From a virus: a stretch of DNA of 64,000 nucleotides. The notes under the pieces are model-generated. The model saw only the letters and a program-made list of their open reading frames with translations, was not told where the DNA came from and ran no database searches. Every line of letters begins with the position of its first letter. Positions within the stretch are counted from its first letter, which is position 1. The stretch covers positions 89,701 to 153,700 of IMG/VR virus record IMGVR_UViG_3300025450_000015. One strand, written 5' to 3'. Below, one piece after another: positions 1 through 64,000 of the stretch. The translations under genes were made by a program, and so were the position numbers.

Positions 1-1
1 T

Positions 2-3000
2 TCTGCATCTTATGTAAGTGGCGGAGTTGTAAGTGGCCAAGCTACTGGATTACCAGCAGGCGATGTAGGAAGCACAACCGTAGTTAATCAAATTAACACA
101 AGTGTTAGTTTAATTAATGATATGATTTATAACGGTCTTCCAAAGACTCCTGCAATCACTATCCCACAATTAACTGGATACAATACAAGTTATCTAGTAG
201 GATTTGGATACGGTATAACACAGATTCAAAATAACTATTTGTTTATCAAAGCAGAAATTGCCGCATATCTAAATACATATTATAGTAGCGTGTGGACAAC
301 ATTTGGCGGTACAAACCAAACAGAAACATTACGTGATATCGGTTTCGTATTAGATGGCCTACAGTACGATATGACTTATGGTTGTAATAATCAAAGTATT
401 ATTAATGGTAGCTCTTATTACAGTTTACAAATTCCACAAATCTTAGCATCATACAATGCCGCAACTGTTGGAGCACTACAACGTTTACAAGCAATTATCA
501 GTCAGATAGTTACAGGTACAAGTGTAACAGCAACAAGCGGTAACTCTGTAACGCAGTCAACTGGCGGTTCAGCAGGTTCAGCCGCAGCCGCAAGTTTTGC
601 CGCAGGCCGCGTTGGTGATGTAATTTACTGGTTACAAAATGCTACAAGTAATGCAACTACATTAACACTAGTCGGTAGTGTGAGTGGTACAACTTTAACT
701 GTTACTTCAGGAACAGGTAATGGAATTTATATTGGTTCTATGTTAACTGGTACAGGTGTTGTGGCAGGTACATATATTGTTAATCAATTAACAAGTTCTG
801 CAAGTGCAACAGCGGCTACAACATTAGCCAGCGGAGGATCAGCTGGTACTAATACATTTGTGGTTTCAAGTGCAACAGGTATTGCGGCAGGACAATTAAT
901 TACAGGTACTAACCTTCCAGCTGGATCTTATGTTAGCTCATCATATATTAGCGGAACAAGTATTACCGTAGTTAATGCGTTTGGTGCTCCACAAAACTTT
1001 ACGTCAACTGGCGGTACAGGTGCATACTTATTCTATCCAGCTAACGGTGCAGGTACTTATACGTTGAGTACTAGTGGCAATACTGGTACAACATTTACAG
1101 CATTGTCAACATTCACACCAGTAACAAGCGGTGCGTATGCCTTAGTAACCAATCAATACTTACAAACAGCATATAATAATTTAATTGCAAGACAAACCGA
1201 AATTGCAAGCGATGCTCAAGTTTGGGTTCAAAAATATTATCAAGCATATCCAATCAGTCAATCATTAACTCAACGCGATGCTGGTTATATTGCATTGGCA
1301 TTAGCTTGGGATGTTTTATTTGGTACTAACTTTAATAGTATTGCATGCGGTCGTGCATTTAATCGTTTAAACGCAAGTGCGTTGGCATTAGTGGCAAATA
1401 CAAACCAAGAATTGAATGCAACAACCGGTGCAATAACATTTATTGGATTTAAAGCAAAACAAATTGCAAGTGCAGGTTCGACAGTTCAAGCACAAACATT
1501 GATTGATGATATCGTAACTAAGATCAATGGACAAGTAGCGTTTAATACTGTTGGTTCAGCAATTCTTGCAGGTACACAGACTATTGCCTATGGTACAGCA
1601 GACGTAATTACTGTAACAACATCGGGCGGTACAGCTACATTCTCAGTATCGTTGACTCCAGCAACTACTGGACAAACTATCACATACATTACTGCTGGTG
1701 GTTTAGCAACATTTAGTAGTGCTCAAACATTAGTTAAAGGTACATCTGTTACTCTTGCGGCAGCCGCAGGCGGTATGTCAGCAGGCACATATTATGTAAC
1801 AACTGGTGTAAACAACAGTTTTACTGTAAGTTTATCTAGCAGTTATGCAAATGCAGTGGCGGGAACACCTGGTTCATTTACAGGTGGTACAGTTACTGGA
1901 GCAGTTGGCGTAGTAACTATTGGTACATACTATAATACTATCGCATCTGTAACAGTAACATCTGGTGGTAACTGGAACAACACAAGTTTATACAGTGCCG
2001 CACAAGCAACAACAACTACAAGTTCAGGACAAGGTTTAACATTGTCATTAGGATTTGTATCAAGTAGTTATTCAACTACAGTAGCTGGTGTACAAACATC
2101 TAGCAATATTGTAACACTTGGAAGTACAGCAGGTATGCCAACTAACATGCCAATTACATTCTCAGGTTTACCAGCTTTAGGTTCTGTAACAGCAACAGCT
2201 ACTACAACAACCAGCAATTTAATTACAGTTGCAACTACAACAGGCTTATCAGTTGGACAGCAAGTGTACTTCACAGGTACAGTATTTGGTAATATTGTTC
2301 CAAGCCAGTTATACTATATTGCAAGTATCCCAACACCTGGAACTAACGGTACAATTACTGTTAGTTTAACATTTGGTGGCGGTAATGTGGCATTGATATC
2401 AGCAACTGGTACAATGACAATGGCATTCAATAACGCAGGCGGACTATGGAATAATACTACATACTGGATTAATTCATTGCAATCTGCCGCAACATTAAGC
2501 ACATTGGCAATTACTAGTACAACAGGTGTATTCAGTTGTGCAACAAGTTCAGTAACATTAACAGTAGGACAGCCAGTTGTTATTACTGGTACGTTCTCAG
2601 CTGGTAGTATCACTGGTTATACTAGTGGTGCAACATATTATATTATTGGTAATCCAACATCAACAGCTTTCCAATTGTCAGCAACATTAGGCGGAAGTGC
2701 TGTAACATCAACAACATCAGGTGGAACAATTACTGGTATTACTGTAACAGTTCCTGCCGCAACATTAACATTGACCAACAGCTTTAAGAGTGGTACAGCA
2801 TACACAATTACTAATACAGTAACTGGTATGTCAGCTACAACCACTGCTGGAGCAACAGTGACATGGCCATATTTAAATAATCCAATGATTAATGGTTCAT
2901 TAACTTACAATGATAACGTTCTAACAATTCAAGGCACAGAAATTCTTCGTGCTAACATTCCATTCCTGGCCGCAGAAGCATCTGCTTATACAGTAGCAAG

Positions 3001-6000
3001 TTACGGCGGTACAGTATCCAGTATAACATCTGGTAGTGTTGTTAATACAAGTGGCGCACATAATTTATTAGTAAATGACCCAGTAGTGTTTACTGGTACT
3101 GTTGGTTCAAGCAATATTGTTGCTGGTACTACTTATTATGTTTTAACTGTGCCAAGCTCAACAACATTTACTATCAGTGCAACTCAATATGGCACAGGTA
3201 CACAAACAACATTTACATTAGCAACAGGTTCGTTAGGAAGTTTAACTGTAGGCTACTACTATAACTATGCTAAGTGTGTACGCGATACAACAAACTTTAT
3301 CAATGCGTTGATTTATGATATTAATTATACAGGTAACTGGAAATCAATGCGTGCCGCAGAACTTTATGTTAACGCGGTGGCAGGATCTACAACACAAAAC
3401 TTCTATCTAGTAAGAAATGCATGTGGTATTCGTAATCAAACTATGAACGGATTGACTGGTGTTTTAAGTACAGCAAATGCTTATGGAACACGTCGACCAA
3501 CAGCAGGTGCGTATGCAAGTTTAGATCCAGGCTTTGGACCAAACGATCAAAATGCATGGGTCTATGCACGTTCAACATTCGTACAAAATTGTACAATGTT
3601 CGGTTACGCTTGCGTTGGCGCCAAAGTTGACGGTGCATTGCATGCCGGTGGATACAAATCAATGGTTGCAAACGACTATACTTGTGTTATCGGCGATGGT
3701 ATCGGTTGGTGGACAACTGGAACAGGTTCATTATCAGAACTTGTTTCAGTGTTTAACTACTACAGCTACGCTGGATACATGAGTGAATTAGGAGGACGCA
3801 TTCGTGCTACTAACGGTAACAGTTCATATGGTACATACGGTGTAGTTGCCGAAGGTGTTGACACATTTGAAACTCCAATTTACGGTACTGTAAATAACAG
3901 AAGTTACGGACCTCAAGTTACTAACGTGGTTACAGATAGTACAACACAAATTTTACGTTTAGAATACGAAAATGCAGGTACAAACTACACCAATGCTATA
4001 CCAACAATTAGTGGATCAGGTTATAACATTCTTTCTTTTGCAGATGAGTTCCGTGATGCTGGTGTATTTGAATCACGTTTAATTGACTTAAACAATGGTT
4101 TAGGTGTTGGCGGTTCAAGTTATGTAAGTTCTGTTAACGTAGGCCAAGGCGGTGCAGTAGGTTATATTACTATTGCGGCAGCCGACGTAGCATTGACTGG
4201 TTCATATAACGGAATGAAAGTACAAATTACTGCTGGTACAGGTGTTGGACAATATGCGTCAATACTAACTTATACTAACGGTAGTAAAATTGCACAAATT
4301 ATTCGTACAACATTTGCAACCTTAACTGTTACCAGTTCAAGTACTACTGCATTAACTGTGGCAAGTACTGCAACATTATATGTTGGTATGCCAATTTACT
4401 TGAGTACAACCGCTACTAATATGAATTTGACTGCATATCAAGTTTATTATGTACAGGCTATTTCAAGTACAACTCAGTTTACACTAGCATTAACATCAGG
4501 CGGTTCTGCAATTACTGGTTTAACAGCAACTAGTGGACAAACAGTCAGCTTATATGCCGCTGGTTGGGATCATGTTGTACCAGGTACTCCTATAGTTAAC
4601 ACATTAGATTTAACTACAGCATATATTATTGAACCTTATGTTTCATTCACAGGTCCAGGTTATGCCGCAACAGCAAGAACATTACCAGCTACAGCAATCT
4701 GGTCAAGTATTACATACGGTGCTGGAAATTATGTAGCAATTGCCAATGGTAGTACATCGACTGCAATTAGCACTAACGGTAAAACATGGACTCCAGGTGG
4801 TGCATTAACAGCTTCTGCATTTACAAACGTTGTTTACGGTGGAGGTCAAAGTGCTGCCGCAACAGTAACACTAGGTGGATTTGGCGGATCTGGTGCTCAG
4901 TTGACAGCAGTGATTGGTACTGGAACAAGTTTAGGACAAGTAGTTGGAGTCAACGTAATTAACGGCGGTTACAACTATAATACTGCTCCATCATTATTGT
5001 TTACAGGTGGTGGCGGTACCGGTGCCCAAGGAACAGCAGTTGTTCTTAACGGAGTAATTCAATCAGTTATTATTACAGTTAATGGTTCTGGATATACTTC
5101 AGCACCGACTGTAACAGTTGTAACTAGTGCTATTACTGCGATTACTCCTATCACTTGGGGTAAAAATTATTTCAATAGCGGAAACGTTAGCGTAACAATC
5201 AGTGCTCCATTTAGTGGAACTGTTTGGAGTGGAAGTTCGAGTGCAACAAGTGGCTCATACTATTACTATTATAGTGGTGCAACTCAAGCTACAAACTATT
5301 ACCTAGCAACATCGAGCGGAACATTTTCATCAACTGCTCCAACGTTTACAACAGGTACAGGATCTGCAGGAACATATGGTGTGTCATTGACATTCGTAGG
5401 TACTGCCGCAACTGCAACTCCAACATTGACAGATTACGGTGTCAGCAGTTACACAATTACTAACATTGGTTACGGTTATACTGCAACTCCTACTATTACA
5501 ATATTAGATACTAGTGCTAAATTTGTTGCAATTTCTACAACAACTACAGCAACAGCTTATAGTACAGTAGCTAATTTAGGATCATCTTGGACTTCTGGTA
5601 ACGCACTTCCATCCGCTGGATTTAACAGTTTAACTTATGGTAACGGAATTTATGTTGCAGTTGGTTACACTGGAACAACATCTAATGCCAGTGCTATTAT
5701 TACATCTAGTCCAGACGGTGTTACATGGACTGGCAGAACAGCTCCAAGCGGTGCAACACAAGCGTTTACATCTGTGGCATTTGGCTGGACTGGACCAGGA
5801 TCTAGTGCAACAACTACAGGTATGTTTGTAGCTATCGCAACTAACAGTACATCAACAGCTTACAGTACTAACGGTTTAACATGGACTACTGGTGGTGCAT
5901 TACCGTCAGTTGCTAACTGGTCTAGCGTAACTTATGGTAACGGACGTTTTGTTGCAGTAGCCGCAGGTAGCAATATTGTTGCATACAGCAACAACGGTGG

Positions 6001-9000
6001 TGTAACTTGGTACTCAAGTGTAGCAAATAACGGTACATACTTACCATTAGCACAAAACTGGGGAATCTCATACGGAGAAGGACAGTTCTTTGCAACAGCA
6101 ACAGGACCAACTCCTACAATGACAGCTACTACTTCAAGTGGTAACTTGATTACATTAAGCAGTACAGCCGGTTTGAACGTAGGAAATACTATTGTTCCAA
6201 CAGCAGTGACTGAAACTACAGTGGCTAGTCAGACAATTAATGCAACAGCAATTGGATTGTCAACATCGTTTATTTCTAACGGTATTGCAGGCAACGCAGG
6301 TACAACATTAACTGCACCAGTTGGTTTAGGTCCGTTTGCACTAGGTATGTATTTGACTGGTTCAAATGTGACATCAGGAACTTACATTACTGGTAGCAAT
6401 ACATTTAATTCAACATCGTCAACGATTGCAGGATCTATATTGACCATTGGCGGTACAGTTACTGGTACTGGTACAACCAGTGCTTATAGTGTACAACCTG
6501 GAATGGCATTAACTGGCGCACAATTTAACACTACAAGTTCATACATTTGGAACACGTACTATCCAAGTGGTGTACAAACTGGTGTATTTGTACCAGCAGG
6601 TACAACTACTGGTGTAATTACAACAGGTAGTCAGTTGAGCGGTACAAATATAACTACTGGTGCTACTTATATTGTTTCAAATCCAACTACTTCAGGTAGC
6701 ACAATTACTGGAACAGCATCTCCAAGCACAGTAGTTACATTCAACGGTAGTGTTTCTATAGTTAACGGACAAGGTATTTTAACTGTGTCTTCAACACCAA
6801 GCGGTGTTGGTATTCAACCAGGTTATATTCTAAGTGGTACAGGTGTTACAGCTGGCACAACTATTGTTGCACCATACGGTTCATCAACAACTCCAACTAG
6901 CTCAACCGGTCAGTGGATTGTCAGCGTAGCAACAGTAGTTAGTTCAACTGCATTGACAGGCACACCATATGTACTTACAACAACTGGTACTATCAACAAT
7001 AATACATTAATACCAGGTATGGTATTGGCTAGTACAGGCGGTACTGGTACAATTACCGCTGGTACATATATTACTGGACAAATCAGTACTACAAGTAGTG
7101 CGGTAGGTACAGGTACAGGAGTAAGCGGAACAATTGGTACTACTACACTAGTAATATCTGGTTCATCGACTGGATTCGCTGTAGGACAATTAATTACTGG
7201 CGGTAGTTTGTTCTATAACACTTATGTAGTTGCTGTTTCAGTTGCAACCAACACAACAATTACATTAAGTCAGCCATTATATGCAACAATCGGTGGCGGA
7301 ACATACAACGGTTATATTCCTGGTACTGCTGGACAATACTTTATTAGCACTACTAGTTTAGTAACCAGTGTTACTGTAACCGGTAATGCATGGGTAGCTA
7401 ACACTGGCTCATTAGTTCCATCTACAACAATAACAGGCGGATTGACTGCTTATATTGCATATCAAAATACAAGCTCTGCAAGTGCAGTAGCAAGTCCAAG
7501 TTGGGCATCTGGTGGTACTATTGGTGCAAGTTCTTTTGTTGTTAATACTGGAACAGGTATCGTAGCAGGCCAATTAATTATTGGTACAGGCATCCCATCA
7601 GGAACAGTAGTAGCAAGTTCATATGTTCCTGGTAGTACAACAGTTCCATTAGCCGTGGGAGTCGCAGGAGGCGCGGCGGCAACTATTGCTGGGTCAAATG
7701 CTACTGGTACTTATAACTTCTATACAGCAGGCGGAACTGGTACATACACATTGAATACTAGTGCATTAACTATTTCAAGTGCTCAGACAATTGGCGGACA
7801 AAGCTGGACAATTACTCCAAGTCAAACAGCGGCAGCTGGTGCAATCACTGGTACACAAAATACAATTACAGTTGGAAACACAGCCGGTATGTCAGTGGGC
7901 GAACCAATAGTGTTTACGAGTAATATTGTTAGCACAACATTGACTACAACAGCCGCTACTGGTAACTTGTTAACAGTTGGTACAACTGTTGGTATGGCGG
8001 TAGGTGCTCCAGTCGTGTTTACAGCAGTGACCCAAACTGGTAATATTACTTCTACATCTAGTACTGGTAACACAATTACATTGAACTCAACTACTGGTTT
8101 AGTACAAGGTGAAACTATTGTGTTCACAGCAGTTAGTCAAACAACTACATTAACTGCTACAACTAACGGATCATTTACATTATCAAGTTCTAGTATTACT
8201 AACAGTATATTAACTGTTGGTACTTTGAGTGCAGGTACAATCACTCCAGGAGCTGTTATTTCAGGTGGTAGTATTCCTGCTGGAACATATATTATATCAA
8301 ATATATCTGGTAGTGGTAACGGTAGTACTTGGAACGTAAGTACAAGTTCAGGATTTACACAAACTAGTACAAGTATTACAGGTACATTAAACATTATCAC
8401 TGTTAACTCTAACAGCGGTATGTTAATTGGTGAAACATTTACAGTTGCTACTAACGTAGGTAACTTGATTTCAGGTAACACATATTATATTACTAAAACT
8501 ATTAGTACTAACCAGCTTGCTGTAGGTACTGTGTATGGTGCCACAAGTGATTTGACTTTAGTAACAACTACTGGTCAAAGTGTTAGCGTAACAGCTGGTG
8601 CGACATTAGGCGGCGGTAATTTAACAGCTAGTACTACATTCTATATCACTAGTGTAGCAGGCAGTAATATTACAATTAGTACAGTATACAATGGTTCATC
8701 GGTAACTATTGCTAACGGTACAGGTGTATGGACATTTGTAGCAGGTGCCGCTTTTGGTAGTATTACAAGCGGTACAACATACTACGTTACAAGCATTCCA
8801 ACTCCGGGTGTAAACGGTACAATCACTGTAAGTACAACTTATGGCGGTTCTAACTTAACTGTAACAAACGGAAATGGATCATGGTCAGTAACTGAAGGTG
8901 CAACATTTGGTGGATTAACATCCGGCTCGACATATTTCATTACTGAAATTGTTGGAAGTACACTAATATCAGTAAGTACAATTTATGGTGGAACCAATGC

Positions 9001-10897
9001 GGTAGTTACTAACGCTGGCGGATCTTGGACTGCACAAGCAGGTTCATTATTTGGTAACTTGATTTCAGGTAATACATACTATATTGCTAGTATTGCAGGC
9101 AATCAGATTACTGTAAGTGCAAGTAGTACTTTATCTCCAGTAATTACATTAGTTAATGACACAGGTGCATGGACAAGTACAATTGGTACAAACATCGCGG
9201 CAACAAGTTGGGACGGTATCAACTGGACACAGCAAACATTGCCAACATACGCAAGTTGGATCACTCCATCATTTGGTAATCCATTAGTTACAACAACTGG
9301 TTACACACCACTATGGGTAACCGCAAGTAACCAATCTGGTACAGTAGCGGCAAGTATTCATACCGGTGCAACACCGTTGGCACGTACAAAAGTAGCTAGT
9401 GGTGCTTTAACTGAAATACGTATGATTGAACCAGGCAGTGGATTTGCTAAAGGTGTTGTTACTGGAACTACGTATGTTGCTGGTACAACAGTTACCGTAA
9501 CAGCCGTATCTGGAAATTCAATTACAATCGGTGCAACCAATTTAACAATTGGCCAACCAATTACATTTGCTACTGGGTTTGGTAACGTAGTTGCAAACAC
9601 AACTTATTATGTACAAGTAACAAGTTCAGGTACAACACTAACTATCAGTTCAACTTATTATGGTAGTCCATTTAATGCAGGTACTGCAAGTAGCATATCA
9701 GTAGCTGGTACAGTTGGACCATTGAATTTAATTACTGTAGATCAAACAGAAAACATGTATAATCTACAACCAATTGAATTCAATACTGTAAGCTCTGGCG
9801 GATTAAGCACACAAACAACTTACTATGTAATTGGATCAACAATTCAATCTACTACATTCCAAGTTGCAACTTCATCTGCATTGGCAACAATTGGTACTAG
9901 TGTTACATTAACAACAAGTACTCCAACTGGTATGCAATATACAACAGGACCAACATTAACTATTACCGATCCTAACCAAGTTAACAAAGCACCAACTCGT
10001 GTACGTACAGGTGATGGTGTGTTAGGTAACCCAAGTTTCCCATGTCGTGGTGCTGGAAATGCAACAGCAACAGCAAGTATTACTGGCGATGGATATGCTG
10101 ATATCTACCAGAATACAGCATTTATTAACGTTGCTAATTTATATGCATTACCTGCCGCAGGTGCTAACGTACAGTTCAGCAGTATTTCTAACGCATGGTA
10201 CAAACTAGTTGCTACAAGTAATCAATTAGGACAAGCAGGTAACTATACTGCTACATTCCAAGTAAGTCCAAGTCTAACAACTTATCTTGCTCCACCGAAC
10301 GGTGCATTGATTACTACAAGATTGAAATACAGTCAAACACGTTTAACTGGACATGACTTCTTGTATGTTGGCTCAGGTAACCAAACACAAACTAACTATC
10401 CAAACGTTACTGATGCAAATGCAATTCAGGCTAACCAAACATATCCAAATATTGGTGGTCGCGTATTCTTTACATCAACTGACCAAGACGGTAACTTTAA
10501 CGTTGGTAACTTGTTTGGAGTTCAACAAGCGACTGGTACAGCTACATTGAATGCCAACGCATTTAACTTAGCTGGATTACAGAGTTTGACACTAGGTTCA
10601 GTAAGTTTAGGTGTAAATAGTGCAACGATTACGCAATTTAGTACAGATCCGTACTTTACTGCTAATAGTGACAATATTTTACCAACACAAAAAGCTATTA
10701 AATCTTACATCACAGCCCAAATTGGTGGCGGATCAAGTAGTTTGAACGTAAATACACTAACGGCAGGACAGATATACATAGCTGGTAATACTATTAGTAA
10801 CCTAAATGGTAATCAAATTTATGTTAGCAGTAAGATGCTGTTCACAGGCGGAATTGACGGTGCTCCTGTAGCTACCGTATTCTTCTTATCAAGATAA
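2..10897 (+). CDS. Giant repetitive fibre/structural protein, 5' end outside window
   Basis: The reading frame is open from base 2, so the gene starts upstream; more than 3,600 residues are visible. It is dominated by Gly/Ser/Thr/Ala-rich beta modules built around phrases such as VGQPVxFTG and TYYV, typical of fibre and structural proteins of aquatic T4-like phages. A non-repetitive core near 3.4-3.9 kb (YARSTFVQNC, SELGGRIRATNGNSSYG) resembles a beta-helical fibre domain of cyanophages. Sialidase/BNR-like repeats (S-x-DG-x-TW, TYGNGxFVAV) lie at about 4.68-6.1 kb and again near 9.2 kb. The C-terminal 300 residues (FTSTDQDGNFNVG, LPTQKAIKSYI) match a common fibre terminus. It is probably a virion surface protein; whether tail fibre or other appendage is not decided. 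Long minus-strand frames inside it are by-products of its codon bias. Confidence 0.75.
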   Translation, partial: SASYVSGGVVSGQATGLPAGDVGSTTVVNQINTSVSLINDMIYNGLPKTPAITIPQLTGYNTSYLVGFGYGITQIQNNYLFIKAEIAAYLNTYYSSVWTTFGGTNQTETLRDIGFVLDGLQYDMTYGCNNQSIINGSSYYSLQIPQILASYNAATVGALQRLQAIISQIVTGTSVTATSGNSVTQSTGGSAGSAAAASFAAGRVGDVIYWLQNATSNATTLTLVGSVSGTTLTVTSGTGNGIYIGSMLTGTGVVAGTYIVNQLTSSASATAATTLASGGSAGTNTFVVSSATGIAAGQLITGTNLPAGSYVSSSYISGTSITVVNAFGAPQNFTSTGGTGAYLFYPANGAGTYTLSTSGNTGTTFTALSTFTPVTSGAYALVTNQYLQTAYNNLIARQTEIASDAQVWVQKYYQAYPISQSLTQRDAGYIALALAWDVLFGTNFNSIACGRAFNRLNASALALVANTNQELNATTGAITFIGFKAKQIASAGSTVQAQTLIDDIVTKINGQVAFNTVGSAILAGTQTIAYGTADVITVTTSGGTATFSVSLTPATTGQTITYITAGGLATFSSAQTLVKGTSVTLAAAAGGMSAGTYYVTTGVNNSFTVSLSSSYANAVAGTPGSFTGGTVTGAVGVVTIGTYYNTIASVTVTSGGNWNNTSLYSAAQATTTTSSGQGLTLSLGFVSSSYSTTVAGVQTSSNIVTLGSTAGMPTNMPITFSGLPALGSVTATATTTTSNLITVATTTGLSVGQQVYFTGTVFGNIVPSQLYYIASIPTPGTNGTITVSLTFGGGNVALISATGTMTMAFNNAGGLWNNTTYWINSLQSAATLSTLAITSTTGVFSCATSSVTLTVGQPVVITGTFSAGSITGYTSGATYYIIGNPTSTAFQLSATLGGSAVTSTTSGGTITGITVTVPAATLTLTNSFKSGTAYTITNTVTGMSATTTAGATVTWPYLNNPMINGSLTYNDNVLTIQGTEILRANIPFLAAEASAYTVASYGGTVSSITSGSVVNTSGAHNLLVNDPVVFTGTVGSSNIVAGTTYYVLTVPSSTTFTISATQYGTGTQTTFTLATGSLGSLTVGYYYNYAKCVRDTTNFINALIYDINYTGNWKSMRAAELYVNAVAGSTTQNFYLVRNACGIRNQTMNGLTGVLSTANAYGTRRPTAGAYASLDPGFGPNDQNAWVYARSTFVQNCTMFGYACVGAKVDGALHAGGYKSMVANDYTCVIGDGIGWWTTGTGSLSELVSVFNYYSYAGYMSELGGRIRATNGNSSYGTYGVVAEGVDTFETPIYGTVNNRSYGPQVTNVVTDSTTQILRLEYENAGTNYTNAIPTISGSGYNILSFADEFRDAGVFESRLIDLNNGLGVGGSSYVSSVNVGQGGAVGYITIAAADVALTGSYNGMKVQITAGTGVGQYASILTYTNGSKIAQIIRTTFATLTVTSSSTTALTVASTATLYVGMPIYLSTTATNMNLTAYQVYYVQAISSTTQFTLALTSGGSAITGLTATSGQTVSLYAAGWDHVVPGTPIVNTLDLTTAYIIEPYVSFTGPGYAATARTLPATAIWSSITYGAGNYVAIANGSTSTAISTNGKTWTPGGALTASAFTNVVYGGGQSAAATVTLGGFGGSGAQLTAVIGTGTSLGQVVGVNVINGGYNYNTAPSLLFTGGGGTGAQGTAVVLNGVIQSVIITVNGSGYTSAPTVTVVTSAITAITPITWGKNYFNSGNVSVTISAPFSGTVWSGSSSATSGSYYYYYSGATQATNYYLATSSGTFSSTAPTFTTGTGSAGTYGVSLTFVGTAATATPTLTDYGVSSYTITNIGYGYTATPTITILDTSAKFVAISTTTTATAYSTVANLGSSWTSGNALPSAGFNSLTYGNGIYVAVGYTGTTSNASAIITSSPDGVTWTGRTAPSGATQAFTSVAFGWTGPGSSATTTGMFVAIATNSTSTAYSTNGLTWTTGGALPSVANWSSVTYGNGRFVAVAAGSNIVAYSNNGGVTWYSSVANNGTYLPLAQNWGISYGEGQFFATATGPTPTMTATTSSGNLITLSSTAGLNVGNTIVPTAVTETTVASQTINATAIGLSTSFISNGIAGNAGTTLTAPVGLGPFALGMYLTGSNVTSGTYITGSNTFNSTSSTIAGSILTIGGTVTGTGTTSAYSVQPGMALTGAQFNTTSSYIWNTYYPSGVQTGVFVPAGTTTGVITTGSQLSGTNITTGATYIVSNPTTSGSTITGTASPSTVVTFNGSVSIVNGQGILTVSSTPSGVGIQPGYILSGTGVTAGTTIVAPYGSSTTPTSSTGQWIVSVATVVSSTALTGTPYVLTTTGTINNNTLIPGMVLASTGGTGTITAGTYITGQISTTSSAVGTGTGVSGTIGTTTLVISGSSTGFAVGQLITGGSLFYNTYVVAVSVATNTTITLSQPLYATIGGGTYNGYIPGTAGQYFISTTSLVTSVTVTGNAWVANTGSLVPSTTITGGLTAYIAYQNTSSASAVASPSWASGGTIGASSFVVNTGTGIVAGQLIIGTGIPSGTVVASSYVPGSTTVPLAVGVAGGAAATIAGSNATGTYNFYTAGGTGTYTLNTSALTISSAQTIGGQSWTITPSQTAAAGAITGTQNTITVGNTAGMSVGEPIVFTSNIVSTTLTTTAATGNLLTVGTTVGMAVGAPVVFTAVTQTGNITSTSSTGNTITLNSTTGLVQGETIVFTAVSQTTTLTATTNGSFTLSSSSITNSILTVGTLSAGTITPGAVISGGSIPAGTYIISNISGSGNGSTWNVSTSSGFTQTSTSITGTLNIITVNSNSGMLIGETFTVATNVGNLISGNTYYITKTISTNQLAVGTVYGATSDLTLVTTTGQSVSVTAGATLGGGNLTASTTFYITSVAGSNITISTVYNGSSVTIANGTGVWTFVAGAAFGSITSGTTYYVTSIPTPGVNGTITVSTTYGGSNLTVTNGNGSWSVTEGATFGGLTSGSTYFITEIVGSTLISVSTIYGGTNAVVTNAGGSWTAQAGSLFGNLISGNTYYIASIAGNQITVSASSTLSPVITLVNDTGAWTSTIGTNIAATSWDGINWTQQTLPTYASWITPSFGNPLVTTTGYTPLWVTASNQSGTVAASIHTGATPLARTKVASGALTEIRMIEPGSGFAKGVVTGTTYVAGTTVTVTAVSGNSITIGATNLTIGQPITFATGFGNVVANTTYYVQVTSSGTTLTISSTYYGSPFNAGTASSISVAGTVGPLNLITVDQTENMYNLQPIEFNTVSSGGLSTQTTYYVIGSTIQSTTFQVATSSALATIGTSVTLTTSTPTGMQYTTGPTLTITDPNQVNKAPTRVRTGDGVLGNPSFPCRGAGNATATASITGDGYADIYQNTAFINVANLYALPAAGANVQFSSISNAWYKLVATSNQLGQAGNYTATFQVSPSLTTYLAPPNGALITTRLKYSQTRLTGHDFLYVGSGNQTQTNYPNVTDANAIQANQTYPNIGGRVFFTSTDQDGNFNVGNLFGVQQATGTATLNANAFNLAGLQSLTLGSVSLGVNSATITQFSTDPYFTANSDNILPTQKAIKSYITAQIGGGSSSLNVNTLTAGQIYIAGNTISNLNGNQIYVSSKMLFTGGIDGAPVATVFFLSR

Positions 10898-10917
10898 AAT
10901 AAAAACGGAGAAATAAC

Positions 10918-11256
10918 ATGGCAGGATCAGGAAATAAAGCAACGACACAATTGAACGCAGGTACACAGTCTACTTATTCGTTAATCTATACAGTACCAAC
11001 CGGTTACTACGGTGTTTATAACATTTCATTTACAAACACTACAGCTTCTGCGGCAACTATTAGATTATATATAGGTGCAAGTACTGCGGCATCTCAGGTT
11101 GCCAGTGAAGCATATGAATACTTAACAACAGTAGTTGGTTATGGTGTGTTTGAACGTACAGGAATTGTAATGGCAGCTGGTGCAAACATTGTTGCTAGCT
11201 CAAGCGTTGCTGGTGTAAACGTTAACGTTTACGGAATTGAAACATCGACATCATAA
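10918..11256 (+). CDS. Small virion surface protein, unknown
   Basis: The product is 112 aa, beginning 20 nt after the giant protein and preceded by a good Shine-Dalgarno (ACGGAG). It is rich in Thr/Ala/Ser/Val with regular beta-strand spacing and has no charged core, signal peptide or membrane segment. The composition and position between two fibre genes suggest a small beta-sandwich virion component, perhaps a fibre or capsid decoration protein. No catalytic motif is visible and no specific family is recognised. Confidence 0.55.
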   Translation: MAGSGNKATTQLNAGTQSTYSLIYTVPTGYYGVYNISFTNTTASAATIRLYIGASTAASQVASEAYEYLTTVVGYGVFERTGIVMAAGANIVASSSVAGVNVNVYGIETSTS

Positions 11257-11278
11257 TTAGTATAAGAGAGAATAAAAC

Positions 11279-13249
11279 ATGGCACGTTATAATACATCGC
11301 TGGCAACAGAAATTGTTTCCGGAGCACAAACTCTGTTAACACCTGCACAAGGTGGTTACACAGAATTTCAAGGATCTGCACCGTACACGGTGGTTATCCC
11401 AGGACCAACATTATTTTTAGGACAGTCGCAAAGTTATTTTAACAACACTAGTGGTGTTGTTACACTTTCTGCTCCTAGCGGATATATTGCTGGTAGTCCT
11501 AGTTCTCCGGTGTTTAACGGACCAGGTGGTTCTAGTACAAACTTATTGGCCATGCCAGCAGGATCTAGTTGTATTATTGGATCTGATGGTACTAACTATA
11601 GTATAATTACATTCCCAGGCGGTAATCAATTTGGTATTAACGGAACTTTTTCAGCTGATTTGATTAGTACCAATACTGGTACCACCAATATCTACAATAC
11701 AAATACTCAGACAGTTAACTTTGCAGGCGCGGCAACTAGTATCAATATTGGTTCTAGCACTGGTACAACTACTATTAACAATCAATTGTTAGTAAAAGGC
11801 GGAACAGTTGTTCTTAACTCTAGTTCAGTACGTACAGAAGATAAAAATATTGAAATTGGATATGTTAATCCAGTTACTTATGGTGGCGGTACTGTTACAA
11901 CTATCGGTGGTGCGTTAGGCGGTAGTACAACATTTACAAGTATTACTGGTACAAAAGTAACTGGTGCAGGTACATACAGTGGTGTTGGACAATTTGCTAC
12001 AAGTGGTAGCGGATCGGGTGCAACTTTTAACATCACTACAACTGGGTCAGGTACAACTTATACTGGTGTAACTACAATTACATTGGTTAATCCAGGAAGT
12101 AACTATGCAATCAATGATACAATTACTATTGGTGGTAACTTACTTGGTGGTACTAATAGTCCTAACAACTTAACATTCACTGTAAGCAACGTTAACTACA
12201 GTCCTTGGATTGCAACTATTACCGGTATGCCCAACACTACCAACTTGGTAAACGGTCAAGCTGTTAGTGCAACTAACGGTACAGGTAGTTTAGGCGGCGG
12301 CGGTACAAGTTATGTAATAAGCAACATTGTAAGTGGAACTAGTATTCAGGTAACAGTAACAGGCGGCACAACTCCTGTAGCTGGTACAATTACAGCTATT
12401 ACTCCAGGTAGTGCTGATACATTTGCCAACGGCGGCGGCATATTATTATATGGAACTAGTAATCACACATTACAATGGGCAAGCAGTACATTAGGTCCAA
12501 CAAGCGGTGGCGGTAACCCAGCTTGGGTTAGTTCAGAAGGGTTGTATATCAATACTTCTAATACATTTGGTATTCAAAGTGGTAGCAACGTTAACTTTAA
12601 CTTATTGACCAACGGTCAAGCTACTGGTACTGTTAACATTGCAACCAACGCTGGTACAGGTAACTTGTTTACTGGAGCAAGTTCAGCAGTTAACATTGGT
12701 GCTAGCGGTGGTACTGCTACAATCAGCAACACTAACTTTACAGTTGGACAGTCTGGTGGTACAGTTACTTTTAACGGTATTACAACTTTCACAATGAATA
12801 GCGTAACAGCGTTTAACTTAACTGGCGGCGGTACAATGAATGCTGGTAGTACATATGGTTATTTTAGTTCGCTAGGCGTTGGTACTAACACTAACGGTGG
12901 TGGTGGTACAATTTATGCGGCAAACAACATTGTTGCTTACTACTCAGATGACAGATTAAAGACACGTTTGGGCAAAATTGAAGATGCTCTTGCTAAGTTA
13001 GAAACATTAAATGGTTTTTACTTTGAAGCTAACCAAACTGCTCAGGATTTGGGATATACTGTTCAACGTGAAGTTGGAGTTTCTGCTCAAGAAGTTAATG
13101 CAATCCTGCCAGAAATTATCAAACCAGCTCCAATCGACGCTAAGTACATGACAGTTCAGTACGAAAAGTTATTACCATTAGTGATTGAAGCAGTTAAGGA
13201 ATTGTCAAGCCAAGTTAAAGAATTAAAAGCACAGATTAACAAGGAATAA
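11279..13249 (+). CDS. Tail fibre with C-terminal S74 intramolecular chaperone
   Basis: The product is 656 aa. The first 550 residues are low-complexity beta-rich fibre repeats with many Asn-Ile-Gly and Thr-Gly turns. The last 100 residues are a recognisable peptidase S74 / endosialidase-type intramolecular chaperone: YYSDDRLK at 554-561, then GVSAQEVNAILPE, and a terminal coiled coil (EAVKELSSQVKELKAQINKE). In this family the chaperone drives trimer folding and then cuts itself off between Ser and Asp of the SD motif, here S556-D557. The mature fibre would therefore end just before the chaperone. The Cys-Asn protein gene starts 3 nt after this stop, so the two are probably translated together. 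Confidence 0.85.
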   Translation: MARYNTSLATEIVSGAQTLLTPAQGGYTEFQGSAPYTVVIPGPTLFLGQSQSYFNNTSGVVTLSAPSGYIAGSPSSPVFNGPGGSSTNLLAMPAGSSCIIGSDGTNYSIITFPGGNQFGINGTFSADLISTNTGTTNIYNTNTQTVNFAGAATSINIGSSTGTTTINNQLLVKGGTVVLNSSSVRTEDKNIEIGYVNPVTYGGGTVTTIGGALGGSTTFTSITGTKVTGAGTYSGVGQFATSGSGSGATFNITTTGSGTTYTGVTTITLVNPGSNYAINDTITIGGNLLGGTNSPNNLTFTVSNVNYSPWIATITGMPNTTNLVNGQAVSATNGTGSLGGGGTSYVISNIVSGTSIQVTVTGGTTPVAGTITAITPGSADTFANGGGILLYGTSNHTLQWASSTLGPTSGGGNPAWVSSEGLYINTSNTFGIQSGSNVNFNLLTNGQATGTVNIATNAGTGNLFTGASSAVNIGASGGTATISNTNFTVGQSGGTVTFNGITTFTMNSVTAFNLTGGGTMNAGSTYGYFSSLGVGTNTNGGGGTIYAANNIVAYYSDDRLKTRLGKIEDALAKLETLNGFYFEANQTAQDLGYTVQREVGVSAQEVNAILPEIIKPAPIDAKYMTVQYEKLLPLVIEAVKELSSQVKELKAQINKE

Positions 13250-13252
13250 ACG

Positions 13253-13654
13253 ATGACAACTCCTTCAAGTCCTATTTATATTAGTCAAATTGACGGCGAA
13301 ATTGGACTGCCTAACAGCAGTCCATACAGCAATTTGAGTAATCTTAATGGATATGTAATTCCAGGACAACGTGATAGTTACCCAACTATGAACGAAATGC
13401 GTAACAGAGCATACTATCGTTCAAATAACAAGGGTAATTGCAACAACGGAAATTGTCCAAATAATTGTAATTGTGGTAACATTTGCTGTACAAACTGTTA
13501 TAATTGTAATAACATCAATTGCACAAATTGCGATGGTCAAAACTGGTTACAAAACAACTGTAATTGCAACTGCACTTACAACTGTAACATTAATACCAAC
13601 GTATATTATAACTGTAATTGTAACTGTAATTGTAACTGTAACTGTAACTGCTAA
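13253..13654 (+). CDS. Cys-Asn repeat fibre-type protein, candidate radical SAM substrate
   Basis: The product is 133 aa. Residues 1-60 resemble a short phage structural module (ISQIDGEIGLP, MNEMRNRAYY), similar in style to baseplate or fibre end modules. Residues 63-133 contain 21 cysteines and about 30 asparagines and end in seven Cys alternating with Asn. There is no signal peptide. The Shine-Dalgarno (AAGGAATAA) lies in the end of the fibre gene, and the radical SAM/SPASM gene follows 18 nt downstream. Inference: this is a virion protein whose Cys-rich tail is modified by the neighbouring enzyme, as in thioether-forming RiPP systems. Alternatives are a metal-binding or disulfide-crosslinked tail. 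The overlapping +1 frame over the same stretch is a repeat artefact. Confidence 0.75.
   Translation: MTTPSSPIYISQIDGEIGLPNSSPYSNLSNLNGYVIPGQRDSYPTMNEMRNRAYYRSNNKGNCNNGNCPNNCNCGNICCTNCYNCNNINCTNCDGQNWLQNNCNCNCTYNCNINTNVYYNCNCNCNCNCNCNC
13613..13651 (+). repeat. Hexanucleotide microsatellite TGTAAY
   Basis: Six tandem TGTAAT/TGTAAC units plus a final TGC encode the alternating Cys-Asn tail. Slippage would add or remove two residues at a time and keep the frame. Confidence 0.9.
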
Positions 13655-13672
13655 TATACCACAAGGAATCTT

Positions 13673-15139
13673 ATGATTTTTGAAATACTGACAGAAAAGT
13701 TTGGATCAAACCCACCTGATCTAAGAACGTTCTTCTATGACAACGAAAAAAATGTCTTAAGCGATGAAACAGGATTCGTCTATGAGTATCCCGATGCTTA
13801 TGCAAATAATTTTGAAAATCGAGTACCATACAAACCATTTGATAAAGATCGTCCTTTAATTAAATCTCGCAGTACTAATCACGTAAAAATTCAACTAGGA
13901 TTAAGTTGTAATTATAGTTGTGATTATTGCAGTCAAAAATTTGTGGAACGCCCACGTGAAACTAATGCTAAAGACATTGAAAATTTTATGGAAATGTTTA
14001 AGACTTTAGAGTTTAACGAAGAAGACGGTTTACGAGTTGAATTTTGGGGAGGTGAACCTTTAGTTTACTGGAAGACATTAAAACCCCTGGCCGAAGCAGT
14101 AGCAGAATTTTTTAAAGATTGGAGAAAGAAACCAGTTTTTAGTATTATTACTAATGGTAGTATTTTAACAGAAGAAATCTGTGCTTGGCTATACAGTATG
14201 GAATTCCATGTAGCTATCAGTCATGACGGGCCAGGACAACATGTACGCGGACCAGATCCATTTGCAGATCCTAAGAAACGTGAAATTATTTTAGATTTAT
14301 ACCAGATTTTGCGTCCTTTAAATCGCATCAGTTTTAACTCAATGTTAAACAGACAAAATCTTAGTCGTAAAGCTATATTTGATTATTTTATTAATTTTAC
14401 AAATGATCCCAATGTTAGTTTAGGTGAAGGTACCTTTGTAGATGCATATGATGCCGATGGCCTACAACACAGTTTACAAACTAAACAAGATCATTTCGAA
14501 TTTAGAAAAATCGCGTTCGGAGAAATTTACGGATCTAACGGTGAAATCGGCTTTGGCAACATATTACAAAAAGTTGATAATTTCACAGAATCAGTATTGA
14601 CCCATCAGCAAGCAGACTATTTAGGTCAAAAATGCGGCATGGATGACGAAAGAACCGTTGCATTTGATTTAAACGGCAATGTAATTACTTGCCAAAATGT
14701 CAGTGCTATCGAAATTAACAAAAACGGAGAACCTCACTTAGGTGGTAAGATTACTGAGATCGAGGACGTAAAAATTACTACTAGTACACACTGGAGTAAT
14801 CGTGCAGAATGTCCAAGTTGTCCAGTGTTGCATATTTGTAAAGGTGCATGTATGTTCCTTTCAGATGAATTCTGGACTACAAGTTGCAATAACGCCTATA
14901 GCGATAACGTACCATTGTTTGCCGCAAGTATTGAAAAAATAACAGGTGGTTATGTTCCTTACCATATTAAGGGCAAAGGATTACCATTAGAGCGCCAAGA
15001 TATCTGGGGCGGTGTATTCAAACACGAAGAAGAAAAGAAAAAAATAATACCTATTAAGATTGTCAGTGAAAAAGTTGCTGTAATCGACAATGTCGAAGTT
15101 TACGGTAAGAGTTCCTTGATAAATACTGAACAGGAATAA
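13673..15139 (+). CDS. Radical SAM/SPASM maturase-like enzyme
   Basis: The product is 488 aa. The radical SAM cluster motif CX3CX2C is at C79, C83 and C86 (CNYSCDYC), followed by a GGEP motif at 126-129, the SAM-binding signature. A complete SPASM domain follows: C321-X13-G335-X4-C340, then C380-X2-C383-X5-C389-X3-C393 and C405, enough ligands for two auxiliary 4Fe-4S clusters. SPASM enzymes mostly modify ribosomal peptides or proteins, for example forming thioether or C-C crosslinks. About 70 residues precede the first cluster motif, and a Lys-rich tail of about 60 residues ends the protein. Start: ATG with AAGGA 7 nt upstream. The gene directly follows the Cys-Asn protein, its most likely substrate. 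The reaction itself cannot be read from sequence. Confidence 0.9.
   Translation: MIFEILTEKFGSNPPDLRTFFYDNEKNVLSDETGFVYEYPDAYANNFENRVPYKPFDKDRPLIKSRSTNHVKIQLGLSCNYSCDYCSQKFVERPRETNAKDIENFMEMFKTLEFNEEDGLRVEFWGGEPLVYWKTLKPLAEAVAEFFKDWRKKPVFSIITNGSILTEEICAWLYSMEFHVAISHDGPGQHVRGPDPFADPKKREIILDLYQILRPLNRISFNSMLNRQNLSRKAIFDYFINFTNDPNVSLGEGTFVDAYDADGLQHSLQTKQDHFEFRKIAFGEIYGSNGEIGFGNILQKVDNFTESVLTHQQADYLGQKCGMDDERTVAFDLNGNVITCQNVSAIEINKNGEPHLGGKITEIEDVKITTSTHWSNRAECPSCPVLHICKGACMFLSDEFWTTSCNNAYSDNVPLFAASIEKITGGYVPYHIKGKGLPLERQDIWGGVFKHEEEKKKIIPIKIVSEKVAVIDNVEVYGKSSLINTEQE
15119..15125 (+). promoter_or_regulatory. Late promoter candidate, ATAAATA
   Basis: TGATAAATAC matches the T4 late consensus TATAAATA. 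It lies in the last codons of the radical SAM gene, 27 nt before the Ig-like protein ATG, which has its own Shine-Dalgarno. It would let the Ig-like and halogenase-like genes be transcribed late and separately. Confidence 0.5.
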
Positions 15140-15152
15140 GGAATAGCAGATC

Positions 15153-16148
15153 ATGAATTTAACTCAAAATTTAATACAGTTTCAACATTCGCAGTTGATA
15201 GCACTAGATATAAAATTTACTGACACTGGATTTCAGTGGACAGTATTTGATGCCTATAAAAAATCAGAATTGCAGTTGGAATGGGCTAGTTTAGCAGATA
15301 ATACCGTTACTGCTAGAAAAGTAGCCGGAGTTAGATATCCAAGCCCTGCTGACGAATTTGCATGGGAAACAGAAACACATAGAGTTTATAGTCAAACTTC
15401 AGGAGTCTATCCTGGTGTAACAGCAGGAATTTCTGGAGAAATAAATTGGACAGATATTACCAACAATGAGGGATTTTCAGATCATGCTATTTTTGCAATC
15501 ACTCACCCAGCTGACCAAGTTACTGTAAGAAATTTAAATGTAAGATACGTTCAACAAACTGCTTTGAATACAAGAACAGGTATCCCATTATACAATTTAG
15601 TAGCCAATTCACAACTACATAAGAAAAATCCAGTTAGGGCAATGTCTTTGCAAAAGAATAGTCCTATGATTTTAATTTCTATTCCGTTTGCAGAAATGAA
15701 TCCATCAGATTGGAACATGATGGTTGCGTTGGGCGATAGCGATCCTGGCCTAGTAAGAATATCGTCAGGCGAACAATTCACAAATGTAATCACCGACGAG
15801 CTTGGCAGAATCGTATATACTATGCCAAAAGTTTATTTTACAAATAAGACTGCTACTGTCAGCCCAGACGGCTATGTCGATTTACCGTTTTACTTAGGAA
15901 CTCCTACCGATTTAAATCCCCCAGCAAAAACAAGCTCTGAGCATGGATTGCCTATAACGGATCACAATGCAACTATATATTTAAAAACTACGGCAGGTCA
16001 CTTGAATAAACAACAAGTACAAACAGTCAACGGTGTAGGAACTGTTCGTTTAATTGCAACACATCTTGTTCCAGGTGACACTATCACAGTAAGTTGTGGT
16101 TTTCAATATTGGTCAGGATCAGACGACTGCGTTATAACCGTACAATAA
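15153..16148 (+). CDS. Unknown protein with C-terminal Ig-like domain
   Basis: The product is 331 aa, lying between the radical SAM and halogenase-like genes with its own Shine-Dalgarno (AAGGAATAG) and a TGATAAATAC late promoter 27 nt before the ATG. No enzyme motif is seen. The last 65 residues (from ITDHNATIYLKTTAGHLNKQ to ITVQ) look like an Ig-like/invasin-type beta-sandwich, common on phage virion proteins. The body has several Trp/Tyr-rich strands. It could be a structural protein or a second substrate of the modification enzymes on either side. I do not recognise a family for residues 1-230. Confidence 0.6.
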   Translation: MNLTQNLIQFQHSQLIALDIKFTDTGFQWTVFDAYKKSELQLEWASLADNTVTARKVAGVRYPSPADEFAWETETHRVYSQTSGVYPGVTAGISGEINWTDITNNEGFSDHAIFAITHPADQVTVRNLNVRYVQQTALNTRTGIPLYNLVANSQLHKKNPVRAMSLQKNSPMILISIPFAEMNPSDWNMMVALGDSDPGLVRISSGEQFTNVITDELGRIVYTMPKVYFTNKTATVSPDGYVDLPFYLGTPTDLNPPAKTSSEHGLPITDHNATIYLKTTAGHLNKQQVQTVNGVGTVRLIATHLVPGDTITVSCGFQYWSGSDDCVITVQ

Positions 16149-16155
16149 GGTTTTT

Positions 16156-17358
16156 ATGAAAATAGGCATTATAGGTAGTGGTACCGCCAGCGCCGTTTCA
16201 TTACTTGCAATTTTTGATAAATTTAAATTCCATAGATGCAAACACATAGATGTGTATTGCATATACAATCCTGACATTCCTGTAACTACTGTGGGCGAAA
16301 GTACTAGCCCTATAATGCCTAGTTTACTTTATCATGCTATTGATTTTTCTGTTACTGAAGAATTAAAAGAGTTCGATGGTACCCTTCGCTGGGGTACTCG
16401 TTACTACTGGGAAGATATTAATGATAAAAATTTCCTAGTAAGGCATGGACATACAGGATTGCATGTCAACAGTGAAAAATTTAGCGGATTTGTTATCAAC
16501 AAACTTGATAAATTATACGATAATTTTTTTCAAATACACGGTAATGTCTCAGACATAACACAAGATCATACTCACGTATCGATATTAGTCGACGGAGTGC
16601 AACATAAATTTGACTATATCATCGATTGTAGAGGATCACCGTCGGCCGAAGAAATGGATAGTGGACTATACGAATTTCCAAAATTTGAAACAGTTAACTC
16701 AGTAATACTATTTCCTGACTTTAAAGAGTATAACGAAGATTTAACAAGTGCATATCCACATGACGACGGCTGGATGTTTGGAGTACCATTAACTCATCGT
16801 AAAGCCTTTGGTTATCTATATAATAAAAATATAACAACTCAGGAAGAAGCGATTGAAAAATTTTCTAAATTAAAAAATATTGATGCTAGTAAATTAAGAA
16901 AATTTAGCTGGAGACAGTATTATAAAAAAGAAGCAATGAATGGACGCATATTATCCATGGGTAACAGACTATATTTTCTTGAACCTGCACAAGCATTGCC
17001 GTTACATTTTTATATAAATTTGTCTGTAGAGTTTATTGAAACATTAATTAAAGGTACTAATTTACAAACACCGCATTTTAATAGAGGAATTAATACTTCT
17101 TATCTTAAAAGTATGGAAGATATGTTGAATTTAGTTGCACTAAACTATGTAGGTCCTTGCAAAAAAGATACGCCTTTCTGGAATACAGTCACAGCACTGG
17201 CTAAAGAACGTTTACAAACATCGGAAAGATTTCAAAAATATGTAAGATTGTGTCAGCAGACTGGAGAATACGAGCAGTATTGGGCACACAATTCAGCCTT
17301 GATGAAAGAATATATCGAAGGCTTTGATATTAAACTAGATCAACTAAGTCAAATATAG
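16156..17358 (+). CDS. Flavin-dependent halogenase-like protein with altered active site
   Basis: The product is 400 aa. The N-terminal FAD fold is clear: GIIGSGTAS at 4-12, VGEST at 46-50, and IDCRG at 156-160. GWMFGVP (205-211) takes the place of the GWxWxIP halogenase motif, and FLEPAQAL (274-281) that of the conserved FLEP region. The family includes tryptophan halogenases and the phage enzyme VirX1 of cyanophage Syn10. By hand alignment with PrnA, catalytic Lys79 becomes R78 (GTLRWGTRYYW) and Glu346 becomes Q279, so classical chlorination is doubtful. It may be an unusual halogenase or a related FAD monooxygenase. The gene is 7 nt after the Ig-like gene with an AAGG Shine-Dalgarno, and its end overlaps the convergent Nudix gene by 29 nt. 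Confidence 0.75.
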   Translation: MKIGIIGSGTASAVSLLAIFDKFKFHRCKHIDVYCIYNPDIPVTTVGESTSPIMPSLLYHAIDFSVTEELKEFDGTLRWGTRYYWEDINDKNFLVRHGHTGLHVNSEKFSGFVINKLDKLYDNFFQIHGNVSDITQDHTHVSILVDGVQHKFDYIIDCRGSPSAEEMDSGLYEFPKFETVNSVILFPDFKEYNEDLTSAYPHDDGWMFGVPLTHRKAFGYLYNKNITTQEEAIEKFSKLKNIDASKLRKFSWRQYYKKEAMNGRILSMGNRLYFLEPAQALPLHFYINLSVEFIETLIKGTNLQTPHFNRGINTSYLKSMEDMLNLVALNYVGPCKKDTPFWNTVTALAKERLQTSERFQKYVRLCQQTGEYEQYWAHNSALMKEYIEGFDIKLDQLSQI

Positions 17359-17779
17359 TTTGTAATTTGGTACGAATAGTTTTACTGTTAAAACTATTAC
17401 GTAGTCCTTGATGTAAGGGTTTAGGTGTGCGATCTACAGTAGTCCAAGCCCAACCAATGTGTTCGTCACTCAAGACAGGAACAAACTCGTTATCTATTAC
17501 ACACAAATAAGTATGAAAATTAAATACTTTATCGTTACTGACAAATGTTTCTAATGGGATTGTTTTAATTATTTTAGGCACTGCACCTATTTCTTCTTTA
17601 ATTTCGCGTTGAAGACCTTGCCAAGGTGTTTCACCTATGATGTTTGTCCCGCCGACTAATCCCCACGTGCCTTCGTGTTTACCGTGACTTTTTTGAAGTA
17701 ATAAAAATCGTTGTGTAGATTTAGCATAAAATAATGCACCACTACAAACTATTCTATCTTTTACAATATTATTTTCCAT
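17330..17779 (-). CDS. Nudix hydrolase
   Basis: The product is 149 aa with a complete Nudix box GX5EX7REUXEEXGU: GTNIIGE then REIKEEIGAV at about 43-66. Nudix enzymes hydrolyse nucleoside diphosphates linked to another group, such as oxidised dNTPs, NADH, ADP-ribose or capped RNA; the substrate here is not readable. The N-terminal strand (CSGALFYAKSTQRFLLLQ) and GTWGLVGG match MutT/NudE-like proteins. The start overlaps the end of the gp15 gene by 19 nt on the same strand, so it is the last gene of the gp14-gp15-Nudix transcript. Its 3' end overlaps the convergent halogenase-like gene. Confidence 0.88.
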   Translation of the reverse strand: MENNIVKDRIVCSGALFYAKSTQRFLLLQKSHGKHEGTWGLVGGTNIIGETPWQGLQREIKEEIGAVPKIIKTIPLETFVSNDKVFNFHTYLCVIDNEFVPVLSDEHIGWAWTTVDRTPKPLHQGLRNSFNSKTIRTKLQTIFDLVDLV

Positions 17780-19224
17780 TGGCCCACACCATATTCACCT
17801 TCAAAGCTCTTGACCCATGCAACCCCGTTCCACAAGTACTGAACTCCAGTGTATATATTCGTTTGCCATACCATAGTGTCTGATTCTAGAGCGGCATGAA
17901 AAATAACTTGCCATACTGAACCAGTATATTCTATAATGTCATTAGCATTAGCTACTAAACTGCCCCATACGACAGCAGGATTTGTATTAGTCGTGTTGCC
18001 TATATCTTCAATAATTAGATAACGTGTACCTGCTATTGGGTTGTTAGGTGTATAAGTTTGAGGATTAATAATGGCATCAAAAGTACCAGGGCTGTTTGGT
18101 CGATAACTAGTAGCGGCATTGTAATCTTTTACATCTGTACTTAAAAATCCGTTACTATCAATTCCAGTATTGCTAGTCAATGTATCTGTATTATAATTAA
18201 TTTGTAAAATTGCAGGATTTGTAGGATTAATAGCAATAGTACCTATAACGTAAGTCCCATTTGGTTGCAACAAATACAACATACTAGAACCTGCAACATA
18301 TTTTCCGGGGAATAAATTGAATACACTTTCCCAACTTTGAGGATTACTGATCGGAGTAGGAATAGTCAACGTCGGTTCTGGAGGATTAACACCTCCTCCT
18401 GATTCTAACAAAGTTGCCTGGCCGTCGTATACTGCTATAGGAAATCCTGTAACTGTAACATTTTCAGTAGCAAGCAAATTGCTAAATGACGGACTAGTGC
18501 CATCAGATTGTAGTGCAGGATCTATTCCTAATCCTTCAACATACCCAGACGGATAAGTTCCTTCGGACCCATAGACACTTGTAATAATTTTTGTAATAAC
18601 ACCAAGATGTTTGACCTTAACTGGAGGACTAATCCAGATAGGAGAATCTAAACTTAATGTTGCTATATCAATAGGAGTATCATTGCCGACAGGAACTTGT
18701 CTACTATCCCAAACGATATCTCCTAAATTAAGAACTGATAAACTAGTCCAGTCAATATAGTTGTCTGTGGTTTGCAATTCTAAACTAGGGTTGAATAACA
18801 CTAGTATTTGTTCTAATATTTGTAATTTTTGATCAGTACTGCTAGTCCAAATATCGCATTTCATCTTTAATTGAAAAGGAGTAGGCATCAAGCGTTCAAC
18901 TGTATAATTACGTCCTTGATTTCCGGTATAATTATTTCCGTTAATATCTCTTTCGCGAAAATGCAACTTGCCTACATAAGTTTGATCAGCTAACCTATTT
19001 CTATCTAGTTCTAAACCAGTTACATACACACTTATACGTGGAATACTATTAACAGCATTTTCACTGTTTTGACGTATGATGCTGGCCACTTGACGATCTG
19101 CATCGCCGTACATTACGGGTACTTGATGTAGTGTTCCATCTCCATATTTGACCACAAAATTACTGAGCACTCGTATAGTTTGTGTCAAATATCTTCTTAC
19201 TTGTCCGTCATAAAACCACTGCAT
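17761..19224 (-). CDS. 15: Tail sheath stabiliser / completion protein, gp15-like
   Basis: The product is 487 aa, against 272 aa in T4. The first 220 residues follow T4 gp15: FYDGQVRRYL at 4-13, VPVMYGDADRQ, an RISVYVTGLELD strand, then MPTPFQLKMKCDIWT and LQILEQILVLFNPSL, matching the T4 order NPSPIKMIYEL...QIVEQILPYFQP. T4 gp15 caps the sheath at the head-proximal end and joins it to the neck. The extra C-terminal 260 residues are Asn/Thr/Pro-rich with short repeats (VWQVIFHAALE, YLWNGVAWVKS) like fibre and sheath insertions. The start ATG overlaps the gp14 stop (TAATG), indicating coupling. The gene is on the minus strand, opposite gp13. Confidence 0.82.
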   Translation of the reverse strand: MQWFYDGQVRRYLTQTIRVLSNFVVKYGDGTLHQVPVMYGDADRQVASIIRQNSENAVNSIPRISVYVTGLELDRNRLADQTYVGKLHFRERDINGNNYTGNQGRNYTVERLMPTPFQLKMKCDIWTSSTDQKLQILEQILVLFNPSLELQTTDNYIDWTSLSVLNLGDIVWDSRQVPVGNDTPIDIATLSLDSPIWISPPVKVKHLGVITKIITSVYGSEGTYPSGYVEGLGIDPALQSDGTSPSFSNLLATENVTVTGFPIAVYDGQATLLESGGGVNPPEPTLTIPTPISNPQSWESVFNLFPGKYVAGSSMLYLLQPNGTYVIGTIAINPTNPAILQINYNTDTLTSNTGIDSNGFLSTDVKDYNAATSYRPNSPGTFDAIINPQTYTPNNPIAGTRYLIIEDIGNTTNTNPAVVWGSLVANANDIIEYTGSVWQVIFHAALESDTMVWQTNIYTGVQYLWNGVAWVKSFEGEYGVGQWKIIL

Positions 19225-20684
19225 TATAGATCCGCCCTAGGTTTGAGAGCAGTTGATAAACTTGATCGTTGTGCATCTCGTGTATTATATAGTGTAACTG
19301 TCCATTGACCAGCAGTAGGTATGGTTTGTTGCGTGTTGTTTATAGTTGGCAATGTGATTCTTAAACAAGTTGTTTGTATTCCTGCTGGACTTGTATACAA
19401 ATATGAACTATACATTGTCGGATAATCACTTAATGCATATTCTAATTGCGTTACACCAAATTTAAATACTACATAAGGAATAGCATTGTTTGTTGCATAC
19501 AATATTCTAGTATTGATTTGTGTGTCGCCCAGTGCTAATGAAATCACATCACTTGATACTTGATCATTATAGGTATAATTTGTATTGTTGATAAAGCCAG
19601 TTTTTAATGTTGATCTTGTATCATTATTAGTCATATTCATTCTAACCGCATCTTCTACTTTAATCCATGCACTGCTTGGTCCGTCAAAACGAAATAATCT
19701 GTTAGGTAAGAAATCTGTTCTCAAGAAAAAATCATCTGTGCCTGGGTTTTCGGGAAATTGTATACCAAACCCAAATGCATTACCATTGGCAGGATACCCA
19801 TTACCAATTAAATATCCTGTGTATCCAGGACGAACTGGTTTAGCATTGTTTTCATTAGCAAGATAATTGATTTGGCTTGCATCTAATGTAGTTTCGTCAG
19901 CAGTCTCTAGTAAGGGTTTTCCAGTGGTTGGATCTACAGCCAAGGTGTAGAATTGTCTAGTTTCATATCCGCTCATAGGAGAATCTGCTTCTGCCTGTGC
20001 AACTATTTGTTGATTAATTTCCATCTCTTTGTTGAATGTACTCAACAAGTCTTTAAGAGTAACGTTAGCTCCAACAATTGGATCGCCATTGGCATCTGTA
20101 GCGGCTTGATTAAAAATTGATTGAAATTGTTGTTGATCGTTGATACGTTTAAGTTTTAATCTATATAGATGCGGAAACCACGTAACACTAAATCCTTCAC
20201 TTGCACGGCCTACATCGGTAACTTGATAATATCTAGGTAAACTTACATCAAAATCGTTTAGAGCAAAATCGTCACGTAGATGCGGCAATTCTAAAACATC
20301 TCCGCTAATAGGTTTACGTCCAATAGTTTTAATAATGTCATTAATATGAACAGTCATATACAACGTATCGTTATCAATAAACAATCCAAATTGACTTAAA
20401 TTAAAATCAATATTCTGTACGTTATACATGCCTCTAATTCTATACACTTCAGTTTCATACTTACTATCGCGATTTTCTAAAAAAAGCAAATCTTGAATGT
20501 TAGTAACATTATCATTTGGATAAAATGGCTGTTCGGCAGTGGCATTGGCTTCCTGGGTATTTGCACCCAACAATTTGTGCCAATAAACATCGGTTCCACC
20601 TACTGTGAACATTTCGCTAGCTTGACGATCTATAAATTGATAGTCGTTGCCTTTTTCTGGTTTGTATAAGGATAATCGTGGCAT
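19224..20684 (-). CDS. 14: Neck protein, gp14-like
   Basis: The product is 486 aa (T4 gp14 is 256 aa). Residues 20-190 carry the gp14 pattern: VGGTDVYWHKLL near the N-terminus, an ETEVYRIRGMYNV strand, then a GRKPISGDVLELPHL segment equivalent to RPLEGDLIYFPL of cyanophage gp14, and PRYYQVTDVGR. gp14 forms the neck with gp13 after head filling. A long insert and C-terminal extension (about 190-486) contain Asn/Thr-rich loops and a SDYPTMYSSYLYTSPAG segment. Transcription probably starts at an ATAAATA element 5 nt before the ATG, with no Shine-Dalgarno. It is divergent from gp13 across 43 nt. Confidence 0.75.
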   Translation of the reverse strand: MPRLSLYKPEKGNDYQFIDRQASEMFTVGGTDVYWHKLLGANTQEANATAEQPFYPNDNVTNIQDLLFLENRDSKYETEVYRIRGMYNVQNIDFNLSQFGLFIDNDTLYMTVHINDIIKTIGRKPISGDVLELPHLRDDFALNDFDVSLPRYYQVTDVGRASEGFSVTWFPHLYRLKLKRINDQQQFQSIFNQAATDANGDPIVGANVTLKDLLSTFNKEMEINQQIVAQAEADSPMSGYETRQFYTLAVDPTTGKPLLETADETTLDASQINYLANENNAKPVRPGYTGYLIGNGYPANGNAFGFGIQFPENPGTDDFFLRTDFLPNRLFRFDGPSSAWIKVEDAVRMNMTNNDTRSTLKTGFINNTNYTYNDQVSSDVISLALGDTQINTRILYATNNAIPYVVFKFGVTQLEYALSDYPTMYSSYLYTSPAGIQTTCLRITLPTINNTQQTIPTAGQWTVTLYNTRDAQRSSLSTALKPRADL

Positions 20685-20689
20685 ATTGA

Positions 20690-20696
20690 TATTTAT
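20690..20696 (-). promoter_or_regulatory. Late promoter for gp14-gp15-Nudix, ATAAATA
   Basis: On the minus strand CGATAAATATC ends 5 nt before the gp14 ATG. With T4 late spacing (start about 6 nt after the element), the first transcribed base would be the A of ATG. No Shine-Dalgarno is present. Confidence 0.65.
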
Positions 20697-20702
20697 CGTT
20701 AG

Positions 20703-20709
20703 CTAAATA
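20703..20709 (+). promoter_or_regulatory. Late promoter for gp13, CTAAATA
   Basis: CTAAATA lies 18 nt before the gp13 ATG and back-to-back with the minus-strand gp14 promoter, giving a bidirectional late promoter in 43 nt. AGAGGA provides a ribosome site for gp13. Confidence 0.55.
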
Positions 20710-20727
20710 TAGTAAGAGGACAAAAAT

Positions 20728-21513
20728 ATGGACGATTTGCCATCAAGTACGCAAAGCAATTCTACTCAAGAGCGAAATAAAGTGTTTGATTATATCAAAA
20801 CTATGCTGGGTGACGGCATGATTGATGTAGAGCTAGATAATAAACATCTAGAAATTGCGTTAGATCGTGCATTAAACCGCTATCGTCAACGTAGTCCAAA
20901 TGCTGTAGAAGAAAGCTATTTGTTTTTAGAACTAATACAGGATCAAAATGAATACAGATTACCTGACGAAGTTATTACGGTACGTCAGGTATTTCGTCGT
21001 GCTATCGGTTCCCGTACCGGTATTGGTGCTGGCGGCACATTATTTGAACCATTTAATTTGGCCTATACAAATACCTATTTAATGTCAGGTAGTATGATGG
21101 GCGGTCTAGCAACTTATGATGCGTTTGCTGGATATCAAAAGTTAGTAGGTCGTATGTTCGGTAGCTATATTGAATTTTTATGGAAACCAACTACGCATAT
21201 TTTAAATATTTTACAACGTCCTTTTGCCCAGGGTGAACAGATTCTTGTTCAAAGTTATAACTATCGTCCTGATTGGGTTTTACTACAGGATGTCTATGCT
21301 AAACAATGGTTAAAAGATTATGCACTTGCCACCGCCAAAGGTATGCTAGGGGAAGCTCGTAGCAAATTTGGTAGCATTGCAGGTCCTGGAAGTCCTATTA
21401 CTTTAAATGGAACCGCTTTGCTAACTGATTCAAAAGCTGAATTAGAAAAATTAGACAAAGAGATTGAGAATCTAATTTCTGGCGGAACGGGCTATTACTT
21501 TATAACTGGTTAA
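20728..21513 (+). CDS. 13: Neck protein, gp13-like
   Basis: The product is 261 aa (T4 gp13 is 309 aa). It begins with a helical region (VFDYIKTMLGDGMIDVELDN, HLEIALDRALNRYRQRSPNA), then LELIQDQNEYRLPDEVITVRQ, typical of head-tail connector proteins of the gp13/adaptor type. The C-terminal half has a Tyr/Trp-rich segment (YNYRPDWVLLQDVYAKQWLK) followed by helices. It joins the portal to gp14 at the neck. Start: ATG with AGAGGA upstream and a CTAAATA late element 18 nt before it. It is plus strand while gp14 and gp15 are minus, unlike the collinear 13-14-15 order of T4. Confidence 0.82.
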   Translation: MDDLPSSTQSNSTQERNKVFDYIKTMLGDGMIDVELDNKHLEIALDRALNRYRQRSPNAVEESYLFLELIQDQNEYRLPDEVITVRQVFRRAIGSRTGIGAGGTLFEPFNLAYTNTYLMSGSMMGGLATYDAFAGYQKLVGRMFGSYIEFLWKPTTHILNILQRPFAQGEQILVQSYNYRPDWVLLQDVYAKQWLKDYALATAKGMLGEARSKFGSIAGPGSPITLNGTALLTDSKAELEKLDKEIENLISGGTGYYFITG

Positions 21514-21521
21514 GAAATTTC

Positions 21522-21550
21522 TTGACCTTGTAATAAAACTGTTATATACT
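21522..21550 (+). promoter_or_regulatory. Sigma70-type early promoter for dNMP kinase
   Basis: TTGACC and TATACT are separated by exactly 17 nt. The same two hexamers with the same spacing occur at 39615, which supports a real early promoter class recognised by the host sigma70-type polymerase. Confidence 0.75.
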
Positions 21551-21572
21551 AGAGCTAATATTAGGGGGCTCT

Positions 21573-22283
21573 ATGATTATAGGTGTGTGTGGTTTTATTG
21601 GATCAGGCAAGGATACTATTGCTGATTATCTTACTAACTTTCACGGATTTAGACGAGAATCGTTTGCAAATTCATTAAAAGATGCAGTGGCACAAGTGTT
21701 TGGTTGGGACCGTACTATGCTGGAAGGCCGCACTAAACAAGCTCGTGAATGGCGCGAACAAGTAGATCCGTGGTGGGCAGAACGTTTAAGTATGCCAGAA
21801 TTAACTCCACGCTGGGTATTACAATACTGGGGTACCGAAGTTTGTCGCAAGGCTTTCCATGATGATATTTGGATTGCTTCATTAGAGAATAAACTACGCA
21901 ACTCAAAAGATGACATAGTTATTAGTGACTGCCGTTTTCCTAATGAAATTAAATCAATTAAAGATGCCGGCGGAATTGTTATTCGTGTAAAGCGTGGTCC
22001 AGAACCCGACTGGTATCGAGATGCCGCTGATATGAACGCTGGCGACAAATGTATAAATTGGATGCTAGCTAAAACTAGAATGGAAAAACTAGGAATTCAT
22101 GCTAGTGAAACTGCTTGGGTTGGAACTAAGTTTGATTATGTGTTTTCTAATGATAGTAGCATTGATGATTTATACGCTCAAGTAAAAACTCTCATAAATC
22201 CGGAACAAGATCCCCTTGCCGCCATTGAACACCTTCTCGATGAAGAACCCGTTGACAATTGGCGCACACAGTCTTTAAGTTAG
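21573..22283 (+). CDS. 1: Deoxynucleoside monophosphate kinase, gp1-like
   Basis: The product is 236 aa, close to T4 gp1 (241 aa). A P-loop lies at residues 7-15 (GFIGSGKDT), followed by FANSLKDAVAQVFGWDR, a conserved dNMP-kinase segment, then RWVLQYWGTEVCR and DIVISDCRFPNE. The enzyme phosphorylates dNMPs to dNDPs in the cytoplasm to feed phage DNA synthesis. It has its own sigma70-type promoter, TTGACC-N17-TATACT, 23 nt upstream of the ATG, and a GGGGG Shine-Dalgarno, so it is likely expressed early although it sits among late genes. Its last 92 nt overlap the convergent HNH gene. Confidence 0.92.
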   Translation: MIIGVCGFIGSGKDTIADYLTNFHGFRRESFANSLKDAVAQVFGWDRTMLEGRTKQAREWREQVDPWWAERLSMPELTPRWVLQYWGTEVCRKAFHDDIWIASLENKLRNSKDDIVISDCRFPNEIKSIKDAGGIVIRVKRGPEPDWYRDAADMNAGDKCINWMLAKTRMEKLGIHASETAWVGTKFDYVFSNDSSIDDLYAQVKTLINPEQDPLAAIEHLLDEEPVDNWRTQSLS

Positions 22284-22518
22284 TTTGTTTACAATTATCT
22301 AAATTTCCATCAATGTGGAACACATTAAATACTTCTTTGTGCGGGCTTTTAAACCCGCATTTGTCGCAAGTATGTTTTAGTTTGTATCCAGCCTGCTGCC
22401 ATCTAGGCAGTTTGACACCTCGTAGGCAGTTACCGCACAGGCTTCTGTAATAAGTCTGTCCGTTTTTATAATAATTGATGGCTACCGGTGCCCTTCCGCA
22501 TGAACATAATGGTCTCAT
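22192..22518 (-). CDS. HNH-type zinc endonuclease-like protein
   Basis: The product is 108 aa. Cys pairs CSCG (5-8) and CGNC, then CDKCGF, are followed by an HNH-like core VFHIDGNLDNCKQTNLKTVC and ANCQR. This pattern matches small phage HNH endonucleases with zinc knuckles; the HIDGN...N...C spacing gives the His-Asn metal site. It could be a homing-type nuclease or a structural zinc protein. The start sits 4 nt after a TAAATA element on the minus strand with no Shine-Dalgarno. The 3' end overlaps the dNMP kinase gene by 92 nt in the opposite direction, an unusually long convergent overlap. Confidence 0.72.
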   Translation of the reverse strand: MRPLCSCGRAPVAINYYKNGQTYYRSLCGNCLRGVKLPRWQQAGYKLKHTCDKCGFKSPHKEVFNVFHIDGNLDNCKQTNLKTVCANCQRVLHREGVQWRQGDLVPDL

Positions 22519-22522
22519 ATTT

Positions 22523-22529
22523 TATTTAA
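22523..22529 (-). promoter_or_regulatory. Late promoter candidate for HNH gene, TTAAATA
   Basis: On the minus strand CTTAAATA ends 4 nt before the HNH gene ATG; no Shine-Dalgarno is present. This is the same arrangement as at gp14, gp17 and others. Confidence 0.55.
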
Positions 22530-22583
22530 GCCTTTTTAGAGCCTTTTTGTAGGCTTATATAAGCATTGATTTACCAAAATGCC

Positions 22584-22590
22584 ATAAATA
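22584..22590 (+). promoter_or_regulatory. Late promoter for tail sheath gene, ATAAATA
   Basis: CATAAATA lies 32 nt before the gp18 ATG at 22623, leaving a short leader with GGAGA. It probably drives gp18 and gp19 up to the terminator at 26.66 kb. Confidence 0.65.
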
Positions 22591-22622
22591 CATTAAGAAC
22601 ATGTACTCATGGAGATAACACA

Positions 22623-25600
22623 ATGGCTCAATTAAGTTCACCTGGAATTAGCGTAACCGTAGTTAACGAATCGTTCTACACGCCTTCTGCACCAGGTACC
22701 GTACCCCTTATCGTAGTTGCTACTCAAGCAAACAAAATGAATTCAGCTGGAACAGGTATTGCTCCAGGCACACTAGCGGCAAATGCTGGAAACGTATACC
22801 TGTTGACAAGTCAAGCAGACTTAGGCGCAACATTTGGTGTACCATACTTTCAAACAGATGCTAGCAACAATCCTATCAATGCAAGCGAAATTAATGAATA
22901 CGGTCTACAAGCCGCTTACAGTTTCTTAGGTGTTAGCAGTCAAGCATACGTTGTTCGTGCCAATGTTGATACAAGTCAATTAATTGGTTCAGCATCAGTT
23001 CCAGTAGGACTTCCATCAAATGGTACATACTGGTGGGATACTGCAACAACAAGTTTTGGTGTTTTCCAATGGAACGCAAGTGCAGTTACAGCAACTAACG
23101 GTCAAAGTTTTGTAGTACAAAATCCAGCAGTAATTAACGCAGGATCTGGTCTATACAATACTGGAACTTTTGCTCCAAATCCAAGTTTTGGTGCTGTCGG
23201 TAGTTATGCAGTTGTAACAGCTACAACACTAGCTCAGTTATGGTACAAACAATATAATACTGCCAACGACGGCACAGGTGGAGCATCCGCCGCCGCAAGC
23301 ACAGCTGGCACATGGGTACAAGTTGGTTCAACAGCTTGGGCCGCAAGTATGCCAACTGCTACAAGTACAGTAGCATCCACAGCCGCAACAGTTAGTAGTA
23401 GCGATACATTAATTGTTAATGGATACACAGTAACTGGTGCAACAACATACGCTGGATTAGTAACAGCATTAGGTTCACATGTATCTGGTGTAACAGCAAG
23501 TGTAATCAACGGTTATTTGAATTTATATTCAACAGGTGCTAACATTGTATTAAGTGGTACACTAACCAGTACAAACAAAATTATTGCCGCTGGGACATAC
23601 TATGCTCCTACAGTGACTATTGCTCCACACTATCAAGTTCCTAACTATGGTTCTTATACAAATTCAGGTAGTGTTAACGGTTACCCAACTGGTTCTATCT
23701 GGATTAAAACAACTCCAGTAAACCAAGGTGCTAATTTTGACATCGAACTATATAATTCAACAACAGCAAGTTGGATTCGTCAAGCTGTAGGTCAGTTATT
23801 TGCAAGCAATCAAGCGGCAATGGCAACATTAGATCCAACAGGCGGCGGTATTAATATTCCAGTTGGACAAGTATATGTAAAATATAACGATGATGAAATC
23901 ACAAATCCAACTTATGTAAATTACAAAATTTATCAACGTTTATCAACAGGTATAACAAGTTCAACTAGTGCTATTATAACAAATAGTACATTTGGTTCAA
24001 GCTCATTTACATTTGCTCTTTCATCTAGCCAAGTTGGTTCAGCAACATTACCAAGTTATGTAACAGTTAGTTTTACAACAACTGGCAGTGCTAGCTCTGA
24101 TGCAAACGCATTGGCAGCCGCAATTAACACAGCAGTAGTTCCATTGGCAAACGTTGTGGCAACTGTAACAAGTACAAATCAAGTTACAATTACCCATACG
24201 CAAGGCGGTGACATTAGAATCCAAGACGGTACTAATTTACCTATTGGTAAAATATTTACTGTAGGAACTAATAATGAATTTTATGCTGATCCATCCGGAA
24301 CAGCAAACTACTATATCATTACTGCATGGGCGGCAGCCAATAGTAGCGGTACTGCATTGGTTACACCTAGTGCAACAGCACCTTCAACATTACCAGTTAA
24401 CGGACAATTATGGTATAATAGTTCAATCACTGATGTAGATATTTTAATCAATGATGGTACACATTGGAGAGGTTATACTTCAACTGCTGGTAAAGTTGTT
24501 GTTAACCAGGGTGTTGGATATACAAATAATTATACACAAACTGATGCTAACGGTCCAATCATTAGTTCAACACAACCAACTACTAACAGTACAGGCGGTG
24601 TACTACAACATGGTGATTTGTGGATTAATTCAAGTAATTTAGAAGCATGGCCAACAATTTATCGTTGGAATTTCTTAACAAAAGCATGGGTATTGATTAA
24701 CAACACAGATCACACAACTAGTAATGGTATCATATTTGCCGATGCACGTTGGAGCGATGAAACATTAAATGCAAATACTGTAAAAACTGGTGCTGATACA
24801 CTGGATTCGATTGCATTATTATTATCAAGCGACTTTGTTGACTTTGACGCTCCAAACGCACAATTATATCCAAAGGGAACTTTGTTGTATAATCTACGCC
24901 GTAGCAGTTTTAACGTTAAAAAGTACGTTTCAGGTTATGTAAACACACAAGCCTATAATACAAGCGTTACCGGTAACCCAGTAATGACTTACTATTATCC
25001 AGATCGTTGGGTAACAGATGCCGCTAATGATTATTTAGGTGTGGGCGTGTTTGGTCGTAAAGCTCAACGTGCTGTTGTTGTAGCGGCTTTAAATGCTACA
25101 ATTAACGCTAATCAACAAATTCGTAACGAAGATAGTGTTACATTTAACTTATTAAGTTGCCCAGGATATTTAGAAACAACATCCGCATTGGTTAATTTAA
25201 ATACTGGTCGTGGATTACTATCATTTATTGTAGCAGATGCTCCTGCACGTTTACCAAACGATGCAACAAGTTTAAGTAACTGGGGTAATAATACAAATAA
25301 TGCAACAGGCGATGGCGAAGTTGGTCTAGTTACAACAGATGCAAATACTGGTGTATATTATCCATGGGGCTATACAACAGACTTATACGGTAATGACATC
25401 GTTGTTCCTCCAAGTCATATCATGTTGCGTACAATCGCATTAAGCGATAATGTTGCTTATCCTTGGTTTGCACCAGCAGGTGTACGTCGTGGTGGTGTAA
25501 CAAATGCAAGTAGTGTAGGTTATGTAACTGCACAAACTGGTGTGTTTAATCCTATCGCATTGAATACTGGGCAACGTAACACATTAGCCACAATACAAGT

Positions 25601-26006
25601 TAACCCAATAACATACATTGGCGGTGTTGGACTTGTAGCATACGGACAATATACTCGTAGTTTAGTCGCAAGCAGTTTAAATCGTATCAATGTAGCACGT
25701 TTAGTAATTTACTTACGTTACCAGTTGAACGCCATTTCTAAACCATATGTATTTGAACCAAATGATACAATTACACGTAACGAAATTAAACAAGAAATTG
25801 AAAAATTGTTGCTTAACCTAACAGCTGAACGTGCCCTGTACGATTATATTGTTGTATGCGACACTTCAAACAATACTCCAAGCAGAATTGATGCTAATGA
25901 GTTGTATGTTGACATTGCAATCGAACCAGTTAAGTCTGTGGAATTCATCTACATTCCATTACGTCTTGAAAATACTGGCGCAATTGCCGGTTTAAGTGGC
26001 AAATAA
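22623..26006 (+). CDS. 18: Tail sheath protein, gp18-like, enlarged
   Basis: The product is 1,127 aa, nearly twice T4 gp18 (659 aa). The N-terminus (SSPGISVTVVNESFY, then SQADLGATFG) and the C-terminal third (DSIALLLSSDFVDF, SPGISV-type strands, RLVIYLRYQLNAISKPYVFEPND, LYVDIAIEPVKSVEFIYIPL) are classical contractile sheath sequence. About 550 residues in the middle are insertions with repeated NGQLWYNSSI / HGDLWINSSN / TGSIWIKTTP strands, as in aquatic T4-like phages. The ATG at 22623 is chosen because GGAGA lies just upstream and the protein then starts MAQLSSPG; an upstream in-frame ATG at 22566 lacks a ribosome site. A CATAAATA late promoter lies 32 nt upstream. Confidence 0.92.
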   Translation: MAQLSSPGISVTVVNESFYTPSAPGTVPLIVVATQANKMNSAGTGIAPGTLAANAGNVYLLTSQADLGATFGVPYFQTDASNNPINASEINEYGLQAAYSFLGVSSQAYVVRANVDTSQLIGSASVPVGLPSNGTYWWDTATTSFGVFQWNASAVTATNGQSFVVQNPAVINAGSGLYNTGTFAPNPSFGAVGSYAVVTATTLAQLWYKQYNTANDGTGGASAAASTAGTWVQVGSTAWAASMPTATSTVASTAATVSSSDTLIVNGYTVTGATTYAGLVTALGSHVSGVTASVINGYLNLYSTGANIVLSGTLTSTNKIIAAGTYYAPTVTIAPHYQVPNYGSYTNSGSVNGYPTGSIWIKTTPVNQGANFDIELYNSTTASWIRQAVGQLFASNQAAMATLDPTGGGINIPVGQVYVKYNDDEITNPTYVNYKIYQRLSTGITSSTSAIITNSTFGSSSFTFALSSSQVGSATLPSYVTVSFTTTGSASSDANALAAAINTAVVPLANVVATVTSTNQVTITHTQGGDIRIQDGTNLPIGKIFTVGTNNEFYADPSGTANYYIITAWAAANSSGTALVTPSATAPSTLPVNGQLWYNSSITDVDILINDGTHWRGYTSTAGKVVVNQGVGYTNNYTQTDANGPIISSTQPTTNSTGGVLQHGDLWINSSNLEAWPTIYRWNFLTKAWVLINNTDHTTSNGIIFADARWSDETLNANTVKTGADTLDSIALLLSSDFVDFDAPNAQLYPKGTLLYNLRRSSFNVKKYVSGYVNTQAYNTSVTGNPVMTYYYPDRWVTDAANDYLGVGVFGRKAQRAVVVAALNATINANQQIRNEDSVTFNLLSCPGYLETTSALVNLNTGRGLLSFIVADAPARLPNDATSLSNWGNNTNNATGDGEVGLVTTDANTGVYYPWGYTTDLYGNDIVVPPSHIMLRTIALSDNVAYPWFAPAGVRRGGVTNASSVGYVTAQTGVFNPIALNTGQRNTLATIQVNPITYIGGVGLVAYGQYTRSLVASSLNRINVARLVIYLRYQLNAISKPYVFEPNDTITRNEIKQEIEKLLLNLTAERALYDYIVVCDTSNNTPSRIDANELYVDIAIEPVKSVEFIYIPLRLENTGAIAGLSGK

Positions 26007-26017
26007 GGAGAAATTAA

Positions 26018-26653
26018 ATGGCAATCGCGGCACTATCAAATTTTACAGTACCACTAGCAAGTGATCAAAGTGCGGCTTCACAGGGCATGCTAATGCCTAA
26101 GTTGAAGTATCGTTTTAGAATTAACTTTGAAAACTTTGGTGTAAGTACTCCAACAACAGAACTAACAAAACAAGTTGCTGAAGCGGCTCGTCCACAAGTT
26201 GAATTTGAAGATCAAAAGATCGATATCTACAACAGTATTATTCATTATGCTGGCAAACCTAAGTGGAAAGCACTTACAGTTAAATTGCGTGATGATGTTA
26301 CTGGTGCAGTTAGCAAATTGGTCGGTGAGCAGAACCAGAAACAGTTTGACTTTTTTGAACAAAGTTCAGCGGCAGCGGCTGGTGATTACAAGTTTACAAT
26401 GCGTATTGAAATGTTAGACGGCGGTAACGGTTCTAATGTTCCTAACGTTTTAGAAACTTGGGAATTGTATGGATGTTATGTACAACAAACTAACTGGCAA
26501 GATTTAAAATACAGCGAGCAAGGTCCTGTAATGATTGATCTAACAATCCAGTTTGATAATGCAGTACAAACTGATCCAGTTCCTGCAATTGGTGCTCCTA
26601 AATCTGTACAAAAATCAGGTGCAAGTAGCGGTCATAACGCATTAGGTTCATAA
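26018..26653 (+). CDS. 19: Tail tube protein, gp19-like
   Basis: The product is 211 aa, starting 11 nt after gp18 with an AAGGAG Shine-Dalgarno. It has the tube-protein pattern: LKYRFRINFENFG, a VEFEDQKIDIYNS strand, KPKWKALTVKLRDDVTGAV, then GDYKFTMRIEMLDG and LETWELYGCYVQQTNWQDLKY near 145-170. It polymerises into the rigid inner tube within the gp18 sheath. T4 gp19 is 163 aa; the extra length is mainly an N-terminal arm and a flexible C-terminal tail. A strong hairpin terminator directly follows, ending the sheath-tube transcript. Confidence 0.9.
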   Translation: MAIAALSNFTVPLASDQSAASQGMLMPKLKYRFRINFENFGVSTPTTELTKQVAEAARPQVEFEDQKIDIYNSIIHYAGKPKWKALTVKLRDDVTGAVSKLVGEQNQKQFDFFEQSSAAAAGDYKFTMRIEMLDGGNGSNVPNVLETWELYGCYVQQTNWQDLKYSEQGPVMIDLTIQFDNAVQTDPVPAIGAPKSVQKSGASSGHNALGS

Positions 26654-26654
26654 T

Positions 26655-26683
26655 AAAAATGCCTACACACGTAGGCTTTTTAT
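26655..26683 (+). terminator. Rho-independent terminator after gp19
   Basis: The stem GCCTAC / GTAGGC with loop ACAC is preceded by an A-run and followed by TTTTTATT. It ends the gp18-gp19 transcript. Confidence 0.85.
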
Positions 26684-26717
26684 TGACTATTCATTATGTA
26701 CGTAGTTAATTATTTAA

Positions 26718-26724
26718 ATAAATA
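26718..26724 (+). promoter_or_regulatory. Late promoter for gp48/54-like gene, ATAAATA
   Basis: TTTAAATAAATAATAC places ATAAATA 5 nt before the ATG at 26730, with no Shine-Dalgarno between. It lies just after the gp19 terminator. Confidence 0.65.
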
Positions 26725-26729
26725 ATACT

Positions 26730-27725
26730 ATGAGCTTTACATCTAACCGTAATTTACAAGCAAGTAACCATCTTTTTTTTAAAGATTGGCGCCACGCCTA
26801 TAACACCTTTGTAACTGATCAATTCAGATTAGCGCCTAAAAGTAAATTTTTATTCCATGTTGCATTTGGCATCGATAATTCTACAGTTTATAATTTAAAT
26901 TTAGTACAGCGTTACGGAAAAGAAATTAACTTGATGGTTAAAAGTGTTGATTTACCCCATTTCACAGTCAAGACTGACATGGCAAATCAATACAACAGAA
27001 AGAAAAATATTCAGTTCATACATGAACCCATGGAACTTGGAATAAAATTTCATGATGATAATATGGGACTGATTAATGCCCTGTGGCAAAATTATTACAA
27101 CTATTATTATGCTGATCCAACTAGTGCAACTATACCCGGAGCATACAATAGAACTGCCACTAAAAACGCAAATTATATTCCGACAGCATACGGATTAGAC
27201 AACGGTAGTACAGTTCCTTTTTTTAAGTACATTAAGATTTATCAAATGGCTAGACACGAATATGTACAATATACCCTAGCTAATCCTATTATCACTAGTT
27301 GGAATCATAATAAATTAGATTACAGTCAGCCAGGTACGCATGATTTTGATATGAAAATCAAATATGAAGCTGTAAGTTATAGTGTAGGAGCAGTATCCGA
27401 AGATAGCCCCGAAGGATTCGGAGAAGGGCATTATGATCACAGTCCGAGTTCTTTAAAAGGTATCAATCCAGATCCTAGTGTGCCAAATCCCAGTTTTGTA
27501 GAATCTTTAAATGTTAAGGGCAATGCGGCAAGTTTCCTTGACAGTGTGATTACACAGATTAATTCCTATCAAAACACACAACAACCAATTAATTCGAATG
27601 GTACTATGGGAATTATTGATTCAACTTCCAATAATAATGCAGGTGGGTTGAGTGGTTACAACTTTCCACAAAGTAACGATAACGATAACACAACCCAAGC
27701 TACCCAACAAAAACCAGGAGGATAA
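26730..27725 (+). CDS. Tail-tube-fold baseplate protein, gp48/gp54-like
   Basis: The product is 331 aa. Residues 38-150 show a tube-type fold: SKFLFHVAFGI, MVKSVDLPHFTVKTDMANQY, NRKKNIQFIHEPMELGIKF, then HDDNMGLINALWQNYYNYYY. This is the pattern of T4 gp54 (tube initiator) and gp48 (tube cap), which nucleate the tail tube on the baseplate. Which of the two it equals cannot be told. The C-terminal 90 residues are Asn/Ser/Gln-rich and probably flexible. The ATG lies 5 nt after ATAAATA without a Shine-Dalgarno. Confidence 0.65.
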   Translation: MSFTSNRNLQASNHLFFKDWRHAYNTFVTDQFRLAPKSKFLFHVAFGIDNSTVYNLNLVQRYGKEINLMVKSVDLPHFTVKTDMANQYNRKKNIQFIHEPMELGIKFHDDNMGLINALWQNYYNYYYADPTSATIPGAYNRTATKNANYIPTAYGLDNGSTVPFFKYIKIYQMARHEYVQYTLANPIITSWNHNKLDYSQPGTHDFDMKIKYEAVSYSVGAVSEDSPEGFGEGHYDHSPSSLKGINPDPSVPNPSFVESLNVKGNAASFLDSVITQINSYQNTQQPINSNGTMGIIDSTSNNNAGGLSGYNFPQSNDNDNTTQATQQKPGG

Positions 27726-27728
27726 TAT

Positions 27729-28094
27729 ATGATAGGAAATTTACCTTCGGCAACACAAAGCGGACCAACAAATGTTAAAACATTTTTTGATACGTATTAT
27801 AATACTCCTGTAAGTTTTCCAGCGGCAGAGATCGACGCAACAATCGCATTTTTTGTCAAGCGTGGTTTTGATTATGCAGGTGCAAGTAGTACGGCAATTA
27901 TATTATTAAATCAATCTAGAGTAGAAAACGTCAGTGTGTTTAGTTTGTTAGATAAACTAAAAAGTTTAACTGATGTGCAACTTAGCCAAGTGGTTGCACA
28001 GGTATTAAATGCTTACAGAGAAAAAACCAGTCTATTAGGTTTTAGAACTGCTCAAGTTACTGACACGTTTGAATCACGTAACATATTAGTATAA
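27729..28094 (+). CDS. Conserved small T4-like virion-region protein
   Basis: The product is 121 aa, with a strong AGGAGG Shine-Dalgarno. It is mostly helical: VKTFFDTYYNTPVSFPAAEI, DATIAFFVKRGFDYAGASST and SVFSLLDKLKSLTDVQLSQV. The C-terminus LLGFRTAQVTDTFESRNIL is typical of a small protein found beside tail and head-completion genes in aquatic T4-like phages. I recall the family but not a function. It is tightly packed between the baseplate-tube gene and gp4, so a tail or head assembly role is likely. Confidence 0.65.
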   Translation: MIGNLPSATQSGPTNVKTFFDTYYNTPVSFPAAEIDATIAFFVKRGFDYAGASSTAIILLNQSRVENVSVFSLLDKLKSLTDVQLSQVVAQVLNAYREKTSLLGFRTAQVTDTFESRNILV

Positions 28095-28095
28095 T

Positions 28096-28524
28096 ATGGC
28101 TAAATTTGCACGTGGAAAATTCACCATGAAACATCCAGAAAAGTATGTAGGTACTAAAACGCCTACTTACAGATCGAGTTGGGAATGGAGTTTTATGAAT
28201 TTCTGCGACAACAACGAAAATGTGCAAAAATGGGCAAGTGAAGCTGTGCAGATTCCTTATAGAGATCCGCTAACTGATAGACAAACAGTTTATGTTCCTG
28301 ATTTTTTTATACAGTATGTAGACCGACATAATCATGTCCTTACAGAACTAATTGAAATTAAACCAGCTAGCCAAACTATACTAGAACGTGTGGGCAAGAA
28401 CAAGTACAACCAAGCACAGTTTGTTAAAAATCAAGCCAAATGGGCTGCCGCTGGACTATGGTGTAAACAACAAGGTATTAAATTTCGTATCCTTAATGAA
28501 AATGATATCTTCAGTCAAGTTTAA
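28096..28524 (+). CDS. 4: Head completion nuclease, gp4-like
   Basis: The product is 142 aa (T4 gp4 is 150 aa). The diagnostic string is YRSSWEWSFMNFCDNNENVQ, followed by EAVQIPYRDP, VPDFFIQY and ELIEIKPASQ, giving the D...ExK nuclease-type core (D in VPDFF, E and K in EIKP). T4 gp4 acts on filled heads and is needed for tail joining. The ATG follows the preceding stop by one base (TAATATGG), so translation is probably coupled. Confidence 0.9.
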   Translation: MAKFARGKFTMKHPEKYVGTKTPTYRSSWEWSFMNFCDNNENVQKWASEAVQIPYRDPLTDRQTVYVPDFFIQYVDRHNHVLTELIEIKPASQTILERVGKNKYNQAQFVKNQAKWAAAGLWCKQQGIKFRILNENDIFSQV

Positions 28525-28526
28525 GC

Positions 28527-28533
28527 ATAAGTA
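28527..28533 (+). promoter_or_regulatory. Variant late promoter for gp16, ATAAGTA
   Basis: CATAAGTA differs from the late element by one base and ends 5 nt before the gp16 ATG, the same spacing as the perfect copies elsewhere. No Shine-Dalgarno is evident. Confidence 0.4.
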
Positions 28534-28538
28534 ATAGT

Positions 28539-29021
28539 ATGACTAAAAAACTTGAAGAAATCCTAAATCTTCCCGATAGTAAAAAAATCGTTAAACAGGA
28601 AGAAAAAGCACAAGCCAAAGCTGAACTTGCTCAGCCATTCCTTCGCGACATGAGTGAGTTTGATAAAATCTCAGCCGCGTTACCAGCGGTAAAAGGTCTA
28701 GGCGATATTGCCGATAATGAACTGGACGAACTAGCACAAAAAGCAAAAGATGCCTACGAAGATATCATGGATTTAGGCATGAACGTTGAAGCTAGATACA
28801 GTGCCAGATTGTTTGAAGTAGCCGCAGGTATGTTAGGACACGCTATCAGTGCTAAAAGTGCCAAATTAGATAAAAAGCTAAAGATGATTGATCTACAGCT
28901 CAAGAAACAAAAGTTAGACCAAGATACTAACGGTCATGATGAAGGTGTTACGATTCCAGGCGATGGAGTCATTATTTCGGATCGTAATAGCTTGTTAGAG
29001 AAATTAAAGAATTTAAAATAA
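28539..29021 (+). CDS. 16: Small terminase subunit, gp16-like
   Basis: The product is 160 aa (T4 gp16 is 164 aa). The core helices NELDELAQKAKDAYEDIMDL and NVEARYSARLFEVAAGMLGH, and then KLDKKLKMIDLQLKKQKLD, are characteristic of T4-type small terminases, which form a ring that recognises DNA and regulates gp17. The C-terminal region is acidic then basic. The start ATG lies 5 nt after ATAAGTA, a one-base variant of the late element, with no clear Shine-Dalgarno. gp17 is 2 kb downstream rather than adjacent as in T4. Confidence 0.88.
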   Translation: MTKKLEEILNLPDSKKIVKQEEKAQAKAELAQPFLRDMSEFDKISAALPAVKGLGDIADNELDELAQKAKDAYEDIMDLGMNVEARYSARLFEVAAGMLGHAISAKSAKLDKKLKMIDLQLKKQKLDQDTNGHDEGVTIPGDGVIISDRNSLLEKLKNLK

Positions 29022-29024
29022 ATA
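29018..29024 (+). promoter_or_regulatory. Late promoter, ATAAATA
   Basis: AAATAAATATAG overlaps the gp16 stop region and lies 18 nt before the ATG of the putative internal head protein at 29043. Confidence 0.6.
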
Positions 29025-29042
29025 TAGTACTAGGATCAGACT

Positions 29043-29678
29043 ATGAAATCATACAAAGAATATTTGACCGAAAGCAAAAAAGTTTACGAATTTAAAGTAA
29101 AAATTGCTGGAGATCACCCAGATAATGCTGTTGAGCAAATCAAAGGCTCTTTGAGCCAATTCCACGTTACTAAAGTTAATAAAGGAATTACAACACCAAT
29201 TCAAGAACGTCACAGCGAATTTCCAGAGCACAAAAATGTTGGTATGACTATCTACGATGTTACTACAGATTATCCTGCAACTAGTTTACAAATTCGCGAT
29301 ATGGTTGCAACTGGCCTAGGCGTTACCCACAGCCACGTAATTGTACGCAACATGTGGGAAGAACGTGAACACGAAATTAATCACGAACACGATGAAAAAA
29401 CTGGTAAAGCAGTTGGCGGAACTACTCAAGATCCTAGTGATCACAGCGACCTAGTTAACGACAAATACAAGTATGACTTGTTAAAAGAACTAGGTAAAGA
29501 AAAACACAACATGACACAAGTTAAAGGATTTAATGATCAAATTCTTGCTGAAAAAATGCCAGGTGTCGCAGAAGAATATAGAAAAGTTAAAGAATTTAAC
29601 ACAAACAAACCAGGGACAACTAGTACCATTGGTACTAAACAAAATAAACTCCCTAAATTGCCTAAGGGGACAAAATAA
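29043..29678 (+). CDS. Putative internal head protein with prohead-cleavage-like N-terminus
   Basis: The product is 211 aa, starting MKSYKEYLTES. This closely resembles the T4 capsid-targeting sequence MKTYQEFIAEA, which prohead protease gp21 cuts after LxE/IxE; the predicted cut is after E10. The body (YEFKVKIAGDHPDNAVEQIK, YDVTTDYPATSLQIRDMVAT, THSHVIVRNM) is a compact alpha/beta domain conserved in marine T4-like phages. A charged His/Glu-rich region (NHEHDEKTGKAVGG) and a basic tail follow. A T4-style late promoter (ATAAATA) lies 18 nt before the ATG and TAGGA may serve as Shine-Dalgarno. Packaging into the head is an inference. Confidence 0.65.
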   Translation: MKSYKEYLTESKKVYEFKVKIAGDHPDNAVEQIKGSLSQFHVTKVNKGITTPIQERHSEFPEHKNVGMTIYDVTTDYPATSLQIRDMVATGLGVTHSHVIVRNMWEEREHEINHEHDEKTGKAVGGTTQDPSDHSDLVNDKYKYDLLKELGKEKHNMTQVKGFNDQILAEKMPGVAEEYRKVKEFNTNKPGTTSTIGTKQNKLPKLPKGTK

Positions 29679-30961
29679 TGCAACTATACGATTTAATGGC
29701 AAAATTAAAAAAGATTGAAGAAGGTGTTGAGCCACCAAATCATTACGGTGGTCAAGGACCAGAAGGTGCTAAATTTGACCTTTATATGCAACAACGTAAA
29801 AATCAGTTAGCGGCTCAGAAACCAAAAGAGGAAAGTGTTGAAGAATGTGGTGAAGGCCCACTTCCAATGATTGCACATGCCCAACAAAGTCAACAGGACA
29901 ATGTTTCGATGAATGTTACTATGTCTGGTCAAGGATCTGGCGGTATTAAAGATCTGATGAGTATTCTACGTAATATTGAAAATGGTTCAAGCGAAAAAGA
30001 ACCAGCTATGATCATTGGTAAAGATTCCAGCGAACACGATCATGAAGAGCCTATGATGGGTGATATGGTTGCAAGTATGTCTGCCGAAGAAGGACAAAGC
30101 GATATGAGTCCTCTTACAACAGATGAACGTGGTATGGAAGAAGAATTTGACGACGATGAAGAAACTTACGGTAATAGTGCTCAAGGATCAGCAGGTCATC
30201 ATGTTCACGGTGTAGATGCTGTAACATTCAGCGGAGATGATATGAATAGTAAGGGTAAGATTAGTCCTATTCAACGTGCAGTTGGAACTAACCCATTACG
30301 TGAACCAAGTAATTTTGATGAAAGTCTAGTTAATAAACTTTCAGCAATGTACGAAGAAGTTAAACAAAAATCAATGAGCCGCAAAAGTGAAAAAATGTCT
30401 AAAAAAGATGTAAAAGAAAACGCTCATCACGATGATGATGAAGAGAAAAAGATTCGTCACCTAATGCGAAAATACGGTTGGAGTCATCAAGAAGCACTAG
30501 AGCATTATCACTATGAAGAACATGATCCTAAAGATTATGAAGACATGGAAGAATCTGCTAAATGGCGTGATCCTAAATACAAAGGCCAATTGTTTACTCA
30601 AAAGAAAGGCGACAGTGATGATTACGATAGCATAGATTACGGATACGGTATAAAAGAAAGACCTAAAAAAGATCCAGGTCAAAAACGATCTACATTTGAC
30701 AGGGATACTGTATGGACAGATCCATTAGATACTAGAAGTAATTTACCTAAGCATCACAACGATCCTGAGAACTGGGGGCATGGTAGTATTTCTAGTAAAG
30801 GCGACTCAAAAGGAAAACTTACGGCCGATAGAAGAAAGCGTATGAAAAATGATATTCGAGGAAGTTTAGGACAACACCATACTCCAACCTTACCAGAACA
30901 GATGAATGAAAGTAAAGAATTAAATGCTATGCTAGCATTAAACAAAAGATTAAACGGTTAA
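29678..30961 (+). CDS. Highly charged head-region protein, unknown
   Basis: The product is 427 aa, translationally coupled to the preceding gene (TAATG). It is extremely charged and His/Met-rich with long Asp/Glu runs (EEEFDDDEETYG) and Lys/Arg segments, so it is largely disordered or coiled. I13-E-E15|G16 near the N-terminus fits the prohead protease rule. The C-terminus is NESKELNAMLALNKRLNG, similar in style to other proteins of this cluster. It may be a scaffold or internal head protein. Two hairpins, the second a strong terminator, follow it. Confidence 0.5.
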   Translation: MQLYDLMAKLKKIEEGVEPPNHYGGQGPEGAKFDLYMQQRKNQLAAQKPKEESVEECGEGPLPMIAHAQQSQQDNVSMNVTMSGQGSGGIKDLMSILRNIENGSSEKEPAMIIGKDSSEHDHEEPMMGDMVASMSAEEGQSDMSPLTTDERGMEEEFDDDEETYGNSAQGSAGHHVHGVDAVTFSGDDMNSKGKISPIQRAVGTNPLREPSNFDESLVNKLSAMYEEVKQKSMSRKSEKMSKKDVKENAHHDDDEEKKIRHLMRKYGWSHQEALEHYHYEEHDPKDYEDMEESAKWRDPKYKGQLFTQKKGDSDDYDSIDYGYGIKERPKKDPGQKRSTFDRDTVWTDPLDTRSNLPKHHNDPENWGHGSISSKGDSKGKLTADRRKRMKNDIRGSLGQHHTPTLPEQMNESKELNAMLALNKRLNG

Positions 30962-30995
30962 GTTTCGTCGCAGTTAGCACCCTGTCCAAGGTGCC

Positions 30996-31023
30996 AAATA
31001 GACCCTCCGGGGTCTATTTTTTT
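30996..31023 (+). terminator. Rho-independent terminator before gp17
   Basis: A perfect 10-bp stem AAATAGACCC / GGGTCTATTT with a TCCG loop is followed by a T-run. A smaller GCACC / GGTGC hairpin lies just upstream at about 30977-30995. It separates the head-protein operon from gp17. Confidence 0.9.
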
Positions 31024-31025
31024 GT

Positions 31026-31032
31026 GTAAATA
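31026..31032 (+). promoter_or_regulatory. Late promoter for gp17, GTAAATA
   Basis: TGTAAATA ends 5 nt before the gp17 ATG and starts right after the terminator T-run, so no room exists for a leader or ribosome site. Confidence 0.65.
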
Positions 31033-31037
31033 AAGTT

Positions 31038-32639
31038 ATGGCAAAATCACTAGACGGCGTCTTAACAAAGAAGGCGCATACAAAAGAAAAATTTACAGAA
31101 CAACAAGTTCAAGATTTGTTGGAGTGTGCCAACCCCGAGACTGGCTATTTGCATTTTGCAAAACATTTCTTTCATATACAGCACCCTGTAAAAGGAAAGG
31201 TTAAATTTGAACCTTACAAATACCAAACAGGATTATTAAGTGCTTACCACAACTATCGTTTTAACATTAATATGTTGCCACGTCAAAGTGGAAAGACTAC
31301 TTGTGCATCAGCGTACTTGTTATGGTATGCTATGTTTCATCCAGATCAGACTATTCTAATTGCCGCACACAAATACACAGGCGCACAGGAAATTATGCAA
31401 CGTATTCGTTACGGATACGAATTATGTCCTGATTATATTAGATCAGGTGTTGTAAGTTATAACAAAGGGAGCATTGATTTTGACAACGGATCAAGAATTG
31501 TATCAGCTACTACTACTGGTAACACCGGTCGTGGTATGTCCATATCCTTATTATATTGTGACGAGTTTGCGTTCCTTCAACCTAACATTGCTGATGAATT
31601 TTGGACATCAATCAGCCCCACACTAGCAACTGGTGGACGAGCAATTATTACTTCAACACCTAACAGTGACGAAGATACGTTTGCTATTATCTGGAAAGAA
31701 AGTCAAGATTTCTTTGACGAGTACGGTAATGAAAAGGATGACAAGACTGGACGTAACGGGTTTCATGGATTTAAAGCCGATTGGTGGGAACATCCAGATC
31801 GCGATGACGAATGGAAGAAAACTGAGATGGGACGTATCGGTGAAGAACGTTTCCGTCGCGAGTACGGTTGCGAATTTTTAGTTTATGATGAAACCTTAAT
31901 CAGCAGTTTAAAACTTGCAGAATTAGTAGGACGAGAGCCTGCTTTTAAAATGGGTCAAGTGCGTTGGTATAAAAAACCCGAACCTGGACATGTTTATCTT
32001 ATAGCCCTGGATCCTAGTTTAGGTACTGGCGGCGACTACGGTGCCATCGAAGTGTTTGAAATGCCCAGTATGACTCAAATAGCCGAGTGGCAACATAACA
32101 TTACACCTATACAACAGCAGGTTAAAATACTTAGAGATGTTATCAAATACATAGCAGATGAGATAGGAGAAGATAGTTTTAATCAAATCTACTGGAGTGT
32201 GGAAAATAATACTGTGGGTGAAAGTGCCCTAGTTGTCATAGACAATCTAGGAGAAGAAACTTTCCCAGGGTTATTTTTAAGTGAACCCTTACGAAAAGGG
32301 CATGTTAAGAAATTCCGCAAAGGGTTTAATACTACATTTGGTACTAAAATTGCCACTTGTGCTAAAATTAAATACCTAATCGAAGAAGGAAAATGTACTA
32401 TAAACAGCCGTACTTTACTAAGCGAACTTAAAACTTATATTGCAAAAGGTACTACTTTTGCGGCCAAAGAAGGGCAACACGACGACCTAGTAGCGGCTTT
32501 ACTATTAATAGTACGTATGGCTATTGTACTGGCAGAATGGGATCCTAATGTATTTGATAGACTAAAAGTACATAGCGATTGGGCCGAAGAAGAAAATTAC
32601 GAACTACCCTTGCCTATATTCATATCTACGGGGATGTGA
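31038..32639 (+). CDS. 17: Large terminase subunit, gp17-like
   Basis: The product is 533 aa (T4 gp17 is 610 aa). Walker A is LPRQSGKT at 80-87 and Walker B is LLYCDEF at 171-177 with catalytic E176, followed by an ITSTPNSDED coupling motif. The C-terminal RNase H-like nuclease has LIALDPSLGTGGDYGAIEVF (metal Asp), a central SVENNTVG and a terminal GQHDDLVAALLL. It pumps DNA into the prohead and cuts headfuls. The ATG is 5 nt after a GTAAATA element with no Shine-Dalgarno, right after the upstream terminator, so it heads its own late transcript. Confidence 0.95.
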   Translation: MAKSLDGVLTKKAHTKEKFTEQQVQDLLECANPETGYLHFAKHFFHIQHPVKGKVKFEPYKYQTGLLSAYHNYRFNINMLPRQSGKTTCASAYLLWYAMFHPDQTILIAAHKYTGAQEIMQRIRYGYELCPDYIRSGVVSYNKGSIDFDNGSRIVSATTTGNTGRGMSISLLYCDEFAFLQPNIADEFWTSISPTLATGGRAIITSTPNSDEDTFAIIWKESQDFFDEYGNEKDDKTGRNGFHGFKADWWEHPDRDDEWKKTEMGRIGEERFRREYGCEFLVYDETLISSLKLAELVGREPAFKMGQVRWYKKPEPGHVYLIALDPSLGTGGDYGAIEVFEMPSMTQIAEWQHNITPIQQQVKILRDVIKYIADEIGEDSFNQIYWSVENNTVGESALVVIDNLGEETFPGLFLSEPLRKGHVKKFRKGFNTTFGTKIATCAKIKYLIEEGKCTINSRTLLSELKTYIAKGTTFAAKEGQHDDLVAALLLIVRMAIVLAEWDPNVFDRLKVHSDWAEEENYELPLPIFISTGM

Positions 32640-32645
32640 TAAATA
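32639..32645 (+). promoter_or_regulatory. Late promoter for 744-aa protein, ATAAATA
   Basis: TGATAAATATT overlaps the gp17 stop codon and ends 4 nt before the ATG at 32650; no Shine-Dalgarno is present. Confidence 0.65.
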
Positions 32646-32649
32646 TTAT

Positions 32650-34884
32650 ATGGACACAAATCTGAATAAAATAGCCAAGGACTTGTATGGAAAGATTGAA
32701 ACACGCTTTCCAGACATTAAAATTGGCGATGAAAATGCTGAAGTTTTAAGTAGAAAAGGCGATATTCCCAGAGCACGTTTTTTTGAATTTGAATACGAAG
32801 ACCGTGGTGTTAAACTTGGTAACGTAACAATTACATTGGACAGAGAAGACGGAGTAGTTGTACAAATTAGTGGAAGCCTAGCTGAAAAAAAACATCCAGG
32901 AGTTTTTAAATTTATTCGCGGATTAAGATCATTTGCCAAGGACAGACTATTAAATTTTGATATTCAAAACATAAACAAAGATCAATTAGACAAAAGAGAT
33001 TATGAGTTCCAAGCGAAACCCAAGGAAGAATTTACCATGATGGAAAGTAAAATGTACGGTACTGCTAAGATCAGTTACCAAGACCTCGGAGAGGCAAGAC
33101 TGGTAGTTAAACACAGTCAGCCAGTTAATACCGACCTAGCCGCAGGACGTACAATGCATATTGAATCTATCTATGTTGAGAATGCAGATGGTGAACGTTT
33201 TAAATATCCGTTTAAACATCTTGCAGGTGCCCGTGCTCTTGCAGAACATTTAAAACATGGCGGTATCCCTTATGATAGTATTGGTAAACATATTACAAGT
33301 TTATCAGAAGAGCTAGCACAATTACGCAAGTTTAAAGGTTATGTTGGTCGTAACGAAGCATTAAGTGAGGCAATGGGCGACATCACTAGTAAAGTTATGG
33401 AACGCATTGATTCTGTCAAAAAAGAAATTCAACAATTAAGCCGTACATCATACTACGAAGCATTTGTAGAATCATTTGAAGATCATGAAGAACAAATGAT
33501 TCCAGAGGCAGTAATGGATGATTGGATCGATAGATTAACTATCCGCACATTCAACGAAGAACTACGTACAGCATTTCCATACATCTTTAAACTAGTAAGT
33601 GAAAATGATATTCCTGTTAAAGAATTAACACCAGACGATTTATTAGACGAAGCAGGAAATCCTGTACAAGCGGCAATTGCAATTTCTAAAAAGGAATCAG
33701 GCAAATACAATAAAGAAGGTAAACGAATCAAAGAATCCCCAGAAGATCAATTCGAATCATTCATGAATCAACTTGTTGCTGAAGATGAAACAACACAACA
33801 AGGTGTTAATACATTATTCAGTACAATTCCAGAAATAAGATCACAAGCAGTTAAAAATTTAAAAGATAAAATCAGTCAAGGACTAAAGCCAGGAACCGAT
33901 GGTGTTAACGCGGCACTTACTTTAAAAGGTATTATCGACAGTGACAAATTTACTGAAAATTATTTAAAAGGTTTATCAGATAACGACAATATCGTTACTG
34001 TGTTAAAACAATATGTAAAAGATGTTGCCAACAATGATCCTAAAGCTGTTACATCTGGAAAAAATCCAGGAGCACAGGACGCCGCAAGAGAACTATTGGC
34101 AAGTAAAGAATTAGATAATATGAGTTCAGACGCAAGCACTCCTCCAGACATGGGTGCAGAACCAGCGGCTCCAGCTCCAGGTGGCGAAACTCCACCCGCA
34201 CCTGACATGGGTGCAGAAACTCCTCCGGCTCCAGGCGGTGAAACTCCTCCTCCGGCTCCAGGCGGTGAAACTCCACCCGCACCCGTAGCAGAAAGTGGAT
34301 TGCAAGCATATCTTGGTAATAAAAAATATGGCAAAGACGGTATGGATCAATTACGTCAGGCTGGGCGTGATCATGTTGGTTCAGACAAAATTGCCAAACT
34401 AAAAGCCAAATTAATCAAGGCAAGAGAAAGTGGTGCAGAGTTACATGACAAAGTAGATTTTGGTCATAAAGAAATGACATTGCATGACTGTATGAAACAG
34501 TTTAAGATTAATCCAATGGAGTGCGGATTCAAGTCTCCTACTATGAGTAGTTCAGTATCAGATGGTAGTAAATCACCAGGCGAGATGGAAATAGAAAGCA
34601 GTATTAGTGGATTCTGGAATAAAGACGCTCCAATGCACGAAGGAAATTTTACCATCGGGCCTACAAGAGTAATTACAAAAATTCTTAAAAGTTATAACAA
34701 CGGCGAATATCGTCATGCTAAACCGCATGATGTAAAAAAAGTTATTGCTAGAGTTAAACAAATGGATCCACCAAGTAGTGTTAAAGGTATAGAACATAAA
34801 CCTAATGCACACCCAACTAACATGCCATATTCAGTAGCAGAATCGGACGAACTGGCAAGAATTAAAAAATTGATAGGAATGTAA
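32650..34884 (+). CDS. Large head-region protein with Pro-rich linker, unknown
   Basis: The product is 744 aa. Residues 1-120 form an alpha/beta domain; 130-275 contain YGTAKISYQDLGEARLVVKH, LAGARALAEHLKHGG and a coiled segment (VMERIDSVKKEIQQL), a combination seen in uncharacterised proteins of marine T4-like phages. Residues 490-550 are a flexible linker of repeated APGGETPP and PPDMGAE. The C-terminal domain ends in ESDELARIKKLIGM. The ATG is 4 nt after ATAAATA with no Shine-Dalgarno. Position after gp17 and large size suggest a virion or assembly protein; function unknown. Confidence 0.6.
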   Translation: MDTNLNKIAKDLYGKIETRFPDIKIGDENAEVLSRKGDIPRARFFEFEYEDRGVKLGNVTITLDREDGVVVQISGSLAEKKHPGVFKFIRGLRSFAKDRLLNFDIQNINKDQLDKRDYEFQAKPKEEFTMMESKMYGTAKISYQDLGEARLVVKHSQPVNTDLAAGRTMHIESIYVENADGERFKYPFKHLAGARALAEHLKHGGIPYDSIGKHITSLSEELAQLRKFKGYVGRNEALSEAMGDITSKVMERIDSVKKEIQQLSRTSYYEAFVESFEDHEEQMIPEAVMDDWIDRLTIRTFNEELRTAFPYIFKLVSENDIPVKELTPDDLLDEAGNPVQAAIAISKKESGKYNKEGKRIKESPEDQFESFMNQLVAEDETTQQGVNTLFSTIPEIRSQAVKNLKDKISQGLKPGTDGVNAALTLKGIIDSDKFTENYLKGLSDNDNIVTVLKQYVKDVANNDPKAVTSGKNPGAQDAARELLASKELDNMSSDASTPPDMGAEPAAPAPGGETPPAPDMGAETPPAPGGETPPPAPGGETPPAPVAESGLQAYLGNKKYGKDGMDQLRQAGRDHVGSDKIAKLKAKLIKARESGAELHDKVDFGHKEMTLHDCMKQFKINPMECGFKSPTMSSSVSDGSKSPGEMEIESSISGFWNKDAPMHEGNFTIGPTRVITKILKSYNNGEYRHAKPHDVKKVIARVKQMDPPSSVKGIEHKPNAHPTNMPYSVAESDELARIKKLIGM
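34139..34286 (+). repeat. Pro-rich linker repeats in 744-aa protein gene
   Basis: Imperfect in-frame repeats encode APGGETPP (four times) and PDMGAE (twice) with Ala/Pro spacers. They make an extended linker between two folded parts and are prone to length change by recombination. Confidence 0.85.
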
Positions 34885-34885
34885 C

Positions 34886-35545
34886 ATGAAAAAAATCACA
34901 GAACAACAATTAATCGAATCAGCCCGTAATCTACAAGCTAGATTGAAAGAAGGCGATGGTCCAGGAATCGTTTCAAAATATTTGGCGCATCCTGTAAAGA
35001 CTGTAGGATCTTGGTTTGGCGCGAACGATTATAGAAATGAAGACCGCAACGATCCTAATGGTAATGAAGGTCAAAAGGTTACAGTCGGGGATGCCAAAAT
35101 GTGGGGAAAACTAGGATGGCTCGGTGGTAACGGACAAACTGGAGCTATTAAAAATGCAGGAGAATGGTATACTACGCCTGATAACAAGCTAGTTCCTAGT
35201 GAAAACACTAATCTTGTATTAAACTTAGAAAGATTAGGAGTAAAATCACAAGGCAGAGATCCTAAAACAACTATTGATCCAAATAATTACAATGCAGGTT
35301 CTCCGACCACCCAAGCTGGTACTTATGATCCCGATACCGGAGTAGTAACTAGTGGATCTAATCAGACTAACAGCAGTGGCCAATATGTCGATGCTACTAA
35401 TAGTAAACCACAGACACAGCAAACTCAAAATCAGTCAAGCGGACAAACACAGAACCAATCAAATGGCCCAAAAGAAGGTGATCGAAAACAATCAAAAAGT
35501 GGTAAGGACATAATTTTTAGAAATGGTGCTTGGGAGTACTTATAA
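34886..35545 (+). CDS. Putative internal head protein, unknown
   Basis: The product is 219 aa. The N-terminus MKKITEQQLIESARNLQARL has L9-I-E11|S12, fitting the prohead protease cleavage rule, with a second possible site at L20-K-E22|G23. The middle contains Gly/Trp-rich segments (GSWFGANDY, KMWGKLGWLGG). A long Gln/Asn/Ser linker with repeated QTQNQS precedes a compact terminal motif SKSGKDIIFRNGAWEYL, a small beta-hairpin seen at ends of other phage proteins. The stop overlaps the next start (TAATG). No enzyme motif is present. Confidence 0.5.
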   Translation: MKKITEQQLIESARNLQARLKEGDGPGIVSKYLAHPVKTVGSWFGANDYRNEDRNDPNGNEGQKVTVGDAKMWGKLGWLGGNGQTGAIKNAGEWYTTPDNKLVPSENTNLVLNLERLGVKSQGRDPKTTIDPNNYNAGSPTTQAGTYDPDTGVVTSGSNQTNSSGQYVDATNSKPQTQQTQNQSSGQTQNQSNGPKEGDRKQSKSGKDIIFRNGAWEYL

Positions 35546-36603
35546 TGAGACAATGGATTGATTTACTGATAGAAGGTACAAAAGTACCAGCTGATGATTT
35601 ACCAGATAGCGGCACTCAATCGTCTAGTAAGAGAGTACCAGCTGATGATTTACCAGATAGCGGCACTCAATCGTCTAGTAATAGAGTACCAGCTGATGAT
35701 GCACCTTCTGGAGGCAATCAATCATCAACAAATACTGCTCCAAAGAAAAAAACTGGTCCAAAAAATCCTAATGTTAAGGCTCTACAAGATGAAATCGTCA
35801 AAGCTAGCGGCGATAACAAGATTTTTCCAAAGTATGGTGCAGACGGTATATGGGGAAATGAAACTGCTGGTGTAGTATTCAGCGATCCGAAATATATAGA
35901 AATTGCTAAAAAATATGCTGATACAATTCCTCAAGTTAAAAGTATTATGGATGCCAAGGGTGTTGCACAGGATATCGGAAAACGAACACAGGATAGTAGT
36001 GACCAATTAAACAAGCAATTTCCTAATTCATCAGCCCAGGCGGCAACTACAGGACAATCTAATTCATCAGCCCAAGCGGCAAACGCAACACCTGAACCTG
36101 TAGTTGATCAGGATGCTGGTGCAAAAGAAACTGCTAAAAAATTCGTTGATAACACTACAGCTCCGGCATATATTGACAGCAAAGATGGTATGATCAAGTA
36201 TATGGATTCATCTAGTAAACAACCTAAAATTATGCCAAGCGATTGGATTCCACAGTATGCCCCAGAATTAGATAAGGCTTTGAAAGATTTAAAAGCAGGA
36301 ACACCACAGACAACTAAATTTTTATGGTGGAACGTCAATAATGGGACAAAAGTTGATATCCGTGCGTTAGATGCATTAAGTCCTAATGCTAGTAATGGTA
36401 CTGGATTGAAGATGCCAAATACTAATACAATGAGTCTTGGACAGCAAACTCCATCGGCCGCTGATAATTCAAACGCAACTCAGCCTAATCCGTATAGTCT
36501 AGTTCCACCTAAACCGCAACTCAATCCACTCACAAAAGATGTACAAGAGTCAGTTGGATTTGACGAATTACAACGTTTGGTAAGTTTAGTACATCACAGA
36601 TAA
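35545..36603 (+). CDS. Repeat-bearing head-region protein, unknown
   Basis: The product is 352 aa from the ATG overlapping the previous stop; a TTG five codons earlier is less likely. It starts MRQWIDLLIEG, with L8-I-E10|G11 as a predicted prohead protease site. Residues 14-64 are three copies of a 17-aa repeat (VPADDLPDSGTQSSS), the third diverged. Residues 80-150 (NVKALQDEI, GADGIWGNETAGVVF) recall a peptidoglycan-binding-like domain, where NxDGxWGxxT is a common signature; this is tentative. A TKFLWWNVNNGTKVD segment follows, and the protein ends GFDELQRLVSLVHHR. If the wall-binding reading is right, it could be an injected or virion-bound wall-interacting protein. Confidence 0.5.
   Translation: MRQWIDLLIEGTKVPADDLPDSGTQSSSKRVPADDLPDSGTQSSSNRVPADDAPSGGNQSSTNTAPKKKTGPKNPNVKALQDEIVKASGDNKIFPKYGADGIWGNETAGVVFSDPKYIEIAKKYADTIPQVKSIMDAKGVAQDIGKRTQDSSDQLNKQFPNSSAQAATTGQSNSSAQAANATPEPVVDQDAGAKETAKKFVDNTTAPAYIDSKDGMIKYMDSSSKQPKIMPSDWIPQYAPELDKALKDLKAGTPQTTKFLWWNVNNGTKVDIRALDALSPNASNGTGLKMPNTNTMSLGQQTPSAADNSNATQPNPYSLVPPKPQLNPLTKDVQESVGFDELQRLVSLVHHR
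35584..35736 (+). repeat. Three 51-bp direct repeats
   Basis: Copies start at 35584, 35635 and 35686. The first two are nearly identical; the third diverges after its first third. Each encodes 17 residues beginning VPADD within the 352-aa protein. Confidence 0.92.
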
Positions 36604-36640
36604 TTCGAGTAAAATACTCATATTTCCAGCAAGATTTCAC

Positions 36641-36669
36641 TTGCAAACATAAATAAAAGTGCGTATACT
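36641..36669 (+). promoter_or_regulatory. Sigma70-like promoter upstream of gp32
   Basis: TTGCAA and TATACT are separated by 17 nt, with a late element ATAAATA (36649-36655) in the spacer. The -10 lies in the left arm of the terminator hairpin at 36655-36687, so the transcript itself would not carry the full hairpin. It would serve gp32 and uvsX. Confidence 0.45.
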
Positions 36670-36687
36670 TATGTATATGCACTTTTT
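36655..36687 (+). terminator. Rho-independent terminator between head block and gp32
   Basis: A 14-bp stem (AAAAGTGC continuing GTATAC, one G-T pair) with loop TTAT is followed by TTTTT. It closes the transcript from the gp17/head region. The rest of the 154-bp gap up to gp32 (36688-36757) holds only the AGGAGA ribosome site. Confidence 0.88.
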
Positions 36688-36757
36688 GTTTTATCAGGGT
36701 TGGTAAAACAATAATAGGCACATAAAAAAGCAAACAGGCTAACAATAGGAGAATATT

Positions 36758-37744
36758 ATGGCAACTTTAGCTGAAATTAGAGCAAAATTAAAATCATCTG
36801 AACAAAAAGGTTCAGGAGAACGTACAGGCGGAGATAAATCAATTTATCCGTTTTGGAATCTCAAAGAAGGCGGCGAATCTACACTTAGATTCCTACCAGA
36901 CGGCAACACAGATAACACATTTTTCTGGGTTGAACGTGCAATGATCAAACTTCCCTTTGCAGGTATCAAAGGCGAATCTGAAAGCAAAAACATCACAGTA
37001 CAAGTACCATGCGTTGAAATGTATGGCGACACTTGCCCAATCCTTACAGAAGTACGTGGTTGGTTCAAAGACCCAGCATTAGAAGACATGGGTCGTAAAT
37101 ACTGGAAGAAACGCAGTTATATTTTCCAAGGTTTTGTTGTTGAAGACGGACTAGGTGAAAAAGCTGAAGATCAACCAGAAAATCCAATTCGCCGTTTCAT
37201 TATCGGTCCACAGATTTTCCAATCAATTCGTGCGGCACTTGTCGATCCAGAGTTGGAAGATTTGCCAACTGACTACGTGCATGGCTTAGACTATCGCATG
37301 AAGAAAACAAGCAAGGGCGGATACGCTGACTACTCAACTTCTAGTTGGGCACGTCGTGAGCGTCCACTAAGCGATGCTGAAACTGCGGCCAAAGATAAAT
37401 TTGGATTATTTAACTTGACAGACTTCTTGCCTAAGAAACCAGGCGAAGTTGAATTGAAAGTTATGAAGGAAATGTTTGAAGCATCAGTTGACGGCGAGCC
37501 ATATGATATGGATCGTTGGGGTCAATATTTCAAACCAGCCGGTATGAGCCAAAATACTGGTGATCCTAACAAGGCAACTCCTAAAGCATCGGCTCCAGTA
37601 GCAGATGACATCGATGATGAAGAAACACCAGCTCCAGTGGCTAAGGCAGCACCTGCTCCTAAAGCTGAAGCTAGCTCAGATGCCGGCGGCGATTCACGTG
37701 CCCAAGACATCTTGGCAATGATTCGCAATCGTCAAAAGCAATAA
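36758..37744 (+). CDS. 32: Single-stranded DNA-binding protein, gp32-like
   Basis: The product is 328 aa (T4 gp32 is 301 aa). The N-terminal region is basic, as required for cooperative binding. The OB-fold core has STLRFLPDGNTDNTFFWVER, then VPCVEMYGDTCPIL with C85 and C93 as likely zinc ligands, and FIIGPQIFQSI. The C-terminal 65 residues are an acidic, Ala/Pro-rich tail ending in DILAMIRNRQKQ; such tails recruit replication and recombination partners. A clear AGGAGA Shine-Dalgarno precedes the ATG. It coats single-stranded DNA for gp41/gp61 and UvsX/UvsY. Confidence 0.92.
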   Translation: MATLAEIRAKLKSSEQKGSGERTGGDKSIYPFWNLKEGGESTLRFLPDGNTDNTFFWVERAMIKLPFAGIKGESESKNITVQVPCVEMYGDTCPILTEVRGWFKDPALEDMGRKYWKKRSYIFQGFVVEDGLGEKAEDQPENPIRRFIIGPQIFQSIRAALVDPELEDLPTDYVHGLDYRMKKTSKGGYADYSTSSWARRERPLSDAETAAKDKFGLFNLTDFLPKKPGEVELKVMKEMFEASVDGEPYDMDRWGQYFKPAGMSQNTGDPNKATPKASAPVADDIDDEETPAPVAKAAPAPKAEASSDAGGDSRAQDILAMIRNRQKQ

Positions 37745-37810
37745 ACACTTGGCTTGGGCCTCTGCAACCTAGTTGTACGCCCTAGTTATCTTTTTTAGGA
37801 GAATTAACTT

Positions 37811-38866
37811 ATGGCTACAAAAGCCTTCGATCTATCGAAATTTAGAAAGACCTTGACCAAGAGTATCGATGGTCTTGGCGTTGGGTTTAACGACCCGACA
37901 GACTGGATTAGTACAGGCAATTATACGCTTAACTATCTAATTAGTGGCGATTTCCATCGAGGAGTTCCACTGGGTAAAGTTACTGTATTTGCTGGCGAGT
38001 CCGGTGCTGGTAAGAGTTTTATCTGTTCAGGTAATCTTATCCGTAATGCACAAAAAGATGGTATCTACGTTATTTTGATTGATAGCGAAAACGCACTTGA
38101 TGAAAAGTGGTTACACGATTTAGGTGTTGATACATCAGAAGAAAAACTTCTTAAACTCAACATGGCAATGATCGACGATGTTGCCAAAACTATCAATGAG
38201 TTTTGTAAAGAATACAAGGAAATGACTGACCGTCCGAAGGTCCTCTTTGTCATAGACAGCCTTGGTATGTTACTAACTCCAACTGACGTTAATCAGTTTG
38301 AAGCAGGTGATTTGAAAGGTGACATGGGTCGTAAACCTAAAGCATTGACAGCACTTGTTCGTAATTGTGTTAATATGTTTGGTAATTTAAATGTTGGTCT
38401 AGTTGCTACTAACCACACATACGCAAGCCAAGACATGTTTGATCCAGATGACAAAATTTCAGGCGGACAAGGCTTCGTATACGCAAGTTCTATCGTAGTT
38501 GCTATGAAGAAGTTGAAATTGAAAGAAGACGAAGACGGCAACAAGACATCAGAAGTAAATGGTATTCGTGCGGCATGTAAGATTATGAAGACACGTTATG
38601 CCAAACCTTTTGAAACTGTACAAATTAAGATTCCATATGAAACAGGTATGAATCCTTACAGCGGTATGGTTGATATGTTAGAAAAACAAGGTATACTTGT
38701 ACAACAAGGCAACAGATTAAAATATGTTGACCCAACCTCCGGTGAAGAATTCTTATTTTACCGAAAAGAATGGAAAGATGATAAATTAGATATGATAATG
38801 CAAAATTATCATTTAAAAGTTAAACCAACAACCATTCCTGAGGAGATAGAAGATAATGTTGACTGA
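37811..38866 (+). CDS. uvsX: RecA-like recombinase UvsX
   Basis: The product is 351 aa (T4 UvsX is 391 aa). Walker A is AGESGAGKS at 61-69, and VLFVIDSLGMLL forms the Walker B strand. NVGLVATNHTYASQDMFDPD matches the L2 DNA-binding loop region, and ISGGQGFVYASS is a conserved UvsX segment. It forms ATP-dependent filaments on single-stranded DNA for strand invasion and recombination-dependent replication. An AGGAGAA Shine-Dalgarno precedes the start; the stop overlaps the next gene by 11 nt. Confidence 0.95.
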   Translation: MATKAFDLSKFRKTLTKSIDGLGVGFNDPTDWISTGNYTLNYLISGDFHRGVPLGKVTVFAGESGAGKSFICSGNLIRNAQKDGIYVILIDSENALDEKWLHDLGVDTSEEKLLKLNMAMIDDVAKTINEFCKEYKEMTDRPKVLFVIDSLGMLLTPTDVNQFEAGDLKGDMGRKPKALTALVRNCVNMFGNLNVGLVATNHTYASQDMFDPDDKISGGQGFVYASSIVVAMKKLKLKEDEDGNKTSEVNGIRAACKIMKTRYAKPFETVQIKIPYETGMNPYSGMVDMLEKQGILVQQGNRLKYVDPTSGEEFLFYRKEWKDDKLDMIMQNYHLKVKPTTIPEEIEDNVD

Positions 38867-39095
38867 AACACAAATTAGCGATATCTGGGTATTCTTTACT
38901 GAGTACATTGATAAAAAACAACTAGAAGCGGCGGCAGAACGATATGTCGATCTACTAGCAGATTTTGGTGTTCCTGACAGAGTCATGCAGGCGGTTACTG
39001 GCGTCGACACCATATTAGATAATGCAATAGAATATTATCTTGATGAGGTTGACGAAGAAAAAGACAATGACGATTACGACGAATTGGAGTTTTAA
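38856..39095 (+). CDS. Small acidic protein between uvsX and uvsY
   Basis: The product is 79 aa. It is strongly acidic with an amphipathic helix set (ISDIWVFFTEYIDKKQLEAA, ERYVDLLADFG) and a C-terminal Asp/Glu run. It overlaps the end of uvsX by 11 nt and its stop touches the start of uvsY, implying coordinated translation. Homologues sit at the same place in other aquatic T4-like phages as I recall. Function unknown; a recombination accessory is a reasonable guess from context. Confidence 0.7.
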   Translation: MLTETQISDIWVFFTEYIDKKQLEAAAERYVDLLADFGVPDRVMQAVTGVDTILDNAIEYYLDEVDEEKDNDDYDELEF

Positions 39096-39550
39096 TGGGA
39101 TGGTATTCTAAGGTTTCAAAAGATATTAGTAACATACCAGATGCGGCTGAATTCTTTGAAAGCGAATTAGTTGAAGCTAAGAAAGAATGTAAGATTAGTG
39201 GAAATGTTGAACGTGCCGCGGCTGCAATGCCCGGCATCGTTGAACAACGATTCATGCAATTACAGGAAATCGAAGCAATACTAGAGTATCTTAACATTGA
39301 ACTACGTCGTCTAAAGAGCCAACACTTTCGTAAATACTTAGAGAATTATCAACGTGCTCTTAGTAGCAGAGATTGTGAAAAATTCGTCGAAGGTGAAGCA
39401 GACGTAGTCGACTTTGAAAAAATTATCAATGAATTTGCCCTGTTAAGAAATAAGTGGTTAGGTATTACTAAAGCACTTGATCAAAAACAGTGGCAAATTA
39501 CAAATATTGTAAAATTACGTGTTGCTGGTATGGAAGATGCAAGCATATAA
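39095..39550 (+). CDS. uvsY: Recombination mediator UvsY
   Basis: The product is 151 aa (T4 UvsY is 137 aa). It is all-helical with the pattern of this family: ISNIPDAAEFFESELVEAKK near the N-terminus, PGIVEQRFMQLQEIEAILEY, then LNIELRRLKSQHFRKYLENY. UvsY helps load UvsX onto gp32-coated single-stranded DNA. Position directly after uvsX and the 79-aa gene supports the call. The start overlaps the preceding stop (TAATG). A strong terminator follows. Confidence 0.88.
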   Translation: MGWYSKVSKDISNIPDAAEFFESELVEAKKECKISGNVERAAAAMPGIVEQRFMQLQEIEAILEYLNIELRRLKSQHFRKYLENYQRALSSRDCEKFVEGEADVVDFEKIINEFALLRNKWLGITKALDQKQWQITNIVKLRVAGMEDASI

Positions 39551-39573
39551 CTAATTTGTCCAAAATTATGACC

Positions 39574-39606
39574 ATAGGCCTTAAATAATATGAGGCCTAT
39601 TTTTTT
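39574..39606 (+). terminator. Rho-independent terminator after uvsY
   Basis: The stem ATAGGCCT / AGGCCTAT with an 11-nt loop is followed by TTTTTT. It separates gp32-uvsX-uvsY from the next early transcript. Confidence 0.88.
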
Positions 39607-39614
39607 CTAACCGG

Positions 39615-39643
39615 TTGACCTTTGAAAAAAGTAAGTGTATACT
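39615..39643 (+). promoter_or_regulatory. Sigma70-type early promoter, TTGACC-N17-TATACT
   Basis: It is identical in both hexamers and spacing to the promoter at 21522. The -10 ends 7 nt before the ATG at 39651, so the predicted start site falls at the start codon. Confidence 0.78.
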
Positions 39644-39650
39644 AACACAT

Positions 39651-40844
39651 ATGAACGTAGATACATTATTAAAAAATATTCTTGACGAACCAGACAATTA
39701 TTCTCAGGCAAATTTGCCTAAAAAAGAGTATAATACTCTGCTGAGTTTATTTTCGTCAATTTCTTCGCATAACTACATCACTGAGAATCAAGGTCGGCTA
39801 ATTCTTAAAATTCTCCAAGAAAATTCCAAAAAAATATCGAAATTTTCCGAGGCAATTTTTGAAGCCAATCGCGATCCTCAGTGGTCGAAGACGTTCAGAG
39901 TGGTTGAACAGGTAAGAAAAATGTATGTGACCACGGACCATGAAGAAAAAATGCTATTGGCCATAGATTTTACATTTTCTTCACAAATTCGTAAAATTTT
40001 AGTAGACAACGCTAAAAATATTGAAAACTTTTTGACCAAGGATGATGGTAAAAAATATGTCGCAGACCTAACAGAACGTAATATTGTATTTTTACTTGAA
40101 CTTCTAAAACCATTCAAATTTGATGTTGACCAACTGATACAAAATCATTATGAAACCATAAAATCTTGGTCCGAAGACGAAATTCGTGACCAATTTTTAA
40201 TCGGTAATATTAGTAATACCAACTTCCAAAAACACATTACTAACGACTTAGGGGTCGAGACCGCCATTGATCAAAACATAATTATTGACCGAAGTATGCG
40301 GTACCAATATCGACCAGAAATTGCCAGAAAAATCGGTGAAAATTTGACCGAAAGTATTGCTCATCGAGAAAAATCAAGAGTATGGGTCAACAAACATGAA
40401 CACAGTTTATCCGAAATTATTGAAAGTTTGATAAAATTAAGAAGACTACCGTTGCTGGTTGTATTCGATACAATGGTCAATAACAAGTACCTAGAAAATC
40501 TCGAAATTTTGTCAGATGCCCTGGAAAAAAATGGAATTTTTGACCACACTGGAATTTATTTTAGATTGGCTAATGATGAATTGGGTAAGAAATTTAATGA
40601 ATTTATTTCAGAAAAACAGTATAATTATAACTTAACAAATGACACAATCGTGGCCGGTGTAATGAGTGGAAAATTACCGAAATTTTTCCTAAAAAATGCG
40701 TGGCGGCCAATGAGTGTAATAACCTTAGATACAAAAATGGGGCTACGTCACGGTAAAACTTCAGTGTATGCCAACTGCTGTGATTGCATAATTGAGTGGG
40801 CAGATGAGCCTACAATGTTCGAAGGCAAGGTGATTGGACGATGA
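39651..40844 (+). CDS. Conserved unknown protein between uvsY and uvsW
   Basis: The product is 397 aa from ATG 39651. A TTG-initiated extension to 39615 is rejected because it would cover the promoter. The sequence is Lys/Asn/Ile-rich and helical, with EIIESLIKLRRLPLLVVFDTMVNN and a conserved-looking C-terminus (GKTSVYANCCDCIIEWADEP) carrying a Cys pair. No catalytic motif is recognised. It has a near-ideal sigma70 promoter, TTGACC-N17-TATACT, ending 7 nt before the ATG, and no Shine-Dalgarno, so its early mRNA may be leaderless. The last 4 nt overlap uvsW (ATGAGTG), tying it to recombination genes. Confidence 0.7.
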   Translation: MNVDTLLKNILDEPDNYSQANLPKKEYNTLLSLFSSISSHNYITENQGRLILKILQENSKKISKFSEAIFEANRDPQWSKTFRVVEQVRKMYVTTDHEEKMLLAIDFTFSSQIRKILVDNAKNIENFLTKDDGKKYVADLTERNIVFLLELLKPFKFDVDQLIQNHYETIKSWSEDEIRDQFLIGNISNTNFQKHITNDLGVETAIDQNIIIDRSMRYQYRPEIARKIGENLTESIAHREKSRVWVNKHEHSLSEIIESLIKLRRLPLLVVFDTMVNNKYLENLEILSDALEKNGIFDHTGIYFRLANDELGKKFNEFISEKQYNYNLTNDTIVAGVMSGKLPKFFLKNAWRPMSVITLDTKMGLRHGKTSVYANCCDCIIEWADEPTMFEGKVIGR

Positions 40845-42310
40845 GTGTAAAATTAGTAATTCGTGACGAAGTCAACATAAAACTTGAAAATTTGCCTTTA
40901 GAAATTCGCAAGAAATTAGTCGCAACATTCAAGTATGAGGATCCTACGGCACGTTATAGACCAGCTTATAAACTAGGTCGGTGGGATGGAAAAGTCAGTC
41001 TATTTGGTCTTGGTGGTAACGGTTATTTGAGCCAGTTAGAAAAGATACTTGAAATACTTTACAATCAAAATATTGAAGTAGAGGAAATAGACGATCTCAG
41101 AAAAACTAGTAAAATTCAGTTCGAACCGGTGACTACAAACTATTGGGCAGACCAGGGAAAAGTGTGGCCAGAAGGTCATAGATTTGCTGGAGAACCTATT
41201 GTACTGCGTGAAGATCAGGTTGAAGTTGTTAACCGTTTTTTCACCAATACACAAGCACTACAAGAAGTTGCAACAGGTGCTGGCAAAACTATTATGACAG
41301 CAACGTTGGCGCATTGTGCTGAAAAATATGGACGTTCAATAGTCATAGTTCCTAATAAAGATCTAGTCACACAAACAGAAGAAGACTTTGTAAACGTTGG
41401 GTTAGATGTTGGAGTTTACTATGGTGATCGTAAAGATATAGGTAAAACTCACACTATATGTACCTGGCAAAGTCTTAATATTTTAGATAAGAAAAGTAAA
41501 AACTGGGATGCTGATCTTGCACTAACATTGGCAGAATTTCTCGATGGTGTCCAGACTGTCATAGTTGACGAAGTACACATGGCCAAGGCAGAAGTGTTGA
41601 AGAATTTACTCACACAGAATCTATGTAATGCACCTATACGTTGGGGACTAACTGGTACAGTACCTAAAGATGCGTTTGAAAGAGAACCCATTTTTGCCAG
41701 CATTGGCCCAGTGGTCGGAGGCATCAAAGCACACGAATTACAAGAGATGGGAATTCTTAGCAATTTACATGTAAATGTGTTACAACTAATAGACTTACCA
41801 GAGTTTAAATCATATCAAGAAGAATTAAAGTATCTTGTCACTAACAAAGATAGGATGCAATATTTTAGTAAACTTGTTCAAGGCATCGCAGATTCAGGCA
41901 ATACATTAATCTTAGTCAATAGGATTGATACAGGCAAATTATTAACAGAAATGATAGAAGGCGCTGTGTTTATTTCAGGCGAAGTTAAGGGAAAAGATCG
42001 TAAAGAGGAGTACAAAGGACATGCAACAAATGACAATAAGATTACTGTGGCGACTTATGGTGTGGCCGCTGTGGGTATTAATATTCCTCGTATCTTTAAT
42101 TTGGTTTTGTTGGAATCCGGAAAGAGCTTTACTCGCGTTATCCAATCTATTGGACGTGGTATTAGGAAAGCAGAAGACAAAGACTTTGTACAGATCTGGG
42201 ATGTAACTTCAACCTGCAAATTTGCCAAGCGTCACCTCACAACGAGGAAAAAATTTTACAAGGACGCCAAATATCCATTTACTTTAGAAAAAGTGGACTG
42301 GCAAAAATAA
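40841..42310 (+). CDS. uvsW: RNA-DNA/DNA helicase UvsW
   Basis: The product is 489 aa (T4 UvsW is 503 aa). A substrate-recognition N-terminal domain (PAYKLGRWDGKVSLFGLGGN) precedes a superfamily 2 helicase: motif I VATGAGKT at 143-150, motif II VDEVHMA, motif III LTGTVP, motif VI QSIGRGIRK. UvsW unwinds R-loops and branched DNA, switching replication from origin- to recombination-driven initiation. It overlaps the preceding gene by 4 nt. Confidence 0.95.
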   Translation: MSVKLVIRDEVNIKLENLPLEIRKKLVATFKYEDPTARYRPAYKLGRWDGKVSLFGLGGNGYLSQLEKILEILYNQNIEVEEIDDLRKTSKIQFEPVTTNYWADQGKVWPEGHRFAGEPIVLREDQVEVVNRFFTNTQALQEVATGAGKTIMTATLAHCAEKYGRSIVIVPNKDLVTQTEEDFVNVGLDVGVYYGDRKDIGKTHTICTWQSLNILDKKSKNWDADLALTLAEFLDGVQTVIVDEVHMAKAEVLKNLLTQNLCNAPIRWGLTGTVPKDAFEREPIFASIGPVVGGIKAHELQEMGILSNLHVNVLQLIDLPEFKSYQEELKYLVTNKDRMQYFSKLVQGIADSGNTLILVNRIDTGKLLTEMIEGAVFISGEVKGKDRKEEYKGHATNDNKITVATYGVAAVGINIPRIFNLVLLESGKSFTRVIQSIGRGIRKAEDKDFVQIWDVTSTCKFAKRHLTTRKKFYKDAKYPFTLEKVDWQK

Positions 42311-42316
42311 GGAATT

Positions 42317-42823
42317 ATGCAGATACTGACATTAGATAATACAACGTTCTTATTGAACAACTTACCAGAAGAAGTGGATGAGAATACACGGTTTGCGGTC
42401 CTAGACAATAGTAATCCAGCTGAACCAGATTTTTTCTTTATGCCATTAATCTTCTTGGAAAGTTTCAACGCACCAGCAATGGTATTAAGGATCGGTGACA
42501 GCGAAATTGCAATGCCGTTGGATTGGTCAATAGCAGTAGGAGATAGTCAAAGCGGATGCGACATTGAAATTTTACCGTTAACAAGTTTAAATGACAGAGG
42601 GTTTGAAGCCTTATGTTTTAACCCATTAAGCTCGTTTAGGGTAGAGTTTAAAAAAATAGAAATAGTAAATTTTTACAATGATGTAAAATGGTACTTTCCT
42701 AAAATGAAAAACAGTCAGTTATTAGCAACACCAATTTCACAAGGTGCTAAACCTGATTGCGTATATTTTGTCAAGGAGATATCGAGACAAAATGAAATTA
42801 TTCAGTTGGATAAATTATTATGA
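42317..42823 (+). CDS. Conserved unknown T4-like protein
   Basis: The product is 168 aa with a good Shine-Dalgarno (AAGGA) just after uvsW. It begins MQILTLDNTTFLLNNLPEEV and contains FAVLDNSNPAEPDFFFMPLI, MPLDWSIAVGD and VKWYFPKMKNSQLLA. These strings are familiar from proteins in aquatic T4-like phages, but I know of no assigned function. It is beta-rich without signal or membrane segments. Its stop overlaps the next start by 4 nt (ATTATGAC). Confidence 0.6.
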   Translation: MQILTLDNTTFLLNNLPEEVDENTRFAVLDNSNPAEPDFFFMPLIFLESFNAPAMVLRIGDSEIAMPLDWSIAVGDSQSGCDIEILPLTSLNDRGFEALCFNPLSSFRVEFKKIEIVNFYNDVKWYFPKMKNSQLLATPISQGAKPDCVYFVKEISRQNEIIQLDKLL

Positions 42824-43458
42824 CATTACAAGTAGCATATTTTCAACCAATTATTATGGCTATCGACACAGTTCCTCCTGTGGAGTTTAGCAGAATTTAT
42901 AGCCTGGCAGAAACACTACATGCCCATCCAGAACTAAACGATTCTGGGGAAGATATTCTTAGTATCAGAGGTGGACAACAGGTACATGTATATCCCAATG
43001 AACTAGGGTTAGACGTTAGTTGGTTAATTACATGGATTGAAAAAATTTGTCAAGGATACATGGATTTAGTCACAGCACAATCCGGACATCAGGATCTAAA
43101 ACTTTGTAAACCTGTAGTTGGAAGCATTTGGACCATTAGACAAGAGTCAGGTGATTACCAGGAAATTCATGTACACCCTAACGCACACATTAGTGGAAAT
43201 ATCTATATCAGTGCTCCTGAATTAGACGAGTTAACTAAAAAGCCCAGCGATAGTCAGTTGATTTTTCAGTTGCCTATGAACCGAGACATATCTAAATTTG
43301 TTATGCAAGACACTTGGAAATATACGCCAAACCCTGGTAGTGTAATTGTTTTCCCAAGCTATCTTCCGCATACGGTTTATCCTTGGAAAGGAGCCGGGCA
43401 TAGAACAGTTATGGCGTTTGATGCTAAATTATACCCCATCGACGAGGAAGTAAAATGA
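42820..43458 (+). CDS. 2OG-Fe(II) oxygenase-like protein
   Basis: The product is 212 aa of the double-stranded beta-helix family common in marine phages. Metal and substrate residues are visible: HVHPNAHISGNIYI with H117 and H119, distal H184 in FPSYLPHTVYP, and R195 for 2-oxoglutarate. The first position of the usual HxD motif appears as HxH, followed by an N, so the exact iron ligands need modelling. The enzyme would oxidise a protein, nucleic acid or small molecule using O2 and 2-oxoglutarate; target unknown. It overlaps both neighbours by 4 nt in a compact replication-block operon. Confidence 0.8.
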   Translation: MTLQVAYFQPIIMAIDTVPPVEFSRIYSLAETLHAHPELNDSGEDILSIRGGQQVHVYPNELGLDVSWLITWIEKICQGYMDLVTAQSGHQDLKLCKPVVGSIWTIRQESGDYQEIHVHPNAHISGNIYISAPELDELTKKPSDSQLIFQLPMNRDISKFVMQDTWKYTPNPGSVIVFPSYLPHTVYPWKGAGHRTVMAFDAKLYPIDEEVK

Positions 43459-44042
43459 ATTTAATCCCAGTTGGAATACAAATATATCAAAGTTCAATCT
43501 CCGATGATTTTTATAAATTTTTATTAGACGAATATGAAAACCATCTGGGAGATTACCAGCCACTAGAACAAAACGAAAATTTCTGGAATGGCGGTGCAGA
43601 TTTTAAATTTTTAAAAGAAGAGCATAGAGATTACTATAATAAACAGATTGGTCGTCATGTTAATCAGTATGTTGGTAACAATGATTTAAAATTATCAAAT
43701 CAGTGGATCAATGTACAAGCACACGATGGGTTCTTGCCTATGCATGATCATTATGGTATATTGTCTTATGTGATTTATCTAAAAGTTCCTAAATTTAGAG
43801 CCAATTATTTTTATAAAAAGAAACAAGATATCGGTTATGTTGAGGGTGCTATTCAATTTAATTTTGGATACAAAAATAGTTTATTTCCACCACAGGCTCT
43901 CATTCATCCTGAGGAAAAAATGATATTAATTTTTCCGGCAGAGATTCAGCATTATGTTTATCCGTTTAGAGATAGGGAATCAAAGAGAGTATCTATTTCA
44001 GGTAATTTTGTCAAAATTAAGGATATCGAAGTCGATGGGTAA
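43455..44042 (+). CDS. Second 2OG-Fe(II) oxygenase-like protein
   Basis: The product is 195 aa. The pattern FLPMHDHYGILSYVIYL (H97, D98, H99) plus FPAEIQHYVYPF (H166) and R178 in SKRVSISGN is the same jelly-roll layout as its upstream neighbour, although overall identity looks low. It starts within the last 4 nt of that gene (AAAATGAAT). Two consecutive dioxygenase-like genes suggest successive oxidations or different substrates. No host-like N-terminal targeting is present. Confidence 0.75.
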   Translation: MNLIPVGIQIYQSSISDDFYKFLLDEYENHLGDYQPLEQNENFWNGGADFKFLKEEHRDYYNKQIGRHVNQYVGNNDLKLSNQWINVQAHDGFLPMHDHYGILSYVIYLKVPKFRANYFYKKKQDIGYVEGAIQFNFGYKNSLFPPQALIHPEEKMILIFPAEIQHYVYPFRDRESKRVSISGNFVKIKDIEVDG

Positions 44043-44283
44043 CCTTAAACCTGGAGCTACTTATATCTATGAACGAGCAGATGGAGTGACCTATGCTCGA
44101 GAAGTAGGAGCCGATCCCGATACAAGAACACCAATAGGGTGGGATTATGATCCAGTGAATGGTCACCGCATAAACGACTTTTGGCGGGGTGTAATTGAAG
44201 AGGCACAAACCAATCCTGCTTTACAAAAGGCCTTGGATCGTGTTATAATGTTATATAAACTAAGTAAAGAACGTTATGAGTGA
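44035..44283 (+). CDS. Conserved small T4-like protein
   Basis: The product is 82 aa from the ATG at 44035, which overlaps the end of the upstream oxygenase gene (ATGGGTAA). A longer in-frame start at 43954 would lie deep inside that gene and is not favoured. The sequence has YIYERADGVTYAREVGADPD, TRTPIGWDYD and a helical C-terminus (NPALQKALDRVIMLYKLSKE). The same pattern occurs near clamp-loader genes in other aquatic T4-like phages as I recall. Function unknown. The stop overlaps the gp62-like start by 8 nt. Confidence 0.7.
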   Translation: MGNLKPGATYIYERADGVTYAREVGADPDTRTPIGWDYDPVNGHRINDFWRGVIEEAQTNPALQKALDRVIMLYKLSKERYE

Positions 44284-44752
44284 TAAAATTGAACTTAAAG
44301 AAAAAATAGCGTTTGTTGATTTGAACGCAAAATCTGTTTGGGATGAAATGACTCCTGAACAACAAAAAAGTCTTAAAAGCGAATTGTACATTCTTAATCG
44401 TTATATCAGTAACGTAAAAAGTAACAAACGTGAAATACAAGAACATTTTGTATTAACAGTTAACGAGTATTTTAACAAGCATTGGAATACTTTACAAAAA
44501 CATCCTAAGCTACTTTGGCAATTATTGTGCATGTGTAGCTATGATGGATCTACACAATTTTATCATGAATGGATTGGTTTTAAGAAGAAAACTGGTAGTA
44601 ATAAAAAGACAAAATTCTTAGAAGAATTGATGCCTAATGCCAAACGTGATGAAATTGAAATGTTGGCAGAAATGTCAACAGATAAAGAAATAAAAGATCT
44701 TGCACGCCTGCATGGCATGGACGAAGCCACCATTGCTAAAAAATTAAAATGA
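44276..44752 (+). CDS. 62: Clamp-loader small subunit, gp62-like
   Basis: The product is 158 aa (T4 gp62 is 187 aa). After a short N-terminal segment it has LYILNRYISNVKSNKREIQE, matching the FIVNRALS pattern of gp62, then VNEYFNKHWNTLQKHPKLLW, and ends with KEIKDLARLHGMDEATIAKK, like the terminal helix of the family. gp62 works with gp44 to load the gp45 sliding clamp. The partner genes are outside this window. A TGTTATAAT extended -10 lies 26 nt upstream inside the preceding gene, so an internal promoter is possible. Confidence 0.75.
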   Translation: MSDKIELKEKIAFVDLNAKSVWDEMTPEQQKSLKSELYILNRYISNVKSNKREIQEHFVLTVNEYFNKHWNTLQKHPKLLWQLLCMCSYDGSTQFYHEWIGFKKKTGSNKKTKFLEELMPNAKRDEIEMLAEMSTDKEIKDLARLHGMDEATIAKKLK

Positions 44753-45441
44753 TGGCACTAGCACCGCAACCATATATCTGTCAATATTGTAATAAAGGGT
44801 TTATGCAAGAAAAAACCCTGTTTGTACATGTGTGCGAACAAAAACGAAGAGCACTTGCACGTACAGAAAGACACGTAGTATTAGCTTATGATACCTTTAA
44901 TAGATTTTATCAAACAACACAAAACAACAAAGGTAATAAGACCTATGACGAATTTGCAAAAAGTCCTTATTATAATGCTTTTGTTAAGTTTGGGTCTTTC
45001 GTCAGTAATGTTAACCCTTTATATCCTCATAAATTTATTGATTATGTGGTTACATCTGGGGTAAAACTAGATCATTGGTGTCGTGAAGAATTATATGAAC
45101 AATATGTTTTTGATTTAATTAAACGTGAATCAGTGGAGACGGCACTTGAACGCAGTATCATTCATATGCAGGAATGGAGTGATGCAAATAATGCGCCATG
45201 GAATCATTATTTCTTATATGTTAGCCTAAGTCGTGCTTGTTATGATATCAAAGACGGAAAAATTAGTCCTTGGCTGGTCTTGAATAGTGCCAGCGGCAAA
45301 GCCATGCTACAAAAATTTAGCGACGAACAACTAGCACATATACAAAATATTATCGACCCACCGTTCTGGGTAAGTAAATTTAAAAAATTACCAGCAGATG
45401 TAGAATTAGTAAAACAAGTAGTCAAAGAGAGTGGAATTTAA
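44749..45441 (+). CDS. Zinc-finger protein, conserved in aquatic T4-like phages
   Basis: The product is 230 aa (ATGATGG; the second ATG is also possible). An N-terminal zinc finger reads YICQYCNKGFMQEKTLFVHVC, with CX2C then His and Cys ligands. The rest is helical and well-folded in appearance: FAKSPYYNAFVKFGSFVSNV, YVVTSGVKLDHWCREELYE and DIKDGKISPWLVLNSASGK. It overlaps gp62 by 4 nt and abuts the Pol III alpha-like gene by one base, suggesting a replication or regulatory role. No function is known to me. Confidence 0.7.
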   Translation: MMALAPQPYICQYCNKGFMQEKTLFVHVCEQKRRALARTERHVVLAYDTFNRFYQTTQNNKGNKTYDEFAKSPYYNAFVKFGSFVSNVNPLYPHKFIDYVVTSGVKLDHWCREELYEQYVFDLIKRESVETALERSIIHMQEWSDANNAPWNHYFLYVSLSRACYDIKDGKISPWLVLNSASGKAMLQKFSDEQLAHIQNIIDPPFWVSKFKKLPADVELVKQVVKESGI

Positions 45442-46010
45442 TGCCAGATATCGATATCGACTTTGCAGATAGAACAAAGGCTTTAGCATTATTAAAGCAT
45501 GTAGACGCACGGATTGATACTAATAAGAAACATAATACTGGTGTGTATTGCACTAGTATTCCGCATAATCCTATCGATGGAATTTCTACATTAGATTATA
45601 AAACGGCAGAAGAAAGAGGATATTTTAAACTCGATTTTTTAAACGTTTCAGTGTACGAAGGCGTTAATAGTATACAGCATCTAAAAACTTTATTGAATAC
45701 GGAGCCTATATGGGATCTATTATTAGAAGACGATTTCGTCAACAAACTGTTTCACGTGAATGGTCATGGGGCAATACTCAGAGAGATGAAACCAACAACG
45801 ATCGAACAACTGGCGGCTGTTTTGGCAATGATTCGTCCTGCAAAGCGTCACTTAGTTGGAAAAGATTGGAATACCGTGAACTTAGAAGTTTGGCAGAAAC
45901 CCGAAGGAGATGAATATTTTTTTAAGAAGGCACATGCTGTAGCCTATGCACATGTAATTGTTGTGCAGATGAATTTAATTTGTGAACAATTAGCGAACTT
46001 TTCTAACTAA
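45441..46010 (+). CDS. Miniature DNA polymerase III alpha-like protein
   Basis: The product is 189 aa. It compresses landmark segments of bacterial DnaE: PDIDIDF at 2-8 (compare PDFDVDF, with two catalytic aspartates), KKHNTGVYCT (compare KHAGGVVIA), YFKLDFLNV at 61-69 with D65 (compare VKFDFLGL, third catalytic aspartate), LFHVNGHGAILREMKPTTIE (compare VFQLESRGMKDLIKRLQP), and FFKKAHAVAYA (compare FNKSHSAAYA). The PHP domain, most of the palm, thumb and clamp-binding parts are missing. It may be a regulator, a decoy for host replisome partners, or a small nucleotidyl-transfer enzyme. The start overlaps the previous stop by one base. Confidence 0.78.
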   Translation: MPDIDIDFADRTKALALLKHVDARIDTNKKHNTGVYCTSIPHNPIDGISTLDYKTAEERGYFKLDFLNVSVYEGVNSIQHLKTLLNTEPIWDLLLEDDFVNKLFHVNGHGAILREMKPTTIEQLAAVLAMIRPAKRHLVGKDWNTVNLEVWQKPEGDEYFFKKAHAVAYAHVIVVQMNLICEQLANFSN

Positions 46011-46364
46011 TTGAACACTTTTACGCTTGACTCTTTTTAAAGTAAGATTCATTAAATTAACCACAGGACCTAGTAATACTCTTACATCTTTACTGTTAAA
46101 TGTTTTAACACAATAATTAAAGGGATGAATTTGCTCCCTACAGAATATGTTTATAGGAAATTGACGGTTACTTTCCCACCACCAAGTTTCACCTATTTCT
46201 AGGAATTGTGTCTTTTCTTCGGGAGTTTTAATAGCATTGAGATCATAGAAACTAGTGACGTACTGGTCCTGGTTGATTATGATGCCCACGTATTCATTTT
46301 CGCCGTAGTTAATGACGCTGATAAAGGGTAAATTTTGTTCGATGTTGTCTCTTAATTTTGCCAT
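45990..46364 (-). CDS. Conserved unknown T4-like protein
   Basis: The product is 124 aa, starting MAKLRDNIEQ at 46364; an ATG 13 codons upstream is less likely. Motifs VINYGENEYVGIIINQDQYV, SFYDLNAIKTPEEKTQFLEI and GETWWWESNRQFPINIF are highly conserved in aquatic T4-like phages as I recall, but no function is assigned. The C-terminus is very basic (LKRVKRKSVQLVRKVR), suggesting nucleic acid contact. It converges on the Pol III alpha-like gene with a 21-nt overlap. Its start codon lies inside the plus-strand late promoter of the next gene. Confidence 0.7.
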   Translation of the reverse strand: MAKLRDNIEQNLPFISVINYGENEYVGIIINQDQYVTSFYDLNAIKTPEEKTQFLEIGETWWWESNRQFPINIFCREQIHPFNYCVKTFNSKDVRVLLGPVVNLMNLTLKRVKRKSVQLVRKVR

Positions 46365-46369
46365 AAATA
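46363..46369 (+). promoter_or_regulatory. Late promoter for structural gene, ATAAATA
   Basis: CATAAATAC lies 19 nt before the ATG at 46389 with AAAGG between. Its first bases overlap the minus-strand ATG (46362-46364) of the divergent 124-aa gene. Confidence 0.65.
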
Positions 46370-46388
46370 CTATTAAAGGTTCTGCCAA

Positions 46389-47492
46389 ATGCAAAAAATC
46401 CAAAGTTATTTATATCCTAATAGGATCATTCTATTAGCCGATTTGGCAGGATTCACTGTGGAGAACCGTGTCGTGTACGCAAGAACAATAAAAATTTACA
46501 ATGGAGTCGACAACGTCCTTGAATTTGACATTCAGAATGTTGATCAAAAGCGTCTCGACCTAACAACAGCTTTGAATAATATTGTAGTTAATATTATGGA
46601 TCAAGGCGGCAAAGCATTGCCCAACAGCCCATATAACATGAATTTGCAAAGTGTAGCTAGTGCAACTAATGCCACAGTTGTTGCTACTAACGGAAAAAGT
46701 TCTAGTACAACTATTACTATTCCAACCGCAAATATCACTGGAACATTTTCAGTAAACTATCAAGTAACTGGAACAAATATCATAGGCCCAGTATTTGTCA
46801 GCGGAGTTGCTAGCGATATCGATAGTGCAACTACAACATTAACTGTAACGTTTCAAAGTCAAACAGTTGCTGGTGCTAATGGCTTGTCAATTAATAACAT
46901 TGTTAAAGGTTTAGGAAATATTGTAATTCCTCAAGAAGATCTTTCAGACTTAGCAGATCAGTATTTGACTTATAGCGTTACAGGTATTGACCCAGCTGGC
47001 AATGAAATTATGTTGTATAATGACAGTCAGTTTGGTGCACCTGGTAGAATACAATTGATTGGTAATGCTACTCCAACTTTCAGAAATGAAATGGTTTACG
47101 ACAGTTTTGTTGGCGAAATCAACTTCATGGGTAATGTTATTAATCATACTCCTGCGATTCCTTGTAAATTTTACGAAGCAGTTCCGATTGAGTATATGAA
47201 TTTTGAAGTAACTCTAGTAAACTTTATTGGAACAGTTTATGTCGAAGCCACTGAAGACATGACTATTGCAGTTAGTTCGTTTTTAAATAGTCCGCAACTT
47301 CAAAGTTACACATTCAATACCGCTACAACTACCACTGTGACCTTTAATAATGTTCCAGTAGCAAGCACTGGTGGGCAATACAACTACATGCGTATCAGTT
47401 GGCAGTATCCAGATGTTTGGCAATATGGTAGTCAACAAAACCCAACTTTGACTTATGGTTCGATAACCGAAGTAGTAGCATATTCTTCATAA
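46389..47492 (+). CDS. Virion structural protein, unknown location
   Basis: The product is 367 aa. It begins MQKIQSYLYPNRIILLADLA and continues VYARTIKIYNGVDNVLEFDI, QNVDQKRLDL, a start pattern typical of structural proteins of marine T4-like phages. The rest is beta-rich with a Thr/Asn-rich middle resembling Ig-like strands and a C-terminal SWQYPDVWQYG segment. It stands alone among replication genes behind a CATAAATA late promoter 19 nt upstream, with an AAAGG ribosome site, so it is expressed late. Capsid, tail or fibre location cannot be decided. Confidence 0.7.
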   Translation: MQKIQSYLYPNRIILLADLAGFTVENRVVYARTIKIYNGVDNVLEFDIQNVDQKRLDLTTALNNIVVNIMDQGGKALPNSPYNMNLQSVASATNATVVATNGKSSSTTITIPTANITGTFSVNYQVTGTNIIGPVFVSGVASDIDSATTTLTVTFQSQTVAGANGLSINNIVKGLGNIVIPQEDLSDLADQYLTYSVTGIDPAGNEIMLYNDSQFGAPGRIQLIGNATPTFRNEMVYDSFVGEINFMGNVINHTPAIPCKFYEAVPIEYMNFEVTLVNFIGTVYVEATEDMTIAVSSFLNSPQLQSYTFNTATTTTVTFNNVPVASTGGQYNYMRISWQYPDVWQYGSQQNPTLTYGSITEVVAYSS

Positions 47493-47495
47493 ATC

Positions 47496-47504
47496 TGTTA
47501 TAAT
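47496..47504 (+). promoter_or_regulatory. Extended -10 box for primase, TGTTATAAT
   Basis: TATAAT with an upstream TG ends 5 nt before the primase ATG. No good -35 is seen 17 nt upstream. It could be a middle promoter. Confidence 0.4.
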
Positions 47505-47509
47505 AAGGC

Positions 47510-48478
47510 ATGAGCCTAATAGCGGATACATTACTTACATACCTGCCTGCAAAGCGTAAACATACTCCAAGTGGTTGGATTGGGTTCAACGCGGTATGTT
47601 GTGATGATAAACGACAGCGTGGCGGATTTATTGTTAATCAAGGCGATGCTGTAAGTTATCATTGTTTTAATTGCGGATTTAAATGCAGTTGGCAACCTGG
47701 TAGACACATAAGCAAAAAAATGAATGAGTTCATGCGGGATCTAAATATCCCCGATGATATCATTTCGCAGATGAGATTGGAAGCATTACGCTTAGATCAA
47801 AATAATACCGCAGAAGTTCGTAATATAATTCCTAAATTTGATATCCGTGCATTGCCCATGGATAGTATTGCGATTACAGACTTATTATCTAACCCTCCAG
47901 AAAAACTTATACCTGTATTAGAATACATGGTAAGTAGACGACTTTTTCCTGAAGATTTTCTTTTCTATTGGACTCCAAAAGTTGGTTTTAGTAACAGGTT
48001 AATTATTCCTTTTTTATACAAAGGAGAAATTGTAGGCTGGACTGCCCGTGCAGTCAACGATGCACAACCTAAATATTTGTCAGAGCAACAACCTGGGTAT
48101 GTGTTTAATTTAGACAACCAACACAATGATCGAGAATTCATAATTGTTAGCGAAGGCCCGTTTGATGCACTAAGTATTGATGGTTGTGCATTGCTCGGAG
48201 CAGAGATCAAAGACAGCCAAAATTGGCTACTAAGACAGCTAGGTAAAGAAATAATTTTAGTACCAGATAGGGACGAAGCTGGTAAAGCAACACTAGAACA
48301 CGCACTTGAATATAATTGGTCAGTAAGCATGCCTGATTGGCCCGAAGGCATTAAAGATATCAATGATGCTGTGATTAAACTAGGTAAACTAGCTACGATG
48401 TGGTTGATTGTTAGTTCTAAAGAGTCTAACAATCTTAAAATACAACTCAAAGCAAAAAAGTGGTTTAAACATGATTAG
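47510..48478 (+). CDS. 61: DNA primase, gp61-like
   Basis: The product is 322 aa (T4 gp61 is 342 aa). An N-terminal zinc-binding region has CC at about 24-25 and CFNCGFKC at about 52-59. The TOPRIM core shows FIIVSEGPFDALSIDG (catalytic Glu) and IILVPDRDEAGK (DxD metal site). It makes RNA primers for lagging-strand synthesis with gp41. A TGTTATAAT extended -10 ends 5 nt before the ATG, so transcription may start at or near the start codon. The last 8 nt overlap the carbamoyltransferase gene. Confidence 0.92.
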   Translation: MSLIADTLLTYLPAKRKHTPSGWIGFNAVCCDDKRQRGGFIVNQGDAVSYHCFNCGFKCSWQPGRHISKKMNEFMRDLNIPDDIISQMRLEALRLDQNNTAEVRNIIPKFDIRALPMDSIAITDLLSNPPEKLIPVLEYMVSRRLFPEDFLFYWTPKVGFSNRLIIPFLYKGEIVGWTARAVNDAQPKYLSEQQPGYVFNLDNQHNDREFIIVSEGPFDALSIDGCALLGAEIKDSQNWLLRQLGKEIILVPDRDEAGKATLEHALEYNWSVSMPDWPEGIKDINDAVIKLGKLATMWLIVSSKESNNLKIQLKAKKWFKHD

Positions 48479-49940
48479 TTGGGGAATTTCTGCAAATAGT
48501 CACGATGCCGCAATAGCGGTATTCTGTGATGAAAAATTAGTGTTTGCTAGTCACAGCGAACGATTTAGCGGTATAAAAAACGATAAAAATCTATGTCGTG
48601 ATTTGGTTATGGCCGCAAAACAATACGGAGCTCCTGACCAAGTTTATTGGTATGAACGTCCATTTCTTAAGACTTTAAGACAATTTTATGCCGGTCAAGG
48701 TTGGAAAGGTCGAGACAATGATATTGAAATTTACATGGCTCGTTACGAGATCAATGCACCTATAACTTATGTCGACCATCATCTTAGTCATGCGGCTGGT
48801 GGATATTTTACCAGCGGATTCGATGAAGCATGTGTAGTAGTTATAGACGCTATTGGTGAGTGGGATACTGCTACAATATGGGAAGCAAAAGGTAGCAAAC
48901 TTAAAAAGCGATGGAGTTTACGTTATCCACATAGTATCGGATTATTCTATAGTGCCATGACTCAACGTGTGGGATTAAAGCCTAAGGAAGATGAATATAT
49001 CTTAATGGGCATGGCCGCATATGGTGATCCTAGCAAGTTAAATTTTGACATGAGTCATGATTTTATAGACAATTATGGCAACTTAAAATTTTTACGTAGT
49101 TGTCATAGAGGTGTAATGGATTGGCGTCCTGACTTAACCGTTAAAGATAGTTTTGAGATTGCGGCCACTACACAAGAAATTTATGAAGATTATTTTGAGC
49201 ATTTGTTGATAAAAGCAACAAGGCTAGTTAGTAGTAAAAATCTAGTGCTGATGGGCGGATGTGCGTTAAATTGCCTCGCCAATAGACTAACGGGCAACTA
49301 TTTTGACAATACTTGGATAATGCCGAATCCAGGAGATGCTGGTAGTGCCATAGGTGCAGTATTAGCCAAACATCCAGAATGGCAAATGACGCAAAATGAG
49401 TTTAACCCATTCCTAGGTTACAACATGGGCTATCGTGCAACTAATGAACAAATTGTCGATTATTTAGAAATTAATAAAATATGCGGTGTTGCTCGAGGAC
49501 GTGCAGAATTTGGTCCAAGGGCATTAGGTAATAGAAGTTTATTAGCGGATCCCCGCGATACAGATATAAAGGATAAAGTAAATGAAATCAAACAACGACA
49601 ACAATTCAGACCGTTTGCTCCAGCAATACTCGAGGAGTTTGTTGATGAGTATTTTACTATGCCTCGTAATTGGCATAATAGTAGGTATATGCAAGTCATC
49701 GCCCGTTTACGGAATCCTGAGCTTTATCCTGCTGTCGTGCATCGTGATGGAAGTTCACGTGTACAAACTGTTCCAAACGATGGATCGCCGTTCAGAAAAC
49801 TCTTAGAGCTATGGTATGCTCGAACTGGATGCCCGATGTTACTTAATACCAGTTTAAACATTAAGGGTAAACCTATGGTGAATGATCATGCAGATGCAAA
49901 GAGCTTTGAACGCCATTACGGTGTTAAAGTGTTTAATTAA
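48471..49940 (+). CDS. NodU/CmcH-type carbamoyltransferase
   Basis: The product is 489 aa from ATG 48471, which overlaps the primase stop; an earlier in-frame start at 48408 would lie inside primase. The N-terminal ASKHA-like domain has WGISANSHDAAIAV and the metal-binding VDHHLSHAAGGY (H103, H104, H107). The adenylate/carbamoyl site region shows GGCALNCLANRL, GDAGSAIGA and RAEFGPRALGNRSLLADPR. Such enzymes move a carbamoyl group from carbamoyl phosphate via carbamoyl-adenylate onto a hydroxyl of a sugar or antibiotic. In phages the acceptor may be a modified nucleotide or a glycan. It lies inside the gp61-gp41 operon. Confidence 0.93.
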   Translation: MISWGISANSHDAAIAVFCDEKLVFASHSERFSGIKNDKNLCRDLVMAAKQYGAPDQVYWYERPFLKTLRQFYAGQGWKGRDNDIEIYMARYEINAPITYVDHHLSHAAGGYFTSGFDEACVVVIDAIGEWDTATIWEAKGSKLKKRWSLRYPHSIGLFYSAMTQRVGLKPKEDEYILMGMAAYGDPSKLNFDMSHDFIDNYGNLKFLRSCHRGVMDWRPDLTVKDSFEIAATTQEIYEDYFEHLLIKATRLVSSKNLVLMGGCALNCLANRLTGNYFDNTWIMPNPGDAGSAIGAVLAKHPEWQMTQNEFNPFLGYNMGYRATNEQIVDYLEINKICGVARGRAEFGPRALGNRSLLADPRDTDIKDKVNEIKQRQQFRPFAPAILEEFVDEYFTMPRNWHNSRYMQVIARLRNPELYPAVVHRDGSSRVQTVPNDGSPFRKLLELWYARTGCPMLLNTSLNIKGKPMVNDHADAKSFERHYGVKVFN

Positions 49941-49944
49941 AGTG

Positions 49945-49950
49945 TATAAT
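49945..49950 (+). promoter_or_regulatory. TATAAT box before gp41
   Basis: TATAAT ends 5 nt before the gp41 ATG and no Shine-Dalgarno is visible. The -35 position reads TGTTAA, a weak match. Confidence 0.35.
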
Positions 49951-49955
49951 ACAAT

Positions 49956-51374
49956 ATGAAACAAAATACAGATTACGGATATGATATACAAAAAGTATAT
50001 CTAGAAATGATGTTGGCAGATGCCGCCACGTTTAGTAGATGTCAGGGCATTTTTGATCATACATTGTTTGATCGTAGATTGCAGCCGGCGGCTGAATTTA
50101 TGCATCAGTACATTGAAGAACATTCTGTAGTGCCCACAGAAGAGATTATCAATGCCGCCACTGGTAGCAATTTTAAAGTGCCACATGATTTGCGTGATGA
50201 ACACTATGACTGGCTACTTAATGATTTTGAAACATTCATTCGACATAAAGGTTTGGAAAAAGCAATCTTAGAAAGCGCCGATTTGTTAGAAAAAGGTGAA
50301 TACGGTAGTGTTGAAGAAAAGATCAAGTTAGCGGTACAAATTGGTCTGCAGAGAGATTTAGGTACAGATTACTGGCTGGATCCTCGCACACGTTTGATGA
50401 AGATTAAAGACAAAAATGGTCAAGTATCGACTGGCTGGAAAGCAGTCGATGACAAATTATTCGGCGGATTTAATCGTGGTGAGTTGAATATTTTTGCAGG
50501 CGGATCAGGAGCAGGCAAGTCGTTATTCTTAGCAAACTTAGGTATCAACTTTGCAGAAAAAGGCATGAATGTAGTTTACTTAACCCTAGAACTTTCAGAA
50601 GAACTCGTTGCTATGCGTATGGATGCAATGGTAACAGGTATGGCTACTAAGGATGTGTTTAAGAACTTAGATGATGTTGAAATGAAGGTCAAAATGGTAG
50701 GTAAGAAGTCTGGTACATATCAGATCAAATATATGCCAAGCGGTAAAACTACAAACGATATTCGGGCGTATTTGAAAGAATATGAAATTAAATTAGGACG
50801 TAGAGTCGATGTGTTGTTAGTTGACTATTTGGACTTGTTAATGCCTATGGGTAAGAAAATTAGTGCTGAAAACTTGTTTGTCAAAGACAAATATGTGTCA
50901 GAAGAATTACGCAATTTAGCTATGGAAAAGAACTGTGTGTTTGTTACTGCGGCACAGTTAAATCGCGGTGCTGTGGAAGAAGTTGAGTTTGATCACAGTC
51001 ATATTTCAGGTGGATTGAGTAAGATTCAGACAGCAGATAATGTGTTTGGTATCTTTACAAGTCGTGCTATGCGTGAGCGTGGTCGCTATCAAATTCAGCT
51101 GATGAAGACACGTAGTTCAAGCGGTGTTGGTCAAAAGATTGACTTGGAGTTCAATATTGACAGTTTGCGTATCAGCGACCTATCCGAGGAAGATAGTTAT
51201 GGAAATAACAACAGTCAAAGTGCTGGCAGTGCATTACTTAACACTATTAAGAATCGTCAAACGGTAGCTCAAGAAAACCCAACAGATGGACTTGCTGTAC
51301 CAAAAGTTCGTGCAGAAGTTGCAAGTAGTAAATTAAGAGACCTATTGAATAATCTTCCGTCTGATGATATTTGA
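49956..51374 (+). CDS. 41: Replicative DNA helicase, gp41-like (DnaB family)
   Basis: The product is 472 aa (T4 gp41 is 475 aa). Walker A is GGSGAGKS at 182-189. VYLTLELSEELVAMRMDAMV and VDVLLVDYLDLLMPMG (Walker B) follow, then VTAAQLNRGAVEE and SGGLSKIQTADNVFGIF, all DnaB/gp41 landmarks. It unwinds the fork 5'-3' as a hexamer and partners with gp61. A TATAAT box ends 5 nt before the ATG and no Shine-Dalgarno is visible. Confidence 0.94.
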   Translation: MKQNTDYGYDIQKVYLEMMLADAATFSRCQGIFDHTLFDRRLQPAAEFMHQYIEEHSVVPTEEIINAATGSNFKVPHDLRDEHYDWLLNDFETFIRHKGLEKAILESADLLEKGEYGSVEEKIKLAVQIGLQRDLGTDYWLDPRTRLMKIKDKNGQVSTGWKAVDDKLFGGFNRGELNIFAGGSGAGKSLFLANLGINFAEKGMNVVYLTLELSEELVAMRMDAMVTGMATKDVFKNLDDVEMKVKMVGKKSGTYQIKYMPSGKTTNDIRAYLKEYEIKLGRRVDVLLVDYLDLLMPMGKKISAENLFVKDKYVSEELRNLAMEKNCVFVTAAQLNRGAVEEVEFDHSHISGGLSKIQTADNVFGIFTSRAMRERGRYQIQLMKTRSSSGVGQKIDLEFNIDSLRISDLSEEDSYGNNNSQSAGSALLNTIKNRQTVAQENPTDGLAVPKVRAEVASSKLRDLLNNLPSDDI

Positions 51375-51408
51375 TGGTTTTTAGACAGAATAGATAAGTA
51401 CGTATATA

Positions 51409-51852
51409 ATGGAACTATATCATCTACGCTCAACCGCAGACCCTTTAACTCGTGTAGTTAAAGATGATCCAGTACGTCCTCATATTCCATTAGAGCAACG
51501 CATTAATGATGCCGCTGAAATTTTAATCTTAAAAGCAGGGGAAGAAATCCTAGCCGCTACTTGTTTGCAATGGCTTAAAGATATTCCTACAACTGAAGAA
51601 GATTTAATCAATATGGACAAGACTAAAGATACAGCAGTATTTTATACCATATGGAGTTATGCACCCGGTGCCGGTGCAGAACTGTTAAAAAGAGCCGCTG
51701 AATGGATTTTAGGCGAATACAAAGATGTTAAAAATATTGTTACCTTAAGTCCGCAAACACCTATGGCTCGTCGTTTTCACTTAAAAAATGGTGCAACTGT
51801 GCATAAAGAAAACGAAACCACCGTTAATTATCAATATTACCACAAAGAGTAA
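51409..51852 (+). CDS. GNAT-like acetyltransferase fold protein
   Basis: The product is 147 aa. The arrangement AEILILKAGEEILAATCLQW, TAVFYTIWSYAPGAGAELLK, NIVTLSPQTPMARRFHLKNG is that of a GNAT N-acetyltransferase: central beta-bulge strand, then a Gly-containing acetyl-CoA loop (APGAGAELL), then the FHLKNGA end motif. The substrate is unknown. The loop is short compared with QxxGxG/A in classical GNATs, so activity is uncertain. The start ATG coincides with the end of a TATAAT sequence; no Shine-Dalgarno is visible. Confidence 0.6.
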   Translation: MELYHLRSTADPLTRVVKDDPVRPHIPLEQRINDAAEILILKAGEEILAATCLQWLKDIPTTEEDLINMDKTKDTAVFYTIWSYAPGAGAELLKRAAEWILGEYKDVKNIVTLSPQTPMARRFHLKNGATVHKENETTVNYQYYHKE

Positions 51853-51857
51853 AAACG

Positions 51858-51864
51858 GTAAATA
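51858..51864 (+). promoter_or_regulatory. Late promoter for fibre block, GTAAATA
   Basis: CGGTAAATAC lies 22 nt before the ATG at 51887; AAGGA between them is the ribosome site. It probably drives the four-gene fibre block. Confidence 0.6.
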
Positions 51865-51886
51865 CTAGTTATAAGGACTGGTATTT

Positions 51887-52594
51887 ATGAGCAAAACCCA
51901 ACACTCGGTTAAACTATACGGGTATGACGCTGTTAATTTAGCAAAACTAGCCTATGACCGCGGGGACATAGTTTACGATGTAACTAATCAAACAATCCGT
52001 TTGATGGATGGATCAACTGTTGGTGGCTATCCTATGGCTACTCAAACTTATGCAAATAATGCCGTTACAACAGCCTTACAGAATTATACCACTACAACTA
52101 ATTTAAATACGATTTTATCTAATTATGTTCTTACAACAGCGTTAACAACTACATTACAGTCGTATGTAACTAATACTAGTTTAAGTACTAGTTTAAGCAG
52201 TTATACTACCACAACTGGTATGAATACTGCTATCTCTAGTGCTGTAAGTACAGAAGTTACTAATAGAAATACTGCTATTTCTAGTGCTGTAAGTACAGAA
52301 GTCACTAATAGAAATAGTGCTATTACATCTGCATTAACTACATATCTTCCAACAGCTAATGCAACACTATCCATTACAGGAACATCAGGTTCTCCTGTTT
52401 CTTTTAATACAGCTGGTGGTAGTTTGACATTTGCTAGTACTAGCGGAATCTCAGTCGGTGTGAGTGGCACAACAGTAACTATTAATAGTTCTCAAGATTT
52501 AAGAACTACAGCAACACCTACTTTTGCCAATCTTAAAATTGGTAATACAACTATTCGATCTTTGGCGCTGGCATTGGCCGCGGCAATGGCGTAA
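51887..52594 (+). CDS. Tail fibre-like protein with 15-aa stalk repeat
   Basis: The product is 235 aa. An N-terminal attachment-like segment (VNLAKLAYDRGDIVYDVTNQ) precedes a long helical Thr/Asn/Ser stalk with two near-identical 15-aa repeats (AISSAVSTEVTNRNT) and further related segments, typical of trimeric coiled fibre shafts. A beta-rich C-terminal domain (SITGTSGSPVSFNTAGGSLT, LRTTATPTFANLKIGNT) resembles fibre ends. A GGTAAATAC late promoter lies 22 nt before the ATG with AAGGA as Shine-Dalgarno. It is probably a short fibre or whisker-like protein. Confidence 0.68.
   Translation: MSKTQHSVKLYGYDAVNLAKLAYDRGDIVYDVTNQTIRLMDGSTVGGYPMATQTYANNAVTTALQNYTTTTNLNTILSNYVLTTALTTTLQSYVTNTSLSTSLSSYTTTTGMNTAISSAVSTEVTNRNTAISSAVSTEVTNRNSAITSALTTYLPTANATLSITGTSGSPVSFNTAGGSLTFASTSGISVGVSGTTVTINSSQDLRTTATPTFANLKIGNTTIRSLALALAAAMA
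52229..52318 (+). repeat. Two 45-bp tandem repeats in fibre stalk
   Basis: Copies at 52229-52273 and 52274-52318 differ at only a few bases and encode AISSAVSTEVTNRNT twice. A partial third copy follows. Confidence 0.9.
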
Positions 52595-52603
52595 GGATTT
52601 GGA

Positions 52604-54157
52604 ATGACAACATTAACACAAATTTTATTAAGAAGAGATACAGCGGCCAATTGGACCGCAGTCAATCCAATATTAGGTGCAGGTGAAACAGGAATCGAAC
52701 AAGATACACTTAAATGGAAATTCGGTGACGGCATTACTCCGTGGAATACTCTTTCTTATCCTACCCTATTATCTACCCCAACACCATCAAGTGCATTAAC
52801 AGGAACAACATTACCACCTAACGTAGTTAACTCAAGTTTAACCAGTGTTGGCACATTGCATGGATTATCTGTTACTGGAAATTTAGCTGTCACTGGTACA
52901 ATTAGTGGAACAATTAGTGCATCGAATGTCAGTGGCACGGTTTCTAATGCTACCAATGCTGTCAATTCAGTGAATGCCGGTACAGCAACTACGCTAGCAG
53001 GTGGTGCATCGAATCAATTAGTTTATCAAACAGGTTCAGGAACGATTGCTTATGTAACTGCACCAGCTGTCAGCAGTACATATTTAAGTTGGAGTGGAAG
53101 TGCATTTGTATGGGGAACTGTAGGATCTGCCGGTACAGCCGCAACTGTTACTAATGCTTCTCAGCCAAATATTACTAGTCTTGGTACACTAACAAGTTTA
53201 ACAGTGAGCGGAAATTTAACTGTAGGCGGGACAATTAATGGAACAGTTACTACTGCGGCAGGTGTTGCGGCTAGTGGTATCACTGGATCAGCTTTACCTA
53301 CTACAATCACTAGTGCGGCTGGTATCACTACACTTGGCAACATAACTAGTTTAACTGCTACTTCATTATCAGTAACTAATCCAATCAATGGAACTATATC
53401 GAGTGCAAACATCACCGGAACTTCGTTACCTAACACGATTGTGTCATCTAGTTTAACTAGCGTAGGAACACTGACAAGTTTAACATTAGGCACTAGTGCA
53501 GTTATTACCGGCGATTTTGATAATGCCACATTTGCTAACCGAACACTATTTACTACTAAAACTACTAACGCATCAACTGGTATCTATGCTGTACCAAACG
53601 GTACTAGTGGAGCCGCTAGCTGGCAAGCATTAAACAACAGTAGTCCGACTAATGCTAGCAAAATTTTAATTGCTACCAATGGTACAACCGATGTGCAGTT
53701 AGTGTCTGGAATAAATGGAAGTGGAACATATTTGCCGTTGAGTTTTTACAACAATGGTGTACAACAAATGCAGTTGGCAGTTAATGGTGCGTTGAACTTC
53801 ACTAACCCAACTATAACAACTGCAAGTACTGGCACTGTGACATTATTCAATACCAACGCTACCACTGTAAATGCATTTGGTGCGGCAACTACTATGAATA
53901 TCGGTGGTGCAGGCACCACAACTTATATTGGAGCAAATACTGGAAACACAACATTGAGTTTATTAGGAAACGGAACAACCGGTACTGCAACTATAACTAC
54001 AAACGTTACTTCTGGTACAGTTAATTTATTCGCCGGAGCACAAGCGATAAATATTGGTGCAAGTGGTGGTAGTGTTGCATTCGGTGGATCGTTAACTTCT
54101 AACGGTGTTGCCATTCCTACCATAACTACTGTATTAACTTATCAGCTGGCGTTCTAA
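52604..54157 (+). CDS. Tail fibre protein with Mtd-type N-terminus
   Basis: The product is 517 aa. The N-terminal 55 residues (ILLRRDTAANWTAVNPILGA, GETGIEQDTLKWKFGDG) match the phage fibre module also found at the start of the major tropism determinant and many appendage proteins. The body is a beta-helical repeat, SLGTLTSLTVSGNLTVGGTI and variants, about 20 residues each. The end (NIGASGGSVAFGGSLTSNGV) is a common fibre terminus. No S74 chaperone is present. It follows the 235-aa fibre gene by 9 nt and probably forms part of the same appendage. Confidence 0.75.
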   Translation: MTTLTQILLRRDTAANWTAVNPILGAGETGIEQDTLKWKFGDGITPWNTLSYPTLLSTPTPSSALTGTTLPPNVVNSSLTSVGTLHGLSVTGNLAVTGTISGTISASNVSGTVSNATNAVNSVNAGTATTLAGGASNQLVYQTGSGTIAYVTAPAVSSTYLSWSGSAFVWGTVGSAGTAATVTNASQPNITSLGTLTSLTVSGNLTVGGTINGTVTTAAGVAASGITGSALPTTITSAAGITTLGNITSLTATSLSVTNPINGTISSANITGTSLPNTIVSSSLTSVGTLTSLTLGTSAVITGDFDNATFANRTLFTTKTTNASTGIYAVPNGTSGAASWQALNNSSPTNASKILIATNGTTDVQLVSGINGSGTYLPLSFYNNGVQQMQLAVNGALNFTNPTITTASTGTVTLFNTNATTVNAFGAATTMNIGGAGTTTYIGANTGNTTLSLLGNGTTGTATITTNVTSGTVNLFAGAQAINIGASGGSVAFGGSLTSNGVAIPTITTVLTYQLAF

Positions 54158-54165
54158 GGACAAAT

Positions 54166-54609
54166 ATGAAACAACTATTAAATTTTCAACCAATTTTTAC
54201 ACCAGGTGCTGGCGGAGTTGGTACATTAAACTTTACAAACTACCCTGGATTCAGTTTCAGTAAATTGTATGGTGTAATCGATACTACACAAAACACTCCT
54301 TTATATGTTGCCGGTGCTCCTGGCTTAGGTGCTACAGCAAGTGGATCAATAGTTACGCTGACACTTAATACTAGTACATTTAGCTCAACTGATAAACTAA
54401 ACGTTTATTATGATACTGCTCCTGGTTTTGAAAGTAATTTCTTAGCAGAATACGGCGGACAAGCCCAAAAAATGCAGGAATCGCTGGATCAGATTCTACA
54501 AGAACTAAGAGTAATGAACGTAATTTTAGCACAGGGGCTAAATATTAATGACGATATAGACGGGTTACGTAATGACGTAAACTCTGTCAATAATAACCCG
54601 ATCAATTAA
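54166..54609 (+). CDS. Small structural protein with terminal coiled coil
   Basis: The product is 147 aa. Residues 1-95 are a beta-rich domain (FTPGAGGVGTLNFTNYPGFS, LTLNTSTFSSTDKLNVYYDT); residues 96-135 are a coiled coil (AQKMQESLDQILQELRVMNV) suitable for trimerisation. The opening FQPIFTPGAGG is echoed in the 1,802-aa protein (YIFTPVAGAGTIEI), so the two may share an attachment domain. It starts 8 nt after the fibre gene and is probably a virion component. Confidence 0.6.
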   Translation: MKQLLNFQPIFTPGAGGVGTLNFTNYPGFSFSKLYGVIDTTQNTPLYVAGAPGLGATASGSIVTLTLNTSTFSSTDKLNVYYDTAPGFESNFLAEYGGQAQKMQESLDQILQELRVMNVILAQGLNINDDIDGLRNDVNSVNNNPIN

Positions 54610-54621
54610 GGAGATTTAAGA

Positions 54622-55326
54622 ATGTTAATTCAAGGACAAGTAGGCGCACCAGCTGGTTCAAACCAACCAGGCGCTACCCCAGCAATCCGTCAAGGACAAT
54701 TAGGCGATGTAATCGTAACAGAATTACATGATCGTTTTTATGAGCAGACATACCGTGGTAACACATTTAGAACTGGTACAACTGCTATTATTGCAGGTTC
54801 ATCGACACACGGTACTGCAACAGGTGGTTCAGCTACACTAGCAACAGCCGCAACAGGTACTCCAATGCTAGGTATTTGGAACCCGGTAACTTCAGGTGTT
54901 AACGCTGTTTTGACACAAGCTCAATTTTCAGCATTTTATAATACTGTAACAACACCAACACCATTTGGTGCATTAGTTTGGTATGTAGGTACAGGTAACA
55001 GTGCAATTTCAACTGGTCTAGCACCATTCAACAGCAAGACATTGACACAAGCTGGTTCACAAACTAAAGGTTTTGCCGGCGCTACTGCTCTTACTGGTTT
55101 AACTAACCCATTGACAGCTTTAGAAGTTGCTGACTTCCAAAGTGGCGGAGCAATACAGCTTGGTACTATTGCCAACACATCAGTTGCTCCAGGATTAACA
55201 AGCGTACAAAACTTTGATGGACAATTAATTATTCCACCAGGTGGCGTACTAGCTTTATACAACACAGCGGCTACAACATCATTCAGCTTTGCTGGTCGTT
55301 TATTGTGGGAAGAAGTTCCAGTTTAA
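54622..55326 (+). CDS. Virion structural protein, unknown
   Basis: The product is 234 aa with an AAGGAG Shine-Dalgarno. It begins MLIQGQVGAPAGSNQPGATP, then IRQGQLGDVIVTELHDRFYE and a beta-rich body ending FDGQLIIPPGGVLALYNTAA, TTSFSFAGRLLWEEVPV. This layout is common for small structural or decoration proteins of aquatic T4-like phages. No enzyme motif is present. It is the last gene of the 51.9-55.3 kb fibre block, followed by a terminator. Confidence 0.62.
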   Translation: MLIQGQVGAPAGSNQPGATPAIRQGQLGDVIVTELHDRFYEQTYRGNTFRTGTTAIIAGSSTHGTATGGSATLATAATGTPMLGIWNPVTSGVNAVLTQAQFSAFYNTVTTPTPFGALVWYVGTGNSAISTGLAPFNSKTLTQAGSQTKGFAGATALTGLTNPLTALEVADFQSGGAIQLGTIANTSVAPGLTSVQNFDGQLIIPPGGVLALYNTAATTSFSFAGRLLWEEVPV

Positions 55327-55345
55327 TTAATTAGACTAAACAAAA

Positions 55346-55370
55346 TACCCGTACTAGTTACGGGTTTTTT
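55346..55370 (+). terminator. Rho-independent terminator after fibre block
   Basis: The stem ACCCGT / ACGGGT with loop ACTAGTT is followed by a T-run. It separates the fibre block from the 1,802-aa gene. Confidence 0.85.
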
Positions 55371-55371
55371 T

Positions 55372-55414
55372 GTGACCTTAACAATATTATGTGCTAGTAT
55401 GGGTTTGATAAATA
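55372..55414 (+). promoter_or_regulatory. Composite promoter: sigma70-like plus late element
   Basis: GTGACC-N17-TAGTAT (55372-55400) resembles the early promoter pattern, and TGATAAATATA (late element at 55408-55414) lies 22 nt before the ATG of the 1,802-aa protein. The late element is the stronger call for a structural gene. Confidence 0.5.
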
Positions 55415-55436
55415 TAAACAAGATACGGAGATTTGA

Positions 55437-58400
55437 ATGGCAAAAGCACAGCTTAGACAATATATTTTTACACCAGTGGCTGGCGCCGGTACAATAGAAA
55501 TACCTGGAAAATATGATCTACAACAGTTTCTAGTAATTACAAATACCACACGAAACACAATACTTTATAATTTTGCAGATACAACTTATACTGGTACAAC
55601 TGTTTCTTTTTTACGTGGTATTAACGATATTAGTTTCCCAGACGCATTAGATAACTCAGACGGTGTTACTATTATCACCTTGGCAGCAGGTACAACTACT
55701 GGCATGGCATCAACTGATACATTACAGATATTGTATGAACAGCCATTTCAATATGTACGTAGTCCAGAAGTAGGAACCGATGCGTTTGAACGTCAACGTG
55801 TTGCTTCTCCGCAATCATTATTAGATGCTGACTTTGAGTATGGTATGCAACCGACTAAGTGGTTGACCATTAGTCAGCAACGTAGTGTTCCTGCAATCTA
55901 TGAAATTCCAGGAACAGATTTAACAGTGACTGCCGCAACAACAGACGCAAGTTCTGGTGGCGGTGGACTAACTACATCAGAATCAGTTATTACAATTACC
56001 ACTGCTAGTGTTCACGGATATAGTGTAGGGCAGCCAATCACTATTAGAGGATTTAATAGTGCTTACACTGGCTATGATCGTGCTGAAGGATCTTTTGTTG
56101 TTTATCAAATAATAAACTCAACATCGTTTACATACATAGCAAAAGGTAAAGTAGGTTTTACTAACGGTGATAATATTTGGACTGCCTTTATTCAACTTCG
56201 TCAGGGCGGGTTTTATAGTGGATCGAATATAAATGCAGTCCTTAATACAACAGCAACAGCAACTAGTGGTGTAACTTATCAAATTACACTTGGCTCAACT
56301 ACTGGTATGACTCAAGGTAGTCCTATCACGTTTAATACTATCAATACCAATGCATTTGCAACCAACGCATCAACTGGTTATATTTCTGTTGGAACTACTG
56401 TTGGTATGGTAACCGGTATGCCTGTGACATTCTCTGGAGCACCATTCGGAGGATTATTAAATGGTGTCACATATTACATAACTGGTATTATCAACACCAG
56501 TACGATTACTATAAGTCTTGCCAGCGGTGGGTCTAATTTTACACCTTCTGCTACGGTTAATGGTGGTAACATGGCAGTTGTTGGAGGCGGCAACTTTGGC
56601 AATCTAACTTCTGGTACACAATATTATATTTCAGGTATTAGCGGTAATCAAATTACAGTTAGTTTACAACAACAATATACTACAACAATTACTGGTACCA
56701 ATGCGTTATCCAACGGAGTTTATTTTAGTAACTATATTTTAAATGGTGTATCTGTTGGCGGCACTACTAACATGGTAGTAGGTGAAACAGTCAGTATCAG
56801 TGGTACTACTATTGGTAACTTATTAGCTGGAACATATTACATTTATGCAATCTTAGACAGTAACTATGCACAATTAAGTCTTACTAGTCCAACCAGTTTA
56901 AACGGACTAGTACTAGCAACTCAAACTACTGCTGTGTATTCTGGTAGCCCAATGAACGTAACTGTTGGTACAAACGTAGTCTTAACTAACAGTACAGGAT
57001 ATTTGTGGGCGGTAGCTATTTCTCCTCCAACAATAACATATACTACACCTAGTTCTGTTGCCAGTTTTGCTGGAACAATTTCAGGAAAAGTTTTAACAGT
57101 TAGTTCTGTGACAAGCGGAGTTCTTGCTCCTGGACAAGGATTGTCTTCTGGTACTGCTACAGTTCCTAGTGCAACTTCTATCATTATTCAATTGACTCCT
57201 ACCGGCGCAAGTCCTGTAGTAAGTCCAACTTTAACTGCTGGCGGAACAGCAGGTACATATAGTTTTACAGTAAACAGTCCTACAAATATTGTAGTTGGAC
57301 AAATTGTGTCAGGAACTGGTATTCCTAACTCAACATTTGTTACAGGCATTGTTGGTAGTGTTATTACTTTATCCAATGTGTTCAGTAGTGCTGGTTCAGG
57401 TACTTATAATTTTTATACAGCATACCAGCAAGGTACTTATAGTATAAGTCAATCGGCCACAGTAGGATCTAGCAGTACATTTTCAGCTGTTAACGTCAAT
57501 CCTACCATTACAGTTAACACAACAAGTCCGCATGGATTTACTCCAGGTGAAACAATCAACGTTGTAGTAAATAGCGAAAACGGAACTAACAACAATACAT
57601 TAGCAAATGGTCCTTTCTTCGTTGAGGCAGTAACAAGCCCTACAACATTTACATATACTGCTCGCGGTGCAGGAGTTATAACCGGTACAGTTTCTGCTCA
57701 AATTTATGCTCGTCCTGATAGTTTTTATTCACATAGACCGTTCGACGGCGGAGTACAATTAGGTACAGGTGGCCCAGCTTATGCAACACAGGCCATCCGT
57801 ATGAGCAAGAAATACATACGTTATCAATCAGGTAAAGCAATTAACTTTAATACTGGTTTACTAATGGCACCAAATTACTTTGTACGTAGTGCAGTTGCTA
57901 CAGGTCAAAATTATGCTACAGGGTTGTCAATCACTGTGGCTAATACTAACGGATCTGTTGTAATTACTAGCGGTACCTATGTACAAGGACAGGCATTAAT
58001 AATATCAAACGTATCATTAAATGGTGCAGTGGGATTAACAGCCGGTACATACTATATTGCAGTTGGCGGTACTGGAACTAGTATTACACTAGCCAGTTCT
58101 TATGCAAACGCCATGGCAGGAACAGCAATTACATCTGTTACCCAATCGGGGTCTCTGACTGCCACGGCTATATTAACTCCAGTATTAACTATCACAACCG
58201 ACGACGTAGATCACGGTTGTCAGCAAGGTACTAGTGTAACACTTAGTGGTATTATAACAACAGGATACAATGGTACATATACTGTAGTCAACATTATCGA
58301 CGAACGTACATTACAAGTGTTAGCTAATCAAACGTTAGGTGCACCTACTGGATTAATTGGTGCCGCAATTGGCGATCCTTGTTTATTAAGTTTAAACAAC

Positions 58401-60845
58401 TGGTATGGTGCAGTAGTGCGTTCAGGCACATACGACGAACAAAATGGAGTATTTTTCCAGTATGATGGCCAAGTGGTCAGCGTGGTCAAACGTTCTAGCA
58501 CATTCCAGTTAGCAGGTACTTTTTCTGTTGTGATTGGTTCAGGACAAGTTATTGGAGTTAACACACGTTTTACAAGTCAGTTGTTTGTAGGCGACAAAAT
58601 TGTTATACGTGGTATGAGTCATACCGTTATTCAAGTTGTTAGCGATACTTTAATGTATATTAACCCTCAATGGCGTGGATACAGTAATGCACAGGGTATT
58701 AAAGGTACAAAAACTGTAGATCGTATTATTCCACAAAATCAGTGGAACGTGGACCGTATGGACGGATCCAACAGCATATACAACCCAAGTGGTTATCAAA
58801 TTATTCCAACTAAAATGCAAATGGTGGCCATGCAATGGACATGGTATGGTGCTGGATTTATTGACTGGATGATGCGTGGTCCCGAGGGCAAATATGTAAC
58901 TGTACATCGTTTGCGTAACAACAACTTAAACAACGAAGCTTGGATGCGAGCAGGTAACATGCCGGTACGTTATGAAGTGCAAAATGAAGGCGCCCGTAGT
59001 TTTATTGTTGGATCAAGTCCACTGGGTGTTAGCGATACAACTGTAACTGTATTTGATTCTACATATTTCCCACTGCCAACACTAACAGCCTGTACAATTT
59101 ATATTGACAATGAATTGATAACTTATAAAGGTAAAATTAATACACAAGCCACAGCTACCAGTGCAACGGGTAATACTGTAACAGTTGGTTCAACTACTAA
59201 TATGGCTGTAGGACAACCTATTGTGTTTATGAGTTACAACAGCAACACCAACAACTTAGGTAACATACAAGTCAACACTACTTACTATGTAAACACAGTT
59301 ATAGATGGTGCTACTATCACCCTGGCCACTAGCCTAGCCAATGTGGGCGTAACTGTGATGACTCAAGTTAACGCCGCGGCCACTGGCACTGTTACATCGT
59401 TGACCATTAATGCGTTGACAGGATTAACTCGAGCAGTTACTATAGTGCCATGGGCAAGTGGTGGTTATAGAACATTTACAGCAGGTGCAGCCGCAAGTCA
59501 TGCAGTACAAACTGGTGTAGTATTGGTTAATGGTTGTGCCAGTCCTATTGTCAGTCACTGGGGCGCGGCATTTATTGAAGACGGCGGATTTGATGCAGAC
59601 CGTTCATACATTTTCAACTATCAGGTTACCAACGTTCCGCTTACAACTAAGAAGACTACAGCGTTTGCTATTCGTCTAGCACCCAGTGTAAGTAATGCCT
59701 TGTCAGGCGATCTTGGAGCACGTGAACTCATTAACCGTGCTAGTTTCTTGCTACAACAGCTGGAATCATCATCTGGTTCAGGTGGTACTAACGCGGCCAT
59801 TGTGGTTGAGGGTGTTATTAATCCTAGCAACTTCCCTGCTTTGACCAACGTCAGCTTTAACAGTTTAAATTCAGCAGTTAACCCAACTGGACAGCCAAGT
59901 TTCAGTCAAGTGGCATCTGGTACCAGTATTATTTTCAGTAATGCTGTCAACAACTATCTAGTATGTCCAATATATGTTCCGGCTGGCACTAGTGCTATAC
60001 CTTTGATTGGTAATCCAACCAGTACAACAGTACAAGTGGGTGACGACGTTTATTTCCCAACCAGTACTGCATCACTGTATGGTTTGACCAAAGTTTCCAG
60101 TCTAGTAACAACTTCTGCTGGTATTACTGCCACTATATCTAACACAACAACCTGTAGTTTTACTGCCAACTTTGCCGGTAACGTTATGACTATTACCGCA
60201 GTGGGTTCAGGTACTGTTACAATAGGTATGTTGTTGACTGGTACTAGCTTGGGTTCAGGTACTTACATTACCAACAACATTACTGGTACAGGTTCTGGAG
60301 TTGGAACTTGGGGTGTATCAGTTACACAGACCATTGGTAACGTGACTGTGACAGGTACCGCAGTTATCATGACAGTAACAGGTACTCCAAGCGGTGTGGT
60401 TACAGTGGGTAGTTTGTTGGCAGGTGGTAGTGTCAGTGCTAACACATATATTATTGCCAACGGATCAGGTACAGGCGGTGCAGGTACATACTATGTCAAC
60501 GTAAGCCAAAATACAACCACAGCAACCACAGCAATTTACTATGGTATTACTATTAACCAAGCATTGTTGGCTCCGGTTATTTTATACGGTGGTACTGGTA
60601 CAACAGTTCAGTGCAGTCGCGGTACATACGCACTGCCTGGCGAAACTGTGTTTTCCTACATTAACTCACCAGCCAACAAGGACGCATTGGATTTGAGTAA
60701 CTTGAAAGAACTTACCAATACTCCAATTGGTGGACGTGGTACATATCCCAACGGGTGTGATACTTTGTTTATTAATGCTTATATTACACAGGGTGCTCCA
60801 ATTTCAACCAACTTGGTTCTACGTTGGGGCGAAGCTCAAGCCTAA
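55437..60845 (+). CDS. Very large virion structural protein
   Basis: The product is 1,802 aa. The N-terminus (QYIFTPVAGAGTIEIPGKYD) forms an attachment-like domain, also seen in the 147-aa neighbour. About 180-700 and 820-940 are beta modules with TYYITGI and TTGMVTGMPVTFSG repeats like those of the giant protein at the window start. Unique domains follow: HRPFDGGVQLGTGGPAYATQ, KYIRYQSGKAINFNTGLLMA, VDRMDGSNSIYNPSGYQIIP and DGGFDADRSYIFNYQ, a combination seen in large structural proteins of marine T4-like phages. A CGGAG ribosome site and two overlapping promoter types lie upstream. From about 58.5 kb the codons become visibly more GC-rich. It is probably a baseplate or fibre component. Confidence 0.75.
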   Translation: MAKAQLRQYIFTPVAGAGTIEIPGKYDLQQFLVITNTTRNTILYNFADTTYTGTTVSFLRGINDISFPDALDNSDGVTIITLAAGTTTGMASTDTLQILYEQPFQYVRSPEVGTDAFERQRVASPQSLLDADFEYGMQPTKWLTISQQRSVPAIYEIPGTDLTVTAATTDASSGGGGLTTSESVITITTASVHGYSVGQPITIRGFNSAYTGYDRAEGSFVVYQIINSTSFTYIAKGKVGFTNGDNIWTAFIQLRQGGFYSGSNINAVLNTTATATSGVTYQITLGSTTGMTQGSPITFNTINTNAFATNASTGYISVGTTVGMVTGMPVTFSGAPFGGLLNGVTYYITGIINTSTITISLASGGSNFTPSATVNGGNMAVVGGGNFGNLTSGTQYYISGISGNQITVSLQQQYTTTITGTNALSNGVYFSNYILNGVSVGGTTNMVVGETVSISGTTIGNLLAGTYYIYAILDSNYAQLSLTSPTSLNGLVLATQTTAVYSGSPMNVTVGTNVVLTNSTGYLWAVAISPPTITYTTPSSVASFAGTISGKVLTVSSVTSGVLAPGQGLSSGTATVPSATSIIIQLTPTGASPVVSPTLTAGGTAGTYSFTVNSPTNIVVGQIVSGTGIPNSTFVTGIVGSVITLSNVFSSAGSGTYNFYTAYQQGTYSISQSATVGSSSTFSAVNVNPTITVNTTSPHGFTPGETINVVVNSENGTNNNTLANGPFFVEAVTSPTTFTYTARGAGVITGTVSAQIYARPDSFYSHRPFDGGVQLGTGGPAYATQAIRMSKKYIRYQSGKAINFNTGLLMAPNYFVRSAVATGQNYATGLSITVANTNGSVVITSGTYVQGQALIISNVSLNGAVGLTAGTYYIAVGGTGTSITLASSYANAMAGTAITSVTQSGSLTATAILTPVLTITTDDVDHGCQQGTSVTLSGIITTGYNGTYTVVNIIDERTLQVLANQTLGAPTGLIGAAIGDPCLLSLNNWYGAVVRSGTYDEQNGVFFQYDGQVVSVVKRSSTFQLAGTFSVVIGSGQVIGVNTRFTSQLFVGDKIVIRGMSHTVIQVVSDTLMYINPQWRGYSNAQGIKGTKTVDRIIPQNQWNVDRMDGSNSIYNPSGYQIIPTKMQMVAMQWTWYGAGFIDWMMRGPEGKYVTVHRLRNNNLNNEAWMRAGNMPVRYEVQNEGARSFIVGSSPLGVSDTTVTVFDSTYFPLPTLTACTIYIDNELITYKGKINTQATATSATGNTVTVGSTTNMAVGQPIVFMSYNSNTNNLGNIQVNTTYYVNTVIDGATITLATSLANVGVTVMTQVNAAATGTVTSLTINALTGLTRAVTIVPWASGGYRTFTAGAAASHAVQTGVVLVNGCASPIVSHWGAAFIEDGGFDADRSYIFNYQVTNVPLTTKKTTAFAIRLAPSVSNALSGDLGARELINRASFLLQQLESSSGSGGTNAAIVVEGVINPSNFPALTNVSFNSLNSAVNPTGQPSFSQVASGTSIIFSNAVNNYLVCPIYVPAGTSAIPLIGNPTSTTVQVGDDVYFPTSTASLYGLTKVSSLVTTSAGITATISNTTTCSFTANFAGNVMTITAVGSGTVTIGMLLTGTSLGSGTYITNNITGTGSGVGTWGVSVTQTIGNVTVTGTAVIMTVTGTPSGVVTVGSLLAGGSVSANTYIIANGSGTGGAGTYYVNVSQNTTTATTAIYYGITINQALLAPVILYGGTGTTVQCSRGTYALPGETVFSYINSPANKDALDLSNLKELTNTPIGGRGTYPNGCDTLFINAYITQGAPISTNLVLRWGEAQA

Positions 60846-60851
60846 TATGAT

Positions 60852-60880
60852 AAAAAAGCACCATTCGTGGTGCTTTTTTT
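60852..60880 (+). terminator. Rho-independent terminator with TTCG loop
   Basis: A perfect 12-bp stem AAAAAAGCACCA / TGGTGCTTTTTT closes a TTCG tetraloop. It ends the 1,802-aa gene transcript; being symmetric it could also work on the minus strand. Confidence 0.92.
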
Positions 60881-60889
60881 ATGGCTGGT

Positions 60890-60896
60890 GTAAATA
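60890..60896 (+). promoter_or_regulatory. Late promoter for 84-aa gene, GTAAATA
   Basis: TGTAAATA, the same octamer as at gp17, ends 5 nt before ATG 60902. This promoter decides the start codon of the small gene. Confidence 0.6.
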
Positions 60897-60901
60897 TTTG
60901 T

Positions 60902-61156
60902 ATGTATGCTAACCCCAGGGATTACTTCCCAGACCAGCACAACTTTGAATTCATAGCTGATATTCAATGGCCAGGTACTCATGGCCAGCAATTAGATTGG
61001 ATTACGGGTGTAACCAGTATAGAACACTGGCTGTTAAACTACACAGGTCCCAAGTATCAGCGTTGGGCATGGCACTGGGCACAGGAGTGTTACCACGTGG
61101 GAGTGGCCTTCAAGTACGACAAACATCGTACACTGTTTTTACTTACCTGGACCTAG
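60902..61156 (+). CDS. Small Trp-rich protein, unknown
   Basis: The product is 84 aa from ATG 60902. An ATG at 60881 is rejected because it sits on the T-run of the preceding terminator, while GTAAATA ends 5 nt before 60902, the same promoter-to-ATG spacing as several other late genes here. The sequence (YANPRDYFPDQHNFEFIADI, LNYTGPKYQRWAWHWAQECY) is rich in aromatic residues and His, with no known motif. The 3' end overlaps the convergent oxygenase gene by 18 nt. It may be a small host-takeover or virion-associated protein; this is a guess. Confidence 0.55.
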   Translation: MYANPRDYFPDQHNFEFIADIQWPGTHGQQLDWITGVTSIEHWLLNYTGPKYQRWAWHWAQECYHVGVAFKYDKHRTLFLLTWT

Positions 61157-61738
61157 TTGCTGTTTGATCCACGCAGTACGGTCAAACCAAATGTTAAAGC
61201 TGATGACCTTGCGTGTGTCGTCTGTTGTGTTTTTGGTAACGCCATGACGTAGCCATCCAGGAAACAGTAAAATCATACCTTCAACAGGACGCATTTCAAA
61301 ACGATCACCCAGATCTGTAAAAGCCAAACTGGTATGTTCTTGTCCAGGGCGTTCAAAGTAGATATTGCCATCATCCCCGGTGGTTTGATAGTAGTAGACT
61401 CCGGCAATGTCAGCAGTTCCATGATCATGACTGGCACTGAAATCATTCCTATTGTACTCAGCTAGCCAACTGGCACGATCATGAGCAATCACAGTGAAAT
61501 CTAGCTCACGACAGTATTCAGCTAGATGATATTCAAGTTCAGCCGCAAACAAGTCCAGTTGAGCTGATGCTATAACGTCATCAAAGTAGGTAACAGTAGT
61601 GATAGGATGTTGATCATCCAGCTCACCGGAATCAGCCCATGTGATTCGATTCTGTGCTTGCTCAAGTTCCTGGGCCAAACTGGCAGGATCGCTGGCACGG
61701 CTCATGTATAGGGGAATGGGGAATAAGTTGTGTATCAT
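61139..61738 (-). CDS. Third 2OG-Fe(II) oxygenase-like protein
   Basis: The product is 199 aa from ATG 61738 (MIHNLFPIPLY). The start is supported by CTAAATA ending 5 nt upstream on the minus strand; a longer frame to 61903 would run over that promoter. Active-site pattern: SASHDHGTADIAGVYYYQ (H104, H106), FPGWLRHGVTKN (H165) and R176, a typical phage 2-oxoglutarate oxygenase of the DSBH fold. It differs clearly from the two oxygenases at 42.8-44.0 kb. The substrate is unknown. Confidence 0.82.
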   Translation of the reverse strand: MIHNLFPIPLYMSRASDPASLAQELEQAQNRITWADSGELDDQHPITTVTYFDDVIASAQLDLFAAELEYHLAEYCRELDFTVIAHDRASWLAEYNRNDFSASHDHGTADIAGVYYYQTTGDDGNIYFERPGQEHTSLAFTDLGDRFEMRPVEGMILLFPGWLRHGVTKNTTDDTRKVISFNIWFDRTAWIKQQLGPGK

Positions 61739-61743
61739 GCAGA

Positions 61744-61750
61744 TATTTAG
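61744..61750 (-). promoter_or_regulatory. Late promoter for third oxygenase, CTAAATA
   Basis: On the minus strand GCTAAATATCTGC is followed directly by ATG 61738, a 5-nt gap without Shine-Dalgarno. It decides the start codon. Confidence 0.6.
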
Positions 61751-61867
61751 CAGGCCATCAGGCCCGGCAGAAAATTTTATCGGCGAAGCTGAAAGCGGAA
61801 AAATTTCCAGTAGCCTACGCGAAGCGTAGCGGACAACGCAAGTTCTGCTAGCTGTAGCCCTGGACGA
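61751..61867. other. Non-coding divergent region with a small hairpin
   Basis: This 117-bp stretch lies between two divergent late promoters. It contains a perfect 6-bp hairpin CTACGC-GAA-GCGTAG (61815-61829) with no T-run. Short open frames across it conflict with the promoters. Its role is unknown. Confidence 0.4.
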
Positions 61868-61874
61868 ATAAATA
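61868..61874 (+). promoter_or_regulatory. Late promoter for DUF6321-like gene, ATAAATA
   Basis: GAATAAATAC ends 4 nt before the ATG at 61879, with no Shine-Dalgarno. Confidence 0.65.
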
Positions 61875-61878
61875 CAGT

Positions 61879-63054
61879 ATGACGAAAAAAAGCCTAGATT
61901 CAATCATAATGGAAGACTTCTTGTACCGTATATGGACCATAGAAGAACAAGCCCGCACCCTAGCTGAAAAGCGGAAGAGCCTACGTAGCAACAACCCCTG
62001 CTGGAAGGGCTATCATCCTGTGGGTACCAAAAAGAAAGGTGGTGCCACTGTGCCCAACTGTGTGCCCACAGAAGAAAACTATGTTGACAATCAAGACATG
62101 GGCATGGGTGCAGAACGAGCACAGGATCAACGTATAATGGAAACAGCCGCATGGCAAAAGAGCTCAGGCAAGAACAAAAATGGCGGCCTTAACAAGAAAG
62201 GTGTTGCCAGCTATCGTGCGGAGCATCCTGGATCAAAGTTACAAACTGCTGTAACTACCAAGCCCAGTAAATTAAAGAAAGGTTCAAAAGATGCCAAACG
62301 ACGTGCCAGTTTCTGTGCTCGTATGACGGGTATGAAAAAGCACAATACCAGTGGTAAAACAGCTCATGATCCCAACAGTCGTATAAACAAGAGTCTACGT
62401 AAATGGCACTGTGAAAGTCTACAAGAATTTGCTGTAACACCCGGAGATGACGATTACGATCAGTTTAAAAAGCTGGCTCGCATGTGGTATCAAGGCAGTG
62501 ATCATGTGCAACAGGCCATAGAACACACACTGGATCGCATGGGATGGGGTATTAGTGAAGTGGAAGATGGATCGGATCAAATACAGCTAGTACACCATGA
62601 AGATGTCAATGGCGATGATGTCATAGTGTTTGATGCTCATGAGCTGGACGAACATGCAGACATGCAGTCAATTGTGGAAGGTTTGGGATTCGACTGGAGT
62701 CAGTTTGGTCCTACAATAAGTCGTTTGGCTGTAGAAGCTGCCAAGGGACAACTGCCCTCTGCCGCTATTACAGTATTGCAAAAAGCTGGTGAATATGCCA
62801 ATTTACCCATGGTCAAATGGGGAGCCAGTATAGCCAGTGATTTAGAACAGTTGTGGACGATAGCAACAAGTCCAGCGGGACTGGCATTCTTTATGGCCAC
62901 ATATACTTCAGGATTAAACCAAGGTGAAGATGCAGAGTTGGCTAGAATTAGAAGCCAAAATCAGCCAAAGAAAGAACACATTGGACAAACTATAGGATTT
63001 GATTCAGGCGCTGGTAATTGGGCAGATACTGGTAGCCGTAATAAGCAGATGTAA
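61879..63054 (+). CDS. DUF6321-like protein, putative virion/head associated
   Basis: The product is 391 aa. Residues 38-180 match a basic Cys-containing domain I know as DUF6321: NNPCWKGYHPVGTKKKGG, WQKSSGKNKNGGLNKKGVAS, KRRASFCARMTGMK and SLRKWHC. This Lys/Cys pattern suggests a zinc- or DNA-binding module. The C-terminal half is acidic then helical, with ELARIRSQNQP near residue 355, echoing the C-terminus of the 744-aa protein. The N-terminus has I10-M-E12|D, a weak prohead-cleavage-like site. The ATG follows ATAAATA by 4 nt with no Shine-Dalgarno. Confidence 0.68.
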   Translation: MTKKSLDSIIMEDFLYRIWTIEEQARTLAEKRKSLRSNNPCWKGYHPVGTKKKGGATVPNCVPTEENYVDNQDMGMGAERAQDQRIMETAAWQKSSGKNKNGGLNKKGVASYRAEHPGSKLQTAVTTKPSKLKKGSKDAKRRASFCARMTGMKKHNTSGKTAHDPNSRINKSLRKWHCESLQEFAVTPGDDDYDQFKKLARMWYQGSDHVQQAIEHTLDRMGWGISEVEDGSDQIQLVHHEDVNGDDVIVFDAHELDEHADMQSIVEGLGFDWSQFGPTISRLAVEAAKGQLPSAAITVLQKAGEYANLPMVKWGASIASDLEQLWTIATSPAGLAFFMATYTSGLNQGEDAELARIRSQNQPKKEHIGQTIGFDSGAGNWADTGSRNKQM

Positions 63055-63258
63055 CTATTGGCGAGTTCTAGCAACAATGCCAGCAATCAAGTGCTGAGCA
63101 TGTGCGTTATTAGTGTTAATACGATCTATATCTTCCAAGGCCAATTCTAACTGTTCTATACGCTGTTGTTGCGTGTAGACACGATTACGCAGATTGGCAC
63201 TGTCTAAGAGACTCATTATAGCGGTTATGATTCGGGAAATGACAACATGTGTATCCAT
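63055..63258 (-). CDS. Small coiled-coil protein, unknown
   Basis: The product is 67 aa. It is a single predicted helix (RVYTQQQRIEQLELALEDID) with a hydrophobic N-terminal stretch (VVISRIITAIMSLLD) that could contact a membrane or partner. It ends exactly where the DUF6321-like gene ends (convergent, no gap). TATATA, a variant of the late element, lies 4 nt before the ATG. Small size and lack of recognised motifs make this call moderate. Confidence 0.45.
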   Translation of the reverse strand: MDTHVVISRIITAIMSLLDSANLRNRVYTQQQRIEQLELALEDIDRINTNNAHAQHLIAGIVARTRQ

Positions 63259-63262
63259 AGTG

Positions 63263-63268
63263 TATATA
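63263..63268 (-). promoter_or_regulatory. Variant late-type element before 67-aa gene, TATATA
   Basis: On the minus strand GCTATATAC places TATATA 4 nt before ATG 63258. It is one base off TAAATA but keeps the same spacing. Confidence 0.3.
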
Positions 63269-63303
63269 GCCGAATGGGTCTTACAGGATCAAAAAAATTG
63301 TGT

Positions 63304-63409
63304 GCGAAAAATTTTGGTGAAGTACTTGAGCTGGACCGAGGGGTATTTTACAGGGCAAAAACTTGGCTCGCGAAAAATTAAAAAGAAGTACTTATAGTTT
63401 TAGAGGGGT
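63304..63409. repeat. Two composite direct repeats, 66-bp period
   Basis: GCGAAAAATT-N5-GAAGTACTT-N10-GAGGGGT at 63304-63344 recurs as GCGAAAAATT-N5-GAAGTACTT-N9-GAGGGGT at 63370-63409. The AAGTACTT core is a palindrome. A degraded third copy of that part (GAAAATACTTC) starts at 63410. No gene covers this stretch. Confidence 0.8.
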
Positions 63410-63514
63410 GAAAATACTTCGGTACCCATGCAGTTTAGCTAGTTAATAAATCATTTTGTATATATATGCCCCGCCCTGGTCAAATTCTTCTTCATCACAC
63501 CGCCGACCTTGAGC

Positions 63515-63565
63515 CAAAAAAATCCCCAACATGACCGGGAGCGAATCGGATTTATCATGTTGGGG
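63515..63565 (-). terminator. Minus-strand Rho-independent terminator
   Basis: The 11-bp perfect stem CCCCAACATGA / TCATGTTGGGG (63524-63534 and 63555-63565) is followed on the minus strand by ATTTTTTTG. It would end the transcript of the gene stopping at 63662. A nested 3-bp stem and 9-nt loop inside is shared with the next hairpin. Confidence 0.85.
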
Positions 63566-63576
63566 ACCAACTGACT

Positions 63577-63643
63577 GCCTAGTGGGAGCGAATCACGCAG
63601 GCGTCTGTCTGCTGGGGCTGTTCTAGTATAGTAGTGCCCCAGC
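63577..63643 (-). ncRNA. Two hairpins in 3' UTR upstream of terminator
   Basis: Hairpin 63577-63602 pairs GCCT/AGGC outside and GTG/CAC inside around the 9-nt loop also present in the terminator hairpin (ATTCGCTCC on the minus strand). Hairpin 63611-63643 is a perfect 8-bp stem GCTGGGGC / GCCCCAGC with a 17-nt loop. Together with the terminator they form a structured 3' end or a small RNA. No known RNA family is recognised. Confidence 0.45.
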
Positions 63644-63661
63644 CTTACTGTATGCTAGCCC

Positions 63662-64000
63662 TTAGCGGCTACCACGCATACATGTAACCTCTGCTACTGC
63701 CCGCCATGTGTCTGGAAAGCTAACACGCAAGTCTGCTACCTTAAGTACTGTACGCAGGCTCAGCTCACGCATACGAGCCTTGTACTCGTCTACGAAGTTG
63801 ACTACATCCAGCTTGGCTTCATCCGATAAGTCATAGCTGTCTAACATGCCATGCTCAGTGACCACCTGCTTGATTCTGAGTACCTTCTCACGCTCTGTAT
63901 CAATAGTCAAGTCCAAGTAGTGGCAACGTGACTCCAATGCTTCCAAGTGATCCTGTAGCTTCTTGCTCTTCACGTGATCGAACTTGATGTTGGTAATAAA
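63662..64000 (-). CDS. Helical protein, 5' part outside window
   Basis: The frame is open from 64000 down to the stop at 63662, reading FITNIKFDHVKSKKLQDHLE at its visible start, so the gene begins beyond the window. A GTG at 63973 could also start a 103-aa product but nothing supports it. The visible part is helical and charged (CHYLDLTIDTEREKVLRIKQ, LSDEAKLDVVNFVDEYKARM). No family is recognised. Downstream on the same strand lie three hairpins, the last a terminator. Confidence 0.5.
   Translation of the reverse strand, partial: FITNIKFDHVKSKKLQDHLEALESRCHYLDLTIDTEREKVLRIKQVVTEHGMLDSYDLSDEAKLDVVNFVDEYKARMRELSLRTVLKVADLRVSFPDTWRAVAEVTCMRGSR

Follow-up and report, generated by a model that had tools for sequence, protein, structure and literature searches.

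What does a radical SAM/SPASM enzyme do in a tail-fibre gene run of a phage, where its gene directly follows that of a small protein ending in alternating asparagine and cysteine? Both genes lie in the window, that is, the whole analysed stretch of 64,000 nucleotides of the viral record IMGVR_UViG_3300025450_000015, and an earlier note had read them as a RiPP-like system that cross-links a virion fibre tip. Here, we argue, with a probability of roughly 0.6, that they represent a phage fibre-tip maturation module, in which the SPASM enzyme finishes the C-terminal Asn-Cys tag of the small protein. The direct observations behind this reading are co-occurrence, gene order, tag position, conservation and the complete motifs of the enzyme, together with its predicted fold.

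Organization of the locus

The relevant genes and motifs are as follows.

10918..11256, + strand: small fibre-type protein, upstream in the same gene run (phrog_11338, tail fiber, 2.2e-05)
11279..13249, + strand: S74-chaperoned tail-fibre protein, 656 aa (Pfam PF13884, 34.4 bits against a cut-off of 22; PHROG tail-fibre/baseplate matches)
13253..13654, + strand: 133-aa tag protein, the putative SPASM-enzyme substrate (IMG/VR homologues; purifying selection)
13439..13651, + strand: Cys/Asn tail, residues 63-133, with 21 Cys
13610-13651, + strand: (NC)x7, the last 14 residues of the tag protein, in mixed synonymous codons
13673..15139, + strand: radical SAM/SPASM enzyme, 488 aa, PHROG 1802 family (PF04055, phrog_1802, TIGR04085; AlphaFold pLDDT 91.8)
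13907..13930, + strand: CX3CX2C radical SAM cluster motif, C79/C83/C86 (invariant in 59 aligned sequences)
14633..14887, + strand: seven-Cys SPASM region, C321-C405 (invariant in 59 aligned sequences; pattern present in 145 of 153 loci)
15153..16148, + strand: accessory protein, 331 aa, C-terminal domain possibly immunoglobulin/invasin-like (relatives in 22 of 103 representative loci)
16156..17358, + strand: 400-aa protein of the flavin-dependent tryptophan-halogenase family (13 of the 103 representative loci have relatives)

The S74-chaperoned fibre gene (Peptidase_S74) ends 3 nt upstream of the tag-protein gene, which is separated from the enzyme gene by 18 nt. All 21 cysteines of the 133-aa ORF fall within its last 71 residues, and the adjacent enzyme carries both the CX3CX2C motif and a complete seven-Cys SPASM set; on these points, and on the preceding fibre, the description in the earlier note is borne out. 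It had also credited the small protein with a phage structural N-terminus, a claim that finds no support: no Pfam, PHROG or NCBIfam model matches at E 0.1. Additionally, a profile of the head of the tag protein, compared with the 18,242 other ORFs of the studied loci, retrieved nothing convincing (best E 0.031). Judged from its context and its relatives, the tag protein of the window is in all likelihood a virion component.

Downstream of the enzyme, the 400-aa protein is a predicted halogenase (PF04820, 110.4 bits against 21). The fold of the accessory protein matches intimin (E 9.2e-5) with a TM of only 0.2-0.3, and its C-terminus may adopt the domain type given above, which says little about what the protein does. 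The Trp of the tag region (NCDxQxWLQ) was considered as a halogenase substrate and rejected, as this site holds Trp, Tyr, Phe or Leu and Trp is common in the absence of a halogenase.

Pairing of the tag with the enzyme

The forward sample, taken from the enzyme, comprised 166 loci, of which 153 had an enzyme ORF over 250 aa (13 were dropped), forming 103 clusters at 90% identity. In 80 of the 103 representatives, a strict CxCxC motif was present on the same strand, from 4.5 kb upstream to 3 kb downstream of the enzyme, compared with 1/103 on the opposite strand and 0/103 elsewhere on the same strand. Counted per ORF of at least 60 aa, the motif occurred in 82/1691 with a start on the same strand within 4.5 kb, 0/738 farther away and 1/2251 on the opposite strand. 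Overall, a same-strand Cys/Asn-rich partner accompanies 88 of the 103 distinct enzymes (87 by a looser motif, plus locus L128), so that the conserved pairing anticipated in the earlier note holds among homologous enzymes. Nor are the two genes regularly apart, which had been named in advance as a refuting outcome: viral representatives have a partner in 49 of 51 cases, both misses lying at contig ends, and the distance is within 66 nt in 46 of these 49 pairs and 718-1466 nt in the other three. On bacterial contigs, the partner gene precedes the enzyme gene on its strand by 15-2894 nt, which leaves room for up to about three genes (37/51). The pairing survives in both gene orders.

Seven of the 15 partnerless enzymes are cut by contig ends, and eight are real misses with enough flanking sequence, namely a Bacteriovorax pair, three from Variovorax, and L159, L147 and L102. 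Variovorax plus L159 and Bacteriovorax form two tag-free clades, whose enzymes may have other substrates. In L102, the tag is absent and the fibre end runs into other sequence, reflecting either a deletion or a mis-assembly.

For the reverse test, IMG/VR was searched for DNA encoding NCNCNCNC, yielding 80 loci, 66 of them with an (NC)4 ORF. A same-strand SPASM-type enzyme (at least 40 bits) accompanies 51 of these ORFs, 13 are cut under 3.5 kb downstream, and two lack it; at 80% identity, the 39 distinct tag proteins divide into 30 linked, 7 cut and 2 without enzyme. Both enzyme-less ORFs are uniform DNA repeats. The (NC) run ends at most 11 residues from the C-terminus in 50 of the 51 enzyme-linked ORFs. 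Five of the 51 links use distant enzymes only (L255, L261, L296, L308 and L319; 41-183 bits), and in L255 and L296 the best enzyme is 5-7 kb off.

Composition, placement and selection of the tag

Asn directly precedes 1317 of 1774 tag cysteines, with Ala or Asp sometimes replacing it. The tag is modular, being carried by about a dozen kinds of head as distinguished by BLAST, and it is usually C-terminal; otherwise, a Hint (self-cleaving) domain follows. The proteins that end in a tag are about 67 to 616 aa long, and the definition of a RiPP as a short precursor with a cleaved leader and a released core peptide does not fit such lengths. The interpretation of the earlier note is retained in part: the widely kept pair of a phage SPASM enzyme and a Cys/Asn-rich fibre-type protein stands, the unit being a modular Asn-Cys dipeptide tag, while its presence in virions, its cross-linking and the choice of Asn as partner are proposals. 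Four of nine tag-bearing proteins scanned against PHROG match tail-fibre families, the other five having no tail match, and in JWF and L308 the tag genes are located after the central fibre J.

The tag gene of the window differs from that of L008 by 0.87 differences per synonymous site (saturated) and 0.11 per non-synonymous site, and L012 versus L013 gives a dN/dS of 0.06; by these substitution patterns, the tag protein is under purifying selection. A simple DNA repeat was rejected as an explanation for the enzyme-linked loci on account of this selection and because 51 of 52 stretches mix synonymous codons (the exception being L285). Elsewhere, a repeat origin is a genuine concern: among the 14 loci of the reverse search without such an ORF, the repeat stretches are uniform in 6 and mixed in 8. 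Furthermore, an 18-mer for NCNCNC occurs in 13 of 150 genomes of the Limnohabitans Rim28 family, with hexamers uniform in 10 and mixed in 3; the enzyme is absent from 30 overlapping pattern loci of this family (3 kb or less), and an enzyme query against those 13 genomes gave no match at 1e-25, the same query having matched in another search.

Isolated phages and Hint-bearing relatives

The tag-enzyme system extends beyond aquatic T4-like phages. The isolated Achromobacter phages JWF and 2-1 encode a PHROG 1802 protein, hence of the same family as the window enzyme, at 46% identity, the JWF homologue being a listed PHROG member; it is annotated only as a radical SAM or sulfatase-maturating enzyme, with neither function nor partner given in the records examined. 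In both phages, an Asn-Cys tag and then a Hint domain lie upstream of the enzyme. A putative Hint (intein-like) domain after the tag is confined to JWF, 2-1 and six bacterial representatives; PF05203 scores 47.5 bits in JWF against a cut-off of 32.1, under which L101 (29.5) and L160 (16.7) both remain, and the Hint start motif (Cys then FPA[GA]T) is found in 7 of 103 representatives and also in 2-1. Xylophilus phage Lumi is a JWF relative whose fibre J is 40% identical. It is not among the enzyme matches, and bases 27,000-42,000 of its record, covering the rest of one giant tail gene and the following genes, contain no in-frame Asn-Cys tag, indicating that JWF-type phages can be free of both.

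Family, fold and proposed action of the enzyme

Assignment to the radical SAM superfamily follows from C79-C83-C86 and PF04055 (34.8 bits against 29.5), and assignment to the SPASM subfamily from the complete C321-C405 set and TIGR04085 (30.6 bits against a cut-off of 27). Matched to the pattern CX9-15GX4C...CX2CX5CX3C...C, the SPASM set reads C321-X13-G-X4-C340, C380-X2-C383-X5-C389-X3-C393 and C405, and all ten cluster-motif cysteines are invariant across the 59 aligned sequences, that of the window included. The enzyme also belongs to PHROG 1802 (phrog_1802, 7.2e-62 over residues 58-424). Its best full-length NCBIfam models are the PapB ranthipeptide maturase (NF047865; 74.1 bits against a curated 340) and the quinohemoprotein maturase QhpD/PeaB (TIGR03906; 69.2 against 453), both of which belong to a group of 14 models matched by every one of the 59 aligned sequences. 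Scores below the curated values were also obtained with the Cys-rich peptide maturase CcpM (TIGR04068; 58.9 against 500), the anaerobic sulfatase maturase (TIGR03942; 44.8 over residues 75-393 against 349.45) and the SCIFF maturase CteB (TIGR03974; 42.8 against 425), the last of which is similar in fold. Because the full-length maturase models listed all score far under their cut-offs (best 74/340 bits), the reaction is unreadable from family membership.

By VIA-align, the top fold is CteB (Z 23.1, 3.8 A over 346 residues), a thioether-forming enzyme with two auxiliary clusters and an N-terminal recognition domain; anSME (Z 18.9) and EpeE (Z 12.6) are lower matches. Foldseek places anSME, which converts Cys to formylglycine, at the top (4.1e-12), above CteB. 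Fold rank is weak evidence for or against any chemistry. Within the full-length AlphaFold model, the N-terminus consists of strands at residues 2-9, 17-23 and 28-31 and a helix at 41-47. A RiPP recognition element is laid out as strands plus three helices, and a complete one is not evident in this predicted N-terminus of three strands and one short helix, which may be at most a partial counterpart, having the strands without the three helices.

Under the favoured reading, the small protein at 13253-13654 would belong to the tail fibre or its tip, and its C-terminal Asn-Cys tag would serve as substrate for the enzyme at 13673-15139. This enzyme would dock on the tag region, its CX3CX2C cluster would generate the 5'-deoxyadenosyl radical, and this radical would take hydrogen off residues adjoining the tag cysteines, while two auxiliary clusters would help to join Cys sulfur to carbon, so that the tag would become a compact rod built of thioether rings. 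At its distal end, which faces the host, the tip would thereby withstand reduction and proteolysis; in the Hint-bearing relatives, self-cleavage would free the same C-terminus. Action of the SPASM enzyme on the tag has strong support and is very probable. Thioether cross-links, by analogy with CteB, PapB and QhpD, are a fairly likely product. A neighbouring Asn or Asp is a tentative choice of acceptor, and the Ala-rich tags (CACAC) misfit a strict Cys-Asn cross-link. For the tag protein to serve receptor contact, the chances appear even. A more far-reaching proposal, to which we give little credence, is that several proteobacterial groups have tailed phages and prophages with a shared, portable tip chemistry: the C-terminal Asn-Cys tag, carried by unrelated fibre heads, would be converted by the SPASM enzyme into fused thioether rings arranged as a ladder, with every Cys bonded to its preceding residue, and would form a structural element new to virions. 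In the Hint relatives, the released tip would end in a reactive C-terminal thioester, which might attach it to a further virion protein or to the host surface.

Alternative explanations

The enzyme might act on the tag by other chemistry, producing formylglycine, C-alpha epimerisation with alternating stereochemistry, or C-C bonds, which we consider rather unlikely. The anSME matches in both fold searches and in TIGR03942 suit the first of these, although formylglycine-forming enzymes act on a single Cys within a fixed motif, as opposed to the many-Cys runs of the tag. Regular residue alternation would suit an epimerase, and EpeE does appear in the fold list, but well below the thioether and sulfatase enzymes. 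A tag that binds metal or Fe-S clusters, or forms disulfides, at a fibre tip like that of T4, with the enzyme serving another role in the module, is a distinctly unlikely explanation: CxC at regular spacing is typical of metal-binding sites and phage fibres are often trimeric, but a SPASM enzyme would be superfluous for such tips, and it accompanies 51 of the 53 uncut (NC)4 ORFs in IMG/VR, with only the two uniform repeats as exceptions.

That the pair is cargo of the tail region, producing a RiPP-like peptide for antibacterial action or signalling and not a part of the virion, is very improbable. The relatives of the enzyme are peptide maturases, and the tag protein of the window is small, with a head matching no known virion family; elsewhere, however, the tag stands at the end of fibre-type proteins some 200-600 aa in length within tail-gene runs, and the neighbour clusters include structural proteins along with oxygenases, neither an exporter nor a protease being recognised among the 10 proteins annotated. 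Tail-fibre regions gather many enzymes, perhaps including the hydroxylase and halogenase found next to this pair, but mere chance proximity in a crowded tail module is hardly credible in the face of the forward and reverse tests, the strand control, both gene orders and about a dozen kinds of head.

Relation to known systems

The fibre-tip maturation module that we favour has parallels in several known systems. QhpD is reported to form Cys-Asp/Glu thioethers in a structural subunit, whose cross-linked form is acted on by the Qhp flavoprotein, a structural relative of FAD-dependent halogenases (PMC7876137). The QhpC/QhpD/QhpG system resembles the window in that a SPASM enzyme puts several Cys thioethers into a structural subunit instead of a peptide antibiotic, and the halogenase-family gene, the second gene downstream of the window enzyme, recalls the Qhp flavoprotein; in QhpC, however, the Cys-Asp/Glu links number three and the leader has 28 residues, whereas the window has a phage C-terminal tag with many more cysteines, mostly preceded by Asn. 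PapB is reported to link Cys to the beta-carbon of Asp and to tolerate adjacent residues (PMC9413430). This activity and the best NCBIfam match (74 bits) relate PapA/PapB (freyrasin) to the window pair, although the score lies under the 340-bit cut-off and a leader peptide with CX3D motifs differs from a fibre with Asn-Cys repeats. CteB, the closest solved fold by VIA-align, shares only 15% identity with the window enzyme. At the tip of the T4 long tail fibre, His-X-His repeats bind iron; the alternation of ligand-type residues at a C-terminal fibre tip is comparable, with His instead of Cys and without a dedicated radical enzyme.

In a literature search covering the titles and abstract openings of published papers, with passages of some, none was found to describe phage-fibre modification by a SPASM enzyme. 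Radical SAM cassettes are described in a pelagimyophage host-recognition cluster, with no function assigned in the text examined (PMC7029224).

Significance

If this reading is true, phages use radical peptide chemistry to modify their own virions, with one tag and enzyme common to many environmental phages, and a class of virion modification would be added. The Asn-Cys tag and PHROG 1802 would provide a sequence handle on the distal tip of unknown fibres, with relevance to structure prediction and to recombinant fibres, from which the modification would be missing, and a large natural substrate set would become available for a SPASM enzyme working on the ends of big proteins. The system is present in two isolated phages, JWF and 2-1, and is therefore directly testable.

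Gene order and features of the tag/enzyme pair

The source IMG/VR virus record comprises 153,700 bases, of which the window covers 89,701-153,700, and T4-type genes lie around the pair formed by the Asn-Cys-rich tag protein and the radical SAM/SPASM enzyme (PHROG 1802 family).

Gene order in the window
122-10897, plus: fibre-like ORF, 3591 aa, Thr/Ser/Gly-rich
10918-11256, plus: small fibre-type ORF
11279-13249, plus: S74-chaperoned fibre
13253-13654, plus: tag protein, 133 aa
13673-15139, plus: SPASM enzyme, 488 aa
15153-16148, plus: 331-aa protein
16156-17358, plus: halogenase-family flavoprotein, 400 aa
17764-19224, minus: tail sheath stabiliser (gp15) domain (Pfam)
20728-21513: head-tail adaptor

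The 3591-aa ORF, which had no PHROG match at 0.001, is presumably a giant fibre. The Cys-rich tail of the tag protein, as described in the earlier note, has 21 Cys, every one within residues 63-133; it closes with seven Asn-Cys pairs, and the adjacent enzyme contains CX3CX2C together with all seven SPASM Cys; these ten motif Cys are invariant across 59 aligned sequences, the window's included. A second radical SAM match, under the Pfam cut-off, lies outside the window in the same record (G000:C1:525-986; 18.5 bits).

Conservation of the pairing

In the forward test, loci were picked for their similarity to the enzyme, without regard to the tag, from IMG/VR, GTDB contigs, and the Achromobacter phage JWF. 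These loci, which include the best 80 of 531 from one search and the best 80 of 84 from another, are the closest part of a larger enzyme set. After 13 of 166 loci were dropped for lacking an enzyme ORF >250 aa, the remaining 153 formed 103 clusters at 90% identity, represented among the matches listed by 51 viral loci, 51 bacterial contigs, and JWF. Among the same matches, a strict CxCxC motif occurred on the enzyme strand within -4.5/+3 kb in 80/103 representatives, elsewhere on that strand in none, and on the opposite strand in one (L114); a looser Asn-Cys-rich count gave 87 partners, and L128, caught by the strict motif alone, brought the total to 88/103. Seven of the 15 partnerless representatives are end-cut contigs (L028, L048, L099, L132, L134, L139, L174), and real misses, with no tag partner, number 8/103 (L102, L147, L154, L156, L157, L158, L159, L164). 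Beyond this one phage, the pairing extends among the matches listed to bacterial contigs and to 49/51 viral representatives, both viral misses being contig ends. The gap between partner and enzyme is ≤66 nt in 46 of these 49, so the genes are not regularly apart; the earlier note had named regular separation as what would refute its proposal. The partner precedes the enzyme in 19 and follows it in 30; because the neighbourhood is kept while the order swaps, a functional link between the two genes is indicated.

The reverse test searched IMG/VR solely for 24 bases encoding NCNCNCNC, which returned at least 119 stretches, from which 80 loci were taken. An ORF of 40 aa containing the run was absent in 14 of the 80 and present in 66 (among the matches listed). 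Within these 66 listed loci, 51 have a same-strand enzyme (profile score ≥40 bits), the sequence breaks off <3.5 kb downstream in 13, and L302 and L314 have the run with no enzyme; at 80% identity, the listed tag proteins form 39 groups, namely 30 linked, 7 cut, and 2 without enzyme. Both enzyme-less runs are uniform hexamer DNA repeats, and mixed synonymous codons occur in 51/52 enzyme-linked runs (exception, L285). The run ends ≤11 residues from the C-terminus in 50/51 linked cases. Five links depend on distant enzymes only (L255, L261, L296, L308, L319; 41-183 bits), and six of the 51 linked loci lie on contigs already found via the enzyme (L260, L266, L271, L279, L293, L311).

Composition and carriers of the tag

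The 182 tag proteins collected have 141 distinct tails. Their Cys are preceded by Asn in 1317 of 1774 cases (Ala 193, Asp 99) and followed by Asn in 620, and the tag unit is therefore Asn-Cys. The heads fall into 12 BLAST clusters, five with at least two members and some singletons truncated; about a dozen kinds of head, a soft number, thus appear from sequence clustering to carry the tag. Of nine tag-bearing proteins scanned against PHROG, four match tail-fibre families (JWF gp028, L101, L105, and weakly L119) and five have no match. The central fibre J is among the upstream neighbours in JWF and L308, and the upstream fibres of L148 share distal-fibre PHROG matches with the window's S74 fibre.

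In many bacterial contigs, the tag terminates a protein encoded upstream of the enzyme. A viral group (e.g., L034, L090, L260) is exceptional in having ~170 further residues after the tag, conserved (SKIICTKLF...ADQAFG...) in L034, L050, L064, L090, L260, and relatives; the L023 relative (P0005) had no Pfam or PHROG match at 0.01. In seven representatives, including JWF, and also in Achromobacter phage 2-1, the Cys-rich run passes directly into the Cys-Phe-Pro-Ala start of a putative Hint-type (self-cleaving) domain. On a quick enzyme tree, in which L168, L140, and L167 were flagged for odd composition, such cases sit at three separate places, and one (L168) adjoins an enzyme with a plain C-terminal tag (L140). 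It looks as though the C-terminus may be freed interchangeably by gene end or by self-cleavage.

Tandem tag proteins precede a single enzyme in L024 (4778-5626), L312 (2048-2634), and L268 (1595-2084). A distant set (L255, L261, L296, L304, L319) encodes proteins of ~67-79 aa in which 'HTHxFxDDYxTACNCNCNCNC' stands a few residues before the C-terminus. In four of five, a distant radical SAM enzyme follows; L255 and L296 have three matches each, and L304 is cut.

Distribution and accessory neighbours

The window enzyme has 13 matches at 1e-5 in 50,697 phage records; identity rises above 31% solely for JWF (two records) and 2-1, where it is 45-46%. Enzyme-bearing bacterial contigs (best 80 of 84) are mainly Beta- and Alphaproteobacteria, and some are labelled otherwise, several of these being MAGs. 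In the family of Nereida ignava, 2/149 genomes match at 1e-40: the query genome itself and a genome with two partial frames. This patchy distribution would suit prophages, and JWF is described as a temperate siphovirus (PMC3899368).

Relatives of the 331-aa protein, whose C-terminus is possibly Ig/invasin-like, occur among the matches listed in 22/103 representatives (4 viral, 18 bacterial-contig). Oxygenase-type neighbours of the 2-oxoglutarate class are commoner than the halogenase, their three clusters being represented in 41, 24, and 8 of the 103 loci (among the matches listed); with one member of each scanned, the first two exceeded the Pfam cut-off and the third fell just under it. Because phage fibre regions commonly carry oxygenases of this kind, they are given little weight. 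A gene of the aspartyl/asparaginyl beta-hydroxylase family (PF05118, one member scanned), found at 10508-11296 in L067 and in 23 more representatives, is typically separated from the enzyme by ~5 kb; Asn is the predominant tag residue.

Enzyme family and possible chemistry

The window enzyme falls under every full-length NCBIfam cut-off shown and exceeds only that of the SPASM domain model. Fourteen NCBIfam models match all 59 aligned sequences, headed by PapB and including geopeptide, quinohemoprotein maturase, nif11-type, CcpM, cyclophane, sulfatase maturase, and other models; because they span many maturase types, thioether chemistry is not singled out by NCBIfam. The AlphaFold model (pLDDT 91.8) ranks CteB first in VIA-align (Z 23.1), followed by ChlB (19.8), anSME (18.9), and TigE (17.7), and anSME first in Foldseek. 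Together, these results agree with an enzyme that modifies peptides or proteins, with a leaning towards thioether formation.

The enzyme would most likely modify the tag during or after translation, forming S-to-C bonds between tag Cys and neighbouring residues. In PapB, the link runs from Cys to the Asp beta-carbon, and residues directly next to each other are tolerated (PMC9413430). QhpD makes several Cys-to-carbon links in a dehydrogenase subunit with the help of QhpG, a flavoprotein structurally similar to FAD-dependent halogenases (PMC7876137). Like QhpC/QhpD/QhpG, the window has a putative substrate, a SPASM enzyme, and a halogenase-family flavoprotein, a parallel that is suggestive by analogy; the halogenase family occurs in only 13/103 representative loci (among the matches listed). 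The window flavoprotein has 400 aa versus roughly 500-550 aa in the solved halogenases matched, including VirX1.

The observation is confirmed and the tag/enzyme association strongly supported, with a range far wider than the window alone could show. The enzyme class itself was already known. The earlier note knew of no described phage example, and the open-access literature searched gave no description of a SPASM maturase dedicated to a C-terminal tag that is portable between phage fibres.
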